From: Aromatoleum toluclasticum ATCC 700605
Lineage (GTDB): Bacteria; Pseudomonadota; Gammaproteobacteria; Burkholderiales; Rhodocyclaceae
Assembly: GCF_000378245.1 (NCBI RefSeq)
Contig: NZ_KB899511.1
Coordinates: 1-64,000 of the forward strand
Length of the DNA: 64,000 nt
Direction of reading: 5' to 3'
The notes under the pieces were generated by a model. The model saw nothing but the letters and a program-made list of their open reading frames with translations, was not told the DNA's origin and did no database searches. Positions 1-64,000 of the stretch are shown in pieces; positions within the stretch are counted from its first letter, which is position 1; the number at the start of each line of letters is the position of its first letter. The translations under genes were made by a program, and so were the position numbers.

Positions 1-89
1 CGCGCGATCTCTGCCTGCGAACAGCCGCTGCGCATCAAGGCCGTCATGCTGTATCGTTCCTCTTGGGTGAGCTGGTGATACTTATGCAT
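1..89 (-). mobile_element. IS30-family transposase, N-terminal part (runs off the window)
   Basis: The minus strand from position 89 reads MHKYHQLTQEERYSMTAL and continues with RSGCSQAEIA before leaving the window. This is the N-terminal helix-turn-helix (HTH_38 type) start of IS30-family transposases. A purine-rich AAAGGA lies just upstream of the ATG. Only about 29 codons are visible, so whether the element is intact cannot be judged. The terminal inverted repeat should lie roughly between 90 and 150, but without the other end I could not define it. Confidence 0.75.
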
Positions 90-119
90 CGTTGCATCCT
101 TTTTCTTGGCGGGAATTGG

Positions 120-320
120 ATGCAAGGAGTATCTCAGCTCTCCCTCCTATTTCGGGCGGCGTTGCGCTTACTTTGTGAATCCGCGATCGTCAACAAGTTC
201 TACATCAAAGACCTGATTGGTGACGGATTCAAAGAAAAGTCTGTCAAGATCGGTACCGTGGAGCAGATTTCAATGTCTATTGGTTTTCCTGTGCCAATGC
301 TTGAGACCGCTGCAGCCTAA
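120..320 (+). pseudogene. C-terminal remnant of an unidentified enzyme next to the IS30 end
   Basis: An open frame ending at a TAA (318-320) is immediately followed by an ATG. The C-terminal ~45 residues contain a YIKDLIGDGF stretch followed by IGFPVPML. They look like the end of a globular enzyme. The pattern faintly recalls the end of opine/octopine dehydrogenase-like proteins (a GVPTPL-type motif), but I cannot establish this. No good start or ribosome site is visible, and the frame begins inside or beside the IS30 end. The simplest reading is a gene truncated by the insertion. Confidence 0.3.
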
Positions 321-443
321 ATGTCAGTCAAATGGACGGTCAAAAAGCAGACGCCTTTTGACGGTCCGCCTACTTTCACTCCGGACCTCCAGAAACACAT
401 CCAGCATAATTATGAGACAGATCAAAAAGCGATTGAGGGATTC

Positions 444-1142
444 GTGAAAAAAATCGGAATCATTGGCGGTCTTGGCCCTGAGGCGACCGTTGACTACTAC
501 AAGCGCATTGTCGAGTTCTTCCACAAACACAACCAAAGCCTCTCCACGCCAGAAATCATCATCTACAGCGTCGATATTGCCCATCTATTCAAGCTCGTCA
601 CTGAACAGCGCTGGGATAGATTGGCTCAGTGGCTGGCAGAGAAGGTTTCCGCCCTCAAGAACGCAGGCGCGGACTTCGCCGTTATCTCCGCCAACACTCC
701 GCACGTCGTATTCGATCAAATTCAGGCGCAGTCGCCGCTGCCGCTAATCAGTATCGTCGAAGCCGCGCTCGAATCTGCAAGGGCTGCTGGCCTAAAAAGA
801 CTGGGACTCCTCGGCACCAAATTTACAATGCAATCTAATTTCTTCGGCGATCGGTTTGCCAAGGACGGTATAACCGTTGTTGTACCGAACGATTGCGAGC
901 AGCAATACATTCACGAAAAGCTCGTGAGTGAGATTGAACTAGGCATCTTCACTGAAGCAACTCGACGTCAGCTTTTGTCCATCATTACGAATATGCGGAA
1001 TCGTGAGAAAGTTGATGCGGTGATCCTTGGATGCACCGAGTTACCGCTGATTCTTAACGAAGGCGCCTCGGAAGTCCCATTCCTCAATACAACTGCGCTT
1101 CATGTTGCTGCTATCTGTCAGCAGTGCATGCCCGCCGTCTGA
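444..1142 (+). CDS. Aspartate/glutamate racemase family protein
   Basis: The product is 232 residues, the usual family size, starting at GTG 444 behind GAGGGA. An in-frame ATG at 321 would add 41 unrelated residues. The N-terminal KKIGIIGGLGPEATVDYY motif is typical of Asp/Glu/hydantoin racemases. The second catalytic cysteine is present (C197 in ILGCTELP). The first, normally in a CNT motif, is alanine here (ISANTPH, A83). E. coli YgeA carries Thr at the equivalent position and acts preferentially in one direction, so activity may be altered rather than lost. The substrate is unknown. The gene sits in an IS-associated accessory stretch and is less GC-rich than the core genes downstream. Confidence 0.75.
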   Translation: MKKIGIIGGLGPEATVDYYKRIVEFFHKHNQSLSTPEIIIYSVDIAHLFKLVTEQRWDRLAQWLAEKVSALKNAGADFAVISANTPHVVFDQIQAQSPLPLISIVEAALESARAAGLKRLGLLGTKFTMQSNFFGDRFAKDGITVVVPNDCEQQYIHEKLVSEIELGIFTEATRRQLLSIITNMRNREKVDAVILGCTELPLILNEGASEVPFLNTTALHVAAICQQCMPAV

Positions 1143-1199
1143 CAATCCATTCCAGCGGACAAAAAGCTGCGTTTTTTCCGTCGACTGAGCTTTTACGTT

Positions 1200-1670
1200 A
1201 TGCATCGCACCAGTATCGGTCGCAGCAAGCGAATTGCGCTGATAATGGGCGCCTTGTTCCTGACTCTCGGAACATTCATTGGGCGCGGTGGGAATTTTGA
1301 GCGCTTACTGGGGGGATACGGAAATTGAAAGAAATGGCCTTTGCGCGGTGGGCCACGTCACGAAGAAAGAGCTGTTTCTCGTGGCGAATGGTGACAGCGA
1401 CTACATCGTCGAATATTGGTTGGTCTTGCCACGCGGCGAAAGAGTCGAGGTGAGTCGTGGCGTCAGCAAGCGCCTCTGGAAATGCGTCGAAAAGGGCGGA
1501 ACATTTGCGGTTCTTTACTCTGCCGCCAACCCGAATCGCAATTTCTCAGTTGCGGGTGGCGTCACTTCAGTGGGGCTCACCACATACTTTCTGTCCTTGC
1601 TGCCGCGTTTGCAATCTTCGGCGACCTGCTCGTTCGCGGCGCTTTTCACATGCGGAGCACGGATGCATAG
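1200..1670 (+). pseudogene. Small membrane-protein gene, apparently frame-disrupted
   Basis: Three pieces in two frames read as one protein. From ATG 1200 a hydrophobic N-terminus ends at TGA 1326-1328. A second frame (about 1310-1590) carries a soluble segment with VEYWLVLPRGERVEVS. A third piece, back in the first frame, ends at TAG 1668-1670 with a plausible membrane helix (ILSVLAAAFAIFGDLLVRG). The first switch lies near a run of six G at 1310-1315. This fits a decayed two-helix membrane protein, or sequencing errors at homopolymers. No family recognised. Confidence 0.4.
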
Positions 1671-1974
1671 GATGGCACCGCGAACGCTCGTCGTTCTAAT
1701 GCCAATACTGCTGAATCCAGCGCTCGCTGCTGAGGACGTACCGAAGGACGTCGCGGAATTTTTGAAACGGGGCGATCTCTGCGAGCACTTCCGGCAAGAA
1801 CCTTGGCCGGAGGGCAGATCAGAAGAAGAAACAGAAAGAAGAGCGTTTATCGTCAAACAGATTGAGGAGTTCTGCACAGGGTTGCCAGAGGCCGCTTTCA
1901 ACCTTCAGGAAAGATACCGTGGCAATCCGTCTGTACTTAAAGAACTGAACGAGGCAAAGAAATGGGCAGAATGA
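1663..1974 (+). CDS. Small secreted hypothetical protein
   Basis: A 103-residue product with a clear N-terminal signal peptide (PRTLVVLMPILLNPALAAED). Start chosen at ATG 1663 because GGAG lies 5 nt upstream; ATG 1672 is an alternative. The mature part is charged and contains an RGDLCEHF...C pattern with two cysteines and a C-terminal LKELNEAKKW helix. I recall similar short periplasmic proteins in integron-like and other accessory regions of proteobacteria. No function can be assigned. It overlaps the end of the disrupted upstream gene by 8 nt. Confidence 0.5.
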   Translation: MHRMAPRTLVVLMPILLNPALAAEDVPKDVAEFLKRGDLCEHFRQEPWPEGRSEEETERRAFIVKQIEEFCTGLPEAAFNLQERYRGNPSVLKELNEAKKWAE

Positions 1975-2005
1975 ATCTACCTAACCACAGCCCAACTGCG
2001 CTGCG

Positions 2006-2068
2006 CTCCGACCGTCGGAGGAAATGGCTGCTTATCTTGAAGCCTGCCTGGAAGAAGCGGATCATTTC
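2006..2068 (+). pseudogene. Remnant of a HigA-like addiction-module antitoxin
   Basis: The frame encodes LRPSEEMAAYLEACLEEAD. This matches the N-terminal pattern of the putative addiction-module antidote (HTH) family, in which a YL-x2-LEE segment precedes the ALGDIARAKGM helix. The similarity stops after about 20 codons and no HTH follows. I read it as a leftover fragment, consistent with the decayed character of 1-2.5 kb. Confidence 0.35.
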
Positions 2069-2097
2069 CCGGTTCTGCGCTTCATAGGGATCCGCCC

Positions 2098-2454
2098 ATG
2101 CCACTTCTGTTCTCCTACGGCACCCTGCAACAGGAAAACGTCCAGCTTGCAACCTTCGGACGGCTTCTTTCCGGCACCCCTGACGCTCTCGTTGGCTACG
2201 AGCAGTCCATGGTGGCAATCGACGACCCGGAGGTAGTGCGTACCAGCGGAAAGACGCATCATCCCATCGTCCGGTACACGGGCACCGCCGATGCACGAGT
2301 TTCAGGCACCGTGTTTGAGATCACGGACCAGGAGCTGGAGCAGGCTGATGCCTATGAGGTTTCGGCCTACGAGAGGGTTGCCGCGCCACTGGCATCCGGC
2401 GGCACTGCTTGGGTCTACGTCGATGCCAGTTGTGGGCGGGCGCGTCGTCGTTGA
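2098..2454 (+). CDS. Gamma-glutamylcyclotransferase (GGCT/AIG2-like) family protein
   Basis: A 118-residue protein beginning MPLLFSYGTLQ, the YGTL substrate-loop signature of AIG2-like/GGCT-fold proteins. The conserved acidic region with the family's catalytic Glu is present as LEQADAYEVSAYER. Such enzymes cyclise gamma-glutamyl amines to 5-oxoproline; the substrate here is unknown. The ribosome site is weak (AGGGATCC). The C-terminus is a short Arg-rich tail, so the last strand may be degenerate. Confidence 0.7.
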   Translation: MPLLFSYGTLQQENVQLATFGRLLSGTPDALVGYEQSMVAIDDPEVVRTSGKTHHPIVRYTGTADARVSGTVFEITDQELEQADAYEVSAYERVAAPLASGGTAWVYVDASCGRARRR

Positions 2455-2547
2455 GGTGGATGTTTGTGTTCGGCTTCGGCTTGCCGACCTTCCACGCGCT
2501 TCCTCGCGACGCGGCCTGATCCTGCGCTCCGTGCAAGGAGGCGGCGC

Positions 2548-2575
2548 TTCACGAGCCGACATGTCGGTTTATAAT
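2548..2575 (+). promoter_or_regulatory. Sigma-70 promoter of the MarR gene
   Basis: A perfect -10 hexamer TATAAT (2570-2575) lies 16 bp after TTCACG (2548-2553, 4/6 match to TTGACA), about 30 bp before the MarR start. ATAAT (2571-2575) and ATTAT (2587-2591) form an inverted repeat spanning the transcription start, a plausible autoregulatory operator. Confidence 0.5.
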
Positions 2576-2606
2576 CAGCAGTACTTATTATCACGACTAC
2601 CTTCTC

Positions 2607-3035
2607 GTGGCCCTCAGCGAAATCAGCTTCACCCTCCTGCTTGCCGATGCCGCCCGACAGATGCGGCACTCGTTTGTCGCGACGCTTCACGACAGCCCGC
2701 TGACGCTCGCGCGGGCGCGGGTGCTGATCCACCTGGAGCGTAACGAGGGCATTCGGCAGGTGGCCCTGGCGGAACTGCTGGAGATCCAGCCGATGACCTT
2801 GGTGCGGATGATCGACCAACTCACAAGCGAGGGCCTGGTCGAGCGGCGGCCCGATCCGGCCGACCGGCGCGCGCACCGGCTGTACCTGACCGAATCGGCG
2901 CGGCCGCAACTCGAGATCATCGCGGAGGTGGGCGTCGCGGTGCGGGAAAAGGCGTTGGCGGGCATGACCGAAGCGGAGCGGGCGCAGACGATCGCGCTGC
3001 TCGAGCGCATCTGCCGCAACCTCGCGACGGAGTGA
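2607..3035 (+). CDS. MarR-family transcriptional regulator
   Basis: A 142-residue winged-helix repressor of the MarR type, starting at GTG 2607. Features are the LARARVLIHLERNEG dimer/HTH entry, recognition region LAELLEIQPMTLVRMIDQL, and the wing LVERRPDPADRRAHRLYLTE with the DRR signature conserved in MarR proteins. It is convergent with the response regulator gene (17 bp between stops). Its position beside an aromatic-acid operon suggests it may sense an aromatic acid or CoA thioester, but no operator was identified in the ligase/AOR intergenic region. Confidence 0.85.
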   Translation: MALSEISFTLLLADAARQMRHSFVATLHDSPLTLARARVLIHLERNEGIRQVALAELLEIQPMTLVRMIDQLTSEGLVERRPDPADRRAHRLYLTESARPQLEIIAEVGVAVREKALAGMTEAERAQTIALLERICRNLATE

Positions 3036-3051
3036 GCGAGCTCCCCTTCCG

Positions 3052-4419
3052 CTAACTCACGGCAGCAGTCGAGCGCAGCACACGATAGACGGTGGAGCGC
3101 GAGACGCCGAGTGCCTGTGCGGCGGCGCTGACATTGCCGCCAAGCTGCTCCAGCACCCAGGTCACGTAGTCGCGCTCGACCTGTTCCAGGGGCACGATTC
3201 CGGTGAAGGCACGCTCGGGCGACGGTTGCGGGGCGGGATTTTCGAGCGGCAGGCGCAGCATTGCGCACACGCTGTCTTCGTCGATGCTGTGGCGATCGCC
3301 GAACGCGACGAGGCGTTCGATGGCGTTGCGCAGTTCGCGCACGTTGCCGGGCCAGCGGTAGGCGCACAGGCGCGCGAGCGCGGCCGGCGTGAGCTGGGGC
3401 GGCGCGGCGGTGCGTGCGCTGCGGCGTATGAGGTGGTCCACCAGCAGCGGGATGTCCTCGACGCGCTCGCGCAGCGGCGGCACCGGGATATGCACGACGT
3501 TGAGGCGGTACAGCAGGTCGTGGCGGAATTTGCCTTCGGCGACGAGCGCGTCGAGGTCGCGGTGCGTGGCGGCAACGACGCGCGCCTCGGTGCGACGCAG
3601 CGCGGTGGCGCCGAGCTGGCGGAATTCGCCGGAGTCGAGCACGCGCAGCAGCTTGGCCTGGCAGGCGGCGGGGAGTTCGCCGATTTCGTCGAGAAACAGC
3701 GTGCCGGCGCTGGCAACCTGGAAGAGCCCTTCCTTGTCCGCCGTCGCGCCGGAAAAAGCGCCGCGCTTGTGGCCGAAGAGCTCGCTTTCGACGAGGTCGT
3801 CGTCGAGCAGGCCGCAGTTGAGCGGCACGTAGGCTTCGGCGGCGCGCGGGCTCCAGCGGTGCAGCAGGCTGGCGACGATCTCCTTGCCGGCCCCGCTCTC
3901 GCCGGTGACGAGGACGGGCAGGTCGAGCGGCGCGGCCTTGCGCACGAGCTCCAGCGTGCGCTGCCACGCGGCGCTGCGGCCGATGACGGCGGTGTCGTCG
4001 GAACCGCGCAGCAGGGCGACCTCGGCGCTGAGGGCGGCGCAGCGGCGCGCGAGCATGCGCTTTTCCAGCGCGCGTTCGACGACGATGTCGAGTTCGGTGA
4101 GCTTGTACGGCTTGGAGAGGTAGTCGAAGGCGCCCAGTTTCATCGCCGAGATGGCGCTGTCGACGTTGCCGTGGCCGGTGAGGATCACGACTTCGACCTG
4201 GGGGTCGAGCTGTTTGAGGCGCTTGAGGACCTCGATGCCGTCGATGCCGGGCATCTTGATATCCACCAGCGCGAGATCGACGCCGCCGTGCTGCGCACAT
4301 TCGAGCGCCGCCTCGCCGTCCGCCGCCTCGCTCAGCCGGTAGCCGGCGCGGCCGAGGCGGCTGGTGAGGAGCTGGCGGTACAGCGCTTCGTCATCGACGA
4401 TGAGGATGTGCCCTTTCAT
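3052..4419 (-). CDS. NtrC-type sigma-54-dependent response regulator
   Basis: A 455-residue three-domain activator. Receiver (1-120) has phospho-acceptor D53 (LVDIKMPG) and K103. The AAA+ domain has Walker A GESGAGKE (173-180) and Walker B LFLDEIGE. The sigma-54 contact loop is GAFSGA at 220-225, where GAFTGA is the norm. The C-terminus is a Fis-type HTH (NVSAAAQALGVSRSTVYRVL). Start at ATG 4419, whose first four bases overlap the kinase stop (ATGA), so the two are translationally coupled. It presumably drives a sigma-54 promoter for the adjacent catabolic genes, but I found no convincing -24/-12 element in their intergenic regions. Confidence 0.92.
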   Translation of the reverse strand: MKGHILIVDDEALYRQLLTSRLGRAGYRLSEAADGEAALECAQHGGVDLALVDIKMPGIDGIEVLKRLKQLDPQVEVVILTGHGNVDSAISAMKLGAFDYLSKPYKLTELDIVVERALEKRMLARRCAALSAEVALLRGSDDTAVIGRSAAWQRTLELVRKAAPLDLPVLVTGESGAGKEIVASLLHRWSPRAAEAYVPLNCGLLDDDLVESELFGHKRGAFSGATADKEGLFQVASAGTLFLDEIGELPAACQAKLLRVLDSGEFRQLGATALRRTEARVVAATHRDLDALVAEGKFRHDLLYRLNVVHIPVPPLRERVEDIPLLVDHLIRRSARTAAPPQLTPAALARLCAYRWPGNVRELRNAIERLVAFGDRHSIDEDSVCAMLRLPLENPAPQPSPERAFTGIVPLEQVERDYVTWVLEQLGGNVSAAAQALGVSRSTVYRVLRSTAAVS

Positions 4420-6569
4420 TGCAGTCTTGCCTCGATGCCCCCGTCGGCGCCCACCTCGTCGACGGGAAGATGGATGCGGAACCACGCGCCGCCTTCGGGA
4501 CGGTTGCCGCATTCGATGCGCCCGCCCAGTTCGGACATGATCCCGTAGCAGATCGACAGCCCCAGCCCCGTACCGCGCCCGGGGGCCTTGGTGGTGAAGA
4601 AGGGATCGAACACGTGGTCTATGACGCCCGACGCCAGCCCCGGGCCTTCGTCGAGCACGTCGAGCTCCACTGTGGCCCCCGACGGGCGCAGCGTGACCAG
4701 GATCCGGCCGCGGCCGTCCATCGCGTCACGGGCGTTCTTCACGAGGTTGCGCAGGACCTGGTCCAACAGAGTGGGATTGGTCGCGACCGTCGGCAGCGGC
4801 CCTTCCGCGCGCAACTCGACGTCGAGGCCGCGAGTCAGCCCGAGCTCGCGATACGAATCCAGGCGCTCGCGCACGAGCATCGCGACATCGACGACTTCCA
4901 GCGGAACGGCCTGCTTGCGCGAGAACAGCAGCAGGTTGTCGGTGATGGCCTTGCAGCGCTGCGCCTGTTCCTGGATGGTGGTGAGCCCCTGGCGCAGGAT
5001 GTCGAAGTCCGGGTTCGACTGCGCTCCCGGAATCGATTCCATCAGCGCCTGCAATTCCTCGGCAAAGCCGGAGACGAGGCCGAGCGGGTTGTTGATCTCG
5101 TGCGCGATGCCCGACGCGAACTGCCCGAGCGCACTGAGGCGGTTGGCCTGCGCGAGCTGGCGTTCCATCTCGCGGCGTGCCGTGATGTCCCGCGCGACGC
5201 CGATCACGCCTTCGGGCCGCCCGCCGGTCGACAGCACCGCCGAGCTGACCTCCAGCAGGCGGTTCGATGCGCCGCCCGGCGCGAGCATGATCTCGAAAGG
5301 CGGTGCCCCCTCCCCCGCCAGACGCCGGCGGAAATCGCGCTCCACGCGCAAGGCCGAGGAATGCAGCATCAGCTCGGCGCAACTGCGGCCGATGGCGCGA
5401 TCCGCGGGCACGCCCAGCAGTTCGGCCATGCGTGCGTTGACGAAGCTGAAGCGCCCGTGGAGATCGAGGACATACACGGCGTCGTTGATGATGTCCTGGA
5501 TCTGCTGCTCGCGGTTTTCCAGGCGCGCGGCGTACTCGGTGAGCTTGCGCTCGCGCTCCTGCTGCGCGGTGATGTCGATGGCGAGTCCGCTGTAGCCGAC
5601 GATCTTGTCGTCCTTGAACACCGGCTCGACCTGCAGCCGCATCGGCACGGGCTGCCCTGCAGCATCGCGCATCACGACGTCGAGCCGCGTGGCTGCCCGC
5701 GCGCTGGCGATGCTCTTGAGGAAGTTCGACGCCGCCACGCGGTATTCGGGCTGGACGAGGTCGCGCAGGCGCATGTTCGGCAGCTGTTCCGGCGTGATGC
5801 CCAGCCGCGTCCGCCCTGCCTTGTTGAGCTGCAGCATGCGGCCCGAGACGTGCAGCGCGAACACCATCTCGGGCAGGTCCTCGATGAGGTTGCGGTAACG
5901 CTGCTCGGACGCTTCCAGCTCGCGCGTGCGCTCGTACACCTTGCCTTCGAGGACGTTGATGCGGTCCTTGATGTTGAGGGGCTGGAAGTACTTGCGCAGA
6001 CCTTCGAATTCCGGCGCACAGTCCGCGGCATTCATCAGCGTCCACGAGCAGTGCGCGTCGCCGCGCCCCTCGCATTCGTGCTCGACGCAGATCATGTCGG
6101 TCTGGAACACGTAGGACGCGAAGCCCGACGCGTAGCCGGCAAGCGTCCAGCACACTGCCTCGCCGGACTGTCCGAAGAGCCGCAGGTGCTGCTCGGCCTC
6201 GTAGGAATTGCGCCAGTTGCCGCTCATGCGGTAATGCCCGCGCTCGCGGTCGACCTCGACGCTGCGCGTCTCGACCTCCGCGATGCCCGAGAACATATGC
6301 ACGCGCGGCCCGCCGCGGACGAACTCCTCCAGCGTGTCGGGATGCATGAACCCCGGCAGCAGGCCCGCGTCCTCGAAGCCGCAGCTGAAACCGTAGCGAG
6401 TGAGAATTACCTTCGCGATGTCTGCGCCGAGCGTCTCGACCAGTTCCTTGCGCAGCGCACCCATCGCGTCGGTGTGCAGCAGGATCGCGCGCCGACCGCT
6501 GAACTGTATCGCCCCGCTGTCGGGCGCGAACTCCACCAGGGAGTAGAAATCCAGCTGATCGGCGCGCAT
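4416..6569 (-). CDS. Hybrid sensor histidine kinase with XylR_N and V4R sensor domains
   Basis: 717 residues. Residues 1-~100 match the XylR_N activator domain and ~110-190 the V4R domain, with its conserved cysteines at C161, C166 and C174 (CVEHECEGRGDAHC). After a short coiled coil (200-225) come two PAS domains (~225-340 and 355-470). The kinase core has H-box GIAHEINNPLG (H490), N-box NLVKNARDAM, and G-boxes DEGPGL and GTGLGLS. There is no membrane segment, so it is cytoplasmic. XylR_N-V4R modules in XylR/DmpR/PoxR bind aromatics and sit directly on a sigma-54 activator. Here they sit on a kinase whose partner activator is the overlapping downstream gene. Aromatic effector binding is inferred. 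Confidence 0.88.
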   Translation of the reverse strand: MRADQLDFYSLVEFAPDSGAIQFSGRRAILLHTDAMGALRKELVETLGADIAKVILTRYGFSCGFEDAGLLPGFMHPDTLEEFVRGGPRVHMFSGIAEVETRSVEVDRERGHYRMSGNWRNSYEAEQHLRLFGQSGEAVCWTLAGYASGFASYVFQTDMICVEHECEGRGDAHCSWTLMNAADCAPEFEGLRKYFQPLNIKDRINVLEGKVYERTRELEASEQRYRNLIEDLPEMVFALHVSGRMLQLNKAGRTRLGITPEQLPNMRLRDLVQPEYRVAASNFLKSIASARAATRLDVVMRDAAGQPVPMRLQVEPVFKDDKIVGYSGLAIDITAQQERERKLTEYAARLENREQQIQDIINDAVYVLDLHGRFSFVNARMAELLGVPADRAIGRSCAELMLHSSALRVERDFRRRLAGEGAPPFEIMLAPGGASNRLLEVSSAVLSTGGRPEGVIGVARDITARREMERQLAQANRLSALGQFASGIAHEINNPLGLVSGFAEELQALMESIPGAQSNPDFDILRQGLTTIQEQAQRCKAITDNLLLFSRKQAVPLEVVDVAMLVRERLDSYRELGLTRGLDVELRAEGPLPTVATNPTLLDQVLRNLVKNARDAMDGRGRILVTLRPSGATVELDVLDEGPGLASGVIDHVFDPFFTTKAPGRGTGLGLSICYGIMSELGGRIECGNRPEGGAWFRIHLPVDEVGADGGIEARLQ

Positions 6570-6681
6570 CTTGTCCCGGTCCTGACGACTCAGGTTCCGA
6601 TCATATCCCGATTATCCGGTCCCGCACCGCCGCATGGGGCGGAAGCCGGACCGGAACCATTCGCGATACCGCAGGGCACGC

Positions 6682-8073
6682 TCAGTGGGCGCCCTGCACC
6701 TGCTCCTTGAGATACAACGCATCGCCTGCCGGTGCCTCGCCCTGCTCCGGGGCGGTTTCCGGGTGGAAGAACTGCTTGACGACCAGGGCAGTCATGGCGA
6801 GCAGGCCGGGAATCGCGACGACCATGAACACCTCGCTGAACCCGAGTTTGCGGCGCGCGAGTTCGGCCACCAGGAAGGAGCCGGCAATGCCGCCGAAACG
6901 GCCGATACCGAGCATCCACGCAACACCAGTGGCACGCCCCTGCGTCGGATAGAACGTGGCAGCGAGCGCCGGCATCGACACCTGCGCGGCGTTCATCATG
7001 GTGCCGGCGAGGAACACCACGACCACCAGCGCCCCGACGTTGCCCACCGTCTGCCCGATCGCAAACACCGACACTGCGGTGAGCGCATAGGCGATGGCGA
7101 CGATGCGATTGCCGTTGAAGCGGTCCATCAGCCAGCCGACGAACACCGCCGCGCAACCGCCGAGGGGGAACAGGGCGGAGATCAATGTGGCCGTCTTGGG
7201 ATCGAGGCCGGCATCCTTGAACAGGATGGGCATCCAGTTGATCAGCGCGTAGAAGATCACCAGGCCCATGAAATAGGCAAGCCACAGCATCACCGAGCCG
7301 ACGATGCGGGAGCGTGACAGCACCACGCCCAGGCCGCTCTTTCCATCGGCAACGGCAACGGTCTCGGTAAGGCGGAAGGATGAGGCATGCGCTGCAGCGG
7401 CGGAGATGCGCCCGAGCACGGCACGGATACGCTCCGTCGGCAGCCCCTTCGCCACCAGGTAACGCACCGATTCCGGCAACCAGACCAGCATCACCGCAAC
7501 CAGCACGATGGGAGCGATGCCGCCAAGCACCAGCACGCTACGCCAGCCGAAGTGCGGGATCATCCACGCCGCCAGGAAGCCGCCAAACGCAGCACCAAGG
7601 GGAAAACCGGAGAACATCGCCGTGGTGATCAGGGCCCGACGCTTTGACGGAGAGTATTCGCTGATGAGCGTGACCGCGTTGGGCATCGCCGCACCCAGGC
7701 CGATTCCCGTCAGGAAGCGCAGGACCGTGAGAACCTGCAGATCCGATGCAAATGCCGACACCAGGCTCGCGGCTGCGAACACCAGCACCGCCACGTTCAG
7801 CACCAGCCTGCGTCCCAGGCGGTCCGCCAGCGGGCCCGACAACAGCGCCCCGCCCGCAAGCCCGAACAGTGCCGCGCTCAGCACCGGCGCCAGGTCCGGT
7901 TTGGTGACACCCCATTCCTGAATGAGCGAGGGCGCGATGTACCCGATCGCCGCAGTGTCGAAACCGTCCAGCAGCACGATCAGGAAGCACAGGACGAAGA
8001 TGAGCCACTGGAAGGCGGAAAAGGGCTCGTGGTCTATGAAGGACTGGACGTCGACGGCGTTATTGGTGGACAC
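6682..8073 (-). CDS. MFS transporter, AAHS (aromatic acid:H+ symporter) type
   Basis: 463 residues from GTG 8073, which has GAGGAGACAACC just upstream; longer frames lack a ribosome site. There are twelve predicted membrane segments. The first helix carries LLDGFDTAAIGYIAPSL, the DGFD motif of the PcaK/BenK-type aromatic acid symporters, and the loop 2-3 motif GPLADRLGRR is present. It lies between the ligase gene (upstream, same strand) and the kinase-regulator pair, so it probably imports the aromatic acid that the ligase activates. The specific substrate cannot be told from sequence. Confidence 0.85.
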   Translation of the reverse strand: MSTNNAVDVQSFIDHEPFSAFQWLIFVLCFLIVLLDGFDTAAIGYIAPSLIQEWGVTKPDLAPVLSAALFGLAGGALLSGPLADRLGRRLVLNVAVLVFAAASLVSAFASDLQVLTVLRFLTGIGLGAAMPNAVTLISEYSPSKRRALITTAMFSGFPLGAAFGGFLAAWMIPHFGWRSVLVLGGIAPIVLVAVMLVWLPESVRYLVAKGLPTERIRAVLGRISAAAAHASSFRLTETVAVADGKSGLGVVLSRSRIVGSVMLWLAYFMGLVIFYALINWMPILFKDAGLDPKTATLISALFPLGGCAAVFVGWLMDRFNGNRIVAIAYALTAVSVFAIGQTVGNVGALVVVVFLAGTMMNAAQVSMPALAATFYPTQGRATGVAWMLGIGRFGGIAGSFLVAELARRKLGFSEVFMVVAIPGLLAMTALVVKQFFHPETAPEQGEAPAGDALYLKEQVQGAH

Positions 8074-8185
8074 GGTTGTCTCCTCGGTGGCCGGATGGTT
8101 TAGCGGCTGCGGGGTGGCCTTCCCTCGACAGCCTCTCTTTGCTTCAGGTGGGTCAGCCCCGGATGGGGCCGCCCGATCCGGTTCG

Positions 8186-9676
8186 TCAGGCGGCAGCAGC
8201 AGCGTGGCGCTCATGCAACGCGCGCAGCCGTCCCCGCTGCAGCTTCCCCGTTGGGGTCAGCGGCAGGGCATCCAGCCAATGCACCCAGCGCGGGCGTCGA
8301 TGGCCGGGCAATGCGGCGATACCTTCCTCCAGTCGCTGGCGTGCCTCGGCCCAGCGCCCCGGCGCCGCCACGACGAGCACCGCCAGCGCCGTCAGGCCGT
8401 CGGCCGAATCGACGCCGACCGCGGCAATCTGCTGCAGCGCTTCGCCGCAATGTGCCGACAGCGCCTGCTCGACCCACAGGGTACTCACCCATTGGCCCGC
8501 GATCTTGAGCATGTCGTCATTGCGGCCCGCGTATTCCAGCGCGCCGTCGGGGTGGCGCAGGAACATGTCGCCGGGCGAGAACCAGCCGCTGTCGAAATCG
8601 ACCTGTGCATCGGGCCGCTTCCAGTAGCCGACCGCGACCGTCGTGTGGCGCACCCAGATCCGCTGCGGCAGATCCGCATCGACGTCCGGATTGAAGCGCA
8701 CCTCGGTCAGCGGCGTCGGGCGCATCAGGCCCGAGTCGTCGTCGCTGTAGAGCATCAGGCACAGCGTCTCGGAGGTGCCGTAGCCGCTGATCAGCCCGCA
8801 TCCGGTCTGCTCGCGCCAACCCTGGCGTATCGCGAGCGGCAGCGCCTCGCCGGCCGACACGAAGTGGCGGATGCCGCGATCCGCCAGCCGCGCCGCCACA
8901 CCCGTCTGCAGCATCTTGTTGTACAGCGTAGGCACGCTGAAAAGCAGCGTCGGGCGATGTTTCGCGACCCTCTCCTCGACGCGCTCGGCCGTCGGCCATT
9001 CGCGGTCCAGGATCACCGTCGCCCCCGCGCGCAGCCCCGCGAACAGGCTGTTGCCGAGCGCGTAGGCGAAGAACAGCTTGGACGTTGCGTACAGGCGGTC
9101 CGCGGACGTCAGCCCGGCGAGATTACAGGCGAAGGAATGGGCATTCACGACCACGCGCTGCACGTGGATCACCCCCTTGGGCGTGCCCGTCGTGCCGGAG
9201 GTGCCGATCCACAGGGCCGGCGCTTCGGCATCGAGTTGCATGGGTTCGATCCCTTCCGCACAGGTGAGCGCCTGCGTCCAGTCGCGGTCCGCAACGCCGC
9301 TGCCGACCACCGCGGGAGCACCGGGGAGCGTCGCGACCAGCCCCTGCAGTTCCACGGACTGCGCCGGCTCGCACCACACGAAGCGTGCCTCGCATTCCTT
9401 CAGGATGGGTGTCAGCTCCGCCATGGACAGCCGCGGATTGACGCCGATAACCACGCCGCCAGCCCAGATCGCGCCGAGGTAGGCCTCGGCCCAGTCGTCG
9501 CTGTCGGGCGCGAACACGACCACGCGCTCGCCCACAGCCAGTCCCAGGGCTTGCCACGCCCCCGCCGCGCGCCGCACGCGCTCCCGCAGCTCGGCGTAGC
9601 TCACGCGCCGTTCATCGCATTCGATGGCAATCGCGGCATCCGCGCCCGCCGACAGCAGGATTTCAGCAGCATTCAT
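8186..9676 (-). CDS. Acyl-adenylating CoA ligase, benzoate-CoA ligase-like
   Basis: 496 residues, ANL superfamily. Signatures are the P-loop TSGTTGTPKG (159-168), YGTSE (299-303), the hinge region PGDMFLRHPDGALEYAGRND followed by DMLKIAGQWVS, and the C-terminal catalytic lysine K478 in PTGKLQRG. Length and motif spacing resemble benzoate/hydroxybenzoate-CoA ligases of anaerobic aromatic degraders. Start at ATG 9676 with GGAGAAG upstream. It would convert an aromatic acid, ATP and CoA to the aryl-CoA, the entry step to benzoyl-CoA-type pathways. First gene of the leftward operon, divergent from the AOR gene. Confidence 0.85.
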   Translation of the reverse strand: MNAAEILLSAGADAAIAIECDERRVSYAELRERVRRAAGAWQALGLAVGERVVVFAPDSDDWAEAYLGAIWAGGVVIGVNPRLSMAELTPILKECEARFVWCEPAQSVELQGLVATLPGAPAVVGSGVADRDWTQALTCAEGIEPMQLDAEAPALWIGTSGTTGTPKGVIHVQRVVVNAHSFACNLAGLTSADRLYATSKLFFAYALGNSLFAGLRAGATVILDREWPTAERVEERVAKHRPTLLFSVPTLYNKMLQTGVAARLADRGIRHFVSAGEALPLAIRQGWREQTGCGLISGYGTSETLCLMLYSDDDSGLMRPTPLTEVRFNPDVDADLPQRIWVRHTTVAVGYWKRPDAQVDFDSGWFSPGDMFLRHPDGALEYAGRNDDMLKIAGQWVSTLWVEQALSAHCGEALQQIAAVGVDSADGLTALAVLVVAAPGRWAEARQRLEEGIAALPGHRRPRWVHWLDALPLTPTGKLQRGRLRALHERHAAAAA

Positions 9677-9770
9677 TCGCACTTCTCCACGTTGAGGAGG
9701 GTTTCCCGACAGGGACCCGTGTAGTCGTCCGGTGAAACTCGAGTTGCGCCGAAGAGTGACCGAATTTTTG

Positions 9771-9789
9771 CGCACGATAGGCTCGTGCG
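9771..9789. promoter_or_regulatory. Perfect palindrome, candidate operator
   Basis: CGCACGA-TAGGC-TCGTGCG: two perfect 7-bp arms with a 5-bp spacer, 95 bp upstream of the ligase start. It could bind the NtrC-type regulator, the MarR protein, or form a hairpin in the ligase leader. No second copy was seen nearby. Confidence 0.4.
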
Positions 9790-9830
9790 AGGACCGGAAC
9801 AATACACGACGGCCATTTTCTGCATCGATT

Positions 9831-9844
9831 TTGATGGATATCAA
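9831..9844. promoter_or_regulatory. FNR/AcpR-type binding site
   Basis: TTGATGGATATCAA matches the FNR consensus TTGAT-N4-ATCAA at every defined position, and the symmetry extends one more base each side. The centre is about 160 bp from the ligase ATG and 237 bp from the AOR ATG. A TATTGT -10-like hexamer sits 26 bp to its left on the minus strand, so spacing for the ligase is close to but not exactly class II. It points to oxygen-controlled expression. Confidence 0.7.
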
Positions 9845-10074
9845 ATTATCTTGCAGTGCACGAAACAACCCCGGCAGACGACTTCTCCACGTCGCCGGCA
9901 CCGCATCGCGCGCAGCACCTGACAGCGGCTGCGAATCCGCTGGTACAGCCGCGCGTTTTCGCTCCGACGATCGCGCGCACCGCCACCCGGCAAAAAACCC
10001 CGCGCCTTTTTGTTTGACTTCAAACTGTTTTATCGCCACACTACATCCAGCCAACAGGAAAACAGGAGACGACG

Positions 10075-12399
10075 ATGGGGATCAGGGACAAGGTCGAACA
10101 ACTGTGTGCGCGCATGCACGACACCCCGCAATACGAGACCCAGGGTGCCGTGCTGTTCGTCGACCTCGAGAAGCGCGAAACGCAGCGCAAGTACCTGCCG
10201 GTCGACGTGCTGCGCACCTACCTCGGCGGGCGCGGCGCGAATATGTATCTGCTGTACAACCTGCTGCAGGACGGACGCGAAGCCCTCGACCCCGAAGTCC
10301 CCCTGATCTTCGGCGCCGGCACCCTCACCGGCGACATGCCCGCCGCCACCCGCGGCAACTTCACCAGCCGCTCGCCCGAGAGCGACGCGATCCTCGACAC
10401 CAACGGCGGCGATTACTTCCCGTCCTTCGTCAAGCGCCACGGCTACGACCACATCGTGCTGTACGGCCTGGCTGCGCAATGGACGCTGCTGCGCATCGCA
10501 CATGAAGAAGTGCAGTTCATCGACGCGACACCCTACGTCGGCCTCGACAACCTCGACCTTCCCGGCGCGATCGAACGCGACTTCGAATGCACCGAGCGCA
10601 AGGACATGGCCCTCGCCCGCATCACCACTGCCGGGGAGAACCTCGCGCTGTGCAGCGGCATCATGGGCGGCATCAAGGCGATCTGGGCGCGCGGCGGCGG
10701 CGGCGCGAAGATGGGTTCGCTGCACCTGAAGGCCATCATGGTGCACGGCAAGCCGGATGAAGCCCCGAAGGTCGCCGAGCTCAAGGCGCACAACAAGGTG
10801 ATCGGCAAGAAGATCACCTCGACCTCGGTGATCAAGAACGCCCTCAAGCAGGTCGGCACGCCCTTCCTGTACAAGCCCTCGCGCGTGCTGGGCGCGCTGG
10901 GCACGATGAACAACCAGAAAACCGCGTGGCACGAGACGCTCGACGCCGACAACTTCGACCCCTACCGCCCCGGCATGGACGGCTGCTTCAAGTGCCCGGT
11001 GCATTGCCGCAACCTCAACGACATGACCCCCGAGGGCAAGGGCGGCTGGGGCTCGGCCGCGCTCAAGGGCCTGAAGGGCAACGCCAGCTACGACAAGGCG
11101 CAGGCCGACGTCGAGCACGGCAAGGAGCGCACCTACAACGGCATCCGCGGCGACGGCAAGTTCGACCAGTACGACAAGGGCGACGGCCCCGAGTACGTCA
11201 CCGTCGGCAAGTTCGGCCCGATGATCGGCCTGAAGGAGCCGGAGCACATCCTGCGCCTGAACAACATCCTCAACGACCTCGGCCTCGACTCGGCCTCGAC
11301 CGGCAGCGCGATCTCCTGGGCAATGGAGCTGTGGCAGCGCGGCATCATCGACGCGAGCCACACCGGCGGGCTCGACCTGTCGTGGGGCAACTACGACACG
11401 GTCGAGAAGCTCCTCTTCATGACCGCGAAACGCGAAGGCTTCGGCGACACCATTGCCGACTCCGCACGCGCCGTCGAGCGCGGCAAGTATCCGGCCGAAG
11501 CCCTGAACTACCGCATGGCGGTGAAGGGCCTGTTCCAGTCCGACCCGCACGACGCCCGCATCCTCAAGGCCTTCGCGCTGGGCCTGTCAGTCGCCACGCG
11601 CGGCATGGACCACCTGCGCAACCGCGTCACGCTGGAGATCAACGCCCGCATCAACGACGACGCCGCGTTCAAGACAGAACTCTACGGCGGCTCCGTCGCG
11701 CCCGAGCCGAACCGCTACGAAGGCAAGGAGTTCGCCGTGCGCCGCTGCGAGAACACCTTCGCGGTCGGCGACTCGGTAGGCATGTGCCGCTTCAACACCA
11801 AACTGTTCAACTCACCGACGACCCCGGACTGCGGCGACTTCGCGACCCAGCTTTCGACGGCGACTGCGCTCGAGTTCAGCGGCGAACAACTGAACGAGAT
11901 CGGCCGCAACATCACCGGACTGGAGCGGATGATCAACTTCCGCCTCGGCCTGCGCGGCAAGGACGACACACTGCCGAAGCGCTGGTTCGACGAGGAGATC
12001 GAGGTCGGCCCCTTCAAGGGCGAGAAAGTCGACCGCAAGGAGTTCGAAGCGATGAAGGCGCGCTTCTACGAAGTCACCGGCCTCAACGCGGAAGGCGTGC
12101 CCAAGGCCGACTGGCACGAGCAACTCGCCGGCGCCACCACCGGCTTCGCGGTGCGCGTGGAACTGCCGCACCCGCTGCCCGGTGCGCCGGAAAAGGCGAT
12201 CGTGATCGACGAACCCGTCGCGAACGTCATCGCACTGCGCGACGCACTCGCCCGCCGCCTGCCCGAAGCCCGCGAAGCGCTCAACGACCACTCGTGGAAC
12301 GTCGCGGTCAACGGCCACATGGTCCTCGCAGGCGAGCGCGATACCGCCCTGCACCACGGCGATCGCGTGGCCTTCGTACCGATCATCGCCGGAGGCTGA
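10075..12399 (+). CDS. Aldehyde:ferredoxin oxidoreductase-family enzyme with C-terminal MoaD-like domain
   Basis: 774 residues. The N-terminal pterin-binding segment has LGGRGANMYLLYNL. All four [4Fe-4S] ligands expected for the AOR family are present: C304, C307 and C311 (CFKCPVHC) and C571 in GDSVGMC. GPEYVTVGKFGP matches the conserved AOR core. An insertion of roughly 50 residues (about 315-368, Gly/Lys/Asp-rich) separates the cluster cysteines from that core. Residues ~691-774 form an extra MoaD/ThiS-like domain ending in a free Gly-Gly, the form that is adenylated and thiocarboxylated during molybdopterin synthesis. AOR enzymes use a tungsten- or molybdenum-bispterin to interconvert aldehydes and acids. 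No ferredoxin-like or FAD partner gene is adjacent, and the substrate is inferred to be aromatic from context only. Confidence 0.9.
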   Translation: MGIRDKVEQLCARMHDTPQYETQGAVLFVDLEKRETQRKYLPVDVLRTYLGGRGANMYLLYNLLQDGREALDPEVPLIFGAGTLTGDMPAATRGNFTSRSPESDAILDTNGGDYFPSFVKRHGYDHIVLYGLAAQWTLLRIAHEEVQFIDATPYVGLDNLDLPGAIERDFECTERKDMALARITTAGENLALCSGIMGGIKAIWARGGGGAKMGSLHLKAIMVHGKPDEAPKVAELKAHNKVIGKKITSTSVIKNALKQVGTPFLYKPSRVLGALGTMNNQKTAWHETLDADNFDPYRPGMDGCFKCPVHCRNLNDMTPEGKGGWGSAALKGLKGNASYDKAQADVEHGKERTYNGIRGDGKFDQYDKGDGPEYVTVGKFGPMIGLKEPEHILRLNNILNDLGLDSASTGSAISWAMELWQRGIIDASHTGGLDLSWGNYDTVEKLLFMTAKREGFGDTIADSARAVERGKYPAEALNYRMAVKGLFQSDPHDARILKAFALGLSVATRGMDHLRNRVTLEINARINDDAAFKTELYGGSVAPEPNRYEGKEFAVRRCENTFAVGDSVGMCRFNTKLFNSPTTPDCGDFATQLSTATALEFSGEQLNEIGRNITGLERMINFRLGLRGKDDTLPKRWFDEEIEVGPFKGEKVDRKEFEAMKARFYEVTGLNAEGVPKADWHEQLAGATTGFAVRVELPHPLPGAPEKAIVIDEPVANVIALRDALARRLPEAREALNDHSWNVAVNGHMVLAGERDTALHHGDRVAFVPIIAGG

Positions 12400-12451
12400 G
12401 CGCGGGAACACGGACGGGGAATCCTTTCACCATCCGCGCAGGACGAAATGA

Positions 12452-12482
12452 AAACGGCGGACGATCCTCTCGTCCGCCGTTT
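12452..12482. terminator. Bidirectional terminator between AOR and efflux operon
   Basis: Perfect 13-bp stem AAACGGCGGACGA / TCGTCCGCCGTTT with a 5-nt loop. It lies between two convergent genes, and the A/T-ending arms give U-rich ends both ways. Confidence 0.85.
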
Positions 12483-12514
12483 GTCGTTTGCACGGCTATT
12501 TCCGCGCACCCTTC

Positions 12515-13909
12515 CTACTGCCAGCCCCCGCCCAGCGCCTTGTAAAGCGCGATGCGGTTGGCAGCATCCGACTGGCGCACCGCGATGAGGTCCAGCTCGG
12601 CCGCGTACAGGCTGCGCTGCGCATCCAGCAGGCCGAAGTAGCTGTCGATGCCCGCCTTGTAGCGCGCTTCCGAAAGCTTGAAGCTCGCCTCGGTCGCCTC
12701 GACCAGCTTGCGCCGCGCATCCAGTTGCTCGGCCAGCGTCGCACGGTCGGCGAGCGCGTCGGCCACTTCGCGGAACGCCGACTGGATCGCCTTCTCGTAC
12801 TGCGCCACCGCGATCTCCCGCTGCACCTTGGTCGCCTCAAGGTTCGCCGTGAGCCGTCCCGCCTCGAAGATCGGCAGCGAAATCTGCGGCACGAAACTCC
12901 AGGTCCCCGATCCCGCCTCGAACAGCCCGTCGAGCGTGCTGCTCGCCGTACCCGCCGCAGCAGTCAACGTGATGCGCGGGAAGAAGGCCGCGCGCGCCGC
13001 GCCGATGCTGGCGTTCGCCGCACGCAGCTGGCGCTCGGTCTGCAGGATGTCCGGACGGCGCGTCAGCACCTCCGACGGCACCCCCGCCGGCAGCTCGGCC
13101 ACCGACGTGATCGACTCTGCGAAGCCCTGCGGCAGCAGCCCGGCCGGGATCTCCGCCCCGACGACCAGCGCCAGCGCATTCCTGTCCTGCGCGACGAGCG
13201 ATGTGTAGCGTGCCGCATCGGCGCGCGCCCCTTCGAGCAGCGTCTGCGCCTGGCGCAGGTCCAGCGCCGAGGTCGCCCCCACGTCGAAGCTGCGCTTCGT
13301 CAGCTCGTAGGACTTCTGGCGCGTCGCCAGCGTGTTGTTCGCCAGCGTCTGCCGCTCACGATCCGCCGCGAGCCGCAACCAGGCATTGGCAACTTCCGCG
13401 ACGAGGCTGATCTGAGCGCTGCGTCGGGCCTCCTCGGTGCCCAGGTACTGCTCCAGCGCCTGCTCGTTCAGGCTGCGGATGCGGCCGAAGAAATCGAGTT
13501 CGTAGGCCGAGAAACCCACCGTCGCGCTGTATTGCCGCGTCGTGCCCGCTTCGCCGGTCCGGCTCAGATCGGCCGGCACCCGCTGCGCGGTCTGACCGCC
13601 GTTCGCCGAGATCGACGGGAACAGGTCCGCGCGCTGGATGCCGTATTGCGCCCGCGCACGCTCGATGTTGAGTGCGGAGATGCGCAGGTCGCGATTGTTC
13701 GCGAGCGCCAGCTCGACGAGTTCGCGCAGGCGCGCGTCGGCGAAATAATCACGCCATGCCGGCGCCCCGCTTGCGCTTGCAGCGCTCGCGGGCGCATCCG
13801 GGAACACCGCCGGAACCGGCGTGGCGGGGCGCTCGTAGGCGGGGATCAGCGAGCAGGCGCCCGCCAGCGTGGCGGCCATCGCGACGACCAGGGTACGCAA
13901 TTCAGTCAT
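12515..13909 (-). CDS. RND efflux outer-membrane factor (OprM/NodT family)
   Basis: 464 residues with a lipoprotein-like signal (VAMAATLAGACS) and two OEP repeats, each giving beta-strands and long helices of the trunk channel. The repeat boundary is near TTDLSRTG..QYSATVGFSAYELDFFGR and the second repeat carries SFVPQISLPIFEAGR. Start at ATG 13909, overlapping the stop of the RND gene by one base (TGATG). It forms the outer-membrane duct of the tripartite pump encoded by the two upstream genes. Confidence 0.9.
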   Translation of the reverse strand: MTELRTLVVAMAATLAGACSLIPAYERPATPVPAVFPDAPASAASASGAPAWRDYFADARLRELVELALANNRDLRISALNIERARAQYGIQRADLFPSISANGGQTAQRVPADLSRTGEAGTTRQYSATVGFSAYELDFFGRIRSLNEQALEQYLGTEEARRSAQISLVAEVANAWLRLAADRERQTLANNTLATRQKSYELTKRSFDVGATSALDLRQAQTLLEGARADAARYTSLVAQDRNALALVVGAEIPAGLLPQGFAESITSVAELPAGVPSEVLTRRPDILQTERQLRAANASIGAARAAFFPRITLTAAAGTASSTLDGLFEAGSGTWSFVPQISLPIFEAGRLTANLEATKVQREIAVAQYEKAIQSAFREVADALADRATLAEQLDARRKLVEATEASFKLSEARYKAGIDSYFGLLDAQRSLYAAELDLIAVRQSDAANRIALYKALGGGWQ

Positions 13910-16900
13910 CACTTTGCCTCCTGCACGGCCGGCGCATCGGACGCGGACACCTCGTCCTGAACCTTGCTCTTGAAAATGCGCTTGATCGCGACGTAGAACA
14001 ACGGAATGAAGAAGATGCCCAGCACGGTCGCCGCGATCGTGCCGCCGAGCACGCCGGTACCGATCGCGTTCTGGCTGCCCGCGCCCGCCCCGGTCGCCTT
14101 GGCGAGCGGCAGCACGCCCAGGCCGAACGCCAGCGAGGTCATCAGGATCGGCCGCAGCCGCATGCGCACGGCCTCCAGCGTCGCCGCGATCAGCTCCTTG
14201 CCCTCCTTCTCCATCTGCGCCTTCGCGAACTCCACGATCAGGATCGCATTCTTCGCCGACAGGCCGATGGTCGCCAGCAGGCCGACCTGGAAATACACGT
14301 CGTTCGACAGCCCGCGTCCGCTCGCCGCCAGGACCGCGCCCAGCACGCCGAGCGGAACCACCAGCATCACCGCGAACGGCACCGACCAGCTCTCGTACAG
14401 CGCAGCAAGGCACAGGAACACCACCAGCAGCGACAACGCATAGAGGGCCGGCGCCTGCGCCCCGGAGCGGCGCTCCTCGTAGGACGTGCCGGTCCATTCG
14501 TAGCCAATCCCCGCCGGCAGCTTGGCCATGATCTCCTCGACCGCAGCCATCGCATCACCCGAGGACAGGCCGGGTGCCGCCTGACCAAGTATTTCGATCG
14601 ACGGCTGGCCGTTGTAACGCTCGAGCCGCGGCGAGCCATACACCCAGTTCGCCGTCGTGAAGGCCGACAGCGGCACCATCGCGCCCTGCTTGTTGCGCAC
14701 GTACCACTTGCCGAGATCTTCCGGCGTCATCCGCGCGGGCGCATCGGCCTGCACGTACACACGCTTGATGCGGCCCCGGTCGATGAAATCGTTCACATAC
14801 ACGCCACCCCACGCGGTGTTCAGCGTGTCATTGACGTCCGCGATCGATACTCCCAGCGCCCCCGCCTTCGCGTGGTCGATGTCGAGCTGATACTCCGCGA
14901 CGTCGTCCTGGCCGTTGGGGCGCACGGCAACCAGCCGCTTGTCCTGCGCCGCAAGCCCCAGGAACTGGTTGCGGGCGCCGACCAGCACATCATGGCCGAG
15001 GCCCGCACGGTCCTGCAGCATCAGGTTGAAGCCGTTCGAGGTGCCCAGCTCCAGCACCGCCGGCGGAACGAAGGCGAATACCATCGCCTCCCGGATCTGA
15101 GAGAACGCACCCATCGCCCGCCCGGCCACCGACTTCACGTCGCGCCCAGGCTCACGCCGCTCGCCCCAGTCGCGCATGCCGACGAAGCCCAGACCCATGT
15201 TCTGGCCGCTGCCCCCGAAGCTGAAGCCGGCCGCGGTGAAGATGGTGCGCACGCTGTCCTTCTCGGTCTCGAGGAAGTGCTTCTCGACCTTCTTCAGCAC
15301 TTCGACCGTGCGCTCCTGCGTCGCGCCGGCCGGCAGCGTGACCTGCGTGAACATCACGCCCTGATCCTCCTCCGGCAGGAAGGAAGTCGGCATGCGGGCG
15401 AACATCAGGCCCAGCACCACGATGATCGCGACGTAGATCGCCAGATAGCGGAAGCCGCGATGCAGGATGCGTCCGACCGCCGATTCATAGCGGTGCGTAT
15501 TGCGTGCGAACATCACGTTGAACCAGTGGAAGAAGCGTCCGAAGATGCCGCCCTCCCCGTGCTCATGGCCCTTTTCCACCGGCTTGAGCATCGTCGCGCA
15601 CAGCGCCGGCGTGAACACGATCGCCACCAGCACCGACAAGCCCATCGCCGCCGCGATCGTGATCGAGAACTGGCGATAGATCACGCCCGTCGACCCGCCG
15701 AAGAACGCCATCGGGATGAACACCGCAGACAGCACGAGGCCGATGCCGACCAGCGCCCCGGTGATCTGCCCCATCGACTTCTTCGTCGCCTCCTTGGGCG
15801 ACAGTCCCTCCTCGCTCATCACGCGCTCGACGTTCTCGACGACCACGATCGCATCATCCACGAGCAGGCCGATCGCCAGGACCAGGCCGAACATCGTCAG
15901 CGTGTTGATCGAGAAACCCGCCGCCGCCATCACGCCGAATGTCCCGAGCAGCACCACCGGCACCGCGATCGTCGGAATGATCGTCGCACGGAAGTTCTGC
16001 AGGAACAGATACATCACGAGGAACACCAGCGCGATCGCCTCGATCAGCGTCTGCACCACGCCCTGGATCGAAATCTTCACGAACGGCGTGGTGTCGTATG
16101 GCACCACGACCTCGATGCCCGCCGGGAAGTACGGCTTCATCTGTTCGATCTTCGCCCGCACCGCGGCCGCGGTCTCGAGCGCGTTCGAGCCCGCCGCCAG
16201 CTTCACGCCGATGCCCGCCGCCGGCTTGCCGTTGAAGCGGCCGACGATGCCGTAGTTCTCCGCACCGATCTCGATGCGCGCGACGTCCTTGAGGCGCACC
16301 TCGCCGCCCTGCGCCGAGCTGCGCAGCAGGATCCTCTCGAACTGCGAGACCGACTCCAGGCGGTTCTGCGCGGTGATCGTCGCCGTGTAGCCCTGCCCCG
16401 ACACCGCAGGCACACCGCCGAGCTGGCCGGCCGAAACCTGCGCGTTCTGCGTGCGGATCGCCGCCTGAACGTCACCCGGCGTCAAGTGGTAATTGTTGAG
16501 CTTGGCCGGATCCAGCCACACGCGCATCGCGTACTGCGCACCGAACACCTGCACCTCGCCGACACCGGTCACGCGCGACAGCGGATCCTGCACGCTCGAG
16601 ACCAGAAAGTCCGACAGGTCGGCCCGGTCCATGCTGTTGTCCGAGGACACAAAACCCATGACCATCAGGAAGTTGCGCGTCGACTTGGCAACCTGTACCC
16701 CCTGCTGCTGCACCGCCTGCGGCACCAGCGGCAACGCGAGCTGCAGCTTGTTCTGCACCTGCACCTGAGCGATGTCGGGGTTCGTGCCCGCATCGAAGGT
16801 CAGCGTGATGGTCGCGCGGCCGAAGGAGTCCGACGACGAACTCATGTACAGCAGTCCGTCGAGGCCGGTCATCTTCTGCTCGATGACCTGGGTGACGGAG

Positions 16901-17076
16901 TCCTGCACCGTCTTTGCCGAAGCGCCGGGATAGGTCGCGTTGATGACCACGGTCGGCGGTGCGATCGACGGATACTGCGCCACCGGCAGGCGCAGGATCG
17001 ACAGCGCGCCGAAGAGCATGATCACGATCGCGATGACCCACGCGAAGATGGGTCGGTCGATGAAGAAACGTGCCAT
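13909..17076 (-). CDS. RND multidrug efflux transporter, HAE1 (AcrB/MexB) family
   Basis: 1055 residues, full length for AcrB-type pumps. It begins [17 protein letters not shown]. The proton relay aspartates are in [15 protein letters not shown] (TM4), and the family signatures [11 protein letters not shown] and FLPEEDQG are present. Twelve membrane segments and two large periplasmic loops are expected. Preceded by the membrane-fusion lipoprotein (11-bp gap) and followed by the outer-membrane factor. It exports hydrophobic or amphiphilic compounds by proton antiport; substrates are unknown. Confidence 0.95.
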
Positions 17077-17087
17077 CGTCCGCTACC

Positions 17088-18299
17088 TCACTTGGCCGCA
17101 GCGGCTGCGGGCGCCGCTGCAGGCGCGGGTGCGGACGAGCCCGCCGCACCGGCTTCCTGGGCCTGCACGGCCGCGCCCGGACGCACCTTCTGCAAGCCCT
17201 CGACGATCACGCGCTCGCCTGCAGCCAGACCCTGCGTCACCACCCAGGCGTCCCCCTGCGATTGCCCCGTCGTGACGATGCGCGCCTCGACCTTGCTCTC
17301 CCCATTGACAACCATCACCGTCGCGTTGCCGCGCGCATCACGGCTCAAGGCCGCATGCGGCACGAGGATCGCGTCGCTGTTCACCCCCTGGGCGAGGCGC
17401 GCACGCACATACATGCCCGGCAGGAGCTCGCCCTTCGGATTCGGGAACACCGCGCGCAAGGTCACGCTGCCGGTGCCCTGATCGACGGTGATTTCCGAAA
17501 ATTCCAGCTTGCCCTCGCTGCCATACAGCGAGCCGTCCTCCAGCACCAGCTTGACCGGAACCGCATCGCCGCCGACTCGCTTCAACCGACCGTCGGCAAG
17601 TTCGCGCCGCAATTTCAGCAGTTCCGCACTCGATTGCGTGACATCAACATAAATCGGATCGAGCTTCTGCACCGTCGCCAAGGCCGCAGCCTGATTGGCC
17701 GTCACCAGCGCGCCCGGCGTCACGGTCGAACGACCGATGCGTCCGCTGATCGGCGAATTCACGCGGGTGAATTCGACGTCGATCTTCGCCTTGTCGACCG
17801 CTGCCTTCGCACTCGCCACTTCGGCCTGCGCCTGCTTGAGTTCGGCCGCCGCATCGTCATTGGCCTGCTTGCTGACCGCCTCGATGCCGACCAGCTGCGC
17901 ATAGCGCTCCGCCTTCAAGCGCGCCGCGTGCACGTTCGCCTCGGCGCGGGCGAAGCTCGCCTTGGCGCTGTCGTACGCGGCCTGATAAGTCGCCGGATCG
18001 ATCTGGTACAGGACCTGCCCGGCCTTCACCTCGCTACCTTCCGTGAACAGGCGCTGCTTGACGATACCCCCGACCTGCGGCCGCAACTCGGCGATCAGGT
18101 AGGGTGCCGTCCGACCCGGCAACTCGGACGTCAGCGGAACCGCTTCGGTGCGTACCGAAACCACCGTCACGGCGGGCGCTCCCTGCCCCGCAGCGGGGCC
18201 TGCCGGCTGCGACTTGCCGCCGCTGCAGGCGGCCACTAGGAATGCGCCAACGACCATTGTGATCAGTACGTTGAAGCGCAGGCTGGGGTTTCTATGCAT
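17088..18299 (-). CDS. RND efflux periplasmic adaptor (AcrA/MexA type) lipoprotein
   Basis: 403 residues from ATG 18299 (GAGGCG upstream; an in-frame ATG at 18317 lacks a ribosome site). The signal peptide ends in lipobox VAAC. It has an alpha-helical hairpin rich in Ala/Lys (about 100-170), a lipoyl-like half-motif with PISGRIGRSTVTPGALV, and a beta-barrel region. The Ala/Pro-rich C-terminus is typical. First gene of the pump operon, divergent from the TetR gene across a 123-bp region containing a palindromic operator. Confidence 0.92.
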   Translation of the reverse strand: MHRNPSLRFNVLITMVVGAFLVAACSGGKSQPAGPAAGQGAPAVTVVSVRTEAVPLTSELPGRTAPYLIAELRPQVGGIVKQRLFTEGSEVKAGQVLYQIDPATYQAAYDSAKASFARAEANVHAARLKAERYAQLVGIEAVSKQANDDAAAELKQAQAEVASAKAAVDKAKIDVEFTRVNSPISGRIGRSTVTPGALVTANQAAALATVQKLDPIYVDVTQSSAELLKLRRELADGRLKRVGGDAVPVKLVLEDGSLYGSEGKLEFSEITVDQGTGSVTLRAVFPNPKGELLPGMYVRARLAQGVNSDAILVPHAALSRDARGNATVMVVNGESKVEARIVTTGQSQGDAWVVTQGLAAGERVIVEGLQKVRPGAAVQAQEAGAAGSSAPAPAAAPAAAAAK

Positions 18300-18366
18300 G
18301 TTTCGCCTCGAAATCATCGCGGACTGCCGGTCGCGGTCCGCAGAACGGAATTCATTGTGCCAGAAT

Positions 18367-18382
18367 TAGAATGGACATTCTA
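18367..18382. promoter_or_regulatory. Palindromic TetR/AcrR-type operator
   Basis: TAGAATGGACATTCTA has perfect 7-bp arms (TAGAATG/CATTCTA) around a 2-bp centre, and a further half-site CATTCCATG follows at about 18395. It lies between the divergent pump and TetR genes, so one site could control both. Confidence 0.65.
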
Positions 18383-18422
18383 GATCGAACGCTCATTCCA
18401 TGTTAGCCTAGACCGCAGATCA

Positions 18423-19070
18423 ATGTTGCCGCAAACGCATTACGACTACGAGAATCGCCAGATGTGCCCCGAACCCGTCGAACATTCACGCGCCGAAGTG
18501 CGCCGCGCCCAGATTCTTGCCGCCGCCGTCGACTGCTTCCGTCAACACGGATTCCATGGCGCGAGCATTTCGCAGATCTCGAAGGCGGCCGGCATGAGCC
18601 CCGGGCACATCTATCACTACTTCGAAAACAAGGAAGCGATCATCTCGGCCATCGTTGCGAGCGACCTGGAACGTTTTCTCGTCCTTACGGCGGAAATCAG
18701 GTCTGCGTGCAATGTGCGCGAAGCGATGCTCGCCCGCGTGGCCGAAGGCATCGACCAGTGTCTGGACCCGCTGACTGCGGGCCTGAAGCTGGAAATCGTC
18801 GCCGAAGCCTCGCGCAACCCCCACGTCGCCGAAATCGTGCGCACGGCGGACCAGGTCTGCCGTGAAAGCCTCATGCTGACGATGCGCGACATGCGCCATG
18901 CAGCCGGCCACGACGACGACGACACCACGCTCGCCGCAATGGTCGAGGTGTTCGTGGCGATGTTCGAGGGCCTGCAGATCCGGACGATCCGCAATCAGGA
19001 CATCGACCGCAGCATCGTGATTCCCCTATTCCAGAACGCCCTGCGCAACCTGCTGGACCACACGCCCTGA
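18423..19070 (+). CDS. TetR/AcrR-family transcriptional repressor of the efflux operon
   Basis: 215 residues. The N-terminal HTH reads ILAAAVDCFRQHGFHGASIS followed by QISKAAGMSPGHIYHYFENKEAI, a textbook TetR DNA-binding domain. The C-terminal ligand domain is helical and diverged. Start ATG 18423 is taken; ATG 18462 would still retain the whole HTH. Divergent from the MexA-like gene and facing the palindromic operator, it most likely represses the pump and itself until an efflux substrate binds. Confidence 0.88.
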   Translation: MLPQTHYDYENRQMCPEPVEHSRAEVRRAQILAAAVDCFRQHGFHGASISQISKAAGMSPGHIYHYFENKEAIISAIVASDLERFLVLTAEIRSACNVREAMLARVAEGIDQCLDPLTAGLKLEIVAEASRNPHVAEIVRTADQVCRESLMLTMRDMRHAAGHDDDDTTLAAMVEVFVAMFEGLQIRTIRNQDIDRSIVIPLFQNALRNLLDHTP

Positions 19071-19225
19071 CCCGGCCGTTCTTCGCCCCCACCGCCCGCG
19101 GGTCGCCCCTCACCGACCCGCACGGCAACCCGTCCCGCCGCACCCCTCCCTTGTTCACGCGTGCCGGTCACCGCGAGGATGCTGCCGTGCATCGTTTCTG
19201 ATGAAGCCGGGCGCGCGCGCCGGAC

Positions 19226-19255
19226 TGTAACCTTTGCGCGGCGCGCTCCCTCTAA
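19226..19255 (+). promoter_or_regulatory. Candidate ECF-type promoter of the sigma factor operon
   Basis: TGTAACCTTT (19226-19235) resembles ECF -35 elements with the AAC core. CTCTAA (19250-19255) follows at ECF-like spacing, 22 bp before the sigma-factor start. It would allow autoregulation. Confidence 0.4.
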
Positions 19256-19276
19256 TTGGCAAAACGGGAGCACTCC

Positions 19277-19993
19277 ATGACAACCGTCGCACGCACCGGA
19301 ACCACCGCCGAATCGGATAACGCACTGATCGAAGGCATCCTCGCAGGCGATGCCCTCGCCTTCGAGCGCTTGATGCGCCAGCACAATCGCCGCCTGTTCC
19401 GCGTCGCGCGCAGCATCCTGCGCGACGACGCCGAAGCCGAGGACGCCGTGCAGGACGGATACATCGAAGCGCACCGCGCCCTGCATGGCTTCCGCGGCGA
19501 ATCCCGCCTCTCCACCTGGCTCACGCGCATCGTCGTGAACCAGGCCCTCGCGCACCGGCGCGCACGCCGGCCGTCCGGCGATGGCGGTACCGACCTCGAC
19601 ACCCTGCCCGACCTCGGCAACGACGAGATCGTGCAAACGCCCGAAACGCAGGCCATGCGGGCAGAACTGCGCCGCGTCATCGAATCGTCGATCGACCACC
19701 TGCCCGACGCCCATCGCACGGTATTCATGCTGCGCGCCGTCGAAGGACTCAGCGTCGACGAAACGGCCGCAGTGCTCGGCATCTCCGCAGGCAACGCCAA
19801 GGTCCGCTTCCTGCGTGCCCGGGCACAACTGCGGGAAGCGCTCGGCCAACACCTCGGCACGCTGCTCGAGGACGTATTCAGCTTCGACGGGGAGCGCTGC
19901 GACCGCATCGTTGCACGCGTATGTACACGTCTCGGTCTGACGCCCACCGTCTCCCCCACCCTCCCCGTTCGCGGGGAGGCATCAACCGACTGA
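19277..19993 (+). CDS. ECF RNA polymerase sigma factor
   Basis: 238 residues from ATG 19277 (GGGAG 6 nt upstream). Region 2 reads DDAEAEDAVQDGYIEAHRAL with FRGESRLSTWLTRIVVNQAL. Region 4 reads VEGLSVDETAAVLGISAGNA followed by KVRFLRARAQLREAL. The ~45-residue C-terminal extension contains two cysteines (ERCDRIVARVC). No anti-sigma gene follows. The next two genes encode a Tat-exported ferritin-like protein and a cytochrome c, 11 bp and then -4 bp away, so the sigma factor probably drives its own operon. The inducing signal is unknown. Confidence 0.9.
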   Translation: MTTVARTGTTAESDNALIEGILAGDALAFERLMRQHNRRLFRVARSILRDDAEAEDAVQDGYIEAHRALHGFRGESRLSTWLTRIVVNQALAHRRARRPSGDGGTDLDTLPDLGNDEIVQTPETQAMRAELRRVIESSIDHLPDAHRTVFMLRAVEGLSVDETAAVLGISAGNAKVRFLRARAQLREALGQHLGTLLEDVFSFDGERCDRIVARVCTRLGLTPTVSPTLPVRGEASTD

Positions 19994-20004
19994 AGGAGAT
20001 CGCC

Positions 20005-20595
20005 ATGATTGCCCGGATAAACCCTTTTGCCGCCCTCGAGGACATCGGCCGGCGGCGTTTCATCCTCGGATCTGGCGCACTGCTCTCGGCCAGCGCCGTC
20101 GCCCTGCTCGCCGGGCGTCCTGCCCTCGCGGCGGAATATGGCAAGAAAAAGGGCGCCGACACCCAGTCGGACGTCCGCATCCTTAACACCGCGCTGGGCG
20201 CGGAACTCGAAGCCATCGCCGCCTATGGCGTGGGCGCCGGAAGCGGCCTGCTGCAGAAACCGGCCCTGGATCTCGCGTTGCAGTTCCAGGGCCAGCACAA
20301 GGAACACGCCGACGTCCTCGCCAAGACGGTCCGCAAGCTTGGCGGCACCCCGACCGAGGCGAAGGCCCGCTATGAATTCCCGACCGACCAACTGAAGACG
20401 CAGGCGGACGTACTCGGCTTCGCCGCAGGGCTGGAAAAAGGCGCAGTCAGCGCCTATCTCGGAGCAGTGCCGCTGTTCCGCGAACGCGAACTCGCCAAGG
20501 CGGCCGCGAGCATTCTTGGCGACGAAGCGATGCACTGGGCGATTTTGCGCCAGGCTCTCGGCGAAAACCCCGTTCCAGCGGCCTTTGTCGCATGA
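20005..20595 (+). CDS. Tat-exported ferritin-like domain protein
   Basis: 196 residues, preceded by AAGGAG. The N-terminus carries a twin-arginine signal (RRRFILGSGALLSASAVALL) with cleavage likely after ALA near residue 43. The mature part is a four-helix ferritin-like bundle with repeated E-x6-Y and E-x2-H elements (LEAIAAYGVG, QHKEHADVL, EKGAVSAYLG, DEAMHWAILRQALG). These fit a di-metal or degenerate ferritin_2/DUF4439-type protein in the periplasm. Role unknown; with the cytochrome c downstream a periplasmic redox or oxidative-stress function is plausible. Confidence 0.8.
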   Translation: MIARINPFAALEDIGRRRFILGSGALLSASAVALLAGRPALAAEYGKKKGADTQSDVRILNTALGAELEAIAAYGVGAGSGLLQKPALDLALQFQGQHKEHADVLAKTVRKLGGTPTEAKARYEFPTDQLKTQADVLGFAAGLEKGAVSAYLGAVPLFRERELAKAAASILGDEAMHWAILRQALGENPVPAAFVA

Positions 20596-20987
20596 GGTGC
20601 GGACTTGCGGTCGCGTTGCTCGCGGCGCAGTGCAGCATCGCCGCCGCCAGCACCAGCGTTCCCGGCGACCCGGCGCGCGGCGCGGCCATCTACGACCGCT
20701 GCACCGCCTGCCACGCCCTCGCATACAACCGCACCGGCCCCAAGCATTGCGGTCTGTTCGGGCGCCGCGCCGGCAGCGTGCCGGGCTTCGACTACTCACC
20801 CGCGATGGCACAGGCGAAGTTCACGTGGAACGCAGAGACGCTCGACCGATTCCTCAAAAATCCCGGCAGGACCGTGCCCGGCACGACGATGGGTTACGCC
20901 GGCATCGCCGACCCACGCGAACGGGCCGACCTGATCGCCTGGCTCCGGCAGGCCACGACAGAATCGCCCGACTGCCGGCGCCATTAA
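20592..20987 (+). CDS. Periplasmic class I cytochrome c
   Basis: 131 residues with a cleavable signal (GLAVALLAAQCSIAAAS), one haem c site CTACH (C37-H41) and probable axial M100 in PGTTMGYAG. The layout is that of a mitochondrial-type small cytochrome c. It overlaps the ferritin-like gene by 4 bp (ATGA), so the two are translationally coupled. It probably exchanges electrons with the ferritin-like protein or a terminal oxidase. Confidence 0.88.
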   Translation: MRCGLAVALLAAQCSIAAASTSVPGDPARGAAIYDRCTACHALAYNRTGPKHCGLFGRRAGSVPGFDYSPAMAQAKFTWNAETLDRFLKNPGRTVPGTTMGYAGIADPRERADLIAWLRQATTESPDCRRH

Positions 20988-21004
20988 GGCGGCAATCAAG
21001 TACC

Positions 21005-21073
21005 ACCGTTCGCCCTGAGCTTGTCGAAGGGAGGGATTCCGGCAAGGCGCCGACAGGCTCAAGCCCGAACGGT
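21005..21073. repeat. Dispersed-repeat hairpin (GTTCGCCCTGAGC type)
   Basis: Imperfect inverted repeat: arm 1 ACCGTTCGCCCTGAGCTTG (from 21005) and arm 2 at 21051-21073 pair over about 22 bp around a 24-nt loop. The GTTCGCCCTGAGCTTGTCGA core is a repeat I recognise from intergenic regions of many beta-, gamma- and alphaproteobacteria. It may also terminate the cytochrome c operon. Confidence 0.65.
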
Positions 21074-21123
21074 ATCTAGTCGCCAGGTTAATAACCAACC
21101 GCGGACGGGTACGCTCGTGCGCC

Positions 21124-21663
21124 TCACTCTGCGCCCGGATCGTCCGCCGAATCCGGGAACAGCACGTCGGTAAAGCCGAATCTGCTCAGGTCGCGCATGC
21201 GCATCGGGTACAGCACGCCAGCCAGATGATCGCATTCGTGCTGCACGACTCGCGCATGGAACCCCTCCACGCTGCGGTCGACCCGACTGCCATCCGGTGC
21301 GTGCCCCTCGTAGCGGACACGCCGGTACCGCGGCACTACCCCGCGCAACCCCGGCACCGACAGACAACCTTCCCAGCCCTCCTCCTCGTCCTCGCCCAGC
21401 GGTGTGATCACCGGATTCACGAGGATCGTGCGCGGTACGGCGGGCGCATCCGGATAACGCTCGCTGTGCTCGAACCCGAAGATCACCACCTGCAAGCTCA
21501 CTCCGATCTGCGGGGCCGCCAGTCCGACACCGCCGGCGGCAGCCATCGTGTCGAACATGTCATCGATCAGGGCGCCGAGCTCGCGGGTACCGAACGCGCG
21601 CACTGGTTCGGCCGCTTGCAGCAGGCGCGGATCGCCCATGCGAAGGATGTGTCTGACTGCCAT
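21124..21663 (-). CDS. def: Peptide deformylase
   Basis: 179 residues with all three deformylase motifs: [10 protein letters not shown] (45-54), EGCLSVPG (metal ligand C100) and QHECDHL (H142, E143, H146). It removes the N-formyl group of nascent proteins, using Fe2+. It stands alone rather than next to fmt/rsmB, so it is probably a second deformylase paralogue. The region upstream (21664-21943) holds TATATT at about 21757 but no gene. Confidence 0.92.
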
Positions 21664-21943
21664 GGATTGCGCGCTCCCGAACGGTTTCGATATGACCGAC
21701 CCGCCAAAGCCGGCCGAGCGGCCGGCGGTCCGCCGCGCGCAATGGTACGACGCACTATATTCACGTCAAGGCCGACACGCGGGCGGCCGGAACCCGAGCC
21801 CACAGGCCGCCGTCGAACACCCTGCCGGATCGCGCCGAATTAAACCGTTTTCCCCACGCTTATCGACGCAGCGCAGGCCGCGGCAGCACGATAACCTGCA
21901 CTCATGTCCGAACCGATTGGTGCGAACGGGCGAGGAGCAGAAA

Positions 21944-22111
21944 ATGGAAATCGAATATCTCGAGTACGACTGCGAAGTGATCGACCTCAACGACGATACG
22001 ACGTGCAACCGCGATCCACAAACCGAAGAGGCCGCCGAGGCCGTGTTCGCAGGCTGGTTCACCGATTTGCGCAACTGCGACGCCCCCGGCACGAACATGG
22101 GCGCGAACTGA
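21944..22111 (+). CDS. Small acidic protein of unknown function
   Basis: 55 residues starting at ATG 21944 with a strong GAGGAG ribosome site. It is very acidic (about 15 Asp/Glu against 2 Arg and no Lys) with three cysteines (C10, C21, C45) and a C-terminal FAGWFTDLRNC segment. No family recognised. The good ribosome site and composition unlike random GC-rich DNA support a real gene. It lies 77 bp upstream of alkB in the same direction. Confidence 0.55.
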   Translation: MEIEYLEYDCEVIDLNDDTTCNRDPQTEEAAEAVFAGWFTDLRNCDAPGTNMGAN

Positions 22112-22188
22112 AAACTTTGGGCAGCGACTAGCGCCGGAACCCCTCCCGGACGCCAGCCCCTCCCTCAAACTCGGCGCGGATCGGCAGC

Positions 22189-22842
22189 ATGACGCTTGAT
22201 CTCTTCCAAGACTGCGACCTACCCTCGCCTGGCCGCGAAGAATTGGCACCTGGCGCGATCCTCCTGCGCGGCTTCGCCCGCCGGCGCGCAGAAGGGCTCG
22301 TTGCCGCGATCGAGGAAATCACCGCCCGCACCCCATTCCGCCACATGCAGACCCCGGGGGGCCAGCACATGTCCGCTGCCATGACCAACTGCGGCCCGTT
22401 CGGCTGGATCTCCGACCGCCGGGGCTATCGCTACGAGCCGTCTGATCCGGACACTGGCGCCCCCTGGCCGCCCATGCCCGGAATCTTCCTCGACCTCGCT
22501 GCCGACGCCGCAGCCGACGCCGGTTTTCCCGGCTTCCTTCCCGACGCCTGCCTCATCAACCGCTACGAACCCGGCACCCGCATGTCCCTGCACCAGGACC
22601 GCGACGAGCAGGATCTCACCGCGCCCATCGTCTCGGTATCGCTCGGCCTGCCGGCAATTTTCCTCTTTGGCGGCCAGAAGCGCAGCGACCCCAGCGACCG
22701 AATCGCGCTCGTGCATGGCGACGTGGTCGTATGGGGCGGACCGTCGAGACTGCGCTTTCACGGCATCCTTCCCATCCGGGAAGGCACCCACGCCCTGCTC
22801 GGCCGCCAGCGCATCAATCTGACCTTCCGCAAGGCCGCCTGA
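22189..22842 (+). CDS. alkB: Alpha-ketoglutarate-dependent DNA repair dioxygenase AlkB
   Basis: 217 residues, the length of E. coli AlkB. The Fe(II) ligands H135, D137 (LHQDRDE) and H191 (RFHGI) are present, as are the 2-oxoglutarate-binding R208 and R214 in RINLTFR. The nucleotide-recognition lid has HMSAAMTNCG..GW. It reverses 1-methyladenine and 3-methylcytosine by oxidative demethylation. No Ada-like operator was recognised upstream. A good terminator follows at 22863. Confidence 0.93.
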   Translation: MTLDLFQDCDLPSPGREELAPGAILLRGFARRRAEGLVAAIEEITARTPFRHMQTPGGQHMSAAMTNCGPFGWISDRRGYRYEPSDPDTGAPWPPMPGIFLDLAADAAADAGFPGFLPDACLINRYEPGTRMSLHQDRDEQDLTAPIVSVSLGLPAIFLFGGQKRSDPSDRIALVHGDVVVWGGPSRLRFHGILPIREGTHALLGRQRINLTFRKAA

Positions 22843-22862
22843 CCGCATCGCCAGACAGAAAA

Positions 22863-22893
22863 AAACCCGCAGAGCCTTAAGCTGTGCGGGTTT
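22863..22893. terminator. Terminator after alkB
   Basis: AAACCCGCAGAGC / GCTGTGCGGGTTT stem (one mismatch) with a 5-nt loop and A/T-rich ends, 20 bp after the alkB stop. It may also work for the leftward tRNA-Val transcript. Confidence 0.8.
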
Positions 22894-22927
22894 CTGGTAC
22901 TGCTTGCCACGTGGTGGCAGGTGTTCC

Positions 22928-23003
22928 TGGTGGGTGCTGACGGGGTCGAACCGCCGACATTCGCCTTGTAAGGGCGACGCTCTACCAACTGAGCTAAGCA
23001 CCC
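22928..23003 (-). tRNA. tRNA-Val (anticodon TAC)
   Basis: The minus strand folds into a 76-nt cloverleaf including an encoded CCA (22928-22930). The acceptor stem is GGGTGCT/AGCACCC, the D-arm has AGCTCAGTTGGTAGAGC, the anticodon loop is CTTACAA giving anticodon TAC, and the T-arm has GGTTCGACC. It lies immediately downstream of hupB, as in many betaproteobacteria. Confidence 0.95.
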
Positions 23004-23041
23004 GTACCGGACGGGTGCTTAGCCCGTTCCAGCAAAGTCGC

Positions 23042-23314
23042 TTAGTTTACTGCATCTTTCAGAGCCTTGCCAGCCCTGAACTTGGGAACCTTCGCTGCCT
23101 TGATCTTGATGTTCTTGCCCGTACGCGGGTTGCGGCCCGTGCGTGCGGCACGCTCGCCAACATGGAAGGTACCGAATCCGACGAGGGTCACGGAGTCGCC
23201 CGTCTGAAGCGCGCCCTTGACCGCCGCAATCGCGGCATCGAGCGCCTTGCCTGCGGCCGCCTTCGACAATTCTGCTCCCGAGGCGATTTGGTCGATCAGT
23301 TCGGATTTGTTCAC
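23042..23314 (-). CDS. hupB: DNA-binding protein HU-beta
   Basis: 90 residues beginning [11 protein letters not shown]. It carries the beta-arm signature [19 protein letters not shown] and the DNA-intercalating RNPRTGK. The histone-like dimer bends and compacts DNA. It lies downstream of lon, the usual arrangement, but has its own strong promoter at 23417-23446. Confidence 0.96.
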
Positions 23315-23416
23315 TTAAGTCCCCTTCTGGATATGAGAGCGATAACCCGAAATGCGCAAACCCTCAGCTGGTGCCGCATTCAGGGCGATTCCAAATGCGT
23401 TGCGAGAAGCACGGAC

Positions 23417-23446
23417 TTTATATCGCGCGGTATTCCAGGGTGTCAA
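23417..23446 (-). promoter_or_regulatory. Strong sigma-70 promoter of hupB
   Basis: On the minus strand TTGACA (23446-23441) is followed after 18 bp by TATAAA (23422-23417), about 100 bp upstream of the hupB start. The -35 abuts the inverted repeat at 23446-23483. Confidence 0.7.
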
Positions 23447-23483
23447 TACGCGCTGCAGCGTTTTACATCACTGCAGCGCGTAT
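23446..23483. repeat. Perfect 13-bp inverted repeat between lon and hupB
   Basis: ATACGCGCTGCAG (23446-23458) and CTGCAGCGCGTAT (23471-23483) with a 12-nt spacer. It lies 33 bp after the lon stop and touches the hupB -35 box. It has no U-run, so it may be an operator for hupB, a weak terminator or RNA stabiliser for lon, or both. Confidence 0.6.
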
Positions 23484-23515
23484 CGACGCGGGACCCGGGG
23501 GCTCTTTCCCCCGGC

Positions 23516-25936
23516 TCAATGCGCGCGGACGGTCTTGCCCGTTGCGCTGCCTTCAGCGGATTCCGCCGGCGGAGTTTCCTCCACCACGGCATCCGGCAGA
23601 GGCTCGGGCGTGCGCTCGAGCGCGTGTTCGAGCACCTGATCGATCCAGCGCACCGGGATCAGCTCGAGCGTATTCTTGATGTTCTCGGGGATTTCCGCGA
23701 GATCCTTGACGTTCTCTTCCGGAATCAGCGCCACGCGGATTCCGCCGCGCACCGCTGCCAGCAGCTTCTCCTTGAGACCGCCGATCGGCAGCACCTCGCC
23801 GCGGAGCGTGATTTCCCCGGTCATCGCGACGTCGCAACGCACCGGAATGCCCGAGAGCACCGACACCAGTGCGCAACAGATCGCAATACCCGCCGACGGA
23901 CCATCCTTGGGAATTGCGCCTTCCGGCAGATGGATGTGGATGTCGCTCTTCTGATAGAAGTCTTCCTGAATGCCCAGCGAGCGCGAACGCTTGCGTACCA
24001 CGGACAGCGCCGCCTGGATGGACTCCTGCATCACCTCGCCGAGCTTGCCGGTCGTCATGACCTTGCCCTTGCCGGGCAGCGCAACCGCCTCTACCGTCAG
24101 GAGCTCGCCGCCCACCTCGGTCCATGCCAGACCTGTCACCTGGCCGATCTGGTTTTCCTTCTCCGCCATACCGAAGGAGTACCTGCGCACGCCCAGGTAC
24201 TTGTCGAGATTTTTCGCATTGACGACGACCTTGCTGGTGCGCTTCTTCAGCACCAGCGCCTTCACCACCTTGCGGCAGATCTTCGAGATCTCGCGCTCCA
24301 TGCTGCGCACGCCCGCCTCGCGGGTGTAGTAGCGGCACACGTCGCGCAACGCTTCCTCGGTCACGGACAGCTCGTCGCGCTTCAACCCGTTGTTCTTCAT
24401 CTGCTTCGGCAGCAGATAGCGCAGCGCGATATTGACCTTCTCGTCCTCGGTGTAGCCGGACAGGCGGATCACCTCCATCCGGTCGAGCAGCGCCGCGGGG
24501 ATGTTGAGGGTGTTCGCCGTCGCCACGAACATCACGTCCGACAGGTCGAAATCGACCTCGATATAGTGGTCCTGGAACGTATGGTTCTGCTCCGGGTCGA
24601 GCACTTCGAGCAGCGCCGAACTCGGATCCCCGCGGAAATCCATGCCGAGCTTGTCGACCTCGTCGAGCAGGAACAGCGGGTTCTTCACCCCGACCTTGTT
24701 CATGTTCTGCAGAATCTTGCCCGGCATCGAACCGATGTAAGTGCGGCGGTGGCCACGGATCTCGGCCTCGTCACGCACGCCACCCAGCGCCATGCGGATG
24801 AACTTGCGGTTCGTCGACTTCGCAATCGACTGGCCGAGCGAGGTCTTGCCGACCCCCGGAGGGCCGACGAGGCACAGGATTGGCGCCTTGACCTTGTCGA
24901 CCCGCTGCTGGACCGCGAGGTATTCGAGGATGCGTTCCTTCACGCGCTCGAGGCCGTAGTGGTCCTTGTCGAGGATCTTCTCAGCCTCGGCGAGGTCCCT
25001 GCTCACACGCGACTTCTTCTTCCACGGCAAACCGACCAGCGTGTCGATGTAATTGCGCACGACGGTCGCTTCGGCCGACATCGGCGACATCAGGCGCAGC
25101 TTCTTGAACTCCGCCTGAGCCTTCGCGAGTGCCTCCTTGGGCATGCCCGCGGCCTTGATCTTCTTGTCCATCTCCTCGAGGTCGGCGCCTTCCTCGCCTT
25201 CCCCGAGTTCCTTCTGGATCGCCTTGACCTGCTCGTTCAGGTAGTACTCGCGCTGGCTCTTCTCCATCTGGCGCTTGACGCGGCCACGGATGCGCTTTTC
25301 GACCTGCAGGATGTCGAGTTCGGTCTCTAACTGCGACAGCAGGCGTTCCAGACGATCGCCGGTATCGGCCATCTCCAGCACCTCCTGCTTCTGCTCGAGC
25401 TTGAGCGGCAGGTGGGCGGCAATGGTATCCGCAAGCCGACCGGCATCGTCGATCCCGGACAGCGACGCAAGGATCTCCGGCGGGATCTTCTTGTTCAGCT
25501 TAACGTACTGGTCGAACTGGGCGATGATCGCACGGCGCATCGCTTCGAGTTCGTTGTTGTCGGTCTCGGGAACAGGCACCGGCGTGACCTTGGCCACAAA
25601 CACGGTGCGCAGATCCTCGACCGAATCGACACGCGCCCGCTGCACGCCCTCGACGAGCACCTTGATGGTGCCGTCGGGCAGCTTGAGCATCTGCAGGATG
25701 TTGGCAATGCAACCGATCTCGTAGAGGTCCTCGGCCGAAGGCTCGTCCTTCGCGGCGGATTTCTGCGCCACCAGGAGGATGCCCTTGCCCGCCTCCATGG
25801 CGTTCTCGAGGGCCTTGATCGACTTCGGGCGACCCACGAATAGCGGAATCACCATGTGCGGGAACACGACCACGTCGCGCAGCGGCAACAGCGGCAGTTC
25901 CATTTGCTCGTGGGGGAGGTCAAGCGGGCCTGACAT
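23516..25936 (-). CDS. lon: ATP-dependent protease Lon
   Basis: 806 residues, full length. It has an N-terminal LON substrate domain ([20 protein letters not shown]), AAA+ Walker [11 protein letters not shown] with sensor elements, and the proteolytic Ser-Lys dyad ([11 protein letters not shown] with Lys downstream). Start at ATG 25936: an earlier in-frame ATG at 25972 falls inside the predicted heat-shock promoter -10 element. Cytoplasmic quality-control protease. It follows clpX but has its own RpoH-type promoter in the 91-bp gap. Confidence 0.97.
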
Positions 25937-25970
25937 GATTGTTTTTACCTCGAAAGGACTGGTCAGGCCC

Positions 25971-25999
25971 ACATGGGGGCCCGACCATGAAATATCAAG
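25971..25999 (-). promoter_or_regulatory. RpoH (sigma-32) heat-shock promoter of lon
   Basis: On the minus strand CTTGATA (25999-25993), 15 bp, then CCCATGT (25977-25971). This matches the sigma-32 consensus CTTGAAA/CCCATNT with one mismatch. The start of transcription would be about 25963, 27 nt before the lon ATG. Confidence 0.75.
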
Positions 26000-26027
26000 C
26001 GGCGCCTAGAACCGAATTTTTCCGGGT

Positions 26028-27296
26028 TCAGTTGGAACCCGACACCTTTGGCTGATCCGCGTAGATCAGCAGTGGCTGGGCGCCCTCTTCGATCGTACCC
26101 TCGTCCACGACCACTTTTTCCACGGCCTTCAACGTGGGCAGGTCGTACATGATGTCGAGCAACGCCGCCTCGAGGATGGAACGCAGGCCACGCGCGCCGG
26201 TCTTGCGGCGGATGGCCTTGCGCGCGACTGCGTGCAGCGCGGCCGGACGGATCTCGAGTTCGACGCCTTCCATCGCGAACAGCTTCTGGTACTGCTTCAT
26301 CAGTGCGTTCTTGGGCTCGACGAGAATCTGGATCAGGGCCGCTTCGTCGAGTTCCTGCAAGGTGGCGACCACCGGCAGACGGCCGACGAATTCCGGGATC
26401 AGGCCGAACTTGACGAGATCCTCCGGTTCGACCTGACGGAAGGACTCGGTGAGGGCGCGGCCCTCGCGACTCTTGATCTCGGCGCCGAAACCGATGCCGA
26501 TCTTCTCGGTACGGTTGCGGATCACCTTCTCCAGGCCGTCGAACGCACCGCCGCAAATGAAGAGGATGTTCGTGGTATCGACCTGGATGAAATCCTGGTT
26601 GGGGTGCTTGCGGCCACCCTGCGGCGGAATCGACGCCACAGTGCCTTCGATCAGCTTCAGCAGTGCCTGCTGCACGCCCTCACCGGACACGTCGCGCGTG
26701 ATCGACGGGTTGTCGGACTTGCGCGAAATCTTGTCGATCTCGTCGATGTAGACGATCCCGTGCTGCGCCTTGTCGACATCGTAGTCGCACTTCTGCAGCA
26801 GCTTCTGGATGATGTTCTCGACGTCCTCGCCGACGTAACCGGCTTCGGTGAGGGTCGTCGCGTCGGCCATCACGAACGGGACGTTGAGCAGGCGCGCGAG
26901 CGTCTGCGCGAGCAGCGTCTTGCCGGAGCCGGTGGGCCCGATCAGCAGGATGTTGCTCTTCGACAGCTCGACGTCTTCCTTGCGCCCCGAAATGTGGCGC
27001 AGGCGCTTGTAATGGTTGTATACCGCGACCGCCAGGTTGCGCTTGGCCTGCTGCTGGCCGATCACGTACTGGTTGAGGATCTCGCAGATCTCGGCCGGCG
27101 TGGGCAGGCTGCTGCTGCCGCCTTCCGTCTCTGTCGACTGCGCGATCTCGTCACGGATGATGTCGTTGCACAGCTCGATGCATTCGTCGCAGATAAAGAC
27201 CGACGGCCCCGCAATGAGTTTACGAACCTCATGCTGGCTCTTTCCGCAAAACGAGCAGTACAGCAGCTTTTCGCCGCCCGCCTTTTTTTCCGTCAT
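26028..27296 (-). CDS. clpX: ClpX, ATPase subunit of ClpXP
   Basis: 422 residues from ATG 27296 (GAGGAAGACC upstream). The N-terminal zinc-binding domain has C14, C17, C36 and C39 (CSFCGKS...CDEC). The AAA+ module has Walker [11 protein letters not shown], the pore loop, sensor 2, and the IGF-type loop for ClpP contact (IGIGFGAE). It unfolds ssrA-tagged and other substrates for ClpP. It lies 17 bp after clpP, same strand. Confidence 0.97.
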
Positions 27297-27313
27297 GGTC
27301 TTCCTCTCGTATG

Positions 27314-27952
27314 TCAGGCTTCGGAGCGGGTCGTCAGGACCTTGTCGACGATGCCATATTCCACCGCATCCTTGGCCGACATGAAGTTGTCGCGATCCGT
27401 GTCCTTCTCGATCCGCTCGATGGCCTGCCCGGTGTGCTTCGCGAGCATTTCGTTGAGGCGTGCCCGGATGTTGAGGATCTCGCGGGCATGGATCTCGATG
27501 TCGGACGCCTGGCCCTGGAAACCGCCCAGCGGCTGGTGAATCATGACGCGCGAGTTGGGCAGACAGAAACGCTTGCCCTTCGCGCCGGCGGCCAGCAGGA
27601 AGGAACCCATGCTCGCGGCCTGCCCGATGCACAGCGTGCTGACGTCGGGCTTGATGAACTGCATCGTATCGTAGATCGCCATCCCCGCCGACACCGACCC
27701 CCCGGGGGAGTTGATGTAGAAGAAGATGTCCTTGTCCGGATTCTCGGACTCGAGGAAAAGCAACTGCGCCACGATCAGGTTGGCGGTGACGTCGTTCACC
27801 GGACCGACCAGAAACACCACGCGCTCCTTCAGGAGGCGCGAATAGATGTCGTAGGCGCGCTCGCCCCGACCGCTCTGTTCAACGACCATCGGGACCAGGC
27901 CAAGGCCTACCGGATCCCAGCTGCTGCCCGAATGTGGCGCCATGTTGCTCAT
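27314..27952 (-). CDS. clpP: ClpP protease proteolytic subunit
   Basis: 212 residues with the catalytic Ser114 (QAASMGS), His139 (MIHQPLGG) and the Asp in DTDRDNFM. A short N-terminal propeptide is likely. It forms the tetradecameric chamber that works with ClpX encoded next. It lies 19 bp after tig, so tig-clpP-clpX form one leftward operon. Confidence 0.97.
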
Positions 27953-27971
27953 TCCTTGGACCTTTGCGGCA

Positions 27972-29279
27972 TCAGGCCGCGTTGTTACCCATCAGTTCGT
28001 CGAACGACACCGCGTTTTCGGTGGACTGGGTCTGCGAGCTGACCCACTCGACCACGTTGTCCTCGATCACGACGGCCTCGGCTTGCGCGAGACGCTCCGG
28101 CTGCGCGTAATACCAGCGTACCAGCTCCGACGGATCTTCGTAGCTCTGGGCCATCTCCTCGACCAGTGCGCGAACCTGCTCCGGTTTGGCGTAGAGTTCC
28201 TTCGCCTTCACGAGTTCGGCCATGATCAGGCCAAGTTTGACACGGCGCACGGCCTGATCGGCGAACCAGGCGGCTTCGACCGGAATGTCCTTGGTCTTCA
28301 TGCCGCGCATCTCGAGGTCGCGCCGGGCGTTTTCGGCCAGCTGGCGGCTCTCGGCATCGATCAGCGCCTTCGGCACTTCGATCGGATTGGCCGACAGCAG
28401 CGCGTCCATGACCTGTTCCTTGATCTTGGCCTGGATGCGGCGCTTCACCTCGCGCTCGAGGTTGGCGCGGACTTCGTCGCGCAGCTTGGCGACGTCGCCG
28501 TCGGCAACACCCAACGCACGGGCGAGATCCGCATCGACCGCCGGCAGGACGGCTGCTTCGACGCGCTTCACGGTCACTTCGAACTGGACCGTCTGGCCGG
28601 CGAGGTTACTGGCGTGGTAATCCTCGGGGAAGGTCATGTCGAAAGTCTTGCTTTCGCCCGCGGCGAGGCCGGTCACGGCCGTCTCGAAATCCTTGAGCAT
28701 CGAGCCGGCGCCGATCACGAACGGGAAATCCTGCGCCTGGCCGCCGTCGAACAGTTCTCCGTCCTTGCGGCCGGCGAAATCGATCACGACACGGTCGCCG
28801 TCGGCAGCAGCGCGCTCGGCGGTCTCGAAGCGGGTGCGCTGCTTGCGCAGAACTTCGATGGTCTTGTCGACCTCTTCATCGCCGACCGCCAGCACCGGGC
28901 GCTCGACCTTGCTCTGCGACAGGTCGCCCAGCTCGATCTGCGGGTAGACTTCGAACACGGCGCTGAACGACAGCGTGCCTTCGGCCGCGGCTTCCTTCGG
29001 CTCGATGCGGGGATAACCGGCAACGCGCAGGTTCTGTTCGCGTACGGAGTCACCGAACGCCTTTTCGACCGCGGCACCGATCGCTTCGGAGCGCGCCTGC
29101 GATTCGTAGGTCTGGGCGACGATCTTGAGCGGCACCTTGCCAGGCCGGAAACCCGGCATCTTCACGGTACGCGCCATGCGCTTGAGGCGAGCGTCGACTT
29201 CCTTGTCGATCTCGGCCATGGACACGGACATGTCGATGCGGCGCTCCAGCGCGCCCAGCGTTTCCTGGTTGGTCTGCAT
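27972..29279 (-). CDS. tig: Trigger factor
   Basis: 435 residues with the three trigger-factor domains. The ribosome-binding signature GFRPGKVP (near residue 45) lies in the N-domain. The central FKBP-like peptidyl-prolyl isomerase region has [19 protein letters not shown]. The C-terminal arms are helical. It is the ribosome-associated chaperone for nascent chains and first gene of tig-clpP-clpX. Confidence 0.96.
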
Positions 29280-29390
29280 TACGTAACGATTCCTGACAAG
29301 TCAAAGTTTGCTCACGAGGCACCCGCCGGGTTTCGGGGGCACCCACCCGACTACGACGGGCGAACGGAGCGCGTAAAAAGTAGGTTTTCG

Positions 29391-29399
29391 ATTCTAGCA
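29391..29399 (-). promoter_or_regulatory. Extended -10 promoter of tig
   Basis: On the minus strand TGCTAGAAT is an extended -10 (TG-N-TAGAAT), about 110 bp upstream of the tig start; no clear -35 is present. Confidence 0.45.
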
Positions 29400-29550
29400 C
29401 AGCAGGAGCCCCTTCCTTCCAGAGTCCTTCCGGCGGCAGAATGAAGCCTGAGGACTTGCGCATGGAATGAGAAAAACCGCGGAACTTGGGCCGGTGCGCA
29501 CCCTCTGACGGGTGTCGGTCAACGGCTCGCCCCAGACAGGAGGAATCCAG

Positions 29551-31473
29551 ATGACGATCTTCAATGCCTATCAGGCCCGCTTCGAGGCTGCTCGCGAAGA
29601 GGAGATGTCCATTCAGGAGTACCTGGAGCTGTGCCGGTCGGACCCTTCGGCCTACGCAACGGCTGCGGAGCGTATGCTGATGGCGATCGGCGAGCCCGAA
29701 CTGGTCGATACCCGCGTCGACCCCCGCCGGTCGCGGATCTTCTCGAACAAGGTGCTCAAGATCTATCCGGCCTTCCGTGATTTCTACGGCATGGAAGAGG
29801 TCATCGAGCACATCGTTTCGTACTTCCGCCATGCGGCGCAGGGCCTCGAGGAGAAGAAACAGATCCTGTACCTCCTCGGACCGGTCGGCGGCGGCAAGTC
29901 CTCTCTCGCCGAGAAGCTGAAATCGCTGATCGAGAAGGTACCCTTCTACGCGATCAAGGGCTCGCCAGTGCACGAGTCGCCGCTTGGCCTGTTCGACCTG
30001 AACGAGGACGGTCGCCTGCTCGAGGACGACTTCGGCATCCCGCGCCGCTACCTCAACACGATCATGAGCCCGTGGGCCGTCAAGCGTCTGCATGAATTCA
30101 ACGGCGACATCACGCGCTTCCGCGTCGTCAAGCTGCGACCATCGGTACTGAAGCAGACCGCCGTCGCCAAGACCGAGCCGGGCGACGAGAACAACCAGGA
30201 CATCTCGTCGCTGGTGGGCAAGATCGACATCCGCAAGCTCGAGCAGTATTCGCAGGACGATCCCGACGCTTACAGCTATTCGGGCGGCCTGTGCCTCGCG
30301 AACCGCGGCCTGCTGGAATTCGTCGAGATGTTCAAGGCGCCGATCAAGGTGCTGCACCCCCTGCTGACGGCGACACAGGAAGGCAACTACAAGGGCACCG
30401 AAGGCTTCGGCGCGATCCCGTTCGACGGCATCGTGATGGCGCACTCGAACGAATCGGAGTGGGTCGCGTTCAAGAACAACCGCAACAACGAGGCCTTCCT
30501 CGACCGGATCTACACGGTGAAGGTGCCGTACTGCCTGCGCGTGTCCGACGAGGTGCACATCTACGAGAAGCTGCTGTTCGAGAGTTCGCTGGCAGCGGCG
30601 CCGTGCGCGCCGGACACGCTGCGCATGATGGCGCAGTTCGCCGTGCTCTCGCGCCTGAAGGAGCCGGAGAACTCGAGTATCTACTCGAAGATGCGCATCT
30701 ATGACGGCGAGAACCTCAAGGACACCGACCCGAAGGCGAAGAGCTTCCAGGAGTATCGCGACTACGCAGGCGTCGACGAGGGCATGACCGGCCTGTCGAC
30801 GCGCTTCGCGTTCAAGGCACTGTCCAAGGTGTTCAACTTCGACCACCGCGAGGTGGCGGCGAACCCGGTGCACCTGATGTATGTGCTCGAGCAGCAGATC
30901 GAGCAGGAACAGTACGCCCAGGAGGTCGAGGCGCGCTACATGGGTTACATCAAGGAGTTCCTGGCGCCCCGCTACGCCGAATTCATCGGCAAGGAGATCC
31001 AGACGGCCTACCTGGAAAGCTACTCGGAGTACGGCCAGAACATCTTCGACCGCTACGTGACCTACGCCGACTTCTGGATCCAGGACCAGGAGTTCCGCGA
31101 TCCGAACACGGGCGAGATCCTCGACCGCTCGGCCCTGAACGACGAACTGGAGAAGATCGAGAAACCCGCCGGCATCAGCAACCCGAAGGACTTCCGCAAC
31201 GAGGTGGTGAACTTCGTGCTGCGCGCAAGGGCGAAGCACGACGGCAAGAACCCGAGCTGGACGAGCTACGAGAAACTGCGCGGCGTGATCGAGAAGAAGA
31301 TGTTCTCGAACACCGAGGAGCTGCTGCCGGTGATCAGCTTCAATGCGAAGGCGAGCGCCGACGACCAGAAGAAGCACCAGGACTTCGTCGATCGCATGAT
31401 CGAGAAGGGTTACACCGAGAAGCAGGTGCGACTGCTGTGCGAATGGTATCTGCGGGTCCGCAAGTCGTCGTGA
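29551..31473 (+). CDS. prkA: PrkA-family serine protein kinase
   Basis: 640 residues from ATG 29551 with AGGAGG upstream. The AAA-type N-terminal domain has Walker A GPVGGGKSS (110-118), and the C-terminal part is the PrkA kinase-like domain. It corresponds to E. coli YeaG, involved in nitrogen-starvation and stress responses. It starts the conserved triad with the YeaH-like and SpoVR-like genes, separated by 60 bp and then overlapping by 4 bp. Confidence 0.95.
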   Translation: MTIFNAYQARFEAAREEEMSIQEYLELCRSDPSAYATAAERMLMAIGEPELVDTRVDPRRSRIFSNKVLKIYPAFRDFYGMEEVIEHIVSYFRHAAQGLEEKKQILYLLGPVGGGKSSLAEKLKSLIEKVPFYAIKGSPVHESPLGLFDLNEDGRLLEDDFGIPRRYLNTIMSPWAVKRLHEFNGDITRFRVVKLRPSVLKQTAVAKTEPGDENNQDISSLVGKIDIRKLEQYSQDDPDAYSYSGGLCLANRGLLEFVEMFKAPIKVLHPLLTATQEGNYKGTEGFGAIPFDGIVMAHSNESEWVAFKNNRNNEAFLDRIYTVKVPYCLRVSDEVHIYEKLLFESSLAAAPCAPDTLRMMAQFAVLSRLKEPENSSIYSKMRIYDGENLKDTDPKAKSFQEYRDYAGVDEGMTGLSTRFAFKALSKVFNFDHREVAANPVHLMYVLEQQIEQEQYAQEVEARYMGYIKEFLAPRYAEFIGKEIQTAYLESYSEYGQNIFDRYVTYADFWIQDQEFRDPNTGEILDRSALNDELEKIEKPAGISNPKDFRNEVVNFVLRARAKHDGKNPSWTSYEKLRGVIEKKMFSNTEELLPVISFNAKASADDQKKHQDFVDRMIEKGYTEKQVRLLCEWYLRVRKSS

Positions 31474-31533
31474 CCGACGCGCCGTCCGGACAAGGCGTCC
31501 GGACGGTGTTCCGCATCCCTGCCGGAGACTCAC

Positions 31534-32802
31534 ATGACCCGCATCATCGATCGGCGCTTCGACAGCAAGAAGAAGAGTGCGGTCAATCGCCAGCGCTTCA
31601 TGCGCCGCTTCAAGCAGCAGATACGTCGCGCAGTGAACGACGCGATCCAGGATCGTTCCATTCGCGATCTGGACAACGGCGAGCAGATCACGATCCCCTC
31701 CAAGGATCTGAGCGAGCCGCAGTTCCAGCATGGCAAGGGCGGCATTTGGGAACAGGTTTTTTCGGGCAACGACCAGTTCGCCAGCGGCGACCTGATCAAC
31801 CGCCCCCCTTCCGGCGGGGGCGGAGGACGAGGCCAGGGCAAGGCGAGCAACGAGGGTGAGGGCGAAGACGATTTCGTGTTCCACCTGTCGCGCGAGGAAT
31901 TTCTCGACATTTTCTTCGACGACCTTGCCCTGCCCAACCTGGTCCGCACCCAGCTCGCGCGCATCTCGGACTACAAGACCCAGCGCGCCGGCTTCACGTC
32001 GGACGGCTCGCCGATGAACATCAACATCGTGCGCTCGATGCGCGGGGCCCTGGGGCGCCGGCTGGCGCTCGGCTCGCCGTTTTCCGCGCGGCTGCGCGAA
32101 CTGCAGAAGGAACTGGACAGGGTCATCGAGGAGTCGGGCGAGGACTGCGAAGAAGCGCTGAACCTCAAGGACGAGATCGGGCGCCTGCGCGCGAAGATCG
32201 AGGCGATCCCCTTCATCGACAGCTTCGACCTGCGCTACAACAACCGCATCCGCGTGCCGAAGCCGACGACGCAGGCGGTGATGTTCTGCGTGATGGACGT
32301 CTCCGGCTCGATGGACGAGGAGAAGAAGGCCACAGCGAAGCGCTTCTTCATGCTCCTGTATCTCTTCCTCACACGCACCTACGAACAGATCGAAGTCGTC
32401 TTCATCCGTCACCACACGGTGGCGAAGGAAGTGGACGAGGAGGAGTTCTTCCATTCGCGCGAGTCCGGCGGGACGGTGGTTTCGAGCGCGCTGAAGCTGA
32501 TGCACGAGGTGATCGCCGAACGCTACGCGCACGGCACCTGGAACATCTACGGCGCGCAGGCCTCGGACGGCGACAACTGGGACAACGATTCGCCGATCTG
32601 TCGCGAGCTGCTGGGTTCGCAGATCCTGCCGTGGTGCCAGTACTTCGCGTACATCGAGATCACACCGGGCGAACCGCAGAACCTGTGGCGGGAGTATGAG
32701 AAGCTGTCGGGCGAGCACAAGAACTTCGCCCTGCAGCGCATCGAGGAACCGGCAGACATCTATCCGGTGTTTCGCGAACTCTTCAAGAAGAATTTCGTAT
32801 GA
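31534..32802 (+). CDS. YeaH/YhbH family protein (DUF444)
   Basis: 422 residues. The C-terminal half is a von Willebrand A-like domain with MIDAS motif DVSGSMDEE (255-263). The N-terminal third is basic, with a Gly-rich linker near residue 92 (PPSGGGGGRGQG). It lies between prkA and spoVR, as in E. coli (yeaG-yeaH-ycgB) and many others. The biochemical role is unknown; the proteins are thought to act together in stationary-phase or nutrient stress. Confidence 0.92.
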   Translation: MTRIIDRRFDSKKKSAVNRQRFMRRFKQQIRRAVNDAIQDRSIRDLDNGEQITIPSKDLSEPQFQHGKGGIWEQVFSGNDQFASGDLINRPPSGGGGGRGQGKASNEGEGEDDFVFHLSREEFLDIFFDDLALPNLVRTQLARISDYKTQRAGFTSDGSPMNINIVRSMRGALGRRLALGSPFSARLRELQKELDRVIEESGEDCEEALNLKDEIGRLRAKIEAIPFIDSFDLRYNNRIRVPKPTTQAVMFCVMDVSGSMDEEKKATAKRFFMLLYLFLTRTYEQIEVVFIRHHTVAKEVDEEEFFHSRESGGTVVSSALKLMHEVIAERYAHGTWNIYGAQASDGDNWDNDSPICRELLGSQILPWCQYFAYIEITPGEPQNLWREYEKLSGEHKNFALQRIEEPADIYPVFRELFKKNFV

Positions 32803-34337
32803 AGCGCGCCACCTCAAAGAAGGTCAAGCAACTGCCGGCGACGTCCGAGTGGACGTTCGAGGCCATCGACGCCTACCACGCCGAAATCGCGCGCGTGGCA
32901 GCGAATTTCGACCTGGACACCTATCCGTCGCAGATCGAGCTGATCACCTCGGAACAGATGATGGATGCGTACGCGTCGGTCGGCATGCCGGTGAATTACC
33001 ACCACTGGTCCTTCGGCAAGCACTTCCTCTCGACGGAGAAGAGTTACCGACGCGGCCAGATGGGCCTGGCCTACGAGATCGTCATCAACTCGAACCCCTG
33101 CATCGCGTACCTGATGGAGGAGAACACGCTGACGATGCAGGCGCTGGTGATCGCGCATGCCGCATACGGGCACAACAGCTTCTTCAAGGGCAACTACCTC
33201 TTCCGCACCTGGACCAATGCCGACGCGATTGTCGATTACCTGATCTTCGCGCGGAACTACATCGCTCAATGCGAAGAGCGGCACGGCGAGGAAGAGGTGG
33301 AGCTGCTGCTCGACTCCTGCCATGCACTGATGAACCTGGGTGTGGACCGCTACAAGCGTCCGCCCAAGCTGTCGCTTGCGAAGGAGAAGCTGCGCCAGGC
33401 CGAGCGCACGGAGTACCTGCAGAGCCAGGTCAATGAGCTGTGGCGGACGCTGCCGATCCACGATGCCAAGCGGGGTAAGGTCGCGGCCCCGCGCTTTCCG
33501 CCCGAGCCCGAGGAAAACCTGCTGTACTTCGTCGAAAAGCATGCACCGCTGCTGGAACCCTGGCAGCGCGAAGTCGTGCGCATCGTGCGCAAGATCGCGC
33601 AGTACTTCTTCCCGCAGCGCCAGACGCAGGTCATGAACGAGGGCTGGGCGTGCTTCTGGCACTACACGCTGATCAACAAGCTGTACGACGAAGGCCTGCT
33701 CGCGGACAGCTTCATGCTGGAGTTCCTGCAGTCGCACACCAACGTCGTGCACCAGCCGTCCTACAACGAGCGCTGGTACAACGGCATCAACCCGTATGCG
33801 CTGGGCTTCGCGATGTGGCAGGACATCAAGCGCATCTGCGAGGATCCGACCGAGGAAGACCGGGCGTGGTTTCCCGACATCGCCGGCAGCAACTGGCGCG
33901 ACACCTTCGACTTCGCGATGAAGAATTTCAAGGACGAGAGCTTCATTGCGCAATACCTGTCGCCGAAGATCATGCGCGACTTCCGCATGTTCGCGATCCT
34001 CGACGACGAACACGAAGCGAAGCTGAGGGTCTCGGCGATCCACGACGAGATGGGGTACCGGCGTGTGCGCGAAATCTTGTCCGACCAGTACAACCTCGGC
34101 AGCCGCGAACCGAACATCCAGGTCTGGAACGTGGATCTGCGCGGCGACCGCTCGCTGACGCTGCGTCACCAGCAGTACCGCAAGCGACCGCTGGGCGGCA
34201 GCATCGACGAGGTGATGAAGCACATGGCGCGGCTGTGGGGCTTCACGGTGCGGCTCGAAACCCAGCACGAGGACGGGACGGTCGAACTGGTACAGGAGAC
34301 GCGCCTCGAAAAGCGCCGCGGCCAGGCCGAGAACTAG
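32799..34337 (+). CDS. SpoVR family protein (YcgB-like)
   Basis: 512 residues; ATGA overlap with the yeaH-like stop. Typical SpoVR features are W-T-F-E-A-I-x2-Y near the N-terminus, HHWSFGKHF, and the His-rich core EGWACFWHYTLINKLYDEGL followed by the VHQPSYN and INPYALGF motifs. The family is linked to spore cortex formation in Bacillus and to stress responses in proteobacteria. Third member of the PrkA triad. Confidence 0.93.
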   Translation: MKRATSKKVKQLPATSEWTFEAIDAYHAEIARVAANFDLDTYPSQIELITSEQMMDAYASVGMPVNYHHWSFGKHFLSTEKSYRRGQMGLAYEIVINSNPCIAYLMEENTLTMQALVIAHAAYGHNSFFKGNYLFRTWTNADAIVDYLIFARNYIAQCEERHGEEEVELLLDSCHALMNLGVDRYKRPPKLSLAKEKLRQAERTEYLQSQVNELWRTLPIHDAKRGKVAAPRFPPEPEENLLYFVEKHAPLLEPWQREVVRIVRKIAQYFFPQRQTQVMNEGWACFWHYTLINKLYDEGLLADSFMLEFLQSHTNVVHQPSYNERWYNGINPYALGFAMWQDIKRICEDPTEEDRAWFPDIAGSNWRDTFDFAMKNFKDESFIAQYLSPKIMRDFRMFAILDDEHEAKLRVSAIHDEMGYRRVREILSDQYNLGSREPNIQVWNVDLRGDRSLTLRHQQYRKRPLGGSIDEVMKHMARLWGFTVRLETQHEDGTVELVQETRLEKRRGQAEN

Positions 34338-34558
34338 GCGCCCCGCGCGAATGGCCTTCGCAGGCACGACGCCACGAAACGCCTGCCCGTCGGATCGACG
34401 CACCGGCGTTCGTCTTTCGGGGCGCCGGCAGACTCGATCCGCATCGGCATGCAGGCGCCTCGCATGACGCAAGTCTGCCCGGTACCGCAGATCGCATATT
34501 GCCGTCATAAATCCGACTGGGGCTAGAATCGGGTATTTCCCTTCCCGTCGGAGGCTCC

Positions 34559-36064
34559 ATGTTCCTGCCGCCCAAACCGATCTACCCGGTAGACGGCATC
34601 CGTACCATCGAAGCGCTGGTCGCACCGCACGCGCAACCTAGCCTGATGGAGCGTGCCGGCCGCGTCGCCGCAGAGGAAGCCGTACGTCTGACGCAGGACC
34701 GCGCGGGGCATGTACTGATCGCCTGCGGCCCCGGGAACAACGGCGGGGACGGCTTCGTGATGGCGCGCCGCCTGCTGCAGGCGGGACGCCACGTTACCGT
34801 CGCCTTTGCCGACGACGCGGCGAAACTGCCGCGCGAGGCCGCGGCCGCCTTTGCGGCATGGCGCGCAGCCGGTGGCGAAACCGTCTCAGATTTCCCTGCA
34901 GCGCCCGCAAACGGCTGGGCTCTGGTGGTCGACGCCTTGTTCGGCATCGGATTGCGCAGCCCCGTAAGCGGGCGGCATGCGCAGTGGATCGAGACGCTCA
35001 ACGCACAGCATGCACCGCGGCTGGCAATCGACATCCCGAGCGGACTCGACGCCGACACCGGACGAGTGCTGGGCACGGTCTTCCACGCGACCACGACGCT
35101 GACCTTCCTGGCACTCAAGCCCGGACTCCTCACTCACGACGGGCCCGATATCGCCGGCGTCGTCAACGTGCACCGGCTCGACATCGATCCGCCGGATTAC
35201 CTGCCGCCCAAGGGCCTGCAGATTCAGCCCGGGATCCTCAAGCCTCTCCTCAAGCAACGCCTGCAGAACACCCACAAGGGCTGCTACGGCGACGTCGGAA
35301 TCATCGGCGGAGCAAGAGGCATGACCGGGGCGGCCCTCCTCGCGGGGCGTGCGGCGCTGAAACTGGGCTGCGGCCGGGTACTCACCGGCCTGGTCGATGA
35401 CGCGGCGCCGGCGGTCGACTTCACACAGCCCGAACTGATGCTGCAGCGTCCGGACGACGTGATCGAACATGCGACCGTTCTCGCGCTGGGCCCCGGGCTG
35501 GGCCATGGCGAGGCCGCCGCTGCGCTGCTCGAACGGGCGATCCGGCGGCCACGTCCCATCGTGCTCGACGCCGACGCCCTGAACATCGTCGCCGCCTCGG
35601 AAAGCCTGCGCGCTCTCGTCGCCGCACGCGAGGCGCCCACCGTAATGACGCCACACCCCGGCGAAGCAGGACGCCTGTTGCGCTCGGACACGGCCGGCGT
35701 CCAGAGCGATCGTGTCGCGAGCGCCCTCGAACTCGCACGGGCCTTCAACGCGGCGGTGGTCCTGAAGGGCAGCGGGAGCGTGATCGCGACGCCGGACGGC
35801 CGCTGGCTGATCAACAGCACCGGCCACCCCGGCATGGCAAGCGCGGGCATGGGCGACGTGCTGACCGGACTGATCGCGAGCCTGATCGCACAAGGGTGGT
35901 CGGCCGAATCCGGCCTCATCGCGGCGGTACATCTGCACGGCGCGGCAGCCGACCGGCTCGCGCGCGAAGGCATCGGCCCGGTAGGCCTGACGGCGAGCGA
36001 GGTCGCGGAGGCTTCGCGCGGCATCTTCAATGCGTGGACGATCCAGGCGACCAAGGGGCACTGA
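34559..36064 (+). CDS. nnr: Bifunctional NAD(P)H-hydrate epimerase/ADP-dependent dehydratase
   Basis: 501 residues. The N-terminal YjeF epimerase domain has PGNNGGDGFVMAR (~57-69). The C-terminal kinase-fold dehydratase domain ends with the nucleotide motif NSTGHPGMASAGMGDVLTG. Together they repair hydrated NADH and NADPH. Start ATG 34559 is preceded by GGAGGCTCC; a TAGAAT -10 hexamer lies at 34524-34529. Confidence 0.95.
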   Translation: MFLPPKPIYPVDGIRTIEALVAPHAQPSLMERAGRVAAEEAVRLTQDRAGHVLIACGPGNNGGDGFVMARRLLQAGRHVTVAFADDAAKLPREAAAAFAAWRAAGGETVSDFPAAPANGWALVVDALFGIGLRSPVSGRHAQWIETLNAQHAPRLAIDIPSGLDADTGRVLGTVFHATTTLTFLALKPGLLTHDGPDIAGVVNVHRLDIDPPDYLPPKGLQIQPGILKPLLKQRLQNTHKGCYGDVGIIGGARGMTGAALLAGRAALKLGCGRVLTGLVDDAAPAVDFTQPELMLQRPDDVIEHATVLALGPGLGHGEAAAALLERAIRRPRPIVLDADALNIVAASESLRALVAAREAPTVMTPHPGEAGRLLRSDTAGVQSDRVASALELARAFNAAVVLKGSGSVIATPDGRWLINSTGHPGMASAGMGDVLTGLIASLIAQGWSAESGLIAAVHLHGAAADRLAREGIGPVGLTASEVAEASRGIFNAWTIQATKGH

Positions 36065-36215
36065 ATGCCGTAACCGGCGCGAGCGGTGACTTTCCCGACA
36101 AGCGCCGGTTCTCCGCCCGTCATCGCCAGGCGCGAGGCCGAGGTACCGGCCGAAGCGCTGTGCCAGATCTTCCGCACCGCGAGCAAGCGCTACGACGCCC
36201 CGTTCGTGCGGCTAT

Positions 36216-37145
36216 TCATCGGGACCCAGAGGGTCTGTCCGCCGGGCAACTTCGTATCGCGGTCGAACGGCCGCGAGGCAGGCGGATCGCTCCGGTCGCG
36301 AGTCCTGTCCCGGCGAGGATTACCGTGCAGCCCGCGAGCATGTTGAAGGTGACTGCCTCGTCGAGCAGCATCGCCCCCCACAGCATGCCGAAGACCGGAA
36401 TCAGGAAGGTGACCGCGATCGCGCGCGCGGGGCCGATATGTGCGATCAGGCGGAAGTACATGACGTACGCGACGCCGGTACAGGCAAACGCGAGCAGGAG
36501 AACGGCGATCCAGGCGTCTCGTGCAGGCATCGCTTGCGGCCACAGCCAGACGGCGAAGGGCGCGAGCACGAGCGCGGCGTAGAACTGGCTGCCGGTCGCG
36601 ATCGCCATCGGATCCACGCCAGAGAGGTAGCGCTTGGTGAAATTCGCCGCGATGCCGTAGTTGAGCGTCGCCGCAAGACAGGCGGCCACCGCCCAGCCCG
36701 AGCCCCCGGCATGGAACGAAGCCTTGCCCCACACGAGGACCACGACACCCAGCAGGCCGACCAGCAGGCCGACGGTTGCCCCGGCCGTGAGGCGGTCCTT
36801 GAGCCACACCCACGCGACCAGAGCGGCAAACAGTGGCGACGTGGCGTTCACGACAGATGCGAAACCGGCCGTGACTGACAGCGCGGCCCAGGCGTACAGC
36901 ACGAAAGGCAGGGCGGAGTTCGTCACCCCGACAAAGAACAGCGGCCCGGCCTTGCGCCACAGGAGGGCGAGCTTGCCGCGCCACGCCAGCACGGGCAACA
37001 GCAACAGGGCTGCGAGGCCGACCCGAAGTTCGATCAGCGCCGCGGGGCCGAATTGCGGAGCGGCAACGCGCATGAAGAGAAACGAGCCGCCCCAAAGCGC
37101 GGCAAGGATCAGCAGTTCGGATAGGTCACGCGCTCTCACTTCCAC
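36216..37145 (-). CDS. DMT superfamily (EamA) exporter
   Basis: 309 residues with ten predicted membrane segments in two EamA repeats. The first starts LLILAALWGGSFLFMRVA and the second begins near SGWAVAACLAATLNYGIAA. Related proteins export amino acids or metabolites; the substrate is unknown. The last ~25 residues are a basic hydrophilic tail. It stands alone, divergent from nadC. Confidence 0.85.
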   Translation of the reverse strand: MEVRARDLSELLILAALWGGSFLFMRVAAPQFGPAALIELRVGLAALLLLPVLAWRGKLALLWRKAGPLFFVGVTNSALPFVLYAWAALSVTAGFASVVNATSPLFAALVAWVWLKDRLTAGATVGLLVGLLGVVVLVWGKASFHAGGSGWAVAACLAATLNYGIAANFTKRYLSGVDPMAIATGSQFYAALVLAPFAVWLWPQAMPARDAWIAVLLLAFACTGVAYVMYFRLIAHIGPARAIAVTFLIPVFGMLWGAMLLDEAVTFNMLAGCTVILAGTGLATGAIRLPRGRSTAIRSCPADRPSGSR

Positions 37146-37240
37146 TCCCGACTACAATGCTCCGCCTTCGAGGCACGATTGCCCCGGCCTGCGGCGGAAC
37201 CGCTAAAATTTGAGTTTCATCATACCGAGCCGCGATCGCC

Positions 37241-38089
37241 ATGAACCTGTCACAACAACTGCGCATCGAAATTCAGCGCAACATCGCCGCATCGCTCGCC
37301 GAAGACGTCGGCACCGGCGACCTGACCGCACGCCTGATCGCTGCCGACACGGACGCCCGCGGCCGGGTGATCACGCGCGAGGAGGCGGTCGTGTGCGGCA
37401 CGGCCTGGTTCGACGCCGCCTTCGCGGCGCTCAGCTCCGCTGCCACGATCATCTGGCACGTGCGCGACGGTGATCGCGTCGAGGCAGGCCAGGCGCTGTG
37501 CGACGTCGTCGCCAACGCACGGGTACTGCTCACGGCAGAACGCACCGCGCTCAACTTCCTGCAACTGCTGTCGGGCACCGCCACCGTCACCCGCCGCTTC
37601 GTCGACGCGGTCGCGGGCACCGGCGCGAAGATCGTCGATACGCGCAAGACGCTGCCCGGGCTGCGCCTGGCGCAGAAATACGCCGTCGCAGTGGGCGGCG
37701 GCACCAACCATCGCGTCGGCCTCTACGACGGCATCCTCATCAAGGAAAACCACATCATCGCGGCAGGAAGCGTCGCCCGCGTGATGGAGGAAGCGAAGAA
37801 GATCGCCCCCTCGAACGTGTTCATCGAAATCGAGGTAGAGAACCTCGAACAGCTCGAGGAAGCGCTGGCCGCCGGCGCGAAGATGGTCCTGCTCGACAAC
37901 ATGGACCTCGCGACGATGCGTGAGGCGGTACGCATTACCGCTGGCCGCGCCGAACTCGAAGCATCGGGTGGTGTGATCCTGGAGAAGGTGCGCGCCATCG
38001 CCGAAACCGGCGTCGACCGCATCTCCATCGGCAGCCTGACCAAGGACGTCCGCGCCCTCGATCTGTCGCTGCGCCACATCGAGGAGTGA
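37241..38089 (+). CDS. nadC: Nicotinate-nucleotide pyrophosphorylase (quinolinate phosphoribosyltransferase)
   Basis: 282 residues. Signatures are EDVGTGDLTARLI, RKTLPGLRLAQKYAVAVGGG and KENHI, then EIEVENLEQLEEAL and MVLLDNM for phosphoribosyl-pyrophosphate and quinolinate binding. It makes nicotinate mononucleotide from quinolinate in de novo NAD synthesis. Monocistronic, ending in a strong hairpin shared with thrC. Confidence 0.95.
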   Translation: MNLSQQLRIEIQRNIAASLAEDVGTGDLTARLIAADTDARGRVITREEAVVCGTAWFDAAFAALSSAATIIWHVRDGDRVEAGQALCDVVANARVLLTAERTALNFLQLLSGTATVTRRFVDAVAGTGAKIVDTRKTLPGLRLAQKYAVAVGGGTNHRVGLYDGILIKENHIIAAGSVARVMEEAKKIAPSNVFIEIEVENLEQLEEALAAGAKMVLLDNMDLATMREAVRITAGRAELEASGGVILEKVRAIAETGVDRISIGSLTKDVRALDLSLRHIEE

Positions 38090-38090
38090 T

Positions 38091-38145
38091 GCACCGGCGC
38101 GGGTACCGGCCATCCGGCCGGCCTACCCGCGCCTTCCGCCGGTGC
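38091..38145. terminator. Nested hairpin terminator between nadC and thrC
   Basis: Outer arms GCACCGGC (38091-38098) / GCCGGTGC (38138-38145), inner arms GCGGGTA/TACCCGC, and an innermost CCGG-rich stem. It fills the whole gap between these convergent genes, so it probably terminates both. Confidence 0.75.
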
Positions 38146-39591
38146 TTATGCTTCGAGATGCCCGACAATGAATCGCTTGATCACGTCGACGTCGGGAGCC
38201 ATCACCTCGACCCGCTGCGGCAGCGCTTCGATACCTGCGAGTTCCGGGGGACGTTCGGGATCGCGGCCGAGGGCCTCGCGGATCGTTTCTGCGAATTTCA
38301 CGGGCAGCGCGGTTTCGAGCACCAGCAGGGGCACGCCGGCCGGCACCGAGTCGGCACAGTCCCAGGCCACCTTGATCCCGTCCGCGGTGTGCGTGTCGAT
38401 CATCGTTCCATAGGTCTCGAACACCTGCTTGATGGTTACGAGACGTTCGGCATGGGTGCTGCGACCGGAGACGAAGGCGTAATTCAGGATGTCGGCGAAC
38501 TCGCCGCTGGCGGCGAGATCGAACGCCCCGCCGGCATCAACCGCCTTCCACAGCTCGGCGACGCGCTGCGGATTGCGGCCGACGAGGTCGAAGATGAAGC
38601 GCTCGAAATTCGACGCCTTGGAGATGTCCATCGACGGGCTCGAGGTGACGTGCGTTTCCGCGGCCTTGCGCGGACGGTACACGCCGGTCTGGAAGAACTC
38701 GTCGAGGACGTCGTTCTCGTTCGTCGCCAGGATCAGCCGCGAGACCGGCAGGCCCATCTGGCGCGCGATGTGTCCGGCGCAGATGTTGCCGAAGTTGCCT
38801 GAAGGCACGCAGAACGCGACCTGCTCGTCGTTCGACTGTGTCGCCGCGAAATAGCCCTTGAAGTAATACACGATCTGGGCCGCAACGCGCGCCCAGTTGA
38901 TCGAATTGACCGCACCGATCTTGTATTTCGCCTTGAATGCGGCGTCGTTCGAAACGGCCTTCACGATGTCCTGGGCGTCATCGAACATGCCGGTGACGGC
39001 GATGTTGTAGATGTTGGCGTCCTGCAGCGAATACATCTGCGCGCGCTGGAAGGCGCTCATCTTGCCGTGCGGCGACAGCATGAACACGGTCACGCCGTGC
39101 TTGCCGCGCATCGCGTACTCGGCCGCCGAGCCGGTGTCGCCGGATGTCGCACCGAGGATGTTGATCGTCTCGCCGCGCTTGTCGAGCACGTACTCGAACA
39201 GGTTGCCGAGAAGCTGCATCGCCATGTCCTTGAACGCCAGCGTCGGGCCGTTCGACAGCTCGAGCAGGCCGAAGCGGCCCGGCTCCAGCCAGTGCACGGG
39301 CGTGATGTCGGCCGCGTTGTCGCCGGGACGGACGAAGCGATAGACATCGGCGGTATAGGTCTTGTCGCAGATCGCCTTCAGGTCGGCGGCAGGGATGTCG
39401 GTGATGTACTTCGACAGGATCGCGAAGGCGAGTTCGGCGTAGGACAGGCCGCGCCACGTGTCGAGTTCGGCGCGCGTGATCTGCGGGTAGCTCTCGGGCA
39501 GGTACAGGCCACCGTCGGGCGCGAGGCCGCCAAGCAGGATGTCGCAGAACTCGGGACGGGCGGCGTGGCCGCGGGTGGACAGGTACTTCAC
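38146..39591 (-). CDS. thrC: Threonine synthase
   Basis: 481 residues of the longer threonine-synthase type. The N-terminus has YLSTRGHAA and LGGLAPDGGLYLPE, the PLP lysine is in TLAFKDMAMQ, and the phosphate-binding loop is ATSGDTGSAA. It converts O-phosphohomoserine to threonine. It follows hom by 129 bp on the same strand; that gap shows no leader peptide rich in Thr or Ile codons. Confidence 0.95.
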   Translation of the reverse strand: MKYLSTRGHAARPEFCDILLGGLAPDGGLYLPESYPQITRAELDTWRGLSYAELAFAILSKYITDIPAADLKAICDKTYTADVYRFVRPGDNAADITPVHWLEPGRFGLLELSNGPTLAFKDMAMQLLGNLFEYVLDKRGETINILGATSGDTGSAAEYAMRGKHGVTVFMLSPHGKMSAFQRAQMYSLQDANIYNIAVTGMFDDAQDIVKAVSNDAAFKAKYKIGAVNSINWARVAAQIVYYFKGYFAATQSNDEQVAFCVPSGNFGNICAGHIARQMGLPVSRLILATNENDVLDEFFQTGVYRPRKAAETHVTSSPSMDISKASNFERFIFDLVGRNPQRVAELWKAVDAGGAFDLAASGEFADILNYAFVSGRSTHAERLVTIKQVFETYGTMIDTHTADGIKVAWDCADSVPAGVPLLVLETALPVKFAETIREALGRDPERPPELAGIEALPQRVEVMAPDVDVIKRFIVGHLEA

Positions 39592-39720
39592 GGGCAGATC
39601 CTTGGATTGGTGTGTTCGTCAAAGGACGAAGGCACGGCGACGCGGAGGTTTCCGCATGCGACCGTGCCTGCCGTCGCGCCCGCGCCCCGGAAAGTCGACG
39701 CGCGGGTCCGCACGGGGCAA

Positions 39721-41031
39721 TTACTGCAGATTTTCCATGCGCAGGCGCGTGATCGGACCCTGCACGACGGGAAGGGCTTCGATCTTCGCGATCGCAGCGT
39801 TGGCGTTCTTCTCGACCGTTTCGTGCGTCAGCATGATGATGTCGGTCTGGGAGGCGCCCTCGGGGGCTTCCTTCTGGATCATCGCCTCGATCGAGATGCC
39901 ACTGTCGGCGAGGATGCGGGTGATGTCCGCGAGCACGCCCGGCCTGTCCTCGACGCGCATGCGCAGGTAGTAGGAGGTGATGACTTCGTCGATCGCCAGC
40001 ACCTTCAGATCGCGCACCTGGTCGGGCTGGAACGCGAGGTGCGGCACGCGGTGCTCGGGGTCGGCGGTGTGCAGGCGGGTCACGTCGACGAGGTCGGCGA
40101 TCACCGCGCTGGCGGTCGGCTCGGCGCCGGCGCCCTTGCCGTAATAGAGGGTCGCACCGACGGCATCGCCGTACACGACGACGGCATTCATCGCCCCCTC
40201 GACGTTGGCGATCAGGCGCTTGGCGGGGATCAGGGTCGGATGCACGCGCAGTTCGATGCCCTCCGGGCGCATGCGCGAGATGCCCAGCAGCTTGATGCGG
40301 TAGCCGAGCTGTTCGGCATAGGTTATATCGACGCTGTCGAGCGCAGTGATGCCCTCGACGTGGGCGGCGGAGAACTGCATGGGCACGCCGAACGCGATCG
40401 CGCTCATGATCGTGGCCTTGTGCGCGGCGTCGATGCCTTCGATGTCGAAGGTCGGATCGGCTTCGGCGTAACCGAGTGCCTGCGCTTCCTTGAGGACTTC
40501 GGCAAAGGGCAGCCCCTTGTCGCGCATCTCCGACAGGATGAAGTTGGTCGTGCCGTTGATGATGCCCGCGAGCCACTGGATGCGGTTGGCCGACAGGCCT
40601 TCGCGCAGCGCCTTGATGATGGGGATGCCCCCCGCGACGGCGGCCTCGAAGGCCACCATGACGCCCTTGCGCTGGGCGGCGGCGAAGATCTCGTTGCCAT
40701 GCACGGCGAGCAGGGCCTTGTTGGCGGTGACGACGTGTTTGCCGTTCTCGATCGCCTTGAGCACCAGCTCCTTCGCGACGCCGTAGCCGCCGATCAGTTC
40801 GACGACGATGTCGATCTCGGGATCGGTGACGACGGAGAAGGCGTCGTCGGTCAGGCGCGGGCCGCTGCCGGCGATCTTGCGCGCGAGCTCCAGGTTCTTG
40901 TCGGCCACTGCGGTAATGCGGATCGGGCGACCGGCGCGACGGGTGATTTCCTCCTCGTTGCGTTTCAGAACGGTGAAGGTACCGCCACCGACGGTACCGA
41001 TGCCCAGCAGGCCAACATTGATCGCTTTCAT
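39721..41031 (-). CDS. hom: Homoserine dehydrogenase
   Basis: 436 residues. The Rossmann motif GLLGIGTVGGGT is at the N-terminus, with catalytic-domain motifs GIINGTTNFIL and DPTFDIEGIDAAHK. The C-terminal ACT domain (about 350-436, YYLRMRVEDRPGVLADIT) is for threonine feedback. It reduces aspartate semialdehyde to homoserine. Middle gene of alaT-hom-thrC. Confidence 0.95.
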   Translation of the reverse strand: MKAINVGLLGIGTVGGGTFTVLKRNEEEITRRAGRPIRITAVADKNLELARKIAGSGPRLTDDAFSVVTDPEIDIVVELIGGYGVAKELVLKAIENGKHVVTANKALLAVHGNEIFAAAQRKGVMVAFEAAVAGGIPIIKALREGLSANRIQWLAGIINGTTNFILSEMRDKGLPFAEVLKEAQALGYAEADPTFDIEGIDAAHKATIMSAIAFGVPMQFSAAHVEGITALDSVDITYAEQLGYRIKLLGISRMRPEGIELRVHPTLIPAKRLIANVEGAMNAVVVYGDAVGATLYYGKGAGAEPTASAVIADLVDVTRLHTADPEHRVPHLAFQPDQVRDLKVLAIDEVITSYYLRMRVEDRPGVLADITRILADSGISIEAMIQKEAPEGASQTDIIMLTHETVEKNANAAIAKIEALPVVQGPITRLRMENLQ

Positions 41032-41076
41032 AAGAACTCGTTGAGTTTTGTATTCAGATGGGTGAAACGGGGTGCT

Positions 41077-42375
41077 TCAGGTGCCGTGCCGCTTGCGATA
41101 GCTTTCGAGGAAGCGCGCGACGCGCCCGATGGCGTCGCGCAGGTCGTCTTCGTGCGGCAGGAACACGAGGCGGAAGTGATCCGGGTGCGGCCAGTTGAAG
41201 CCCGTACCCTGCACCAGCAGCACGCGCTCCTGCTCGAGCAGCTCGGTGATGAAGGCCTGGTCGTCCTCGATCGGATACATCTTGGGATCGAGCTTCGGGA
41301 ACATGTACAGCGTCGCCTTCGGCTTGACGCAGCTGACGCCGGGGATCGCGGAGATCAGCTCGTAGGCGAGGTCACGCTGGCGGCGCATGCGCCCGCCCTC
41401 GGAGACGAGATCGTCGATGCTCTGGTAGCCGCCCAGCGCAGTCTGGATCGCATACTGCCCCGGCACGTTCGCGCACAGGCGCATCGAGGCGAGCATGTTG
41501 AGGCCTTCGATGTAGTCCTGCGCGTGGCGCTTGTCGCCGCACACGACCATCCAGCCGGCGCGGTAACCGCAGGAGCGGTAGTTTTTCGACAGGCCGTTGA
41601 AGATGAGGGTCAGCACGTCCTCGGACAGGGCTGCCATCGACGTGTGGGTGACGCCGTCGTAGAGGACCTTGTCGTAGACCTCGTCGGCGTACACGATCAG
41701 GCCGAATTCGCGCGCGAGGTCGATGATGCCGCTCAGGATCTCGTCGGGGTACACGGCGCCCGTCGGGTTGTTCGGGTTGATGACGACGATGGCGCGCGTG
41801 TTCGGGGTGATCCGCGCGCGCATGTCCGCGAGGTCGGGCAGCCAGCCGTTTGCCTCGTCGCACAGGTAATGCACGGGACGGCCGCCGGACAGGCTCACGG
41901 CCGCGGTCCACAGCGGGTAGTCCGGCGCGGGGACGAGCACTTCGTCGCCGACATTGAGCAGCGCATTCATCGCCATCACGATCAGCTCGGACACGCCGTT
42001 GCCGATGTAGATGTCTTCGATCGTCACACCCTTGATCTGCTTCTGCTGGGTGTAGTGCATGACGGCCTTGCGCGCCGCGAAGATACCCTTGGAATCCGAA
42101 TAGCCGGCTGAATTCGGCAGGTTGCGGATCATGTCCATCTGGATCTCTTCGGGGGCATCGAAGCCGAACGAGGCGAGGTTGCCGATGTTCAGCTTGATGA
42201 TCTTGTGCCCCTCGTCTTCCATCTGCTTGGCACGCGTGAGGACCGGGCCGCGGATGTCGTAGCAGACATTGGCGAGCTTGGCAGACTTGCGGACCTGCGG
42301 GAGCCGCGGGGCTTCGGGCTGCCCCTTCGTTTGTTCGGGCGGGACAGCAACCCGCAGTTTCGGCTCGACGCTCAT
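41077..42375 (-). CDS. alaT: Pyridoxal-phosphate aminotransferase, AlaT type
   Basis: 432 residues from ATG 42375, chosen over 42399 because of GGACGGAG just upstream. Class I/II aminotransferase fold with NPNNPTGAVY, the ADEVYDKVLYDG segment, and the PLP lysine in NGLSKNYRSCGYRAGW. Orthologues transfer amino groups between alanine/pyruvate and glutamate. It is the first gene before hom and thrC, a common order in this bacterial group. Confidence 0.88.
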   Translation of the reverse strand: MSVEPKLRVAVPPEQTKGQPEAPRLPQVRKSAKLANVCYDIRGPVLTRAKQMEDEGHKIIKLNIGNLASFGFDAPEEIQMDMIRNLPNSAGYSDSKGIFAARKAVMHYTQQKQIKGVTIEDIYIGNGVSELIVMAMNALLNVGDEVLVPAPDYPLWTAAVSLSGGRPVHYLCDEANGWLPDLADMRARITPNTRAIVVINPNNPTGAVYPDEILSGIIDLAREFGLIVYADEVYDKVLYDGVTHTSMAALSEDVLTLIFNGLSKNYRSCGYRAGWMVVCGDKRHAQDYIEGLNMLASMRLCANVPGQYAIQTALGGYQSIDDLVSEGGRMRRQRDLAYELISAIPGVSCVKPKATLYMFPKLDPKMYPIEDDQAFITELLEQERVLLVQGTGFNWPHPDHFRLVFLPHEDDLRDAIGRVARFLESYRKRHGT

Positions 42376-42540
42376 CGCACTCCGTCCTTTCTTTCGCATG
42401 TTCCACTCTGCGCCGGACTCCCGGCGCGCCGTTGGCCCCGGGCCGCACGGGCATGCAGCTGCCGGTGGGCCGGAAAACCAAAAGAATGTATCTTATCCAA
42501 GCCTGTATCCCCCGGCAATTTTGCCGACCGAGCGAAACCC

Positions 42541-42918
42541 ATGAAGCTGAATCTCGAACAGAACGCCGATCTCAACGTCGTAACCGGCTACGGCACGGAC
42601 CATCTGATGATCAACAAGGAGCGGCACGACGGCAACACGCTGGTCACTGCCGGCCGCATCGTCGCCGATTGGGCGCCGGGCGGCTTCGCGGGCCTGAGCG
42701 CCGACGATTTCGCCGCGGTATGCGAACTGAGGCCCGAAGTGGTGCTCATCGGCACCGGCAGCCGCCAGCGCTTCCCGACGCCGCAGGTGCTGCGCCCACT
42801 GATCGAGGCGCGCATCGGCTTCGAGATCATGGACTTGCCCGCAGCCTGCCGCACCTACAACATCCTTGTCACCGAGGGACGCTCGGTCGTGGCGGCGCTG
42901 CTCTTCGACCCCGTCTGA
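42541..42918 (+). CDS. Mth938-like domain protein (DUF498)
   Basis: 125 residues. The fold signature VLIGTGSRQRFPTPQVL with GFEIMDLPAACRTYNILVTEGRSV is that of the Mth938/NDUFAF3 family. Bacterial members have no settled function; the mitochondrial relative assists complex I assembly. It is divergent from alaT and upstream of bcp in the same direction. Confidence 0.85.
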   Translation: MKLNLEQNADLNVVTGYGTDHLMINKERHDGNTLVTAGRIVADWAPGGFAGLSADDFAAVCELRPEVVLIGTGSRQRFPTPQVLRPLIEARIGFEIMDLPAACRTYNILVTEGRSVVAALLFDPV

Positions 42919-43031
42919 GGACAGGGGCGCAGCCGGAACACCGCCGGCAGCGCCATCCGCATCACGCAGCCGTTGTCATTCACCCGGCTCGTCCGCTACG
43001 CTGACTGCGACAACCGACAACGGAGAGCCCC

Positions 43032-43496
43032 ATGAACACGACAAACCCGGCTTCCGCGGCCGACTTCACCCTCCCCGCGACCGGCGGCGCGAGTGTCACC
43101 GTCTCGGCACTGCGCGGGCGCAAGCTCGTCCTGTACTTCTATCCGAAGGACAGCACCCCCGGCTGCACGAACGAGACCGCCGACTTCCGCGACCGCCATG
43201 CGGAATTCCAGGCCGCCGGCTGCGAGGTGTATGGCATTTCGCGCGACAGCATGAAGTCGCACGAGAACTTCAAGGCCAAGCTCGGCCTGCCCTTCGAGCT
43301 GCTCTCCGACACCGAAGAGACGGCGTGCAACGCCTTCGGCGTCATCAAGATGAAAAACATGTATGGGAAACAGGTACGCGGCATCGAGCGCAGTACCTTC
43401 GTCATCGATGCCGAAGGTGCCATCCGGCGCGAATGGCGCGGCGTGAAGGTGGCCGGCCACGCGCAGGAAGTGCTGGATTTCGTGAAGAGCCTGTAA
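43032..43496 (+). CDS. bcp: Thioredoxin-dependent peroxiredoxin, Bcp/PrxQ type
   Basis: 154 residues. The peroxidatic cysteine C45 is in STPGCTNETADFRD. The resolving cysteine usually found five residues later is alanine (A50), so it works either as a 1-Cys enzyme or with another of its cysteines. GGAGA precedes the ATG. It reduces peroxides and lipid hydroperoxides. It lies 37 bp upstream of the PhoH-like gene. Confidence 0.93.
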   Translation: MNTTNPASAADFTLPATGGASVTVSALRGRKLVLYFYPKDSTPGCTNETADFRDRHAEFQAAGCEVYGISRDSMKSHENFKAKLGLPFELLSDTEETACNAFGVIKMKNMYGKQVRGIERSTFVIDAEGAIRREWRGVKVAGHAQEVLDFVKSL

Positions 43497-43533
43497 CCCC
43501 GTTCAACCCGACGCCACGAGCATCACCCACTCC

Positions 43534-44940
43534 ATGACCAAACGCGCGCCCAGCAGCCGGAACACCAAGCTCTTCGTCCTCGACACCAACGTGCTGATGC
43601 ACGACCCGACCAGCCTGTTCCGCTTCGAGGAGCACGATGTGTTCGTGCCGATCATGACGCTGGAGGAGCTGGACAACAACAAGAAGGGCATGTCCGAAGT
43701 CGCCCGCAATGCGCGGCAGGCGAGCCGCACGATGGACGAGATCGTGAGTTCGTGCGCAGCCGACATCGCCGACGGCATCGACCTCAAGACCCCGTCGCGG
43801 GAACTGGCGACGGGCAAGCTCTTCCTGCAGACCGAAGCGATCAACATGGCCCTGCCGGCGGCCCTGCCGACCGCGAAGGGCGACAACCAGATCCTCGCCG
43901 TCGTGATGCATCTGGCCGAGCGCTTCCCCAAGCGCTCGGTGATCCTGGTATCCAAGGACATCAACATGCGCATCAAGGCCCGCGCGCTGGGCCTCGACGC
44001 GCAGGACTACTTCAACGACAAGGTGCTGGAGGATACCGATCTCCTCTATACCGGCTGGAGCGAACTACCGACCGATTTCTGGGACACCCACGGCAAGGGG
44101 ATGGAATCCTGGAAAGAGGAAGGAAGGACCTACTACCGCATCAAGGGTCCGCTCGTGACCAGCATGATGGTCAATGAGTTCGTCTTCCAGGACGGCGAAT
44201 CGCCGCTGCAGGCCTGGGTGAAGGCACGGGACGGGCGCACCGTCCTGATCGAGACGCTGATCGATTACGCCCACAACAAGAACAACGTGTGGGGCATCAC
44301 GGCGCGCAACCGCGAACAGAACTTCGCCCTCAACCTGCTGATGAATCCGGAGATCGACTTCGTCACGCTGCTCGGCCAGGCCGGTACCGGCAAGACGCTG
44401 CTCACGCTCGCCGCAGCCCTGACGCAGGTACTCGAAGCCAAGCGTTACTCGGAGATCATCATGACCCGGGTGACCGTGCCGGTCGGCGAGGACATCGGCT
44501 TCCTGCCGGGCACCGAGGAAGAGAAGATGGCGCCGTGGATGGGCGCGCTCGAGGACAACCTCGACGTGCTCAACGGCACGGCGGGCGAAGGCGGCGACTG
44601 GGGCCGCGCGGCGACGCGCGACCTGATCCGCTCGCGCATCAAGATCAAGAGCCTGAACTTCATGCGCGGACGCACCTTCATCAACAAGTTCCTGATCATC
44701 GACGAGGCGCAGAACCTGACGCCCAAACAGATGAAAACGCTGATCACGCGCGCCGGCCCCGGCACCAAGGTCGTGTGCCTCGGGAACATCGCGCAGATCG
44801 ACACGCCCTACCTCACCGAAGGCAGCTCGGGCCTGACCTTCGTCGTCGACCGCTTCAAGGACTGGCCGCACTCCGGCCACATCACGCTGCAACGCGGCGA
44901 GCGCTCGCGCCTGGCCGACCACGCCGCCGAAGTACTCTGA
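43534..44940 (+). CDS. PIN domain-PhoH family ATPase (PhoH2 type)
   Basis: 468 residues. The N-terminal PIN nuclease domain (KLFVLDTNVLMHDP, acidic residues of EELDNNKKG) is fused to a PhoH-type P-loop ATPase (Walker A GQAGTGKTLL; Walker B IIDEAQNL). PIN-PhoH proteins are reported to act as RNA helicase/ribonucleases. It probably shares a transcript with bcp. Confidence 0.92.
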   Translation: MTKRAPSSRNTKLFVLDTNVLMHDPTSLFRFEEHDVFVPIMTLEELDNNKKGMSEVARNARQASRTMDEIVSSCAADIADGIDLKTPSRELATGKLFLQTEAINMALPAALPTAKGDNQILAVVMHLAERFPKRSVILVSKDINMRIKARALGLDAQDYFNDKVLEDTDLLYTGWSELPTDFWDTHGKGMESWKEEGRTYYRIKGPLVTSMMVNEFVFQDGESPLQAWVKARDGRTVLIETLIDYAHNKNNVWGITARNREQNFALNLLMNPEIDFVTLLGQAGTGKTLLTLAAALTQVLEAKRYSEIIMTRVTVPVGEDIGFLPGTEEEKMAPWMGALEDNLDVLNGTAGEGGDWGRAATRDLIRSRIKIKSLNFMRGRTFINKFLIIDEAQNLTPKQMKTLITRAGPGTKVVCLGNIAQIDTPYLTEGSSGLTFVVDRFKDWPHSGHITLQRGERSRLADHAAEVL

Positions 44941-45012
44941 CGCCCGCCGGGGCAGCGGCGCCCGCCCTGCCCCGGAAATCCCCCTGAGACGTAACGGGAA
45001 TTTGCCCTGGAT

Positions 45013-45043
45013 CATCCCGGCTTGCCGGGATGCGCCCTATAAT
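45013..45043 (+). promoter_or_regulatory. TATAAT promoter with overlapping palindrome
   Basis: TATAAT at 45038-45043 lies 30 bp before the ATG at 45073. Immediately upstream is a perfect palindrome CATCCCGGC-TT-GCCGGGATG (45013-45032) that covers the -35 region, so it is more likely an operator than a terminator. Confidence 0.45.
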
Positions 45044-45072
45044 GCGCAGGTTTTTTGCCTGCGAAAGCCCCC

Positions 45073-46971
45073 ATGCCCGCTGCCGCCTCGGAAATGCTGG
45101 TCGGAGCCAGTTCGGACTTCCTCACGCGCTTCTCGCCGTTCAACCGGATGGAGCCGGAGGCGCTCGCATTCCTGGCCGAACGCGCGACCCTGGCATTCCA
45201 CGCGCGCGGCAGCGAGATCCTGACGCCGGAGATGGGGCAGCCGACGCACTTCCACATCGTCCAGCGCGGCAAGGTGCAGGCCCGCCAGCTCGGCCCCGCG
45301 AGCGTCACCGACTACGCCGCGATGACACTCGGGCCGGGCGAATGCTTCCCCATCGGCGCGATCGCGGCGCAGCGGCCCTCGACCAACGCCTACGTGGCCG
45401 TGGAAGACAGCTTCGTATTCCAGCTGCCGGCGGAAGACTTCCTCAGGCTCATGCAGATGAGCCCCGTCTTCCAGGTCTTCTGCACGCAGTACATCGCCAG
45501 CCTGCTCAACCAGTCGCGCCAGCAGCTGCAAAGCACCTTCGCGCAGCGCGCAGCGGAGCAGCAGACGATGACGACGCCGCTCGGACAGTTGGTGAAGAAA
45601 GCGCCGATCTTCGTCACGCCCGACAGCTCGATCCGCGCCGCGCTCGAGAAGATGTCCGAGATGCGCATCGGCTGCATGGTGATCACCGACGCCGACCGGA
45701 AGCCGCTCGGGATCCTCACTCAGAGCGACCTGCTGCCCCGCGTCGTGCTGCCGGGCATCGACCTGCAGCGTCCGATCGGCGACGTCATGACCGCAACGCC
45801 ACACGTGATGTCGGCCTCCGACTCGGCCTACGACGCCGCCCTCGAAATGGCGACGCACGGCGTGCGCCATCTGCTGGTGGTCGATTCGGAGGGCCGTCTG
45901 AAGGGCGTGGTGTCCGAGCGCGACCTGTTCGCGCTGCAGCGCATCGGCTTGCGCCAGATCCGCTCCAGCATCGAGGGCGCGGACGACCTGGAAGCCCTGC
46001 AACGTGCAAGCCGCGACATCCGTCAGCTGGCGCTCAATCTCATCGCCCAGGGTATCGGAGCGGAACAGCTGACGCAGTTCATCTCGGCGCTCAACGACGC
46101 CCTGACCTGCCGCATCATCGATCTCGCGCGCGCGAAGCACGACCTGTACGGCATCGACTACGCATGGCTGGCCTTCGGCTCGGAAGGCCGCCACGAGCAG
46201 ACGCTGTCCTCCGACCAGGATAACGGCATCATCTACGTCTGCCCGGAAGGTGCAGACCCATCCGCCCTGAAGAGCCGCCTGCTGGCCTGCGCCAAAAAGG
46301 TGAACGAAGACCTCGCCGCCTGCGGCTTTCCGCTGTGCAAGGGCAACATCATGGCGAGCAATCCCGAGCTGTGCCTCACGCTCGATGAGTGGAAGGGACG
46401 CTTCGGCGACTGGATCCGCGAGCCCGACCCGCAGGCCCTGCTCAACGCGACGATCTTCTTCGACTACCGCGTGCTGTGCGGCAACGAGCGCCTGGGCGAC
46501 CAGCTGCGGGCGTGGCTGAATCGCACGGCCAAGGCCTACTCCAATTTCCTGCGCCTGATGGCGTCGAACGCGCTGCAGGTCGCGCCGCCGCTCGGACGCA
46601 TCCGCGACTTCGTCGTCGAGGACGACGGCACGATTGACCTGAAGAAGTCGGGGGCGCGCCTGTTCGTCGACGTCGCCCGCATCCTCGCCTTGCGCGCCGA
46701 CGTCGCATCGAGCAGCACCGTGCAGCGCCTGCGCCAGGCGGGCACGCGGATGGGCATGCCGGCCGAGGAGATCGCCGCCCTGATCGACGGCTTCCACTTC
46801 ATCCAGCTGCTGCGCTTGCGCTCGCAGCACCTCGACACCGAACACGACGCACCGGGCGACAACCGCATCGACCCCGACACGCTCAACGAACTCGATCGGC
46901 GCATCCTCAAGGAAGCGTTCCGGCAGGCCCGCAAGCTGCAGCTGCGGCTGAAGCTCGACTACCAGCTATGA
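45073..46971 (+). CDS. cNMP-binding/CBS/DUF294 nucleotidyltransferase-like protein
   Basis: 632 residues from ATG 45073. Order: cyclic-nucleotide-binding-like domain (~15-130), two CBS domains (~165-285), and a DUF294 nucleotidyltransferase-like domain with GSEGRHEQTLSSDQDNGIIY, then the DUF294 C-terminal substrate-binding domain. The layout resembles GlnD-like regulatory proteins. The target is unknown. The overlapping next gene (ATGA) is a DEDDh exonuclease-fold protein, a pairing I recognise from other proteobacteria. Confidence 0.88.
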   Translation: MPAAASEMLVGASSDFLTRFSPFNRMEPEALAFLAERATLAFHARGSEILTPEMGQPTHFHIVQRGKVQARQLGPASVTDYAAMTLGPGECFPIGAIAAQRPSTNAYVAVEDSFVFQLPAEDFLRLMQMSPVFQVFCTQYIASLLNQSRQQLQSTFAQRAAEQQTMTTPLGQLVKKAPIFVTPDSSIRAALEKMSEMRIGCMVITDADRKPLGILTQSDLLPRVVLPGIDLQRPIGDVMTATPHVMSASDSAYDAALEMATHGVRHLLVVDSEGRLKGVVSERDLFALQRIGLRQIRSSIEGADDLEALQRASRDIRQLALNLIAQGIGAEQLTQFISALNDALTCRIIDLARAKHDLYGIDYAWLAFGSEGRHEQTLSSDQDNGIIYVCPEGADPSALKSRLLACAKKVNEDLAACGFPLCKGNIMASNPELCLTLDEWKGRFGDWIREPDPQALLNATIFFDYRVLCGNERLGDQLRAWLNRTAKAYSNFLRLMASNALQVAPPLGRIRDFVVEDDGTIDLKKSGARLFVDVARILALRADVASSSTVQRLRQAGTRMGMPAEEIAALIDGFHFIQLLRLRSQHLDTEHDAPGDNRIDPDTLNELDRRILKEAFRQARKLQLRLKLDYQL

Positions 46972-47612
46972 AATGGCTCACCCGCCTGCTTGGCAACCGC
47001 ACGGACACGGCCTCGCTCGACGCCGCGCTGCGCGACGCGATCGCGAGTTGGGAGGCGCTTGCCGCCCCCGAGCTGGGCAGCACGCATTTCGAGACGCGCT
47101 ACGTTGTCGTCAACACCGAGGCAACCGGGCTCGATCTCGACAAGGACCGCCTGCTCGCGGTCGCGGCGATCGCCATCGACCGTGAGCACCTGTCGCCGCA
47201 GGACAGCTACTACGCGCCGCTGGAGCCCGATGCGGCGACGGCGCTGACGAACCTGCTCACTTTCGCCGGCAAAGGCCCGGTCGTGGTCTTCAATGCGTCG
47301 TTCAACCGCAGCCTGCTCGAACGCGCGCTCGACGAACGGCTCGGCCTTACACCCGACTGGACCTGGCTGGACCTGCACTGGCTCCTGCCTGCCCTCTACG
47401 ACGAACACATCGACGGACCGGCCCGCCTTGCCGACTGGATGAAAGCCTTCGGCATCGAGACATTCCAGCGCCACCACGCGCTGGGCGACGCCTGGGCAAT
47501 CGCACAGCTGATGCTGGCCGCACAGGCGCGCGCACGCGCGCTCGGTCTCAACACCCCACGCAGCCTGGCGGATCTCGAACACAGCCGCCGGCAATTGAGG
47601 CGCCACGGATGA
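46968..47612 (+). CDS. DEDDh exonuclease-fold protein with altered catalytic site
   Basis: 214 residues with the DnaQ-like fold. Exo I reads VVNTEATGLD, with N49 where the first catalytic Asp belongs (E51 kept). Exo II reads FNASFNRSLL, with N113 instead of Asp. Exo III HHALGDA keeps H169 and D174. Two of four metal-binding carboxylates are therefore Asn, so nuclease activity is probably lost or weak. It overlaps the DUF294 gene and the NlpC gene by 4 bp at each end, so all three are coupled. Confidence 0.8.
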   Translation: MKWLTRLLGNRTDTASLDAALRDAIASWEALAAPELGSTHFETRYVVVNTEATGLDLDKDRLLAVAAIAIDREHLSPQDSYYAPLEPDAATALTNLLTFAGKGPVVVFNASFNRSLLERALDERLGLTPDWTWLDLHWLLPALYDEHIDGPARLADWMKAFGIETFQRHHALGDAWAIAQLMLAAQARARALGLNTPRSLADLEHSRRQLRRHG

Positions 47613-48184
47613 ATCGGATTTCCCCCGCACGACCCATGCATCACCGCCTGACGACCCGTCTCATCGCACTTCTCGCCACGGCAGCCCTGCTGTTCGCCCC
47701 GCCTGCGGGCGCCGTAGACACACCGGCTCCGGCCGACCAGACCGCCGAGGCGGCCTCGTCCTTCGGTCGCTACGGCACTGCGGCACAGGAGCTCATCAAC
47801 CAGGGCATGGACTACCTCGGGATCCGCTATCGTTTCGGCGGCAACTCGCCCGAGACCGGCCTCGACTGCAGCGGGCTAGTCCAGAACGTGTTCCGCAACG
47901 CCCTGGGGCTCGACCTGCCCCGCACGGCACGCGACATGGCCAAGGTCGGCGACAAGGTCGGCAAGCAGGATCTCAAGCCGGGCGACCTCGTGTTCTTCAA
48001 TACGATGCGCAAGGCCTTCTCGCACGTGGGCATCTACGTCGGCGACGGCCGCTTCCTGCACGCCCCGGCCAGCGGCGGCGAAGTGCGCATCGACGAGATG
48101 AGCCAGAGCTACTGGGCCAAGCGCTTCAACGGCGCACGCCGCATGGTTCCGGAAGGCGATCTGCACCTGCCGCAGGCGAACTGA
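47609..48184 (+). CDS. NlpC/P60 family cell-wall hydrolase
   Basis: 191 residues with a signal peptide (LIALLATAALLFAPPAGA) and the NlpC/P60 catalytic triad C87 (DCSGLV), H139 (SHVGIYVGDG) and H151 (LHAPASGG). It probably cleaves peptidoglycan stem peptides in the periplasm. ATG 47609 overlaps the previous stop; ATG 47636 is an alternative that keeps the signal peptide. Confidence 0.9.
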   Translation: MNRISPARPMHHRLTTRLIALLATAALLFAPPAGAVDTPAPADQTAEAASSFGRYGTAAQELINQGMDYLGIRYRFGGNSPETGLDCSGLVQNVFRNALGLDLPRTARDMAKVGDKVGKQDLKPGDLVFFNTMRKAFSHVGIYVGDGRFLHAPASGGEVRIDEMSQSYWAKRFNGARRMVPEGDLHLPQAN

Positions 48185-48250
48185 ACGACGCCTCCGCTGC
48201 AACGCGGGTTCTCGTCTAGGCTTCAGTGAAGTCCCGACGAGGTGTCCCAC

Positions 48251-48397
48251 ATGTTGATTGCCCAGCTGTCCGACCCGCACGTGGTCGCTCCCGGCACCCT
48301 CCTTTACGGTGGATTTCTGCTGCATCGCTGGCAGGACGGCGATCTCGTCACCCATGTAGTGCCGGCCGACGAGAGTCCCGCAACCCCTTACGACTGA
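48251..48397 (+). pseudogene. Internally deleted CpdA-type phosphodiesterase
   Basis: A 48-codon frame. Its first ~20 residues (MLIAQLSDPHVVAPGTLLYG) match the N-terminus of class III cyclic-nucleotide phosphodiesterases (Icc/CpdA). The rest (FLLHRWQDGDLVTHVVP) matches their C-terminal strand. Roughly 200 central residues, including most metal ligands, are missing in frame. It looks like a large in-frame deletion, so the product cannot be active. It lies just before two Crp-like regulators. Confidence 0.6.
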
Positions 48398-48438
48398 GTC
48401 GCCATCAATGCCCCGCGGCCGTGGGGATCGCGCTCCAT

Positions 48439-49161
48439 TCAGCCCGGGTTGATGATTCTCGCGTAGGCCGCCTTGTCGGCGGCATAGCACCCGCAGGAGG
48501 CAGTTTCCAGCCCCTTGCGGTCGACGATTGTCACGTTCCCGCGGCTATAGCTGATCAGTTTCCGATGTTGCAAGGCGGTGGCCGCCTTTGTCACGCCGAC
48601 GCGGCGCACACCGAGCATGTAGGCAAGGAATTCATGCGTGACGTGAAAACTGTCGGCGTGCACCCGGTCCTGCGCCATGAGCAGCCAGCGGGCCAGACGC
48701 GCTTCGACGACATGGAAGCGGGTGCAGACAGCATTTTGCGCCAGCTGCCCCATCAGCACATATAGATAGCGCTTGAGCCCCCGGCGCAGAGCCGGACATC
48801 GTTCAAGCATGCTGCAGAAGGAAGCGGCGTCCATGCGCAGTGCCTGACCGCTGTGCTGCACCTGGGCATGCAGCAGCGCCACGTCCACCCCCAGCACAAG
48901 CCAACTGCCGAGCATCCCCTCGTTGCCGACCAGACTCACTTCGAGGCTCGCGCGGCGGTCGATCGGATTGGTGGTCAGGGCGATGAAACCCTCCGTCGGA
49001 AAGTAAACATGGCGAATGCGTTTGCCGGATTCGGCCAGGATCTCGGCAAATTCGAGTTCGACCAGCTCGCACATGCCCAGAAATCCTCTGGCTTCGTCCG
49101 GCGGCAACTCCGCGAGAAGACGATTGGTCGTAAGGAATGCCCCAGGGGATACCACCGACAC
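48439..49161 (-). CDS. Crp/Fnr-family transcriptional regulator 1
   Basis: 240 residues from GTG 49161 (GTG 49155 has better spacing from GGAG). An N-terminal cupin domain (~15-140) is followed by a winged HTH whose recognition region is LAYMLGVRRVGVTKAATAL. The cAMP phosphate-binding RS motif of CRP is absent and there is no FNR-type N-terminal cysteine cluster. A C-x-C-Y motif (SCGCYAAD) lies near the C-terminus, shared with the next regulator. A palindrome of the shared TGTGCG type lies 135 bp upstream. Confidence 0.88.
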   Translation of the reverse strand: MSVVSPGAFLTTNRLLAELPPDEARGFLGMCELVELEFAEILAESGKRIRHVYFPTEGFIALTTNPIDRRASLEVSLVGNEGMLGSWLVLGVDVALLHAQVQHSGQALRMDAASFCSMLERCPALRRGLKRYLYVLMGQLAQNAVCTRFHVVEARLARWLLMAQDRVHADSFHVTHEFLAYMLGVRRVGVTKAATALQHRKLISYSRGNVTIVDRKGLETASCGCYAADKAAYARIINPG

Positions 49162-49295
49162 TCTCCAGACGTTGGGGGCGGCGCGGGCGATGCTCGGAGA
49201 AGTGACGACCGGGTCGGTTTCCCGGCGCCAACCGGCTGAAAACCCACGTTATTCGATGAGCCAGTGGCAGCTTGGGGGAAAATCCGGCGATTGTC

Positions 49296-49311
49296 TGGAC
49301 GGTAACGCACA
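49296..49311 (-). promoter_or_regulatory. Crp-like operator, site 1
   Basis: On the minus strand: TGTGCG-TTAC-CGTCCA, a 6-4-6 palindrome with one mismatched pair. It lies upstream of regulator 1; no clear -10 at the expected distance. Part of a seven-member set. Confidence 0.45.
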
Positions 49312-49360
49312 CAAGACGCCCGTGCCGCCGGGCGTGCAAACCCTGCATCGCGCGCCCCGG

Positions 49361-50104
49361 TCAGTCCGGCTGCGGCTCGCCGCCCTCCGGCAGCAGGCGC
49401 CGAAACTCGTCCCTGACCACGGCGTAGCATTCACAGGAACGCGCCTCCAGTCCCACGCGGTCGAGTACGGTGATATGACCACGCCTGTACTCGATCAGTC
49501 CGGCCTTCTGCAAGTTGCCGGCCGCCTCCGTGACGCCTTCGCGGCGCACGCCGAGCATGTTGGCAATCAGTTCCTGGGTCATCAGCAGCTCCTGCACCGG
49601 CAGGCGATCCAGGCTCAACAACAGCCAGCGGCAGAGTTGCTGATCCAGCGTGTGATGGCGGTTGCACACCGCCGTCTGCGCCATTTGCGTCAACAGCGCC
49701 TGCGTGTAGCGCAGCAACAGGTCATGCACTGCACCGGAGCGTCGCCCCCCGACACGATCGAATTCTTCCTTCAGGCGATCGCCCGCCAACCGGTAGGCGT
49801 ACCCCGCACTTTGCACGACAGCCCGGCTGGGCGTGGTTTCGCCGCCCATGAACAATGAGACGCCGATGATCCCTTCGTTACCGACCACGGCGATCTCCGC
49901 CGCGGCGCCATTCTCCATGACACACATCAGGGACACGATCGAGTCGGTCGGGAAATAGACGTGATGCATCTGGATCCCGGGCTCGTAAAGCACGTCTCCG
50001 AGCGACAGCGAAACCAGTTCCAGCTGCGGAACGAGGCGCGTGTATTCGTCGTCCGGGAGGGCTGCGAGAAGGCGATTCTGGCGTGGATCTTGAGAGTCGG
50101 ACAT
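49361..50104 (-). CDS. Crp/Fnr-family transcriptional regulator 2
   Basis: 247 residues from ATG 50104 (GGAGGACC upstream). The cupin domain has HHVYFPTDSIVSL and VGNEGIIGVSLFMGG; the HTH recognition region is IANMLGVRREGVTEAAGNL. CRP cAMP-contact residues and FNR cysteines are missing; the C-terminal RSCECYAVV motif is characteristic of this subfamily. It is a paralogue of regulator 1, separated from it by 199 bp. Ligand unknown. A good palindrome (50161-50176) and TATACT -10 precede it, suggesting autoregulation. Confidence 0.9.
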   Translation of the reverse strand: MSDSQDPRQNRLLAALPDDEYTRLVPQLELVSLSLGDVLYEPGIQMHHVYFPTDSIVSLMCVMENGAAAEIAVVGNEGIIGVSLFMGGETTPSRAVVQSAGYAYRLAGDRLKEEFDRVGGRRSGAVHDLLLRYTQALLTQMAQTAVCNRHHTLDQQLCRWLLLSLDRLPVQELLMTQELIANMLGVRREGVTEAAGNLQKAGLIEYRRGHITVLDRVGLEARSCECYAVVRDEFRRLLPEGGEPQPD

Positions 50105-50160
50105 ACCCGGTCCTCCACTCGTCGAATAACCGTCCTCAGTATAGGCCCTGGCTTCCGATA

Positions 50161-50176
50161 TGTGCGGCAGCGAACA
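50161..50176. promoter_or_regulatory. Crp-like operator, site 2
   Basis: TGTGCG-GCAG-CGAACA, 57 bp upstream of the regulator 2 start. A minus-strand TATACT (50143-50138) lies 17 bp from its edge, slightly closer than at the other sites. Confidence 0.55.
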
Positions 50177-50242
50177 CACACCCAAGGACACGGCGCAGAA
50201 CGTCCGCGCGCCGTTTGCGCCGCGCGTCCCTGCCCTCGGTGT

Positions 50243-52459
50243 TCAACGGCGGTTGTCTTCCTGCTGCTCTTCACTGTCCTTGTTCTTGTTGCGTCCCCTG
50301 CCCTGAGCAGGCTTGGGTTCCTCGTCGCGCGGCTCGCGCGACTGCACGTCCGGGGTCTGCGGGGTCGCACGTTGCGGTGCGACCTCGGGCTGTGGCGCAC
50401 CTCGGGCCGGAGACGGCGCTATTGCCGGTTCGCGCTGCGGTCGCTCTCGACGCGGCTCCCGCTCCTCGCGCTGCTCGGACTTTCGTCGTGGTTCGGGCAC
50501 TTGTGCGGCCGGCTCGGTGGGCGTCGCCGGGACAGCGGGCTCGACCGGCCTCGTTCGCGTCGCGGGGTTTGGCGGCACGGCGGGTGTCACACGCGGCGCA
50601 GCGGGTTCGGGCTCGACGGGGCGTGGGGCAGCGGTTCGTCCGCGCTGTTCATCGTTTCCACGCTCGTCCACCCTTCCCCGCTGCCCATCGTCGCCGCGCC
50701 TTTCCGGTCTGCCCCGTATATCGCGCGGTTGCGCTTCCGGTGCGGCTGGCGTCGCCTGCTGCGGCGCAAGCGGAGGCTGCGCTGCACGCCCGGACGGTTC
50801 CTGCTGCGGTGCCGCGGGCTGTCCGCGCTCCTCGCCCCTCCCCCGCTGTTCGGACTGTCCGCGTGCATCGCCGGCCTTGGCTCCGAATCCCGCCTGCGGC
50901 GGTTGCACCGTCGGCGGCGCTTCCTGCTTCGGCGCGACCACCTTGACGGCGGGTGCCGGCACGGTCGCTGCGCGTTTGAGCTCCATGCGCTCGGCCTCGT
51001 CGAGCGGTTTGCCCTGCCGGGCATTCAGTTGCTGCTGTTGTGCCGCGAATCCGATCGGTGCAGGCGGAGGCGCGGTGCGCGCGACGACGCCGCGTTCGAA
51101 CGCGCGCGGCGGCGGTTTCCCGCCCTGGCTGGCTGCGCCGCGGATGCTCTTTTCGGTCGGGGCGATGGGCGCGGCCAGTGCAAGCGGTGCACTTCCGACC
51201 ACTTCGCGGGATACCCGCACCGCACTCCTCGATACCGGCTGCGATTGCACGAACGCCGTCGTCGGTACGGCGACGACGGCACCCTCGACGGTCCGATTGG
51301 CGTGGACCACGGTGGTCACGTTCGTATTGTTGTAATAGTTGTTGATCACCGTGGTGTTGATGACGGTGTTGCTGCGGTTGATGTTCTCGAAATAGTTGCG
51401 GCTGACCTGGTAGACCGGTCGATACACTTCGCGTGGCGCCAGCGGGAACCATGCGACACCGCCGACGGGGCCGCTCGAGATCGTAAGCTGGAAGTTGCCA
51501 CCGCCCACGAACACCACCAGTGCCGGGGCGTAGTACGCCCGGCTGCGCACGGGACCTGGGACCCACGCCCACGTTCCACCGAGATACGCCCAGCGGCCGT
51601 AATGGGATACGGCAAAGCCCCAGGGGGCGTCATCCACCCAGGTCCAGCCCCAGGGGTCGATCCATGCCCAATGACCGTCGCGATAGGGGACCCAGCCAAC
51701 GGCCACGCGGGTCGGGTACCAGACGCTGCCGTAGGTCGGGTCGTCGCGCCAGTCGCCGTACTCATCGAGTTCCTGATAGCCGACCACGTCCTCCGACACG
51801 TAGCGGACGGAGCGCGAGTCATCGTAGCGGCGATCGCGACTGCTCGCCCAGCGATCGAAGTCGTCCGGGCGCGGCACGTCGACATACTCGTATTCGCGCA
51901 GGCCGGTGCCGGTAAAGCGATACGGTTGTCGCGGATCGATGACGTAGGCCGCGTCCTCACCGTACACCTCGCCCTGGCCCTGGCGCACGAAGATCGTCGT
52001 CGCATCGTTGTCGGCATCCACCTCGATTCGGTACGCACCGGGTTTCCGCAGGGTAAAGGCAAGATTCGGCGTATCCACCTCGAAGATCTCGCCGGGCGCG
52101 AGACGACGCACGCGCACGTTCAATGTGCCTTGCGTCAGCTGCAGCTGAGTCGTGCGGTCGTCGAGATTCAGAATGGAGGCGCCGGTACCGGCCTTCATGC
52201 GGACCAGGGCTCCGCCGGTCTGCAACTCGGCTCGCGCACCGGCGTCGACCCACAGGCGGTCCCCGGTGGTCAGGGGCCGATTGACCGAGGCCTCGAACCA
52301 GTCGTTGTCGCCCGCGGGGGACAAGCTCACCGCGCCGGCGATGTATGCAAGCCGCGCGATGCGCGACGGCGGGTCCGCACCAGCCCAGCCGCTGAAGAGC
52401 AAGATTGCGATGCCGGCCAGCAGTACGAGTATGCGGAGACGAAGAGATGGCGTATTCAT
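50243..52459 (-). CDS. FecR-like/DUF6600 secreted protein with Pro/Arg/Glu-rich tail
   Basis: 738 residues. A signal peptide (RILVLLAGIAILLFSGWAGA) is followed by a FecR-like beta region (~35-170) with WVDAGARAELQTGGALVR. Next is a Trp-rich DUF6600-type segment (~235-320, repeated WYPTRVAVGWVPYRDGHWAW and WGFAVSHYGRWAY). An Asn-rich stretch (NTTVINNYYNNTNVTTVVH) then leads into a ~300-residue low-complexity tail of Pro, Arg, Glu, Gln and Ala. Probably periplasmic or surface-exposed; function unknown. Site 3 and a TATGGT -10 lie upstream. Confidence 0.8.
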   Translation of the reverse strand: MNTPSLRLRILVLLAGIAILLFSGWAGADPPSRIARLAYIAGAVSLSPAGDNDWFEASVNRPLTTGDRLWVDAGARAELQTGGALVRMKAGTGASILNLDDRTTQLQLTQGTLNVRVRRLAPGEIFEVDTPNLAFTLRKPGAYRIEVDADNDATTIFVRQGQGEVYGEDAAYVIDPRQPYRFTGTGLREYEYVDVPRPDDFDRWASSRDRRYDDSRSVRYVSEDVVGYQELDEYGDWRDDPTYGSVWYPTRVAVGWVPYRDGHWAWIDPWGWTWVDDAPWGFAVSHYGRWAYLGGTWAWVPGPVRSRAYYAPALVVFVGGGNFQLTISSGPVGGVAWFPLAPREVYRPVYQVSRNYFENINRSNTVINTTVINNYYNNTNVTTVVHANRTVEGAVVAVPTTAFVQSQPVSRSAVRVSREVVGSAPLALAAPIAPTEKSIRGAASQGGKPPPRAFERGVVARTAPPPAPIGFAAQQQQLNARQGKPLDEAERMELKRAATVPAPAVKVVAPKQEAPPTVQPPQAGFGAKAGDARGQSEQRGRGEERGQPAAPQQEPSGRAAQPPLAPQQATPAAPEAQPRDIRGRPERRGDDGQRGRVDERGNDEQRGRTAAPRPVEPEPAAPRVTPAVPPNPATRTRPVEPAVPATPTEPAAQVPEPRRKSEQREEREPRRERPQREPAIAPSPARGAPQPEVAPQRATPQTPDVQSREPRDEEPKPAQGRGRNKNKDSEEQQEDNRR

Positions 52460-52543
52460 GAGGAGTCCTTCCGCGGGAACGCGCCTTCAGGCACGGACTA
52501 AACCGCGTCGACGTCAACGTCGCTGTTCGGGGAAGATGAGAAG

Positions 52544-52586
52544 ACCATACGACGCACTGCACAGACGGTCTGTTCGTTAGCGCACC
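52544..52586 (-). promoter_or_regulatory. Crp-like operator site 3 and -10 for the DUF6600 gene
   Basis: TGTTCG-TTAG-CGCACC (52571-52586). On the minus strand, 21 bp further, is TATGGT (52549-52544). This is class II spacing (centre near -41.5). The predicted leader is about 78 nt. Confidence 0.55.
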
Positions 52587-52719
52587 AAGCCTGCTCACCG
52601 GTCCGACGAGGTCCGCAATTTCGGGCGCAACGCCGTCGATGGCCCTGCGGCCTCACTGCGACCAACACCACAGCATGTGCAGTGAGTAACCGATGGCGTT
52701 CCCCTCGCCGCACGGCATA

Positions 52720-52762
52720 TGTGCGTTGGCGAACAAACACGGAAAATCGTTTCCTCTATGCT
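52720..52762 (+). promoter_or_regulatory. Crp-like operator site 4 and -10 for the mlaE-like operon
   Basis: TGTGCG-TTGG-CGAACA (52720-52735), 21 bp, then TATGCT (52757-52762). Transcription would start near 52769, 21 nt before ATG 52790. This rules out the longer GTG 52682 start. Confidence 0.65.
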
Positions 52763-52789
52763 CGAACACATCCAGTCTCGAGTTCCGCC

Positions 52790-53926
52790 ATGGGCCGCAC
52801 ACCGGCGGCACCCGCCGCCATCACCCAATCATCGCCGCAGGAGTATGTGCTTTCGGGCGCCTGGACCGCGCAGGGGATCGGCGCCGTCACGCCGCAGCTC
52901 GACGCGCTGACCACACCCGCCGGCCAGGAATTGGTCGTCGACGGCGCACGCATCGAGGCTCTGGATACCGCAGGCGCCTGGGTCCTGCAGAAATTCCTGC
53001 ACCGGCTGGAAGACGACGCCAAGGGCGTGCGATTGCGCGCCTTGCGCCCCGAATTCGGCCGATTGCTCGAAGCGATCCGGCAACAGATGGCGGATCAGGA
53101 GCGCACCTTGGCGGTGCCTGCGATCGCATCCACAACGCCGCTCGAACGTTTGGGCCGGCACTTCGAAGCCCCCCTACAGCAGGGCTTCGCGCTGCTCAGC
53201 TTCGTCGGGGAATGCGCGCTCGCGCTTGGGGGATGCATCGCACAACCGACGCGACTCCGGTGGCGGCCGATTCTGTACAACATTCGCAGCGCCGGCTTCG
53301 ACGCCTTGCCCATCGTCGGGATGCTGTCCTTCCTCCTCGGCGTCGTCGTCGCCTATCAGGGCGCCGGCCAGCTCAGGCAGTACGGCGCCAACATCTTCGT
53401 GGCCGACCTCGTCGGCCTCTCCATCCTGCGCGAATTCGCCCCCCTGATCACCGCCATCATCGTCGCCGGGCGTTCGGGTTCGGCTTACGCGGCCCAGATC
53501 GGCACGATGTCGGTCACCGAGGAGATCGACGCCATGCGCACGCTCGGCATTGCACCGCTGGATCTGCTGGTGCTGCCCAAGCTTCTCGCGCTGCTGATCG
53601 TGCTGCCTCTGCTGACCGTGTTCGCCGACGCACTCGGCGTGTTCGGCGGCATGATCATGGCGCGCACGCAACTGGGCGTGGGCTTCGGCGATTTTCTCGA
53701 CCGTTTCGTCAAAGCGATCAGCGTCACGGCCTACCTGCTCGGCGTCGGCAAGGCGCCGGTGTTCGCCGCCATCATCGCCGTGGTCGGTTGCTTCCAGGGC
53801 TTTCGCACCCGTGGCGGCGCCGACAGCGTCGGCCGCCAGACCACGCGTGCCGTGGTGCAGTCGATCTTCCTCGTGATCGTTGCCGATGCCCTGTTCTCGG
53901 TCGCCTTCAGTGCGCTGGACCTCTGA
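52790..53926 (+). CDS. MlaE-type lipid ABC transporter permease with N-terminal STAS domain
   Basis: 378 residues from ATG 52790. Residues ~15-105 form a STAS-like domain (LVVDGARIEALDTAGAWVLQ). Residues ~140-378 form the MlaE permease with LPIVGMLSFLLGVVVAYQG, ILREFAPLITAIIVAGRSGS and EIDAMRTLGI, the hallmark MlaE coupling sequence. In E. coli the STAS protein MlaB is separate; here it is fused. It forms a transporter with the ATPase, Mce protein and lipoprotein encoded next, probably moving phospholipids between membranes. Confidence 0.9.
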   Translation: MGRTPAAPAAITQSSPQEYVLSGAWTAQGIGAVTPQLDALTTPAGQELVVDGARIEALDTAGAWVLQKFLHRLEDDAKGVRLRALRPEFGRLLEAIRQQMADQERTLAVPAIASTTPLERLGRHFEAPLQQGFALLSFVGECALALGGCIAQPTRLRWRPILYNIRSAGFDALPIVGMLSFLLGVVVAYQGAGQLRQYGANIFVADLVGLSILREFAPLITAIIVAGRSGSAYAAQIGTMSVTEEIDAMRTLGIAPLDLLVLPKLLALLIVLPLLTVFADALGVFGGMIMARTQLGVGFGDFLDRFVKAISVTAYLLGVGKAPVFAAIIAVVGCFQGFRTRGGADSVGRQTTRAVVQSIFLVIVADALFSVAFSALDL

Positions 53927-53927
53927 C

Positions 53928-54782
53928 ATGCCCGGCCCGACGCCTTCCAACGAAGCAGTCATCGAGATCAGCAAGCTGTCTACGAGCTTCGGCGACCACC
54001 TCGTGCATTCCGGAATCGACCTGGAAGTGTACCGCGGTGAGATATTCGCTTTGATCGGCGGCAGCGGCTCCGGCAAATCGACGCTGTTGCGTGAAATGAT
54101 CCTACTGCATCGGCCGGATGCAGGCTCCATCCGCATCCTCGGCGTCGATCTGCAGACGCTCGGCCATGGCGACGCCGACGACGAAACCCTCGCGCTGCGC
54201 CGCCGTTGGGGGGTCATGTTCCAGCATGGCGGATTGTTCGGATCGCTGACGGTACGGGAGAACATCGGTTTGCCGCTGCGCGAGCACACCGGGCTGGACG
54301 ACGCGCTGATCGATGAAATCGCGGCCTCGAAGCTTGCCACGGCCGGGCTCGAACCTCAGGTCGGGGTGCAGTATCCGTCCGAACTCAGCGGCGGCATGAT
54401 GAAGCGGGCCTCGCTCGCACGCGCGCTGGCGCTCGACCCGGAGCTGGTTTTCCTCGACGAACCGACTGCAGGACTCGACCCCGAGAGCGCCGGGGAAGTC
54501 GACCAGCTCGTACGCCGGCTGCGCGACCTGTTCGGCCTGACCATCGTGATGATCACGCACGACCTCGACCTGCTATGGCAACTCGCCGACCGCGTCGCTG
54601 TCCTCGCCGACGGCAAGGTGCAAGGCATTGGTTCGATGCCCGAGCTCGCGCAAATGGACAACCCCGCGATCCGCAAATTTTTCGACGGCCCGCGCGGGAG
54701 AGCGGCCCAGGAACAGGGTCGACTGCCGCACGACGCGCACAGCGGCAGGGAAATCGGAAAATCGTCATGGAAAACAAAGTAA
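53928..54782 (+). CDS. MlaF-type ABC transporter ATPase
   Basis: 284 residues, one base after the permease stop. Walker A GGSGSGKSTLL, signature LSGGMMKRASLARAL (LSGG), Walker B LVFLDEPTAGLDP and H-loop MITHDLD are all intact. Energises the MlaE-like permease. The C-terminal tail (~30 residues) overlaps the Mce gene start by 16 bp. Confidence 0.92.
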   Translation: MPGPTPSNEAVIEISKLSTSFGDHLVHSGIDLEVYRGEIFALIGGSGSGKSTLLREMILLHRPDAGSIRILGVDLQTLGHGDADDETLALRRRWGVMFQHGGLFGSLTVRENIGLPLREHTGLDDALIDEIAASKLATAGLEPQVGVQYPSELSGGMMKRASLARALALDPELVFLDEPTAGLDPESAGEVDQLVRRLRDLFGLTIVMITHDLDLLWQLADRVAVLADGKVQGIGSMPELAQMDNPAIRKFFDGPRGRAAQEQGRLPHDAHSGREIGKSSWKTK

Positions 54783-55726
54783 ATTATGCGGTTGTCGGCG
54801 CCTTCGTCCTCGTTCTGGGTGCCGTCCTTATCGCTGGAGCACTGTGGCTCGCTTCGGGCGGTGCGTTCCAGAAGAAATACGATCTCTATCTGGCGATCGA
54901 GGACGAATCGGTTGCCGGCCTGAATTTGAATGCGCCGGTCAAATACAACGGCGTCGATGTCGGCAAGGTAAGGCAGATCCGACTCGACCCGGCCAACCCG
55001 GAACGGGTGAACCTGCTCTTCGCCATCGAGCGCGGCACACCGATCAAGGAGGACACGGTCGCCGTCCTCAAGACGCAGGGTCTGACCGGTATCGCCTACG
55101 TGGAACTCGGCGGCGGCACACAGGATGCGCCTTTGCTGCGCGCCACCGCAGGCAGCCCCTATCCGGTGATCCGGACCAAGCCCTCGCTCGCCGCACGACT
55201 GGAAAACGTGCTCACGAGCGTACTGGCAAAACTGGACAGCACCTCGGCCAGCATCAACGCCATTCTCAGTGAAGAAAATCGGGCGGCGTTCAACAGTGCG
55301 CTGACCGATATCGCCACCGTCGCGCGCACGATCGCCGCGCGCAAGGATGCACTCGATGCGGGCATCACCCAGGCCGCCAGTACGTTCGAGAACACCTCGC
55401 GTGCCGCCGCGCAGGCCGGCCCGGTGATCGACCGAATCGGGCGCAGCGCTGCGGCGATCGAGAAGATGGGCAACGAGGTCTCCCGTACGAGTGCCAGCGC
55501 CGGCAAGACCGTCGACGCGGTCAGCGCCGATGTGAAGCGCTTCTCGGAAGGGACGCTGCCCGAACTGGAACGCCTGCTCGGCGAACTGAGTGTGCTGGCC
55601 ACCTCGCTGCGGCGCCTCAGCGAACAGACCGAACGCAACCCCGCAGCGCTCCTGTTCGGGCGCAAGCCGGTGCCGGAAGGACCGGGAGAGTCGGCAACCG
55701 GACCACTGACGGAACAACGGCGATGA
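54767..55726 (+). CDS. Mce/MlaD family substrate-binding protein
   Basis: 319 residues: N-terminal membrane anchor (VVGAFVLVLGAVLIAGALWL, ~8-28), a single Mce domain (~38-115) with VAGLNLNAPVKYNGVDVGKV, then a long helical/coiled-coil region (~150-290) rich in Ala, Ser and Thr. Mce proteins form hexameric lipid-binding rings in the periplasm. The start overlaps the ATPase gene; the ATG follows GGAAAA. Confidence 0.9.
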   Translation: MENKVNYAVVGAFVLVLGAVLIAGALWLASGGAFQKKYDLYLAIEDESVAGLNLNAPVKYNGVDVGKVRQIRLDPANPERVNLLFAIERGTPIKEDTVAVLKTQGLTGIAYVELGGGTQDAPLLRATAGSPYPVIRTKPSLAARLENVLTSVLAKLDSTSASINAILSEENRAAFNSALTDIATVARTIAARKDALDAGITQAASTFENTSRAAAQAGPVIDRIGRSAAAIEKMGNEVSRTSASAGKTVDAVSADVKRFSEGTLPELERLLGELSVLATSLRRLSEQTERNPAALLFGRKPVPEGPGESATGPLTEQRR

Positions 55727-56424
55727 TGAATCCATCCCTCGCACGGGTTGCCCTGCTGTCCGCCGCCGGCTTGTTGCTGGTGTTCGGTGCAGGCTGCAGC
55801 GCACTGCGCCAGACGGCGGCCCCGCCGCCGGGCTTCTATTCGCTGGACGACGCACGGACAAAGACCGGGCCGTCAACGCATTCTCCGACGGGCGCATCGA
55901 TCGACTCGCCCACGTTGATCATCAACCCGCCGCACGCGGTATCCGGTTATGACAGCCAGCGCATCATCTACGTGCGCGAAGCCCACAAACTGGAATACTT
56001 CGCGCACAGTGAATGGGTCGACACGCCGGCGCGCATGTTGGCGCCGCTCATCGTCGCCGCGGTCGAGCTTAGCGGAGCATTCCGCGCGGTCGTGCTGGCG
56101 CCGAGCGCGGCAACGGGTGAGTTGCGCCTCGATACCGAGATCACCCGCTTGCATCACGATTTCTCCGGCCGGCCGAGTCGAGTCCGTTTCACGCTGCGCG
56201 CCATGCTCGTGGATAACAGGACGCGCCGGATCGTGGCTTCGCACGAGTTCGATGAAACCGTTGCGGCCCCGAGCGAGACCCCCTACGGCGGAGTCGTAGC
56301 GGCCAATCGCGCAGTGCAGACCGTGCTCGAGCAACTCGCCTCGTTTTGTGCCGAAGCGTTGGCGAACCGGCTCTCGACCGGATCCGAAGTCCCGAAACTC
56401 CCCGAAAGCATTCCCACGCGCTGA
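55723..56424 (+). CDS. ABC-type transport auxiliary lipoprotein (PqiC/DUF330-like)
   Basis: 233 residues. Signal ends with a lipobox (FGAGCS), then the family start FYSLDDAR; core elements include RIIYVREAHKLEYFAHSEWVDTP and ELRLDTEITRL. These lipoproteins partner Mce transporters at the outer membrane. It overlaps the Mce gene by 4 bp and closes the four-gene transport operon. Confidence 0.87.
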   Translation: MMNPSLARVALLSAAGLLLVFGAGCSALRQTAAPPPGFYSLDDARTKTGPSTHSPTGASIDSPTLIINPPHAVSGYDSQRIIYVREAHKLEYFAHSEWVDTPARMLAPLIVAAVELSGAFRAVVLAPSAATGELRLDTEITRLHHDFSGRPSRVRFTLRAMLVDNRTRRIVASHEFDETVAAPSETPYGGVVAANRAVQTVLEQLASFCAEALANRLSTGSEVPKLPESIPTR

Positions 56425-56578
56425 GACTGCAACGGCTCGGCGAACGCCGGCCGCGCAGCCCGGAAACGGAGTTTACGCGCCACGGCAAGCACGACGATTG
56501 CACGGCGCACACGCAGGGCCGATTGCTGTGCAACGTTTTCGGGATGGGGACGACCGGCGCTCATCGGGACGAGCGCTC

Positions 56579-56621
56579 TGTGCGGAACCGTACAGAGCCA
56601 AGCGCGCTTTCCGCGTAATAG
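56579..56621 (+). promoter_or_regulatory. Crp-like operator site 5 and -10 for the DUF3185 gene
   Basis: TGTGCG-GAAC-CGTACA (56579-56594), 21 bp, then TAATAG (56616-56621). The outer bases GCTC/GAGC extend the palindrome. The start of DUF3185 is 86 bp from the site. Confidence 0.6.
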
Positions 56622-56679
56622 TTATCCGGCGGACGGAAACATTCTCATCAACGGGCGCAAGTCAAAGGATCGACGCACG

Positions 56680-56904
56680 ATGAAAGCCCTGCTCTTTACC
56701 GGAGTCGCACTGATTGTGATGGGTGCAGCCGTTCTGGGCTACGACCATTACAGCTACACGACGACCGAAAACATTCTCCAGATCGGACCGATCACGGCGA
56801 CCGCCGAGCGGACACATACGGTTTCGATTCCGCCGCCGGTCGGCTGGTCCCTCATCGTCGGCGGCGCGTGCGTGATCGCTTTCGCCGTAGTGTCGAAAAA
56901 ATGA
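56680..56904 (+). CDS. Small two-helix membrane protein, DUF3185 type
   Basis: 74 residues with an N-terminal helix (LLFTGVALIVMGAAVLGYD), a short periplasmic YTTTENILQIGPITATAE segment and a C-terminal helix (GWSLIVGGACVIAFAVV). The layout and the IGP-T-A motif fit DUF3185. AAAGGA precedes the ATG. Unknown function, likely envelope stress. First of a set of four tiny membrane proteins. Confidence 0.75.
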   Translation: MKALLFTGVALIVMGAAVLGYDHYSYTTTENILQIGPITATAERTHTVSIPPPVGWSLIVGGACVIAFAVVSKK

Positions 56905-56924
56905 ACGCAAGAAAAGGAACCGAT

Positions 56925-57080
56925 ATGACTATCCACTTAGGCCTCGCTCCCATGGTGGCGCTGATCGCCGGGATTCTGATTCTTGTCGCACCCCGACTGT
57001 TGAACTATATCGTCGCGATCTATTTGATTCTCATCGGCCTGATCGGGCTCTTTGGTGCTGGCGCTCTCAATCTGCGCTGA
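56925..57080 (+). CDS. Small membrane protein, DUF3096 type
   Basis: 51 residues, almost entirely two hydrophobic helices (PMVALIAGILILVAPRLLNY and IVAIYLILIGLIGLFG). AAAAGGAACC lies upstream; an in-frame ATG at 56901 is possible but non-conserved in character. Function unknown; cotranscribed with the DUF3185 gene (20-bp gap). Confidence 0.75.
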   Translation: MTIHLGLAPMVALIAGILILVAPRLLNYIVAIYLILIGLIGLFGAGALNLR

Positions 57081-57443
57081 GCCCCGCAGCGGGTCGGTGC
57101 CTACCGAGACGCGTCAACTTTTCCCGCGCCACAATTCAGGCCTCATGCATATGCATTGGCACCACCCGGCATGGGATGCTCGACAGATCCACTCATGCCT
57201 TCTGTGCGCTGCCGTACAGACGAATGCAGCTCGGTGAGTACCATTGCGGGCAAGCACCCGGCGATGACGGTCGGTATCGGACACCGTATCCGAGCAGTCC
57301 GGCAATGGATCGCCGTCGCGAAGGTGCAACAGGGAAGACGGTTGCGAGGCCGGTGCAGGCGCCCTGGACAGGGCAACATCGGCACGCTTCGAGCGTGCCT
57401 CCTGAATGTTGCGCCGCTCAGCCGCACTGTCGGGAGTCATGCA
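57081..57443. other. Gene-free region with Crp-like site 6
   Basis: 363 bp. It contains TGTGCG-CTGC-CGTACA (57203-57218) followed after 20 bp by TACCAT (57239-57244). Transcription would start near 57252 and give a leader of about 190 nt to the DUF3309 gene. The frame is open through the leader but has no good ribosome site, so I do not call a gene there; a small RNA is possible. Confidence 0.5.
57203..57244 (+). promoter_or_regulatory. Crp-like operator site 6 and -10
   Basis: TGTGCG-CTGC-CGTACA, 20 bp, TACCAT. The right half-site is identical to site 5 (CCGTACAGA). Confidence 0.55.
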
Positions 57444-57602
57444 ATGTCAATCGGAACAATCCTGCTGATCATTCTGATCCTGATGCTGATTGGAGCAATC
57501 CCGACCTGGCCGCACAGCCAGGGATGGGGATACGGCCCCAGCGGCGGTCTCGGCGTGGTGGTGCTGATCCTGCTTATCCTGTTGTTGATGGGCAGGATAT
57601 AG
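57444..57602 (+). CDS. Small membrane protein, DUF3309 type
   Basis: 52 residues: helix IGTILLIILILMLIGAIPTW, then HSQGWGYGPSGGLG, then helix VVVLILLILLLMGRI. The WPHS-x-GWGYGPSGG linker is the DUF3309 hallmark. Function unknown; often found among stress-induced envelope genes. Confidence 0.8.
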   Translation: MSIGTILLIILILMLIGAIPTWPHSQGWGYGPSGGLGVVVLILLILLLMGRI

Positions 57603-57725
57603 AGCCCTTCGCACTCCCGACCCGCAGAAGAACTGGAAGGCGGTTCCGGCAGCACGTCGGGCCGGCCTTCGATACTGCCCCCGCACGTCTGCCGATGCGA
57701 CTTCACATAATGGGAAGGCACAAAA

Positions 57726-57890
57726 ATGCTGCATTACACCGTAGTCTTTCTGGTGATCGCACTGATCGCAGGTCTGCTCGGATTTACCGGCATTGCCGCG
57801 GGCGCCGTGGAGATCGCCAGGATCCTGTTCTTCATCTTTGTTGTCCTTTTTGTCGTGTCGCTGGTGATGGGCTTCAGAGGCCGAAAATGA
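57726..57890 (+). CDS. Small membrane protein, DUF1328 (YtjA) type
   Basis: 54 residues with two helices ([20 protein letters not shown] and [18 protein letters not shown]) and the conserved [17 protein letters not shown] junction. GGGAAGG precedes the ATG. Function unknown; E. coli YtjA belongs to the same family. Last of the tiny-protein set. Confidence 0.85.
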
Positions 57891-57948
57891 CTGCGCTGCC
57901 TCCGGGCGCCCACCCGGCACTGGATGAACCCCGGCCATGTGTTCACTT

Positions 57949-59367
57949 TCACACCCAAGTGCGCAGATTGGCGTCGAGGTCGCGCAGTGCGGTCCGCACT
58001 CCCTCTTCAATAACGGGGTGATAGAACGGCATCTCCAGCATCTGCGCGACCGTCATCCCGTTCTGCAAGGCCCACGCCAGCAGATGTGCAAGGTGCTCGG
58101 CAGCAGGGGCCACCATTTCCGCCCCGACGAAGCGGGCAGTGGCCAGATCACCGTACACCTTCAACAATCCCTTGTTCCGGAGCAGGATGCGCGCACGCCC
58201 CTGGTCCTCGAAACTCACCTCGCCGGTCGCGAAAGTCCCGGGCTTCATCGCGCGAAGGCCACCTCCCACGACTCCTATCTGGGGATCGGTAAACACCACG
58301 TTGATGCCCGCCCGCCGCAGTCCAGGCATCACCGGCATGCCCCGCGCGAGGTGCGCGGCATTGACACCGGCAATTCGCCCCTCGTCGGCCGCCTCATGCA
58401 GGAGCGGGATGTAGTTGCCCGCATCTCCCGCAATGAAAATCGGGCTTGCCCCATTCACGCTCACCGTCCGGGTGGTCGATGGATCAAACGACGGCACGCT
58501 CTTGTCATCGAGCGTGAGCGTGGTCCGGTCGAGACCGATGTCCGCCACATTGGGCACGCGGCCGGTCGCAGCGAGCACGTAATCGAAATACTCGACCACT
58601 TCGGAACCGTCCTTCCCCGCGCGTCGAATGGCGACGCGGTCGCCATAACGGCGTACGTCGGCAATGCGCGCATCGGGCGCCAGGGTGAATTCTTCGTTGA
58701 AGGTCTCGCAGGCGCAGGCCCTGATCTCGGGATCGCTGATGGGGCCGACACGACCGCCACGCCCGAGCACGGCCACACGAACCCCCAAACGGTGCAGTGC
58801 CTGGCCCAGTTCCAGCCCAACGATCCCGGGACCGATCACGGCCACGGCTTTGGGCAGATCGTCCCAGTCGAACACCTCGTCGCTCGTGATCAGGCAATCT
58901 CCCAGGGACTTGTACGAATCCGGGCAGACGGCGTGCGAGCCGGTTGCGATGACAATACTCTTGCACGTGACCCGCGTATGTTCATCGACCTCCAGGGTAT
59001 GGTCGTCGACGAAACAAGCGTGCCCGCCGATGCGCTCCGCCTCTGGAATGTCCTCCACGTCGCGCAGCACGAATCCGACAAAACGGTCGCGTTCGCGTCG
59101 CACACGCGCCATCACCGCATGACCATCGATGCGGACGCGGCCATCGACATGGACGCCGAACTCTGAGGCGCGCCCGACCGCATGGGCAGCCTCGGCGGCG
59201 GCAATGAGGAGTTTGCTCGGCATGCATCCGACGCGCGCACAAGTGGTACCGTATTCGCCGCCTTCGATGAGCACGGCACTCGCACCCGCTTTCCTTGCTG
59301 CATGGAATGCGGCAAGTCCTGCCGTACCGGCGCCGACCACTGCAACGTCAATCTCGACGGTATTCAT
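57949..59367 (-). CDS. Dihydrolipoyl dehydrogenase-like FAD disulfide reductase
   Basis: 472 residues from ATG 59367 (GGAGACAGAGAG upstream). FAD-binding GAGTAGLAA is at the N-terminus, the redox disulfide is in GTTCARVGCMPSKLL, NAD(P)-binding is in VAVIGPGIVGLELG, the second FAD motif is IFIAGDAG, and the C-terminal base is in YHPVIEEGV. It could be a lipoamide dehydrogenase or a related reductase. No 2-oxoacid dehydrogenase genes are nearby, and the Crp-like site upstream suggests a stress role. Confidence 0.85.
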   Translation of the reverse strand: MNTVEIDVAVVGAGTAGLAAFHAARKAGASAVLIEGGEYGTTCARVGCMPSKLLIAAAEAAHAVGRASEFGVHVDGRVRIDGHAVMARVRRERDRFVGFVLRDVEDIPEAERIGGHACFVDDHTLEVDEHTRVTCKSIVIATGSHAVCPDSYKSLGDCLITSDEVFDWDDLPKAVAVIGPGIVGLELGQALHRLGVRVAVLGRGGRVGPISDPEIRACACETFNEEFTLAPDARIADVRRYGDRVAIRRAGKDGSEVVEYFDYVLAATGRVPNVADIGLDRTTLTLDDKSVPSFDPSTTRTVSVNGASPIFIAGDAGNYIPLLHEAADEGRIAGVNAAHLARGMPVMPGLRRAGINVVFTDPQIGVVGGGLRAMKPGTFATGEVSFEDQGRARILLRNKGLLKVYGDLATARFVGAEMVAPAAEHLAHLLAWALQNGMTVAQMLEMPFYHPVIEEGVRTALRDLDANLRTWV

Positions 59368-59746
59368 CTCTCTGTCTCCTTTCACCGTGGCCCCTTGCCG
59401 CACAATCCCGGCGACGGTCGCAGCAATCCCCTCCGGATCGCTCGCATGGCTGCGGCGCTTTGCCGCCAGCGACGAGACTAGGACAGCTCGACGATTCACT
59501 CTGTGCGCAAGCACACATAGGGCGAAGCTGGTGTCGAAGCCGCTCACGACCGCGTTCGCGAGCGGCGGGGCCGCCGATGGGCAATCGCGGCCGGGACCAG
59601 CCGGGGCTAGCCCCATGTTCGACGGCACATGGAACACGGCATGGAACCGGCCTAGACTTGCCTTCAAGGAGTGTGGCGCCCACAGCACACCGGTTCGCCG
59701 GATGTTGCGCACAGCGACGCATGCCAAGCCTTGCAGTAGAGTAAAC
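59368..59746. other. Divergent intergenic region, reductase / PLD genes
   Basis: 379 bp with no supported gene. It holds Crp-like site 7 (59502-59517), 21 bp from a minus-strand TAGTCT (59480-59475) in correct position for the reductase gene. No clear promoter for the rightward PLD gene was seen. Confidence 0.5.
59502..59517. promoter_or_regulatory. Crp-like operator, site 7
   Basis: TGTGCG-CAAG-CACACA; one base departs from the consensus in the right half. Spacing to the minus-strand TAGTCT is 21 bp. Confidence 0.45.
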
Positions 59747-61162
59747 ATGACCCTTCGCCAAGCACCGCTCACCCCTCGCCGGCTTGCATGGCGCAAGTTC
59801 CGGATGGCCGGCCTGTTCGGCCTGTTCGTCCTGGCCGGCTGTGGAAACCTGCCGACCATCGTGCCCGACATGTCGCGGCGCGGCCCAGCGCCGCAATTGC
59901 AGGGCGCACACGGCCCACTTTCGGCGGAGCAGAGCAAGGCGGTTCTCGACCGCCTCGCCAGTGGCGGACGCGAAACCGACATTTTCGAGCGTCACCTGGC
60001 CCTCGAAGAGGCCATCGCCGGCAGCCCCCTGACCACGGGCAATCGCGTACGGCTTCTGCAGGACGGCCCCGCCACCTACAGCGCGATGCTCGCGGCCATC
60101 CGGGACGCCCGCAACCACATCAACATGGAAACCTACATCCTCGACGACGACGAGATCGGCCAGCGCTTCGCACAGGCATTGATCGACAAGCAGCAGCAAG
60201 GCGTCCAGGTCAATCTCATTCGCGACAGCGCGGGCACCATCGGCACGCCGGCCGACTTCTTTCAGCGCCTGACCGGCAGCGGCGTCCACGTCCTGGAATT
60301 CAATCCACTCAACCCCCTGGTGACGCGCAAGGAATGGGAACTGAATCAGCGCGACCACCGCAAGCTGCTGATCGTCGACGGACACACCGCATTCCTCGGG
60401 GGCATCAACATCAGCAGCGTGTACTCGAGCGGCTCAGGCAAACAGCGTACGCGTCCCGGCCCGGACGGGAACGTCGGGTGGCGCGATACGCACCTGCAAG
60501 TGCAGGGACCGGTGGTCGCGGAATTACAGAAACTGTTCCTCTCGACGTGGGAAGCGCAAAAGGGTGCTCCACTGAAGGAAAGAAACTACTTCCCGCGCCT
60601 CGACAACGCCGGCCCGCACGTAGTGCGGGCGATCGGCAGTTCTCCCGACGAACCCTTCAGCCTGATCTACGCCACGCTGCTCTCGGCAATCGGCAGTGCC
60701 GAGAGCAGCGTACTCCTGACCAACGCCTATTTCGTGCCCGACCCCCAGTTGCTGGCAGCGCTCAAGGCCGCGGCCCGCCGGGGCGTCGACGTGACACTGA
60801 TCCTGCCCGGACAGACCGACTCCTGGCTAGTCCTCCATGCCGGACGCGGTTATTACGATCAACTGCTGAGCGCGGGGGTGAAGATCCATGAACGGCGCGG
60901 CGCGATCCTGCATTCCAAGACGGCGCTCATCGACGGCGTGTGGGCCACGATCGGCTCGACCAACCTCGACTGGCGCAGCTTCCTGCACAATCACGAACTG
61001 AATGCAGTGGTGCTGGGCGCGGAGTTCGGCCGCCAGGTTCACGCGATGTTCAAGAAGGATCTTGCGGAGTCCGACGCGATCACGCTCGAACAGTGGCGCA
61101 GCCGCCCGCTCCATCTGCGCCTCCAGGAATTGTTTGCGCGGGCATGGGAGTACTGGTTATGA
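59747..61162 (+). CDS. Phospholipase D/cardiolipin synthase-type lipoprotein
   Basis: 471 residues from ATG 59747. A basic N-terminus and signal (MAGLFGLFVLAGCG) end in lipobox LAGC. There are two HKD motifs: DHRKLLIVDGHTAFLGG and HSKTALIDGVWATIGSTNLD. The layout is that of ClsA/ClsC-type cardiolipin synthases, but it is anchored as a lipoprotein rather than by two membrane helices. It condenses or transfers phosphatidyl groups. The neighbouring Mla-like transporter fits a membrane-lipid theme. Confidence 0.87.
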   Translation: MTLRQAPLTPRRLAWRKFRMAGLFGLFVLAGCGNLPTIVPDMSRRGPAPQLQGAHGPLSAEQSKAVLDRLASGGRETDIFERHLALEEAIAGSPLTTGNRVRLLQDGPATYSAMLAAIRDARNHINMETYILDDDEIGQRFAQALIDKQQQGVQVNLIRDSAGTIGTPADFFQRLTGSGVHVLEFNPLNPLVTRKEWELNQRDHRKLLIVDGHTAFLGGINISSVYSSGSGKQRTRPGPDGNVGWRDTHLQVQGPVVAELQKLFLSTWEAQKGAPLKERNYFPRLDNAGPHVVRAIGSSPDEPFSLIYATLLSAIGSAESSVLLTNAYFVPDPQLLAALKAAARRGVDVTLILPGQTDSWLVLHAGRGYYDQLLSAGVKIHERRGAILHSKTALIDGVWATIGSTNLDWRSFLHNHELNAVVLGAEFGRQVHAMFKKDLAESDAITLEQWRSRPLHLRLQELFARAWEYWL

Positions 61163-61324
61163 GCGGGCAAGGCCGATCTCGCCGACCGTGACGACCAGAT
61201 GTCGGACAGTGCAGACAGCGCAACGAACCGGGTGGCGAAGGACGGCTGGGCATGCCCCTGACCTTGCCGACAATCGCGCCCTCAGGCGCTACCGGCCAGG
61301 CGGTTCAGCGGTCCAAAAGAACAA

Positions 61325-61352
61325 AAACCCGCACCAGTAACGGTGCGGGTTT
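61325..61352. terminator. Terminator downstream of acnB (and the PLD gene)
   Basis: AAACCCGCACC / GGTGCGGGTTT, perfect 11-bp stem, 6-nt loop, A-rich left flank giving a U-run for the leftward acnB transcript, 34 bp after its stop. Confidence 0.8.
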
Positions 61353-61385
61353 CCGGGGTACTACCTGACGCTTACGGCTTGGACA

Positions 61386-63983
61386 TCAAACCGTAACTTG
61401 TTCAGCAACTTCAGCGAACTCCTTGATCTGGTCGAAGTTCATGTAGCGATAGACTTCGGCGGCCTTCGCATTGACGGCCTGCACCTGCTCCATGTACTCG
61501 CCGACCGACGGGATCTTGCCCATCAGCGCGCACACGGCCGCGAGTTCCGCGGAACCGAGGTAAACGCGGGTGTCGATGCCAAGACGGTTCGGGAAGTTAC
61601 GCGTCGAGGTCGACATCGCGGTCGAGCCCTTGCGGATCTGCGCCTGGTTGCCCATGCACAGCGAGCAGCCGGGCATCTCCATGCGGGCGCCCGACTTGCC
61701 GAGCACCGAATAGTAGCCTTCCTCGTTCAGGATCATCGCGTCCATCTTGGTCGGCGGGGCGATCCACAGGCGGGTCGGGATGTCCGACTTGCCTTCGAGG
61801 ACCTTGCCGGCGGCGCGGAAGTGGCCGATGTTGGTCATGCACGAGCCGATGAAGACTTCGTCGATCTTCTCGCCGGCGACTTCGGACAGCAGCTTCACGT
61901 CGTCCGGGTCGTTCGGGCAGGCGACGATCGGCTCCTTCACGTCGGCCAGATCGATCTCGATCACGGCGGCGTACTGGGCGTCGGCGTCGGCCTTCAGCAG
62001 TTCCGGCTTGGCGATCCAGGCTTCCATGGCCTTGATGCGGCGGCCCAGGGTGCGCTTGTCGTCGTAGCCGTTGGCGATCATCCACTTCATGAGCGTGATG
62101 TTCGAGCGCATGTACTCGATGATCGGTTCCTTGTTCAGCTGGATCGCGCAGGCGGCAGCGGAACGCTCGGCAGCGGCGTCGGACAGCTCGAAAGCCTGTT
62201 CGACCTTCAGGTCCGGCAGACCTTCGATCTCGAGGACGCGGCCGGAGAAGACGTTCTTCTTGCCCTTCTTCTCGACGGTCAGCAGGCCCTGCTTGATCGC
62301 GTAGTAGGGGATCGCGTTGACCAGGTCACGCAGCGTGACGCCGTTCTGCAGCTTGCCCTTGAAGCGCACCAGCACCGATTCCGGCATGTCGAGCGGCATG
62401 ACGCCGGTCGCCGCGGCGAAGGCCACGAGGCCCGAGCCGGCCGGGAAGGAGATGCCGATGGGGAAGCGGGTGTGCGAGTCGCCGCCGGTGCCGACGGTGT
62501 CGGGCAGCAGCAGGCGGTTCAGCCACGAGTGGATCACGCCGTCGCCCGGACGCAGCGCAACACCGCCGCGGGTCGAGATGAAGGACGGCAGCTCGCGGTG
62601 CATGCGCACGTCGACCAGCTTCGGGTAGGCGGCGGTGTGGCAGAAGGACTGCATCACCATGTCGGCCGAGAAACCGAGGCAGGCCAGATCCTTGAGCTCG
62701 TCGCGGGTCATCGGGCCGGTGGTGTCCTGCGAGCCGACGGTGGTCATCTTCGGTTCGCAGTAGGTGCCCGGCAGGATGCCCTTGCCTTCGGGCAGGCCGC
62801 AGGCGCGACCGACCATCTTCTGCGCGAGCGAGTAGCCCTTGCCCGGATCGTTCGGCTGCGCCGGCAGGCGGAACAGCGTGGATACGGGCAGACCCAGCGC
62901 CTCACGCGCCTTGGTCGTCAGGCCGCGGCCGACGATCAGCGGGATGCGGCCACCGGCGCGCACTTCGTCGAGGATGACCGGGGTCTTCAGTTGCGATTCG
63001 GCGATCACGGCACCGTTCTTGAGCGCGGTGACCTTGGCGGTGGCGGAGTCGATCTTCAGTTCGATCTCGTCGCCCATGTCCATCTGGTTGACGTCGAGTT
63101 CGATCGGCAGCGCGCCGGCGTCTTCCATCGTGTTGAAGAAGATCGGGGCGATCTTGGAGCCCAGGCACACGCCGCCGAAGCGCTTGTTCGGGACGAAGGG
63201 GATGTCCTCGCCGGTGAACCACAGCACCGAGTTGGTGGCGGACTTGCGCGAGGAGCCGGTGCCGACCACGTCGCCGACGTAGGCGATCAGGTTGCCCTTC
63301 TTCGCCAGCCCTTCGAGCTGCTTGAGGGGGCCGCGGGCGCCCGGCTCGTCGGCCTCGATGCCCGGGCGCGGGTTCTTCAGCATCGCCAGCGCGTGCAGCG
63401 GAATGTCGGGGCGCGACCAGGCGTCCGGAGCGGGCGACAGGTCGTCGGTGTTGGTTTCGCCGGTGACCTTGAACACGGTCAGCTTCTGCGAGGCGGGCAC
63501 TTCCGGACGCGAGGTGAACCACTCGGCGTCGGCCCAGCTCTGCATAACGGACTTGGCGTTCGCATTACCGGCCTTCGCGAGTTCGGCGACGTCGTGGAAA
63601 TAATCGAAGACCAGCAGGGTCTTCTTCAGGCCTTCGGCGGCCACGGTGCCGACTTCGGCGTCGGCCAGCAGGTCGATCAGCGGCTTGACGTTGTAGCCGC
63701 CCAGCATCGTGCCCAGCAGTTCGGTGGCCTTGGCGCGCGACACCAGCGCACAGCTTTCCTCGCCCTTCGCGAGCTTCGCCAGGAAGGCGGCCTTGACCTT
63801 GGCTGCGTCGTCCACGCCGGCGGGAACGCGATAGGTCACCAATTCGACGAGGAAGGCTTCCTCGCCCTTCGGCGGGTTCTTCAGCAGGGCAACCAGATCC
63901 TCGGTCTGCTGCTTCGACAGCGGCAGCGGCGGGATGCCGAGGGCGGCACGCTCGGCGACGTGGGCACGGTAGGCTTCAAGCAC
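61386..63983 (-). CDS. acnB: Aconitate hydratase B
   Basis: 865 residues, the same length as E. coli AcnB, and apparently complete with its ATG at 63983. The N-terminal HEAT-like domain is followed by the swivel domain early in the protein (AcnB order). The [4Fe-4S] cysteines lie near the C-terminus ([14 protein letters not shown] and [11 protein letters not shown]). It interconverts citrate and isocitrate in the TCA cycle. The upstream region lies outside the window. Confidence 0.97.
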
Positions 63984-64000
63984 GGCGGATTCCTTCCTTA

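Follow-up and report, generated by a model that had tools for sequence, protein, structure and literature searches.

Among genes for small membrane proteins, lipid transport and redox functions, the window (the whole 64,000-nucleotide stretch of Aromatoleum toluclasticum DNA that was analyzed) carries two neighboring genes for Crp/Fnr-like regulators and seven copies of a 16-bp palindrome (Table 1). This arrangement raises the question of whether the palindromes are operators of the adjacent regulators and, if so, what kind of regulon they would define.

Palindromes and genes of the cluster

All seven palindromes of the original prediction are present where it placed them. They had been described as strictly intergenic, which holds with a crp2 start at 50104 and an mlaE-like start at 52790, while longer open reading frames overlap two of them. 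Two of the seven also fall within rough automatic gene calls, the site at 50161 in an over-long crp2 call and that at 52571 in a weak 53-codon ORF. The crp2 frame is open to 50191 and its start was placed downstream of operator 2.

Each of the seven sites has a T at -2 and an A at +17, flanks that the earlier description had not used; the same pair is found at one of the 10 remaining exact 16-mers of the genome. These flanks extend the operator to 20 bp (TnTGTkCG-N4-CGmACAnA). Allowing up to one mismatch, the 5.92-Mb genome has 11 such 20-mers, eight of them on contig C21, and seven of the 11 are the sites listed in Table 1. The bare 16-bp consensus with two mismatches produced 85 window matches against a shuffle mean of 52 (sd 9.3), a mild enrichment. 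Specificity stems from the fuller criteria, i.e., flanks, 20-mer and -10 phasing, and not from the bare 16-bp consensus. When the 16-mer was combined with the flanking A and TAnnnT at a gap of 21 (at most one mismatch), six of the seven genome matches were in the cluster; in three of these six the mismatch falls within the hexamer. Within this genome, the sites are restricted to the neighborhood of the regulators. The 20 bases of operator 5 are also found unchanged in two genus-mates, G167 and G697.

One overlapping frame was scanned for each of the 10 exact 16-mers beyond the cluster: five have Pfam domains (ABC_tran, ZapD, RlmM, complex I 49 kDa and CoA transferase) and five have none. The sole exact 20-mer beyond the cluster, C5:110258, overlaps a 261-aa membrane-protein-like ORF.

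Table 1. Coordinates of genes, operators and -10-like hexamers in the cluster (positions in the window)
Feature	Position	Strand	Remarks
crp1, Crp/Fnr-like regulator, 240 aa	48439..49161	-	PF13545 HTH_Crp_2, 55.5 bits
Operator 1	49294..49313	-	precedes crp1; 20-mer, 1 mismatch
crp2, Crp/Fnr-like regulator, 247 aa	49361..50104	-	PF13545 and PF00027 above cut-off
TATACT	50138..50143	-	gap 17 from operator 2 (crp2), not 21-bp spacing
Operator 2	50159..50178	-	precedes crp2; exact 20-mer
DUF6600 gene	50243..52459	-	PF20245, 94.2 bits
TATGGT	52544..52549	-	-10-like, gap 21 from operator 3
Operator 3	52569..52588	-	precedes DUF6600 gene; 20-mer, 1 mismatch
Operator 4	52718..52737	+	precedes mlaE-like operon; exact 20-mer
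TATGCT	52757..52762	+	-10-like, gap 21 from operator 4
STAS-MlaE permease	52790..53926	+	PF02405, PF13466; ORF opens at 52682
ABC ATPase	53928..54782	+	PF00005
MlaD/MCE protein	54575..55726	+	PF02470; ORF limits, true start probably downstream
ABC-transport auxiliary lipoprotein	55723..56424	+	PF03886
Operator 5	56577..56596	+	precedes 74-aa membrane-protein gene; exact 20-mer
TAATAG	56616..56621	+	gap 21 from operator 5; does not fit TAnnnT
74-aa membrane protein, weakly DUF3185-like	56680..56904	+	PF11381, 13.5 bits
DUF3096 small membrane protein	56868..57080	+	PF11295, 65.3 bits; ORF limits
Operator 6	57201..57220	+	precedes DUF3309 gene; exact 20-mer
TACCAT	57239..57244	+	-10-like, gap 20 from operator 6
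DUF3309 small membrane protein	57444..57602	+	PF11752, 83 bits; start counted back from 52-aa product
DUF1328 small membrane protein	57726..57890	+	PF07043
Dihydrolipoyl-dehydrogenase-like flavin reductase	57949..59367	-	NF004939, 667.5 bits; start is an internal Met
TAGTCT	59475..59480	-	-10-like, gap 21 from operator 7
Operator 7	59500..59519	-	between reductase and PLD genes, phased to reductase; 20-mer, 1 mismatch
PLD/cardiolipin-synthase-like gene	59804..61162	+	PF13091; start uncertain

In the list of targets, the label DUF3185 proved too strong for the 74-aa membrane protein, which scores well below the PF11381 cut-off of 25.3 bits. The DUF3096 gene sits behind it. Relatives of the PLD/cardiolipin-synthase gene adjoin operators in other loci. 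The proposed name of envelope-stress regulon was inferred from the target families, which could just as well be called a general or osmotic stress set.

Promoter spacing

The -10-like hexamers predicted at five sites are there, four at a gap of 21 and one at 20. At operator 1, before crp1, no convincing -10 hexamer was found. The same phasing was seen in the two sets of loci from other genomes that are described below: TAnnnT at a gap of 21 occurs in 54 of 290 flanks of the first set (0-8 at other gaps) and in 88 of 470 flanks of the second (0-20 at other gaps). This sharp peak matches class II activator geometry, with the operator predicted to be centered at -41.5. Since the -35 position is occupied by operator sequence, CGnACAGA, and not by TTGACA, the promoters look activator-dependent.

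The idea that the regulon includes its own regulators agrees with the sites before both genes. Self-activation is uncertain, because the 21-bp spacing is absent at most regulator promoters: a site followed by TAnnnT at a gap of 20-22 was found at 24/141 Crp2-type and 7/61 Crp1-type promoters (two sets, nine loci shared). The Crp2-type promoters show a second -10 cluster at a gap of 17-18. Autocontrol could consequently be of either sign.

The regulators Crp1 and Crp2

The two proteins are 42% identical. Both belong to the Crp/Fnr superfamily by their HTH domain, and Crp2 also by a cNMP-like beta-roll (PF13545, 55 bits; PF00027, 34.5 bits); the cNMP domain of Crp1 reaches 15.6 bits, under the cut-off of 27.5. 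An AF2 model of Crp2 (pLDDT 86, pTM 0.86) has the CRP/FNR fold (best Z 20.4). Among NCBIfam models, Crp2 matches are far under the cut-offs and Crp1 has none. The recognition helix, MLGVRR(E/V)GVT, is almost invariant among relatives, and its core is common to Crp1 and Crp2.

In CRP, a Glu and an Arg-Ser/Thr are the residues that hold cAMP. In a comparison of a Crp2 profile (33 sequences) with GlxR, the cAMP-site Glu aligns with Val, the Arg with Thr and the Thr with Pro; Crp2 lacks the Glu and Arg anchors of CRP. The cysteines conserved in the alignment are C147, C224, C226 and, nearly, C158, none of them N-terminal, and the only cysteine before residue 147 in the window protein, C61, is not conserved. 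An N-terminal iron-sulphur cluster of the FNR/ANR type would thus lack its cysteines in Crp2. Homologues at least 60% identical are not confined to one class, as a family of another class (f39) has them.

Recurrence in other genomes and on plasmids

The original prediction had proposed a weight-matrix scan of complete Thauera/Azoarcus genomes. In loci from other genomes, sites were located in front of regulator genes and of target families that recur, co-occurring with Crp-like proteins. Two sets of loci were used, one of 40 loci (760,932 bp; 40 of 95 genomes with a Crp2 relative) and another of 80 named loci; they share nine loci, and the counts ignore relatedness. The exact 16-mer occurs 51 times in the 40 loci, against 0-3 for seven other dyads, and 89 times in 59 of the 80 loci, against 0-12 for ten control dyads. 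At 12.5 bits, the weight matrix found sites in 39/40 and 78/80 loci. At 13 bits, it found 162 sites versus four with the arm-reversed control (41 loci including the window) and 261 versus eight (80 loci). Where enough upstream DNA was available, sites were located within 300 bp before 28/48 and 59/93 Crp2-type genes and 11/17 and 27/44 Crp1-type genes in the two sets; the control matrix had no site in any of the four groups. Rough gene calls covering 56% of the sequence included 38 of 165 sites, so the intergenic bias is modest by that measure. Unbiased counting of 5-bp dyads over whole loci was swamped by G+C-rich repeats, and pattern, matrix and upstream tests were used instead.

The loose pattern TGTNCG-N4-CGNACA is unspecific, with matches in 286 of 297 genomes, including many places in genomes that lack the regulator; therefore, a refined pattern was used for genome counts. 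Refined sites number 413 in the 380 Mb of 95 genomes with a Crp2 relative (1.09 per Mb) and 240 in the 693 Mb of 202 genomes without one (0.35 per Mb; p=2e-19). Exceptions exist on both sides, as 15 of the 95 have no or one refined site and 10 of the 202 have at least four. The reversed-pattern control was also slightly higher in regulator-bearing genomes (p=0.03), and linkage could inflate the co-occurrence because operator and regulator are neighbors. Within the genus, the exact 20-mer occurs 24 times in seven genomes with a relative, once in five without, and seven more times in five genomes outside the relative screen; among the genus-mates that do have a relative, G276 and G288 lack an exact 20-mer. 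Distant homologues, 34-45% identical, are without the site (two in 20 loci; control, one). For nearer homologues out of the same phylum search, 18 of the 29 short loci contained a total of 28 sites (control, four).

The regulator was found in 58 of 72,556 plasmid records. Among nine plasmid loci, seven contain 22 sites (control, one) and two have none. The operator-bearing ones include pKLC102 of Pseudomonas aeruginosa and records from Burkholderia, Variovorax, Acidovorax and Paraburkholderia. The motif goes with regulators of this Crp-like type in different genera as well as on plasmids, in line with the proposal of binding by the adjacent regulators, by one or by both. One genome, G256, has 11 refined sites and a single regulator match at E<=1e-20 (9 of 18 first-look candidates were scored, and others may be missed), so a Crp2-type protein by itself may be enough for the predicted operator binding.

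Comparison with known systems

E. coli CRP recognizes the half-site TGTGA, and at class II promoters its site lies at -41.5. The operators described here share with it the 16-bp core with TGT...ACA ends, the fold of the regulator and the -41.5 location, but the half-site is TGTkCG and the cAMP-holding Glu/Arg are absent in Crp2. FNR, ANR and DNR recognize TTGAT; the Crp2 fold (A. fischeri FNR, Z 19.8) and the class II geometry are alike, while the half-site and the non-conserved early C61 set Crp2 apart. The predicted departure from both half-sites was confirmed, as TGTGA-N6-TCACA has one match in the 40 loci and none in the 80, and TTGAT-N4-ATCAA has one and three, respectively. SdrP of Thermus and DdrI of Deinococcus are Crp-fold stress activators from other phyla, SdrP acting without ligand, and their operators differ from the TGTkCG-type site. 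Over structural alignments, Crp2 is 24% identical to SdrP (2zcw) and 17% to DdrI (8yz7).

The lxa low-oxygen locus of Burkholderia cenocepacia is, in passages of three papers (PMC6127331, PMC9104464, PMC3759415), a cluster of stress genes with a proposed Crp/Fnr regulator. At the level of these passages, the likeness lies in clustered stress genes in Burkholderia with such a regulator, and the difference in the proteins named, which are BCAM0049, an Anr-like protein, and universal stress proteins. The word motif is missing from the main texts of the three papers. The text of PMC5343134 does not mention Crp, Fnr, general stress, Dnr or HcpR, and that of PMC9733578 does not mention Crp, Fnr, motif, DUF3309 or regulator. 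No description of this operator/regulator system was found in open PMC text, a scope that makes the absence weak.

Proposed mechanism and alternatives

The palindromes are very probably operators of the adjacent Crp2-type regulators, which would drive a mobile envelope/general-stress island by class II activation; Crp1-type regulators probably use them as well. From the site, its conservation, co-occurrence, promoter phasing, target families and fold, all established computationally, we infer binding, activation, stress function and signal as follows. A dimer would bind the 20-bp site. At target promoters, this site would lie at about -41.5, with 21 bp between it and the -10 element and with operator sequence in place of the -35 element, and class II contact with RNA polymerase would lead to activation. 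Binding would also occur before the regulators' own genes, often with 17-18 bp spacing and with positive or negative autocontrol. The regulon would form a compact island, horizontally mobile, with genes for small membrane proteins, lipid transport, lipid synthesis and redox functions; an envelope/general-stress program is the best reading of it. Without cAMP anchors or a conserved N-terminal set of iron-sulphur cysteines, Crp2 may act simply via its own level.

A regulator acting mainly as a repressor, blocking polymerase at the -35 region until a signal releases it, would agree with an operator that covers this position and with the second spacing of 17-18 bp at Crp2-type promoters. This reading is unlikely, however, as the -35 position holds CGnACAGA instead of TTGACA, which gives the promoters their activator-dependent look, and the sharply preferred 21-bp gap is that of class II promoters. 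We consider it quite improbable that the sites are bound by a different Crp/Fnr protein encoded on the chromosome, whether true Crp or of the Fnr/Anr or Dnr type, and that the local regulators are merely regulated. The 16-bp size and TGT...ACA ends do fit the Crp layout, and genomes contain additional candidates of loose similarity (as many as 25 at first look, not all Crp/Fnr); yet TGTGA-N6-TCACA, TTGAT-N4-ATCAA and TTGAC-N4-GTCAA have 0-3 matches in the two locus sets, refined sites are threefold denser in genomes with a Crp2 relative, and the own-genome sites keep to the regulator's surroundings. The mild enrichment of the 16-bp consensus (85 versus 52) is compatible with a dispersed repeat, a terminator or a chance set without a regulator, but the flanks, the phasing to promoters, the restriction to the regulator's vicinity and the reappearance of the sites in distant genera leave such an origin a negligible chance, already contradicted by the 80-locus motif counts and the phasing and upstream results.

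With Crp2-type operators as the favored reading, the pairing of regulator and operator resembles a portable switch for stress genes, as it recurs in further proteobacteria and on some plasmids. As regulator and operator occur together on plasmids, stress tolerance could be passed on complete with the means of its control. Tentatively, plasmids and islands may carry a hitherto undescribed stress regulon of beta/gamma-proteobacteria, run by a ligand-independent or thiol-sensing Crp/Fnr pair with its own operator code; the invariant C147, C224 and C226 of Crp2 would be the candidates for thiol sensing. If so, a recipient would gain a ready-made, self-controlled envelope-protection program parallel to RpoS/EcfG control. 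A DNA code, a target list and a promoter geometry are now available for a widespread Crp/Fnr subfamily, uncharacterized in the open PMC text searched, which links many small DUF membrane proteins in one predicted program and makes the function of the subfamily directly testable.

Proposed operator sites in the window and its genome

Seven copies of a 16-bp palindrome had been reported from intergenic gaps between 49.3 and 59.5 kb and interpreted as operators for a neighbouring pair of Crp-like regulators; a pattern scan of the window found all seven (see table). With a weight matrix made from them, they score at least 18.9 bits against 13.5 for the next best place in the window, a circular separation. 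Three tests are not circular: the flanking bases, the rarity of the 20-mer in the genome, and recurrence in other genomes. A T at -2 and an A at +17, both outside the motif as originally read, accompany 7/7 named sites versus 1 of the genome's 10 remaining exact 16-mers. The 20-mer, TnTGTkCG-N4-CGmACAnA, is found with at most one mismatch at 11 places in 5.92 Mb, seven being the named sites.

Coordinates of the features (window numbering unless a genome, G, contig, C, or fetched locus, L, is given)
Feature	Position	Strand	Remark
crp1	48439-49161	minus	Crp/Fnr-like regulator
crp2	49361-50104	minus	Crp/Fnr-like regulator
Operator site	49296
Operator site	50161
Operator site	52571
Operator site	52720
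Operator site	56579
Operator site	57203
Operator site	59502
DUF294/CBS/cNMP-domain nucleotidyltransferase-type gene	45055-46971		right before the island; exonuclease and NlpC/P60 genes come next
Further one-mismatch 20-mer	G000 C21:68486-68505		same contig of the own genome, 9 kb past the last site, beyond the window
Near-perfect palindrome	G693:C13:205471-205490		genus-mate
Near-perfect palindrome	G137:C1:3937517-3937536		genus-mate
Very large glucoamylase/GH94-family gene	L191 10207-18720		near plasmid-borne regulator
Very large glucoamylase/GH94-family gene	L194 3207-11852		near plasmid-borne regulator
Very large glucoamylase/GH94-family gene	L198 2635-11229		near plasmid-borne regulator
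Very large glucoamylase/GH94-family gene	L192 33894 onward		near plasmid-borne regulator

Recurrence with the regulator

Of 297 sampled genomes of the family, 95 have a Crp2 relative (E<=1e-20), and these span 36 of 68 genera. One locus was taken from each of 40 of these 95 genomes, chosen largely by rank in the list, though a few high entries were passed over. These loci contain 51 exact copies of the 16-mer, against 0-3 for seven other dyads. A matrix from the 55 exact sites in the 40 loci and the window finds, at 13 bits, 162 places in the same DNA versus 4 for its arm-reversed control, and 39/40 loci have a site at 12.5 bits. A second set, from a scan of named genomes, holds the best 80 of at least 562 relatives, including loci from Thiocapsa, Halomonas, Accumulibacter, Achromobacter, Variovorax, Polaromonas, Steroidobacter and Pseudomonas alcaliphila. 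Among these best 80 loci, the exact 16-mer is present at 89 sites in 59 (0-12 for ten dyads), matrix sites number 261 versus 8 for the control, and 78 have a site at 12.5 bits. Nine loci are common to both sets, one shared pair (Aromatoleum buckelii and sampled genome G276) being from the window's genus.

Genome-wide, a refined pattern averages 1.09 sites per Mb where a Crp2 relative is present (95 genomes) against 0.35 where it is absent (202 genomes); the reversed pattern gives 0.14 and 0.11. Counter-evidence comes from 15 of the 95 genomes, which have 0 or 1 refined site, and from 10 of the 202, which have at least four. Within the window's genus, exact 20-mers number 24 in seven genomes with a relative (none in two of them), 1 in five without, and 7 in five others outside this comparison. 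A near-perfect 20-bp palindrome with arms TTTGTCCGC and GCGGACAAA, identical in two genus-mates, is perhaps another regulator's site.

A phylum-wide sample had a homologue (E<=1e-20) in 73 of 398 genomes. The nearer homologues from this search show 28 sites in 18/29 loci versus 4 for the control. Twenty loci of distant homologues (34-45% identical), probably alphaproteobacterial, contain 2 matrix sites versus 1, with near-sites of 11.7 and 10.9 bits in two upstream regions.

Promoter geometry and target genes

When TAnnnT was counted at all distances to either side of the sites, a single sharp peak appeared at a gap of 21 bp: 54 of 290 flanks for first-set sites (other gaps, 0-8) and 88 of 470 in the 80-locus set (0-20). 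With this gap the operator is centred at -41.5, as at class II promoters. Over the window plus 120 loci, those in both sets entering twice, TAnnnT follows at 20-22 bp in 206/860 site-orientations, with the consensus TnTGTkCGCTAGCGnACAGA, then TAnnnT. The -10-like hexamers originally placed after five window sites hold up, four fitting TAnnnT at 20-21 bp and the fifth, TAATAG, fitting less closely. At the crp2 site the hexamer is TATACT, 17 bp away; on inspection, the crp1 site has no fitting -10-like hexamer.

A clustered target follows 166 of the 206 phased orientations, and none follows 40. The regulator itself is the biggest cluster (33), then CsbD (21; PF05532), a presumably GlsB-type cluster (17; shifted frame, an in-frame relative matching PF04226 barely above cut-off), GGDEF/EAL proteins (14; assigned by eye from sequence), DUF3309 (9), an OsmB-like lipoprotein (9; 70.2 bits, below the cut-off of 98) and an sll1863-type protein (9; above cut-off). 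In some loci, BON, DUF883 and cyclopropane-synthase-type genes, and OmpA-like and phasin-like genes assigned by eye, also lie downstream of sites. The window's predicted targets are DUF6600, a STAS-MlaE/ABC/MlaD/lipoprotein operon, a 74-aa membrane protein, DUF3096, DUF3309, a lipoamide-dehydrogenase-like reductase and, adjoining the last site, a PLD-type gene.

Plasmid loci

Relatives at E<=1e-40 occur in 58 of 72,556 plasmid records. Nine of these loci (248 kb) were fetched: Burkholderia cenocepacia (3.2-Mb replicon), B. multivorans, B. ubonensis, pKLC102 of Pseudomonas aeruginosa, Variovorax, Acidovorax, Methylomagnum, Cupriavidus and Paraburkholderia. They contain 22 matrix sites versus 1 for the control, 10 of the 22 with TAnnnT at 21 bp. 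Seven of the nine have a site; the scan found none in the Methylomagnum and Cupriavidus loci. Integrases or transposases lie near several.

The regulators and their own genes

The Crp-type HTH of both Crp1 and Crp2 contains the helix MLGVRR(E/V)GVT, and the Crp2 structure model is a complete CRP/FNR fold. In a profile alignment, the cAMP-holding Glu and Arg of GlxR fall on Val and Thr. C147, H151, C224 and C226 (gene at 49361-50104), invariant across an alignment of 33 sequences, the window's Crp1 among them, form a candidate redox or metal site. One sampled genome, G256, has a single match (half of its candidates scored) yet 11 refined sites, which suggests that a Crp2-type protein alone can suffice.

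Excluding genes with too little upstream DNA, a site lies within 300 bp before 28/48 (first set) and 59/93 (second set) Crp2-type genes and 11/17 and 27/44 Crp1-type genes, whereas the control matrix has none there in all four groups. Binding of the regulators before their own genes is therefore likely, as predicted. The 20-22 bp spacing is found at only 9/48 and 15/93 Crp2-type and 1/17 and 6/44 Crp1-type promoters, and Crp2-type promoters (loci L049-L168) have a second cluster at 17-18 bp, distinct from the targets' 21 bp and shared by the window's crp2. Autocontrol may be positive or negative.

No published account of the operator or regulon was found in open PMC text; passages on the lxa low-oxygen locus name a different regulator. 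Judged from sequence, the system would be a class II regulon of the Crp/Fnr type that has an operator code of its own. It is labelled a stress regulon after its target families, which usually go with general, osmotic or envelope stress.
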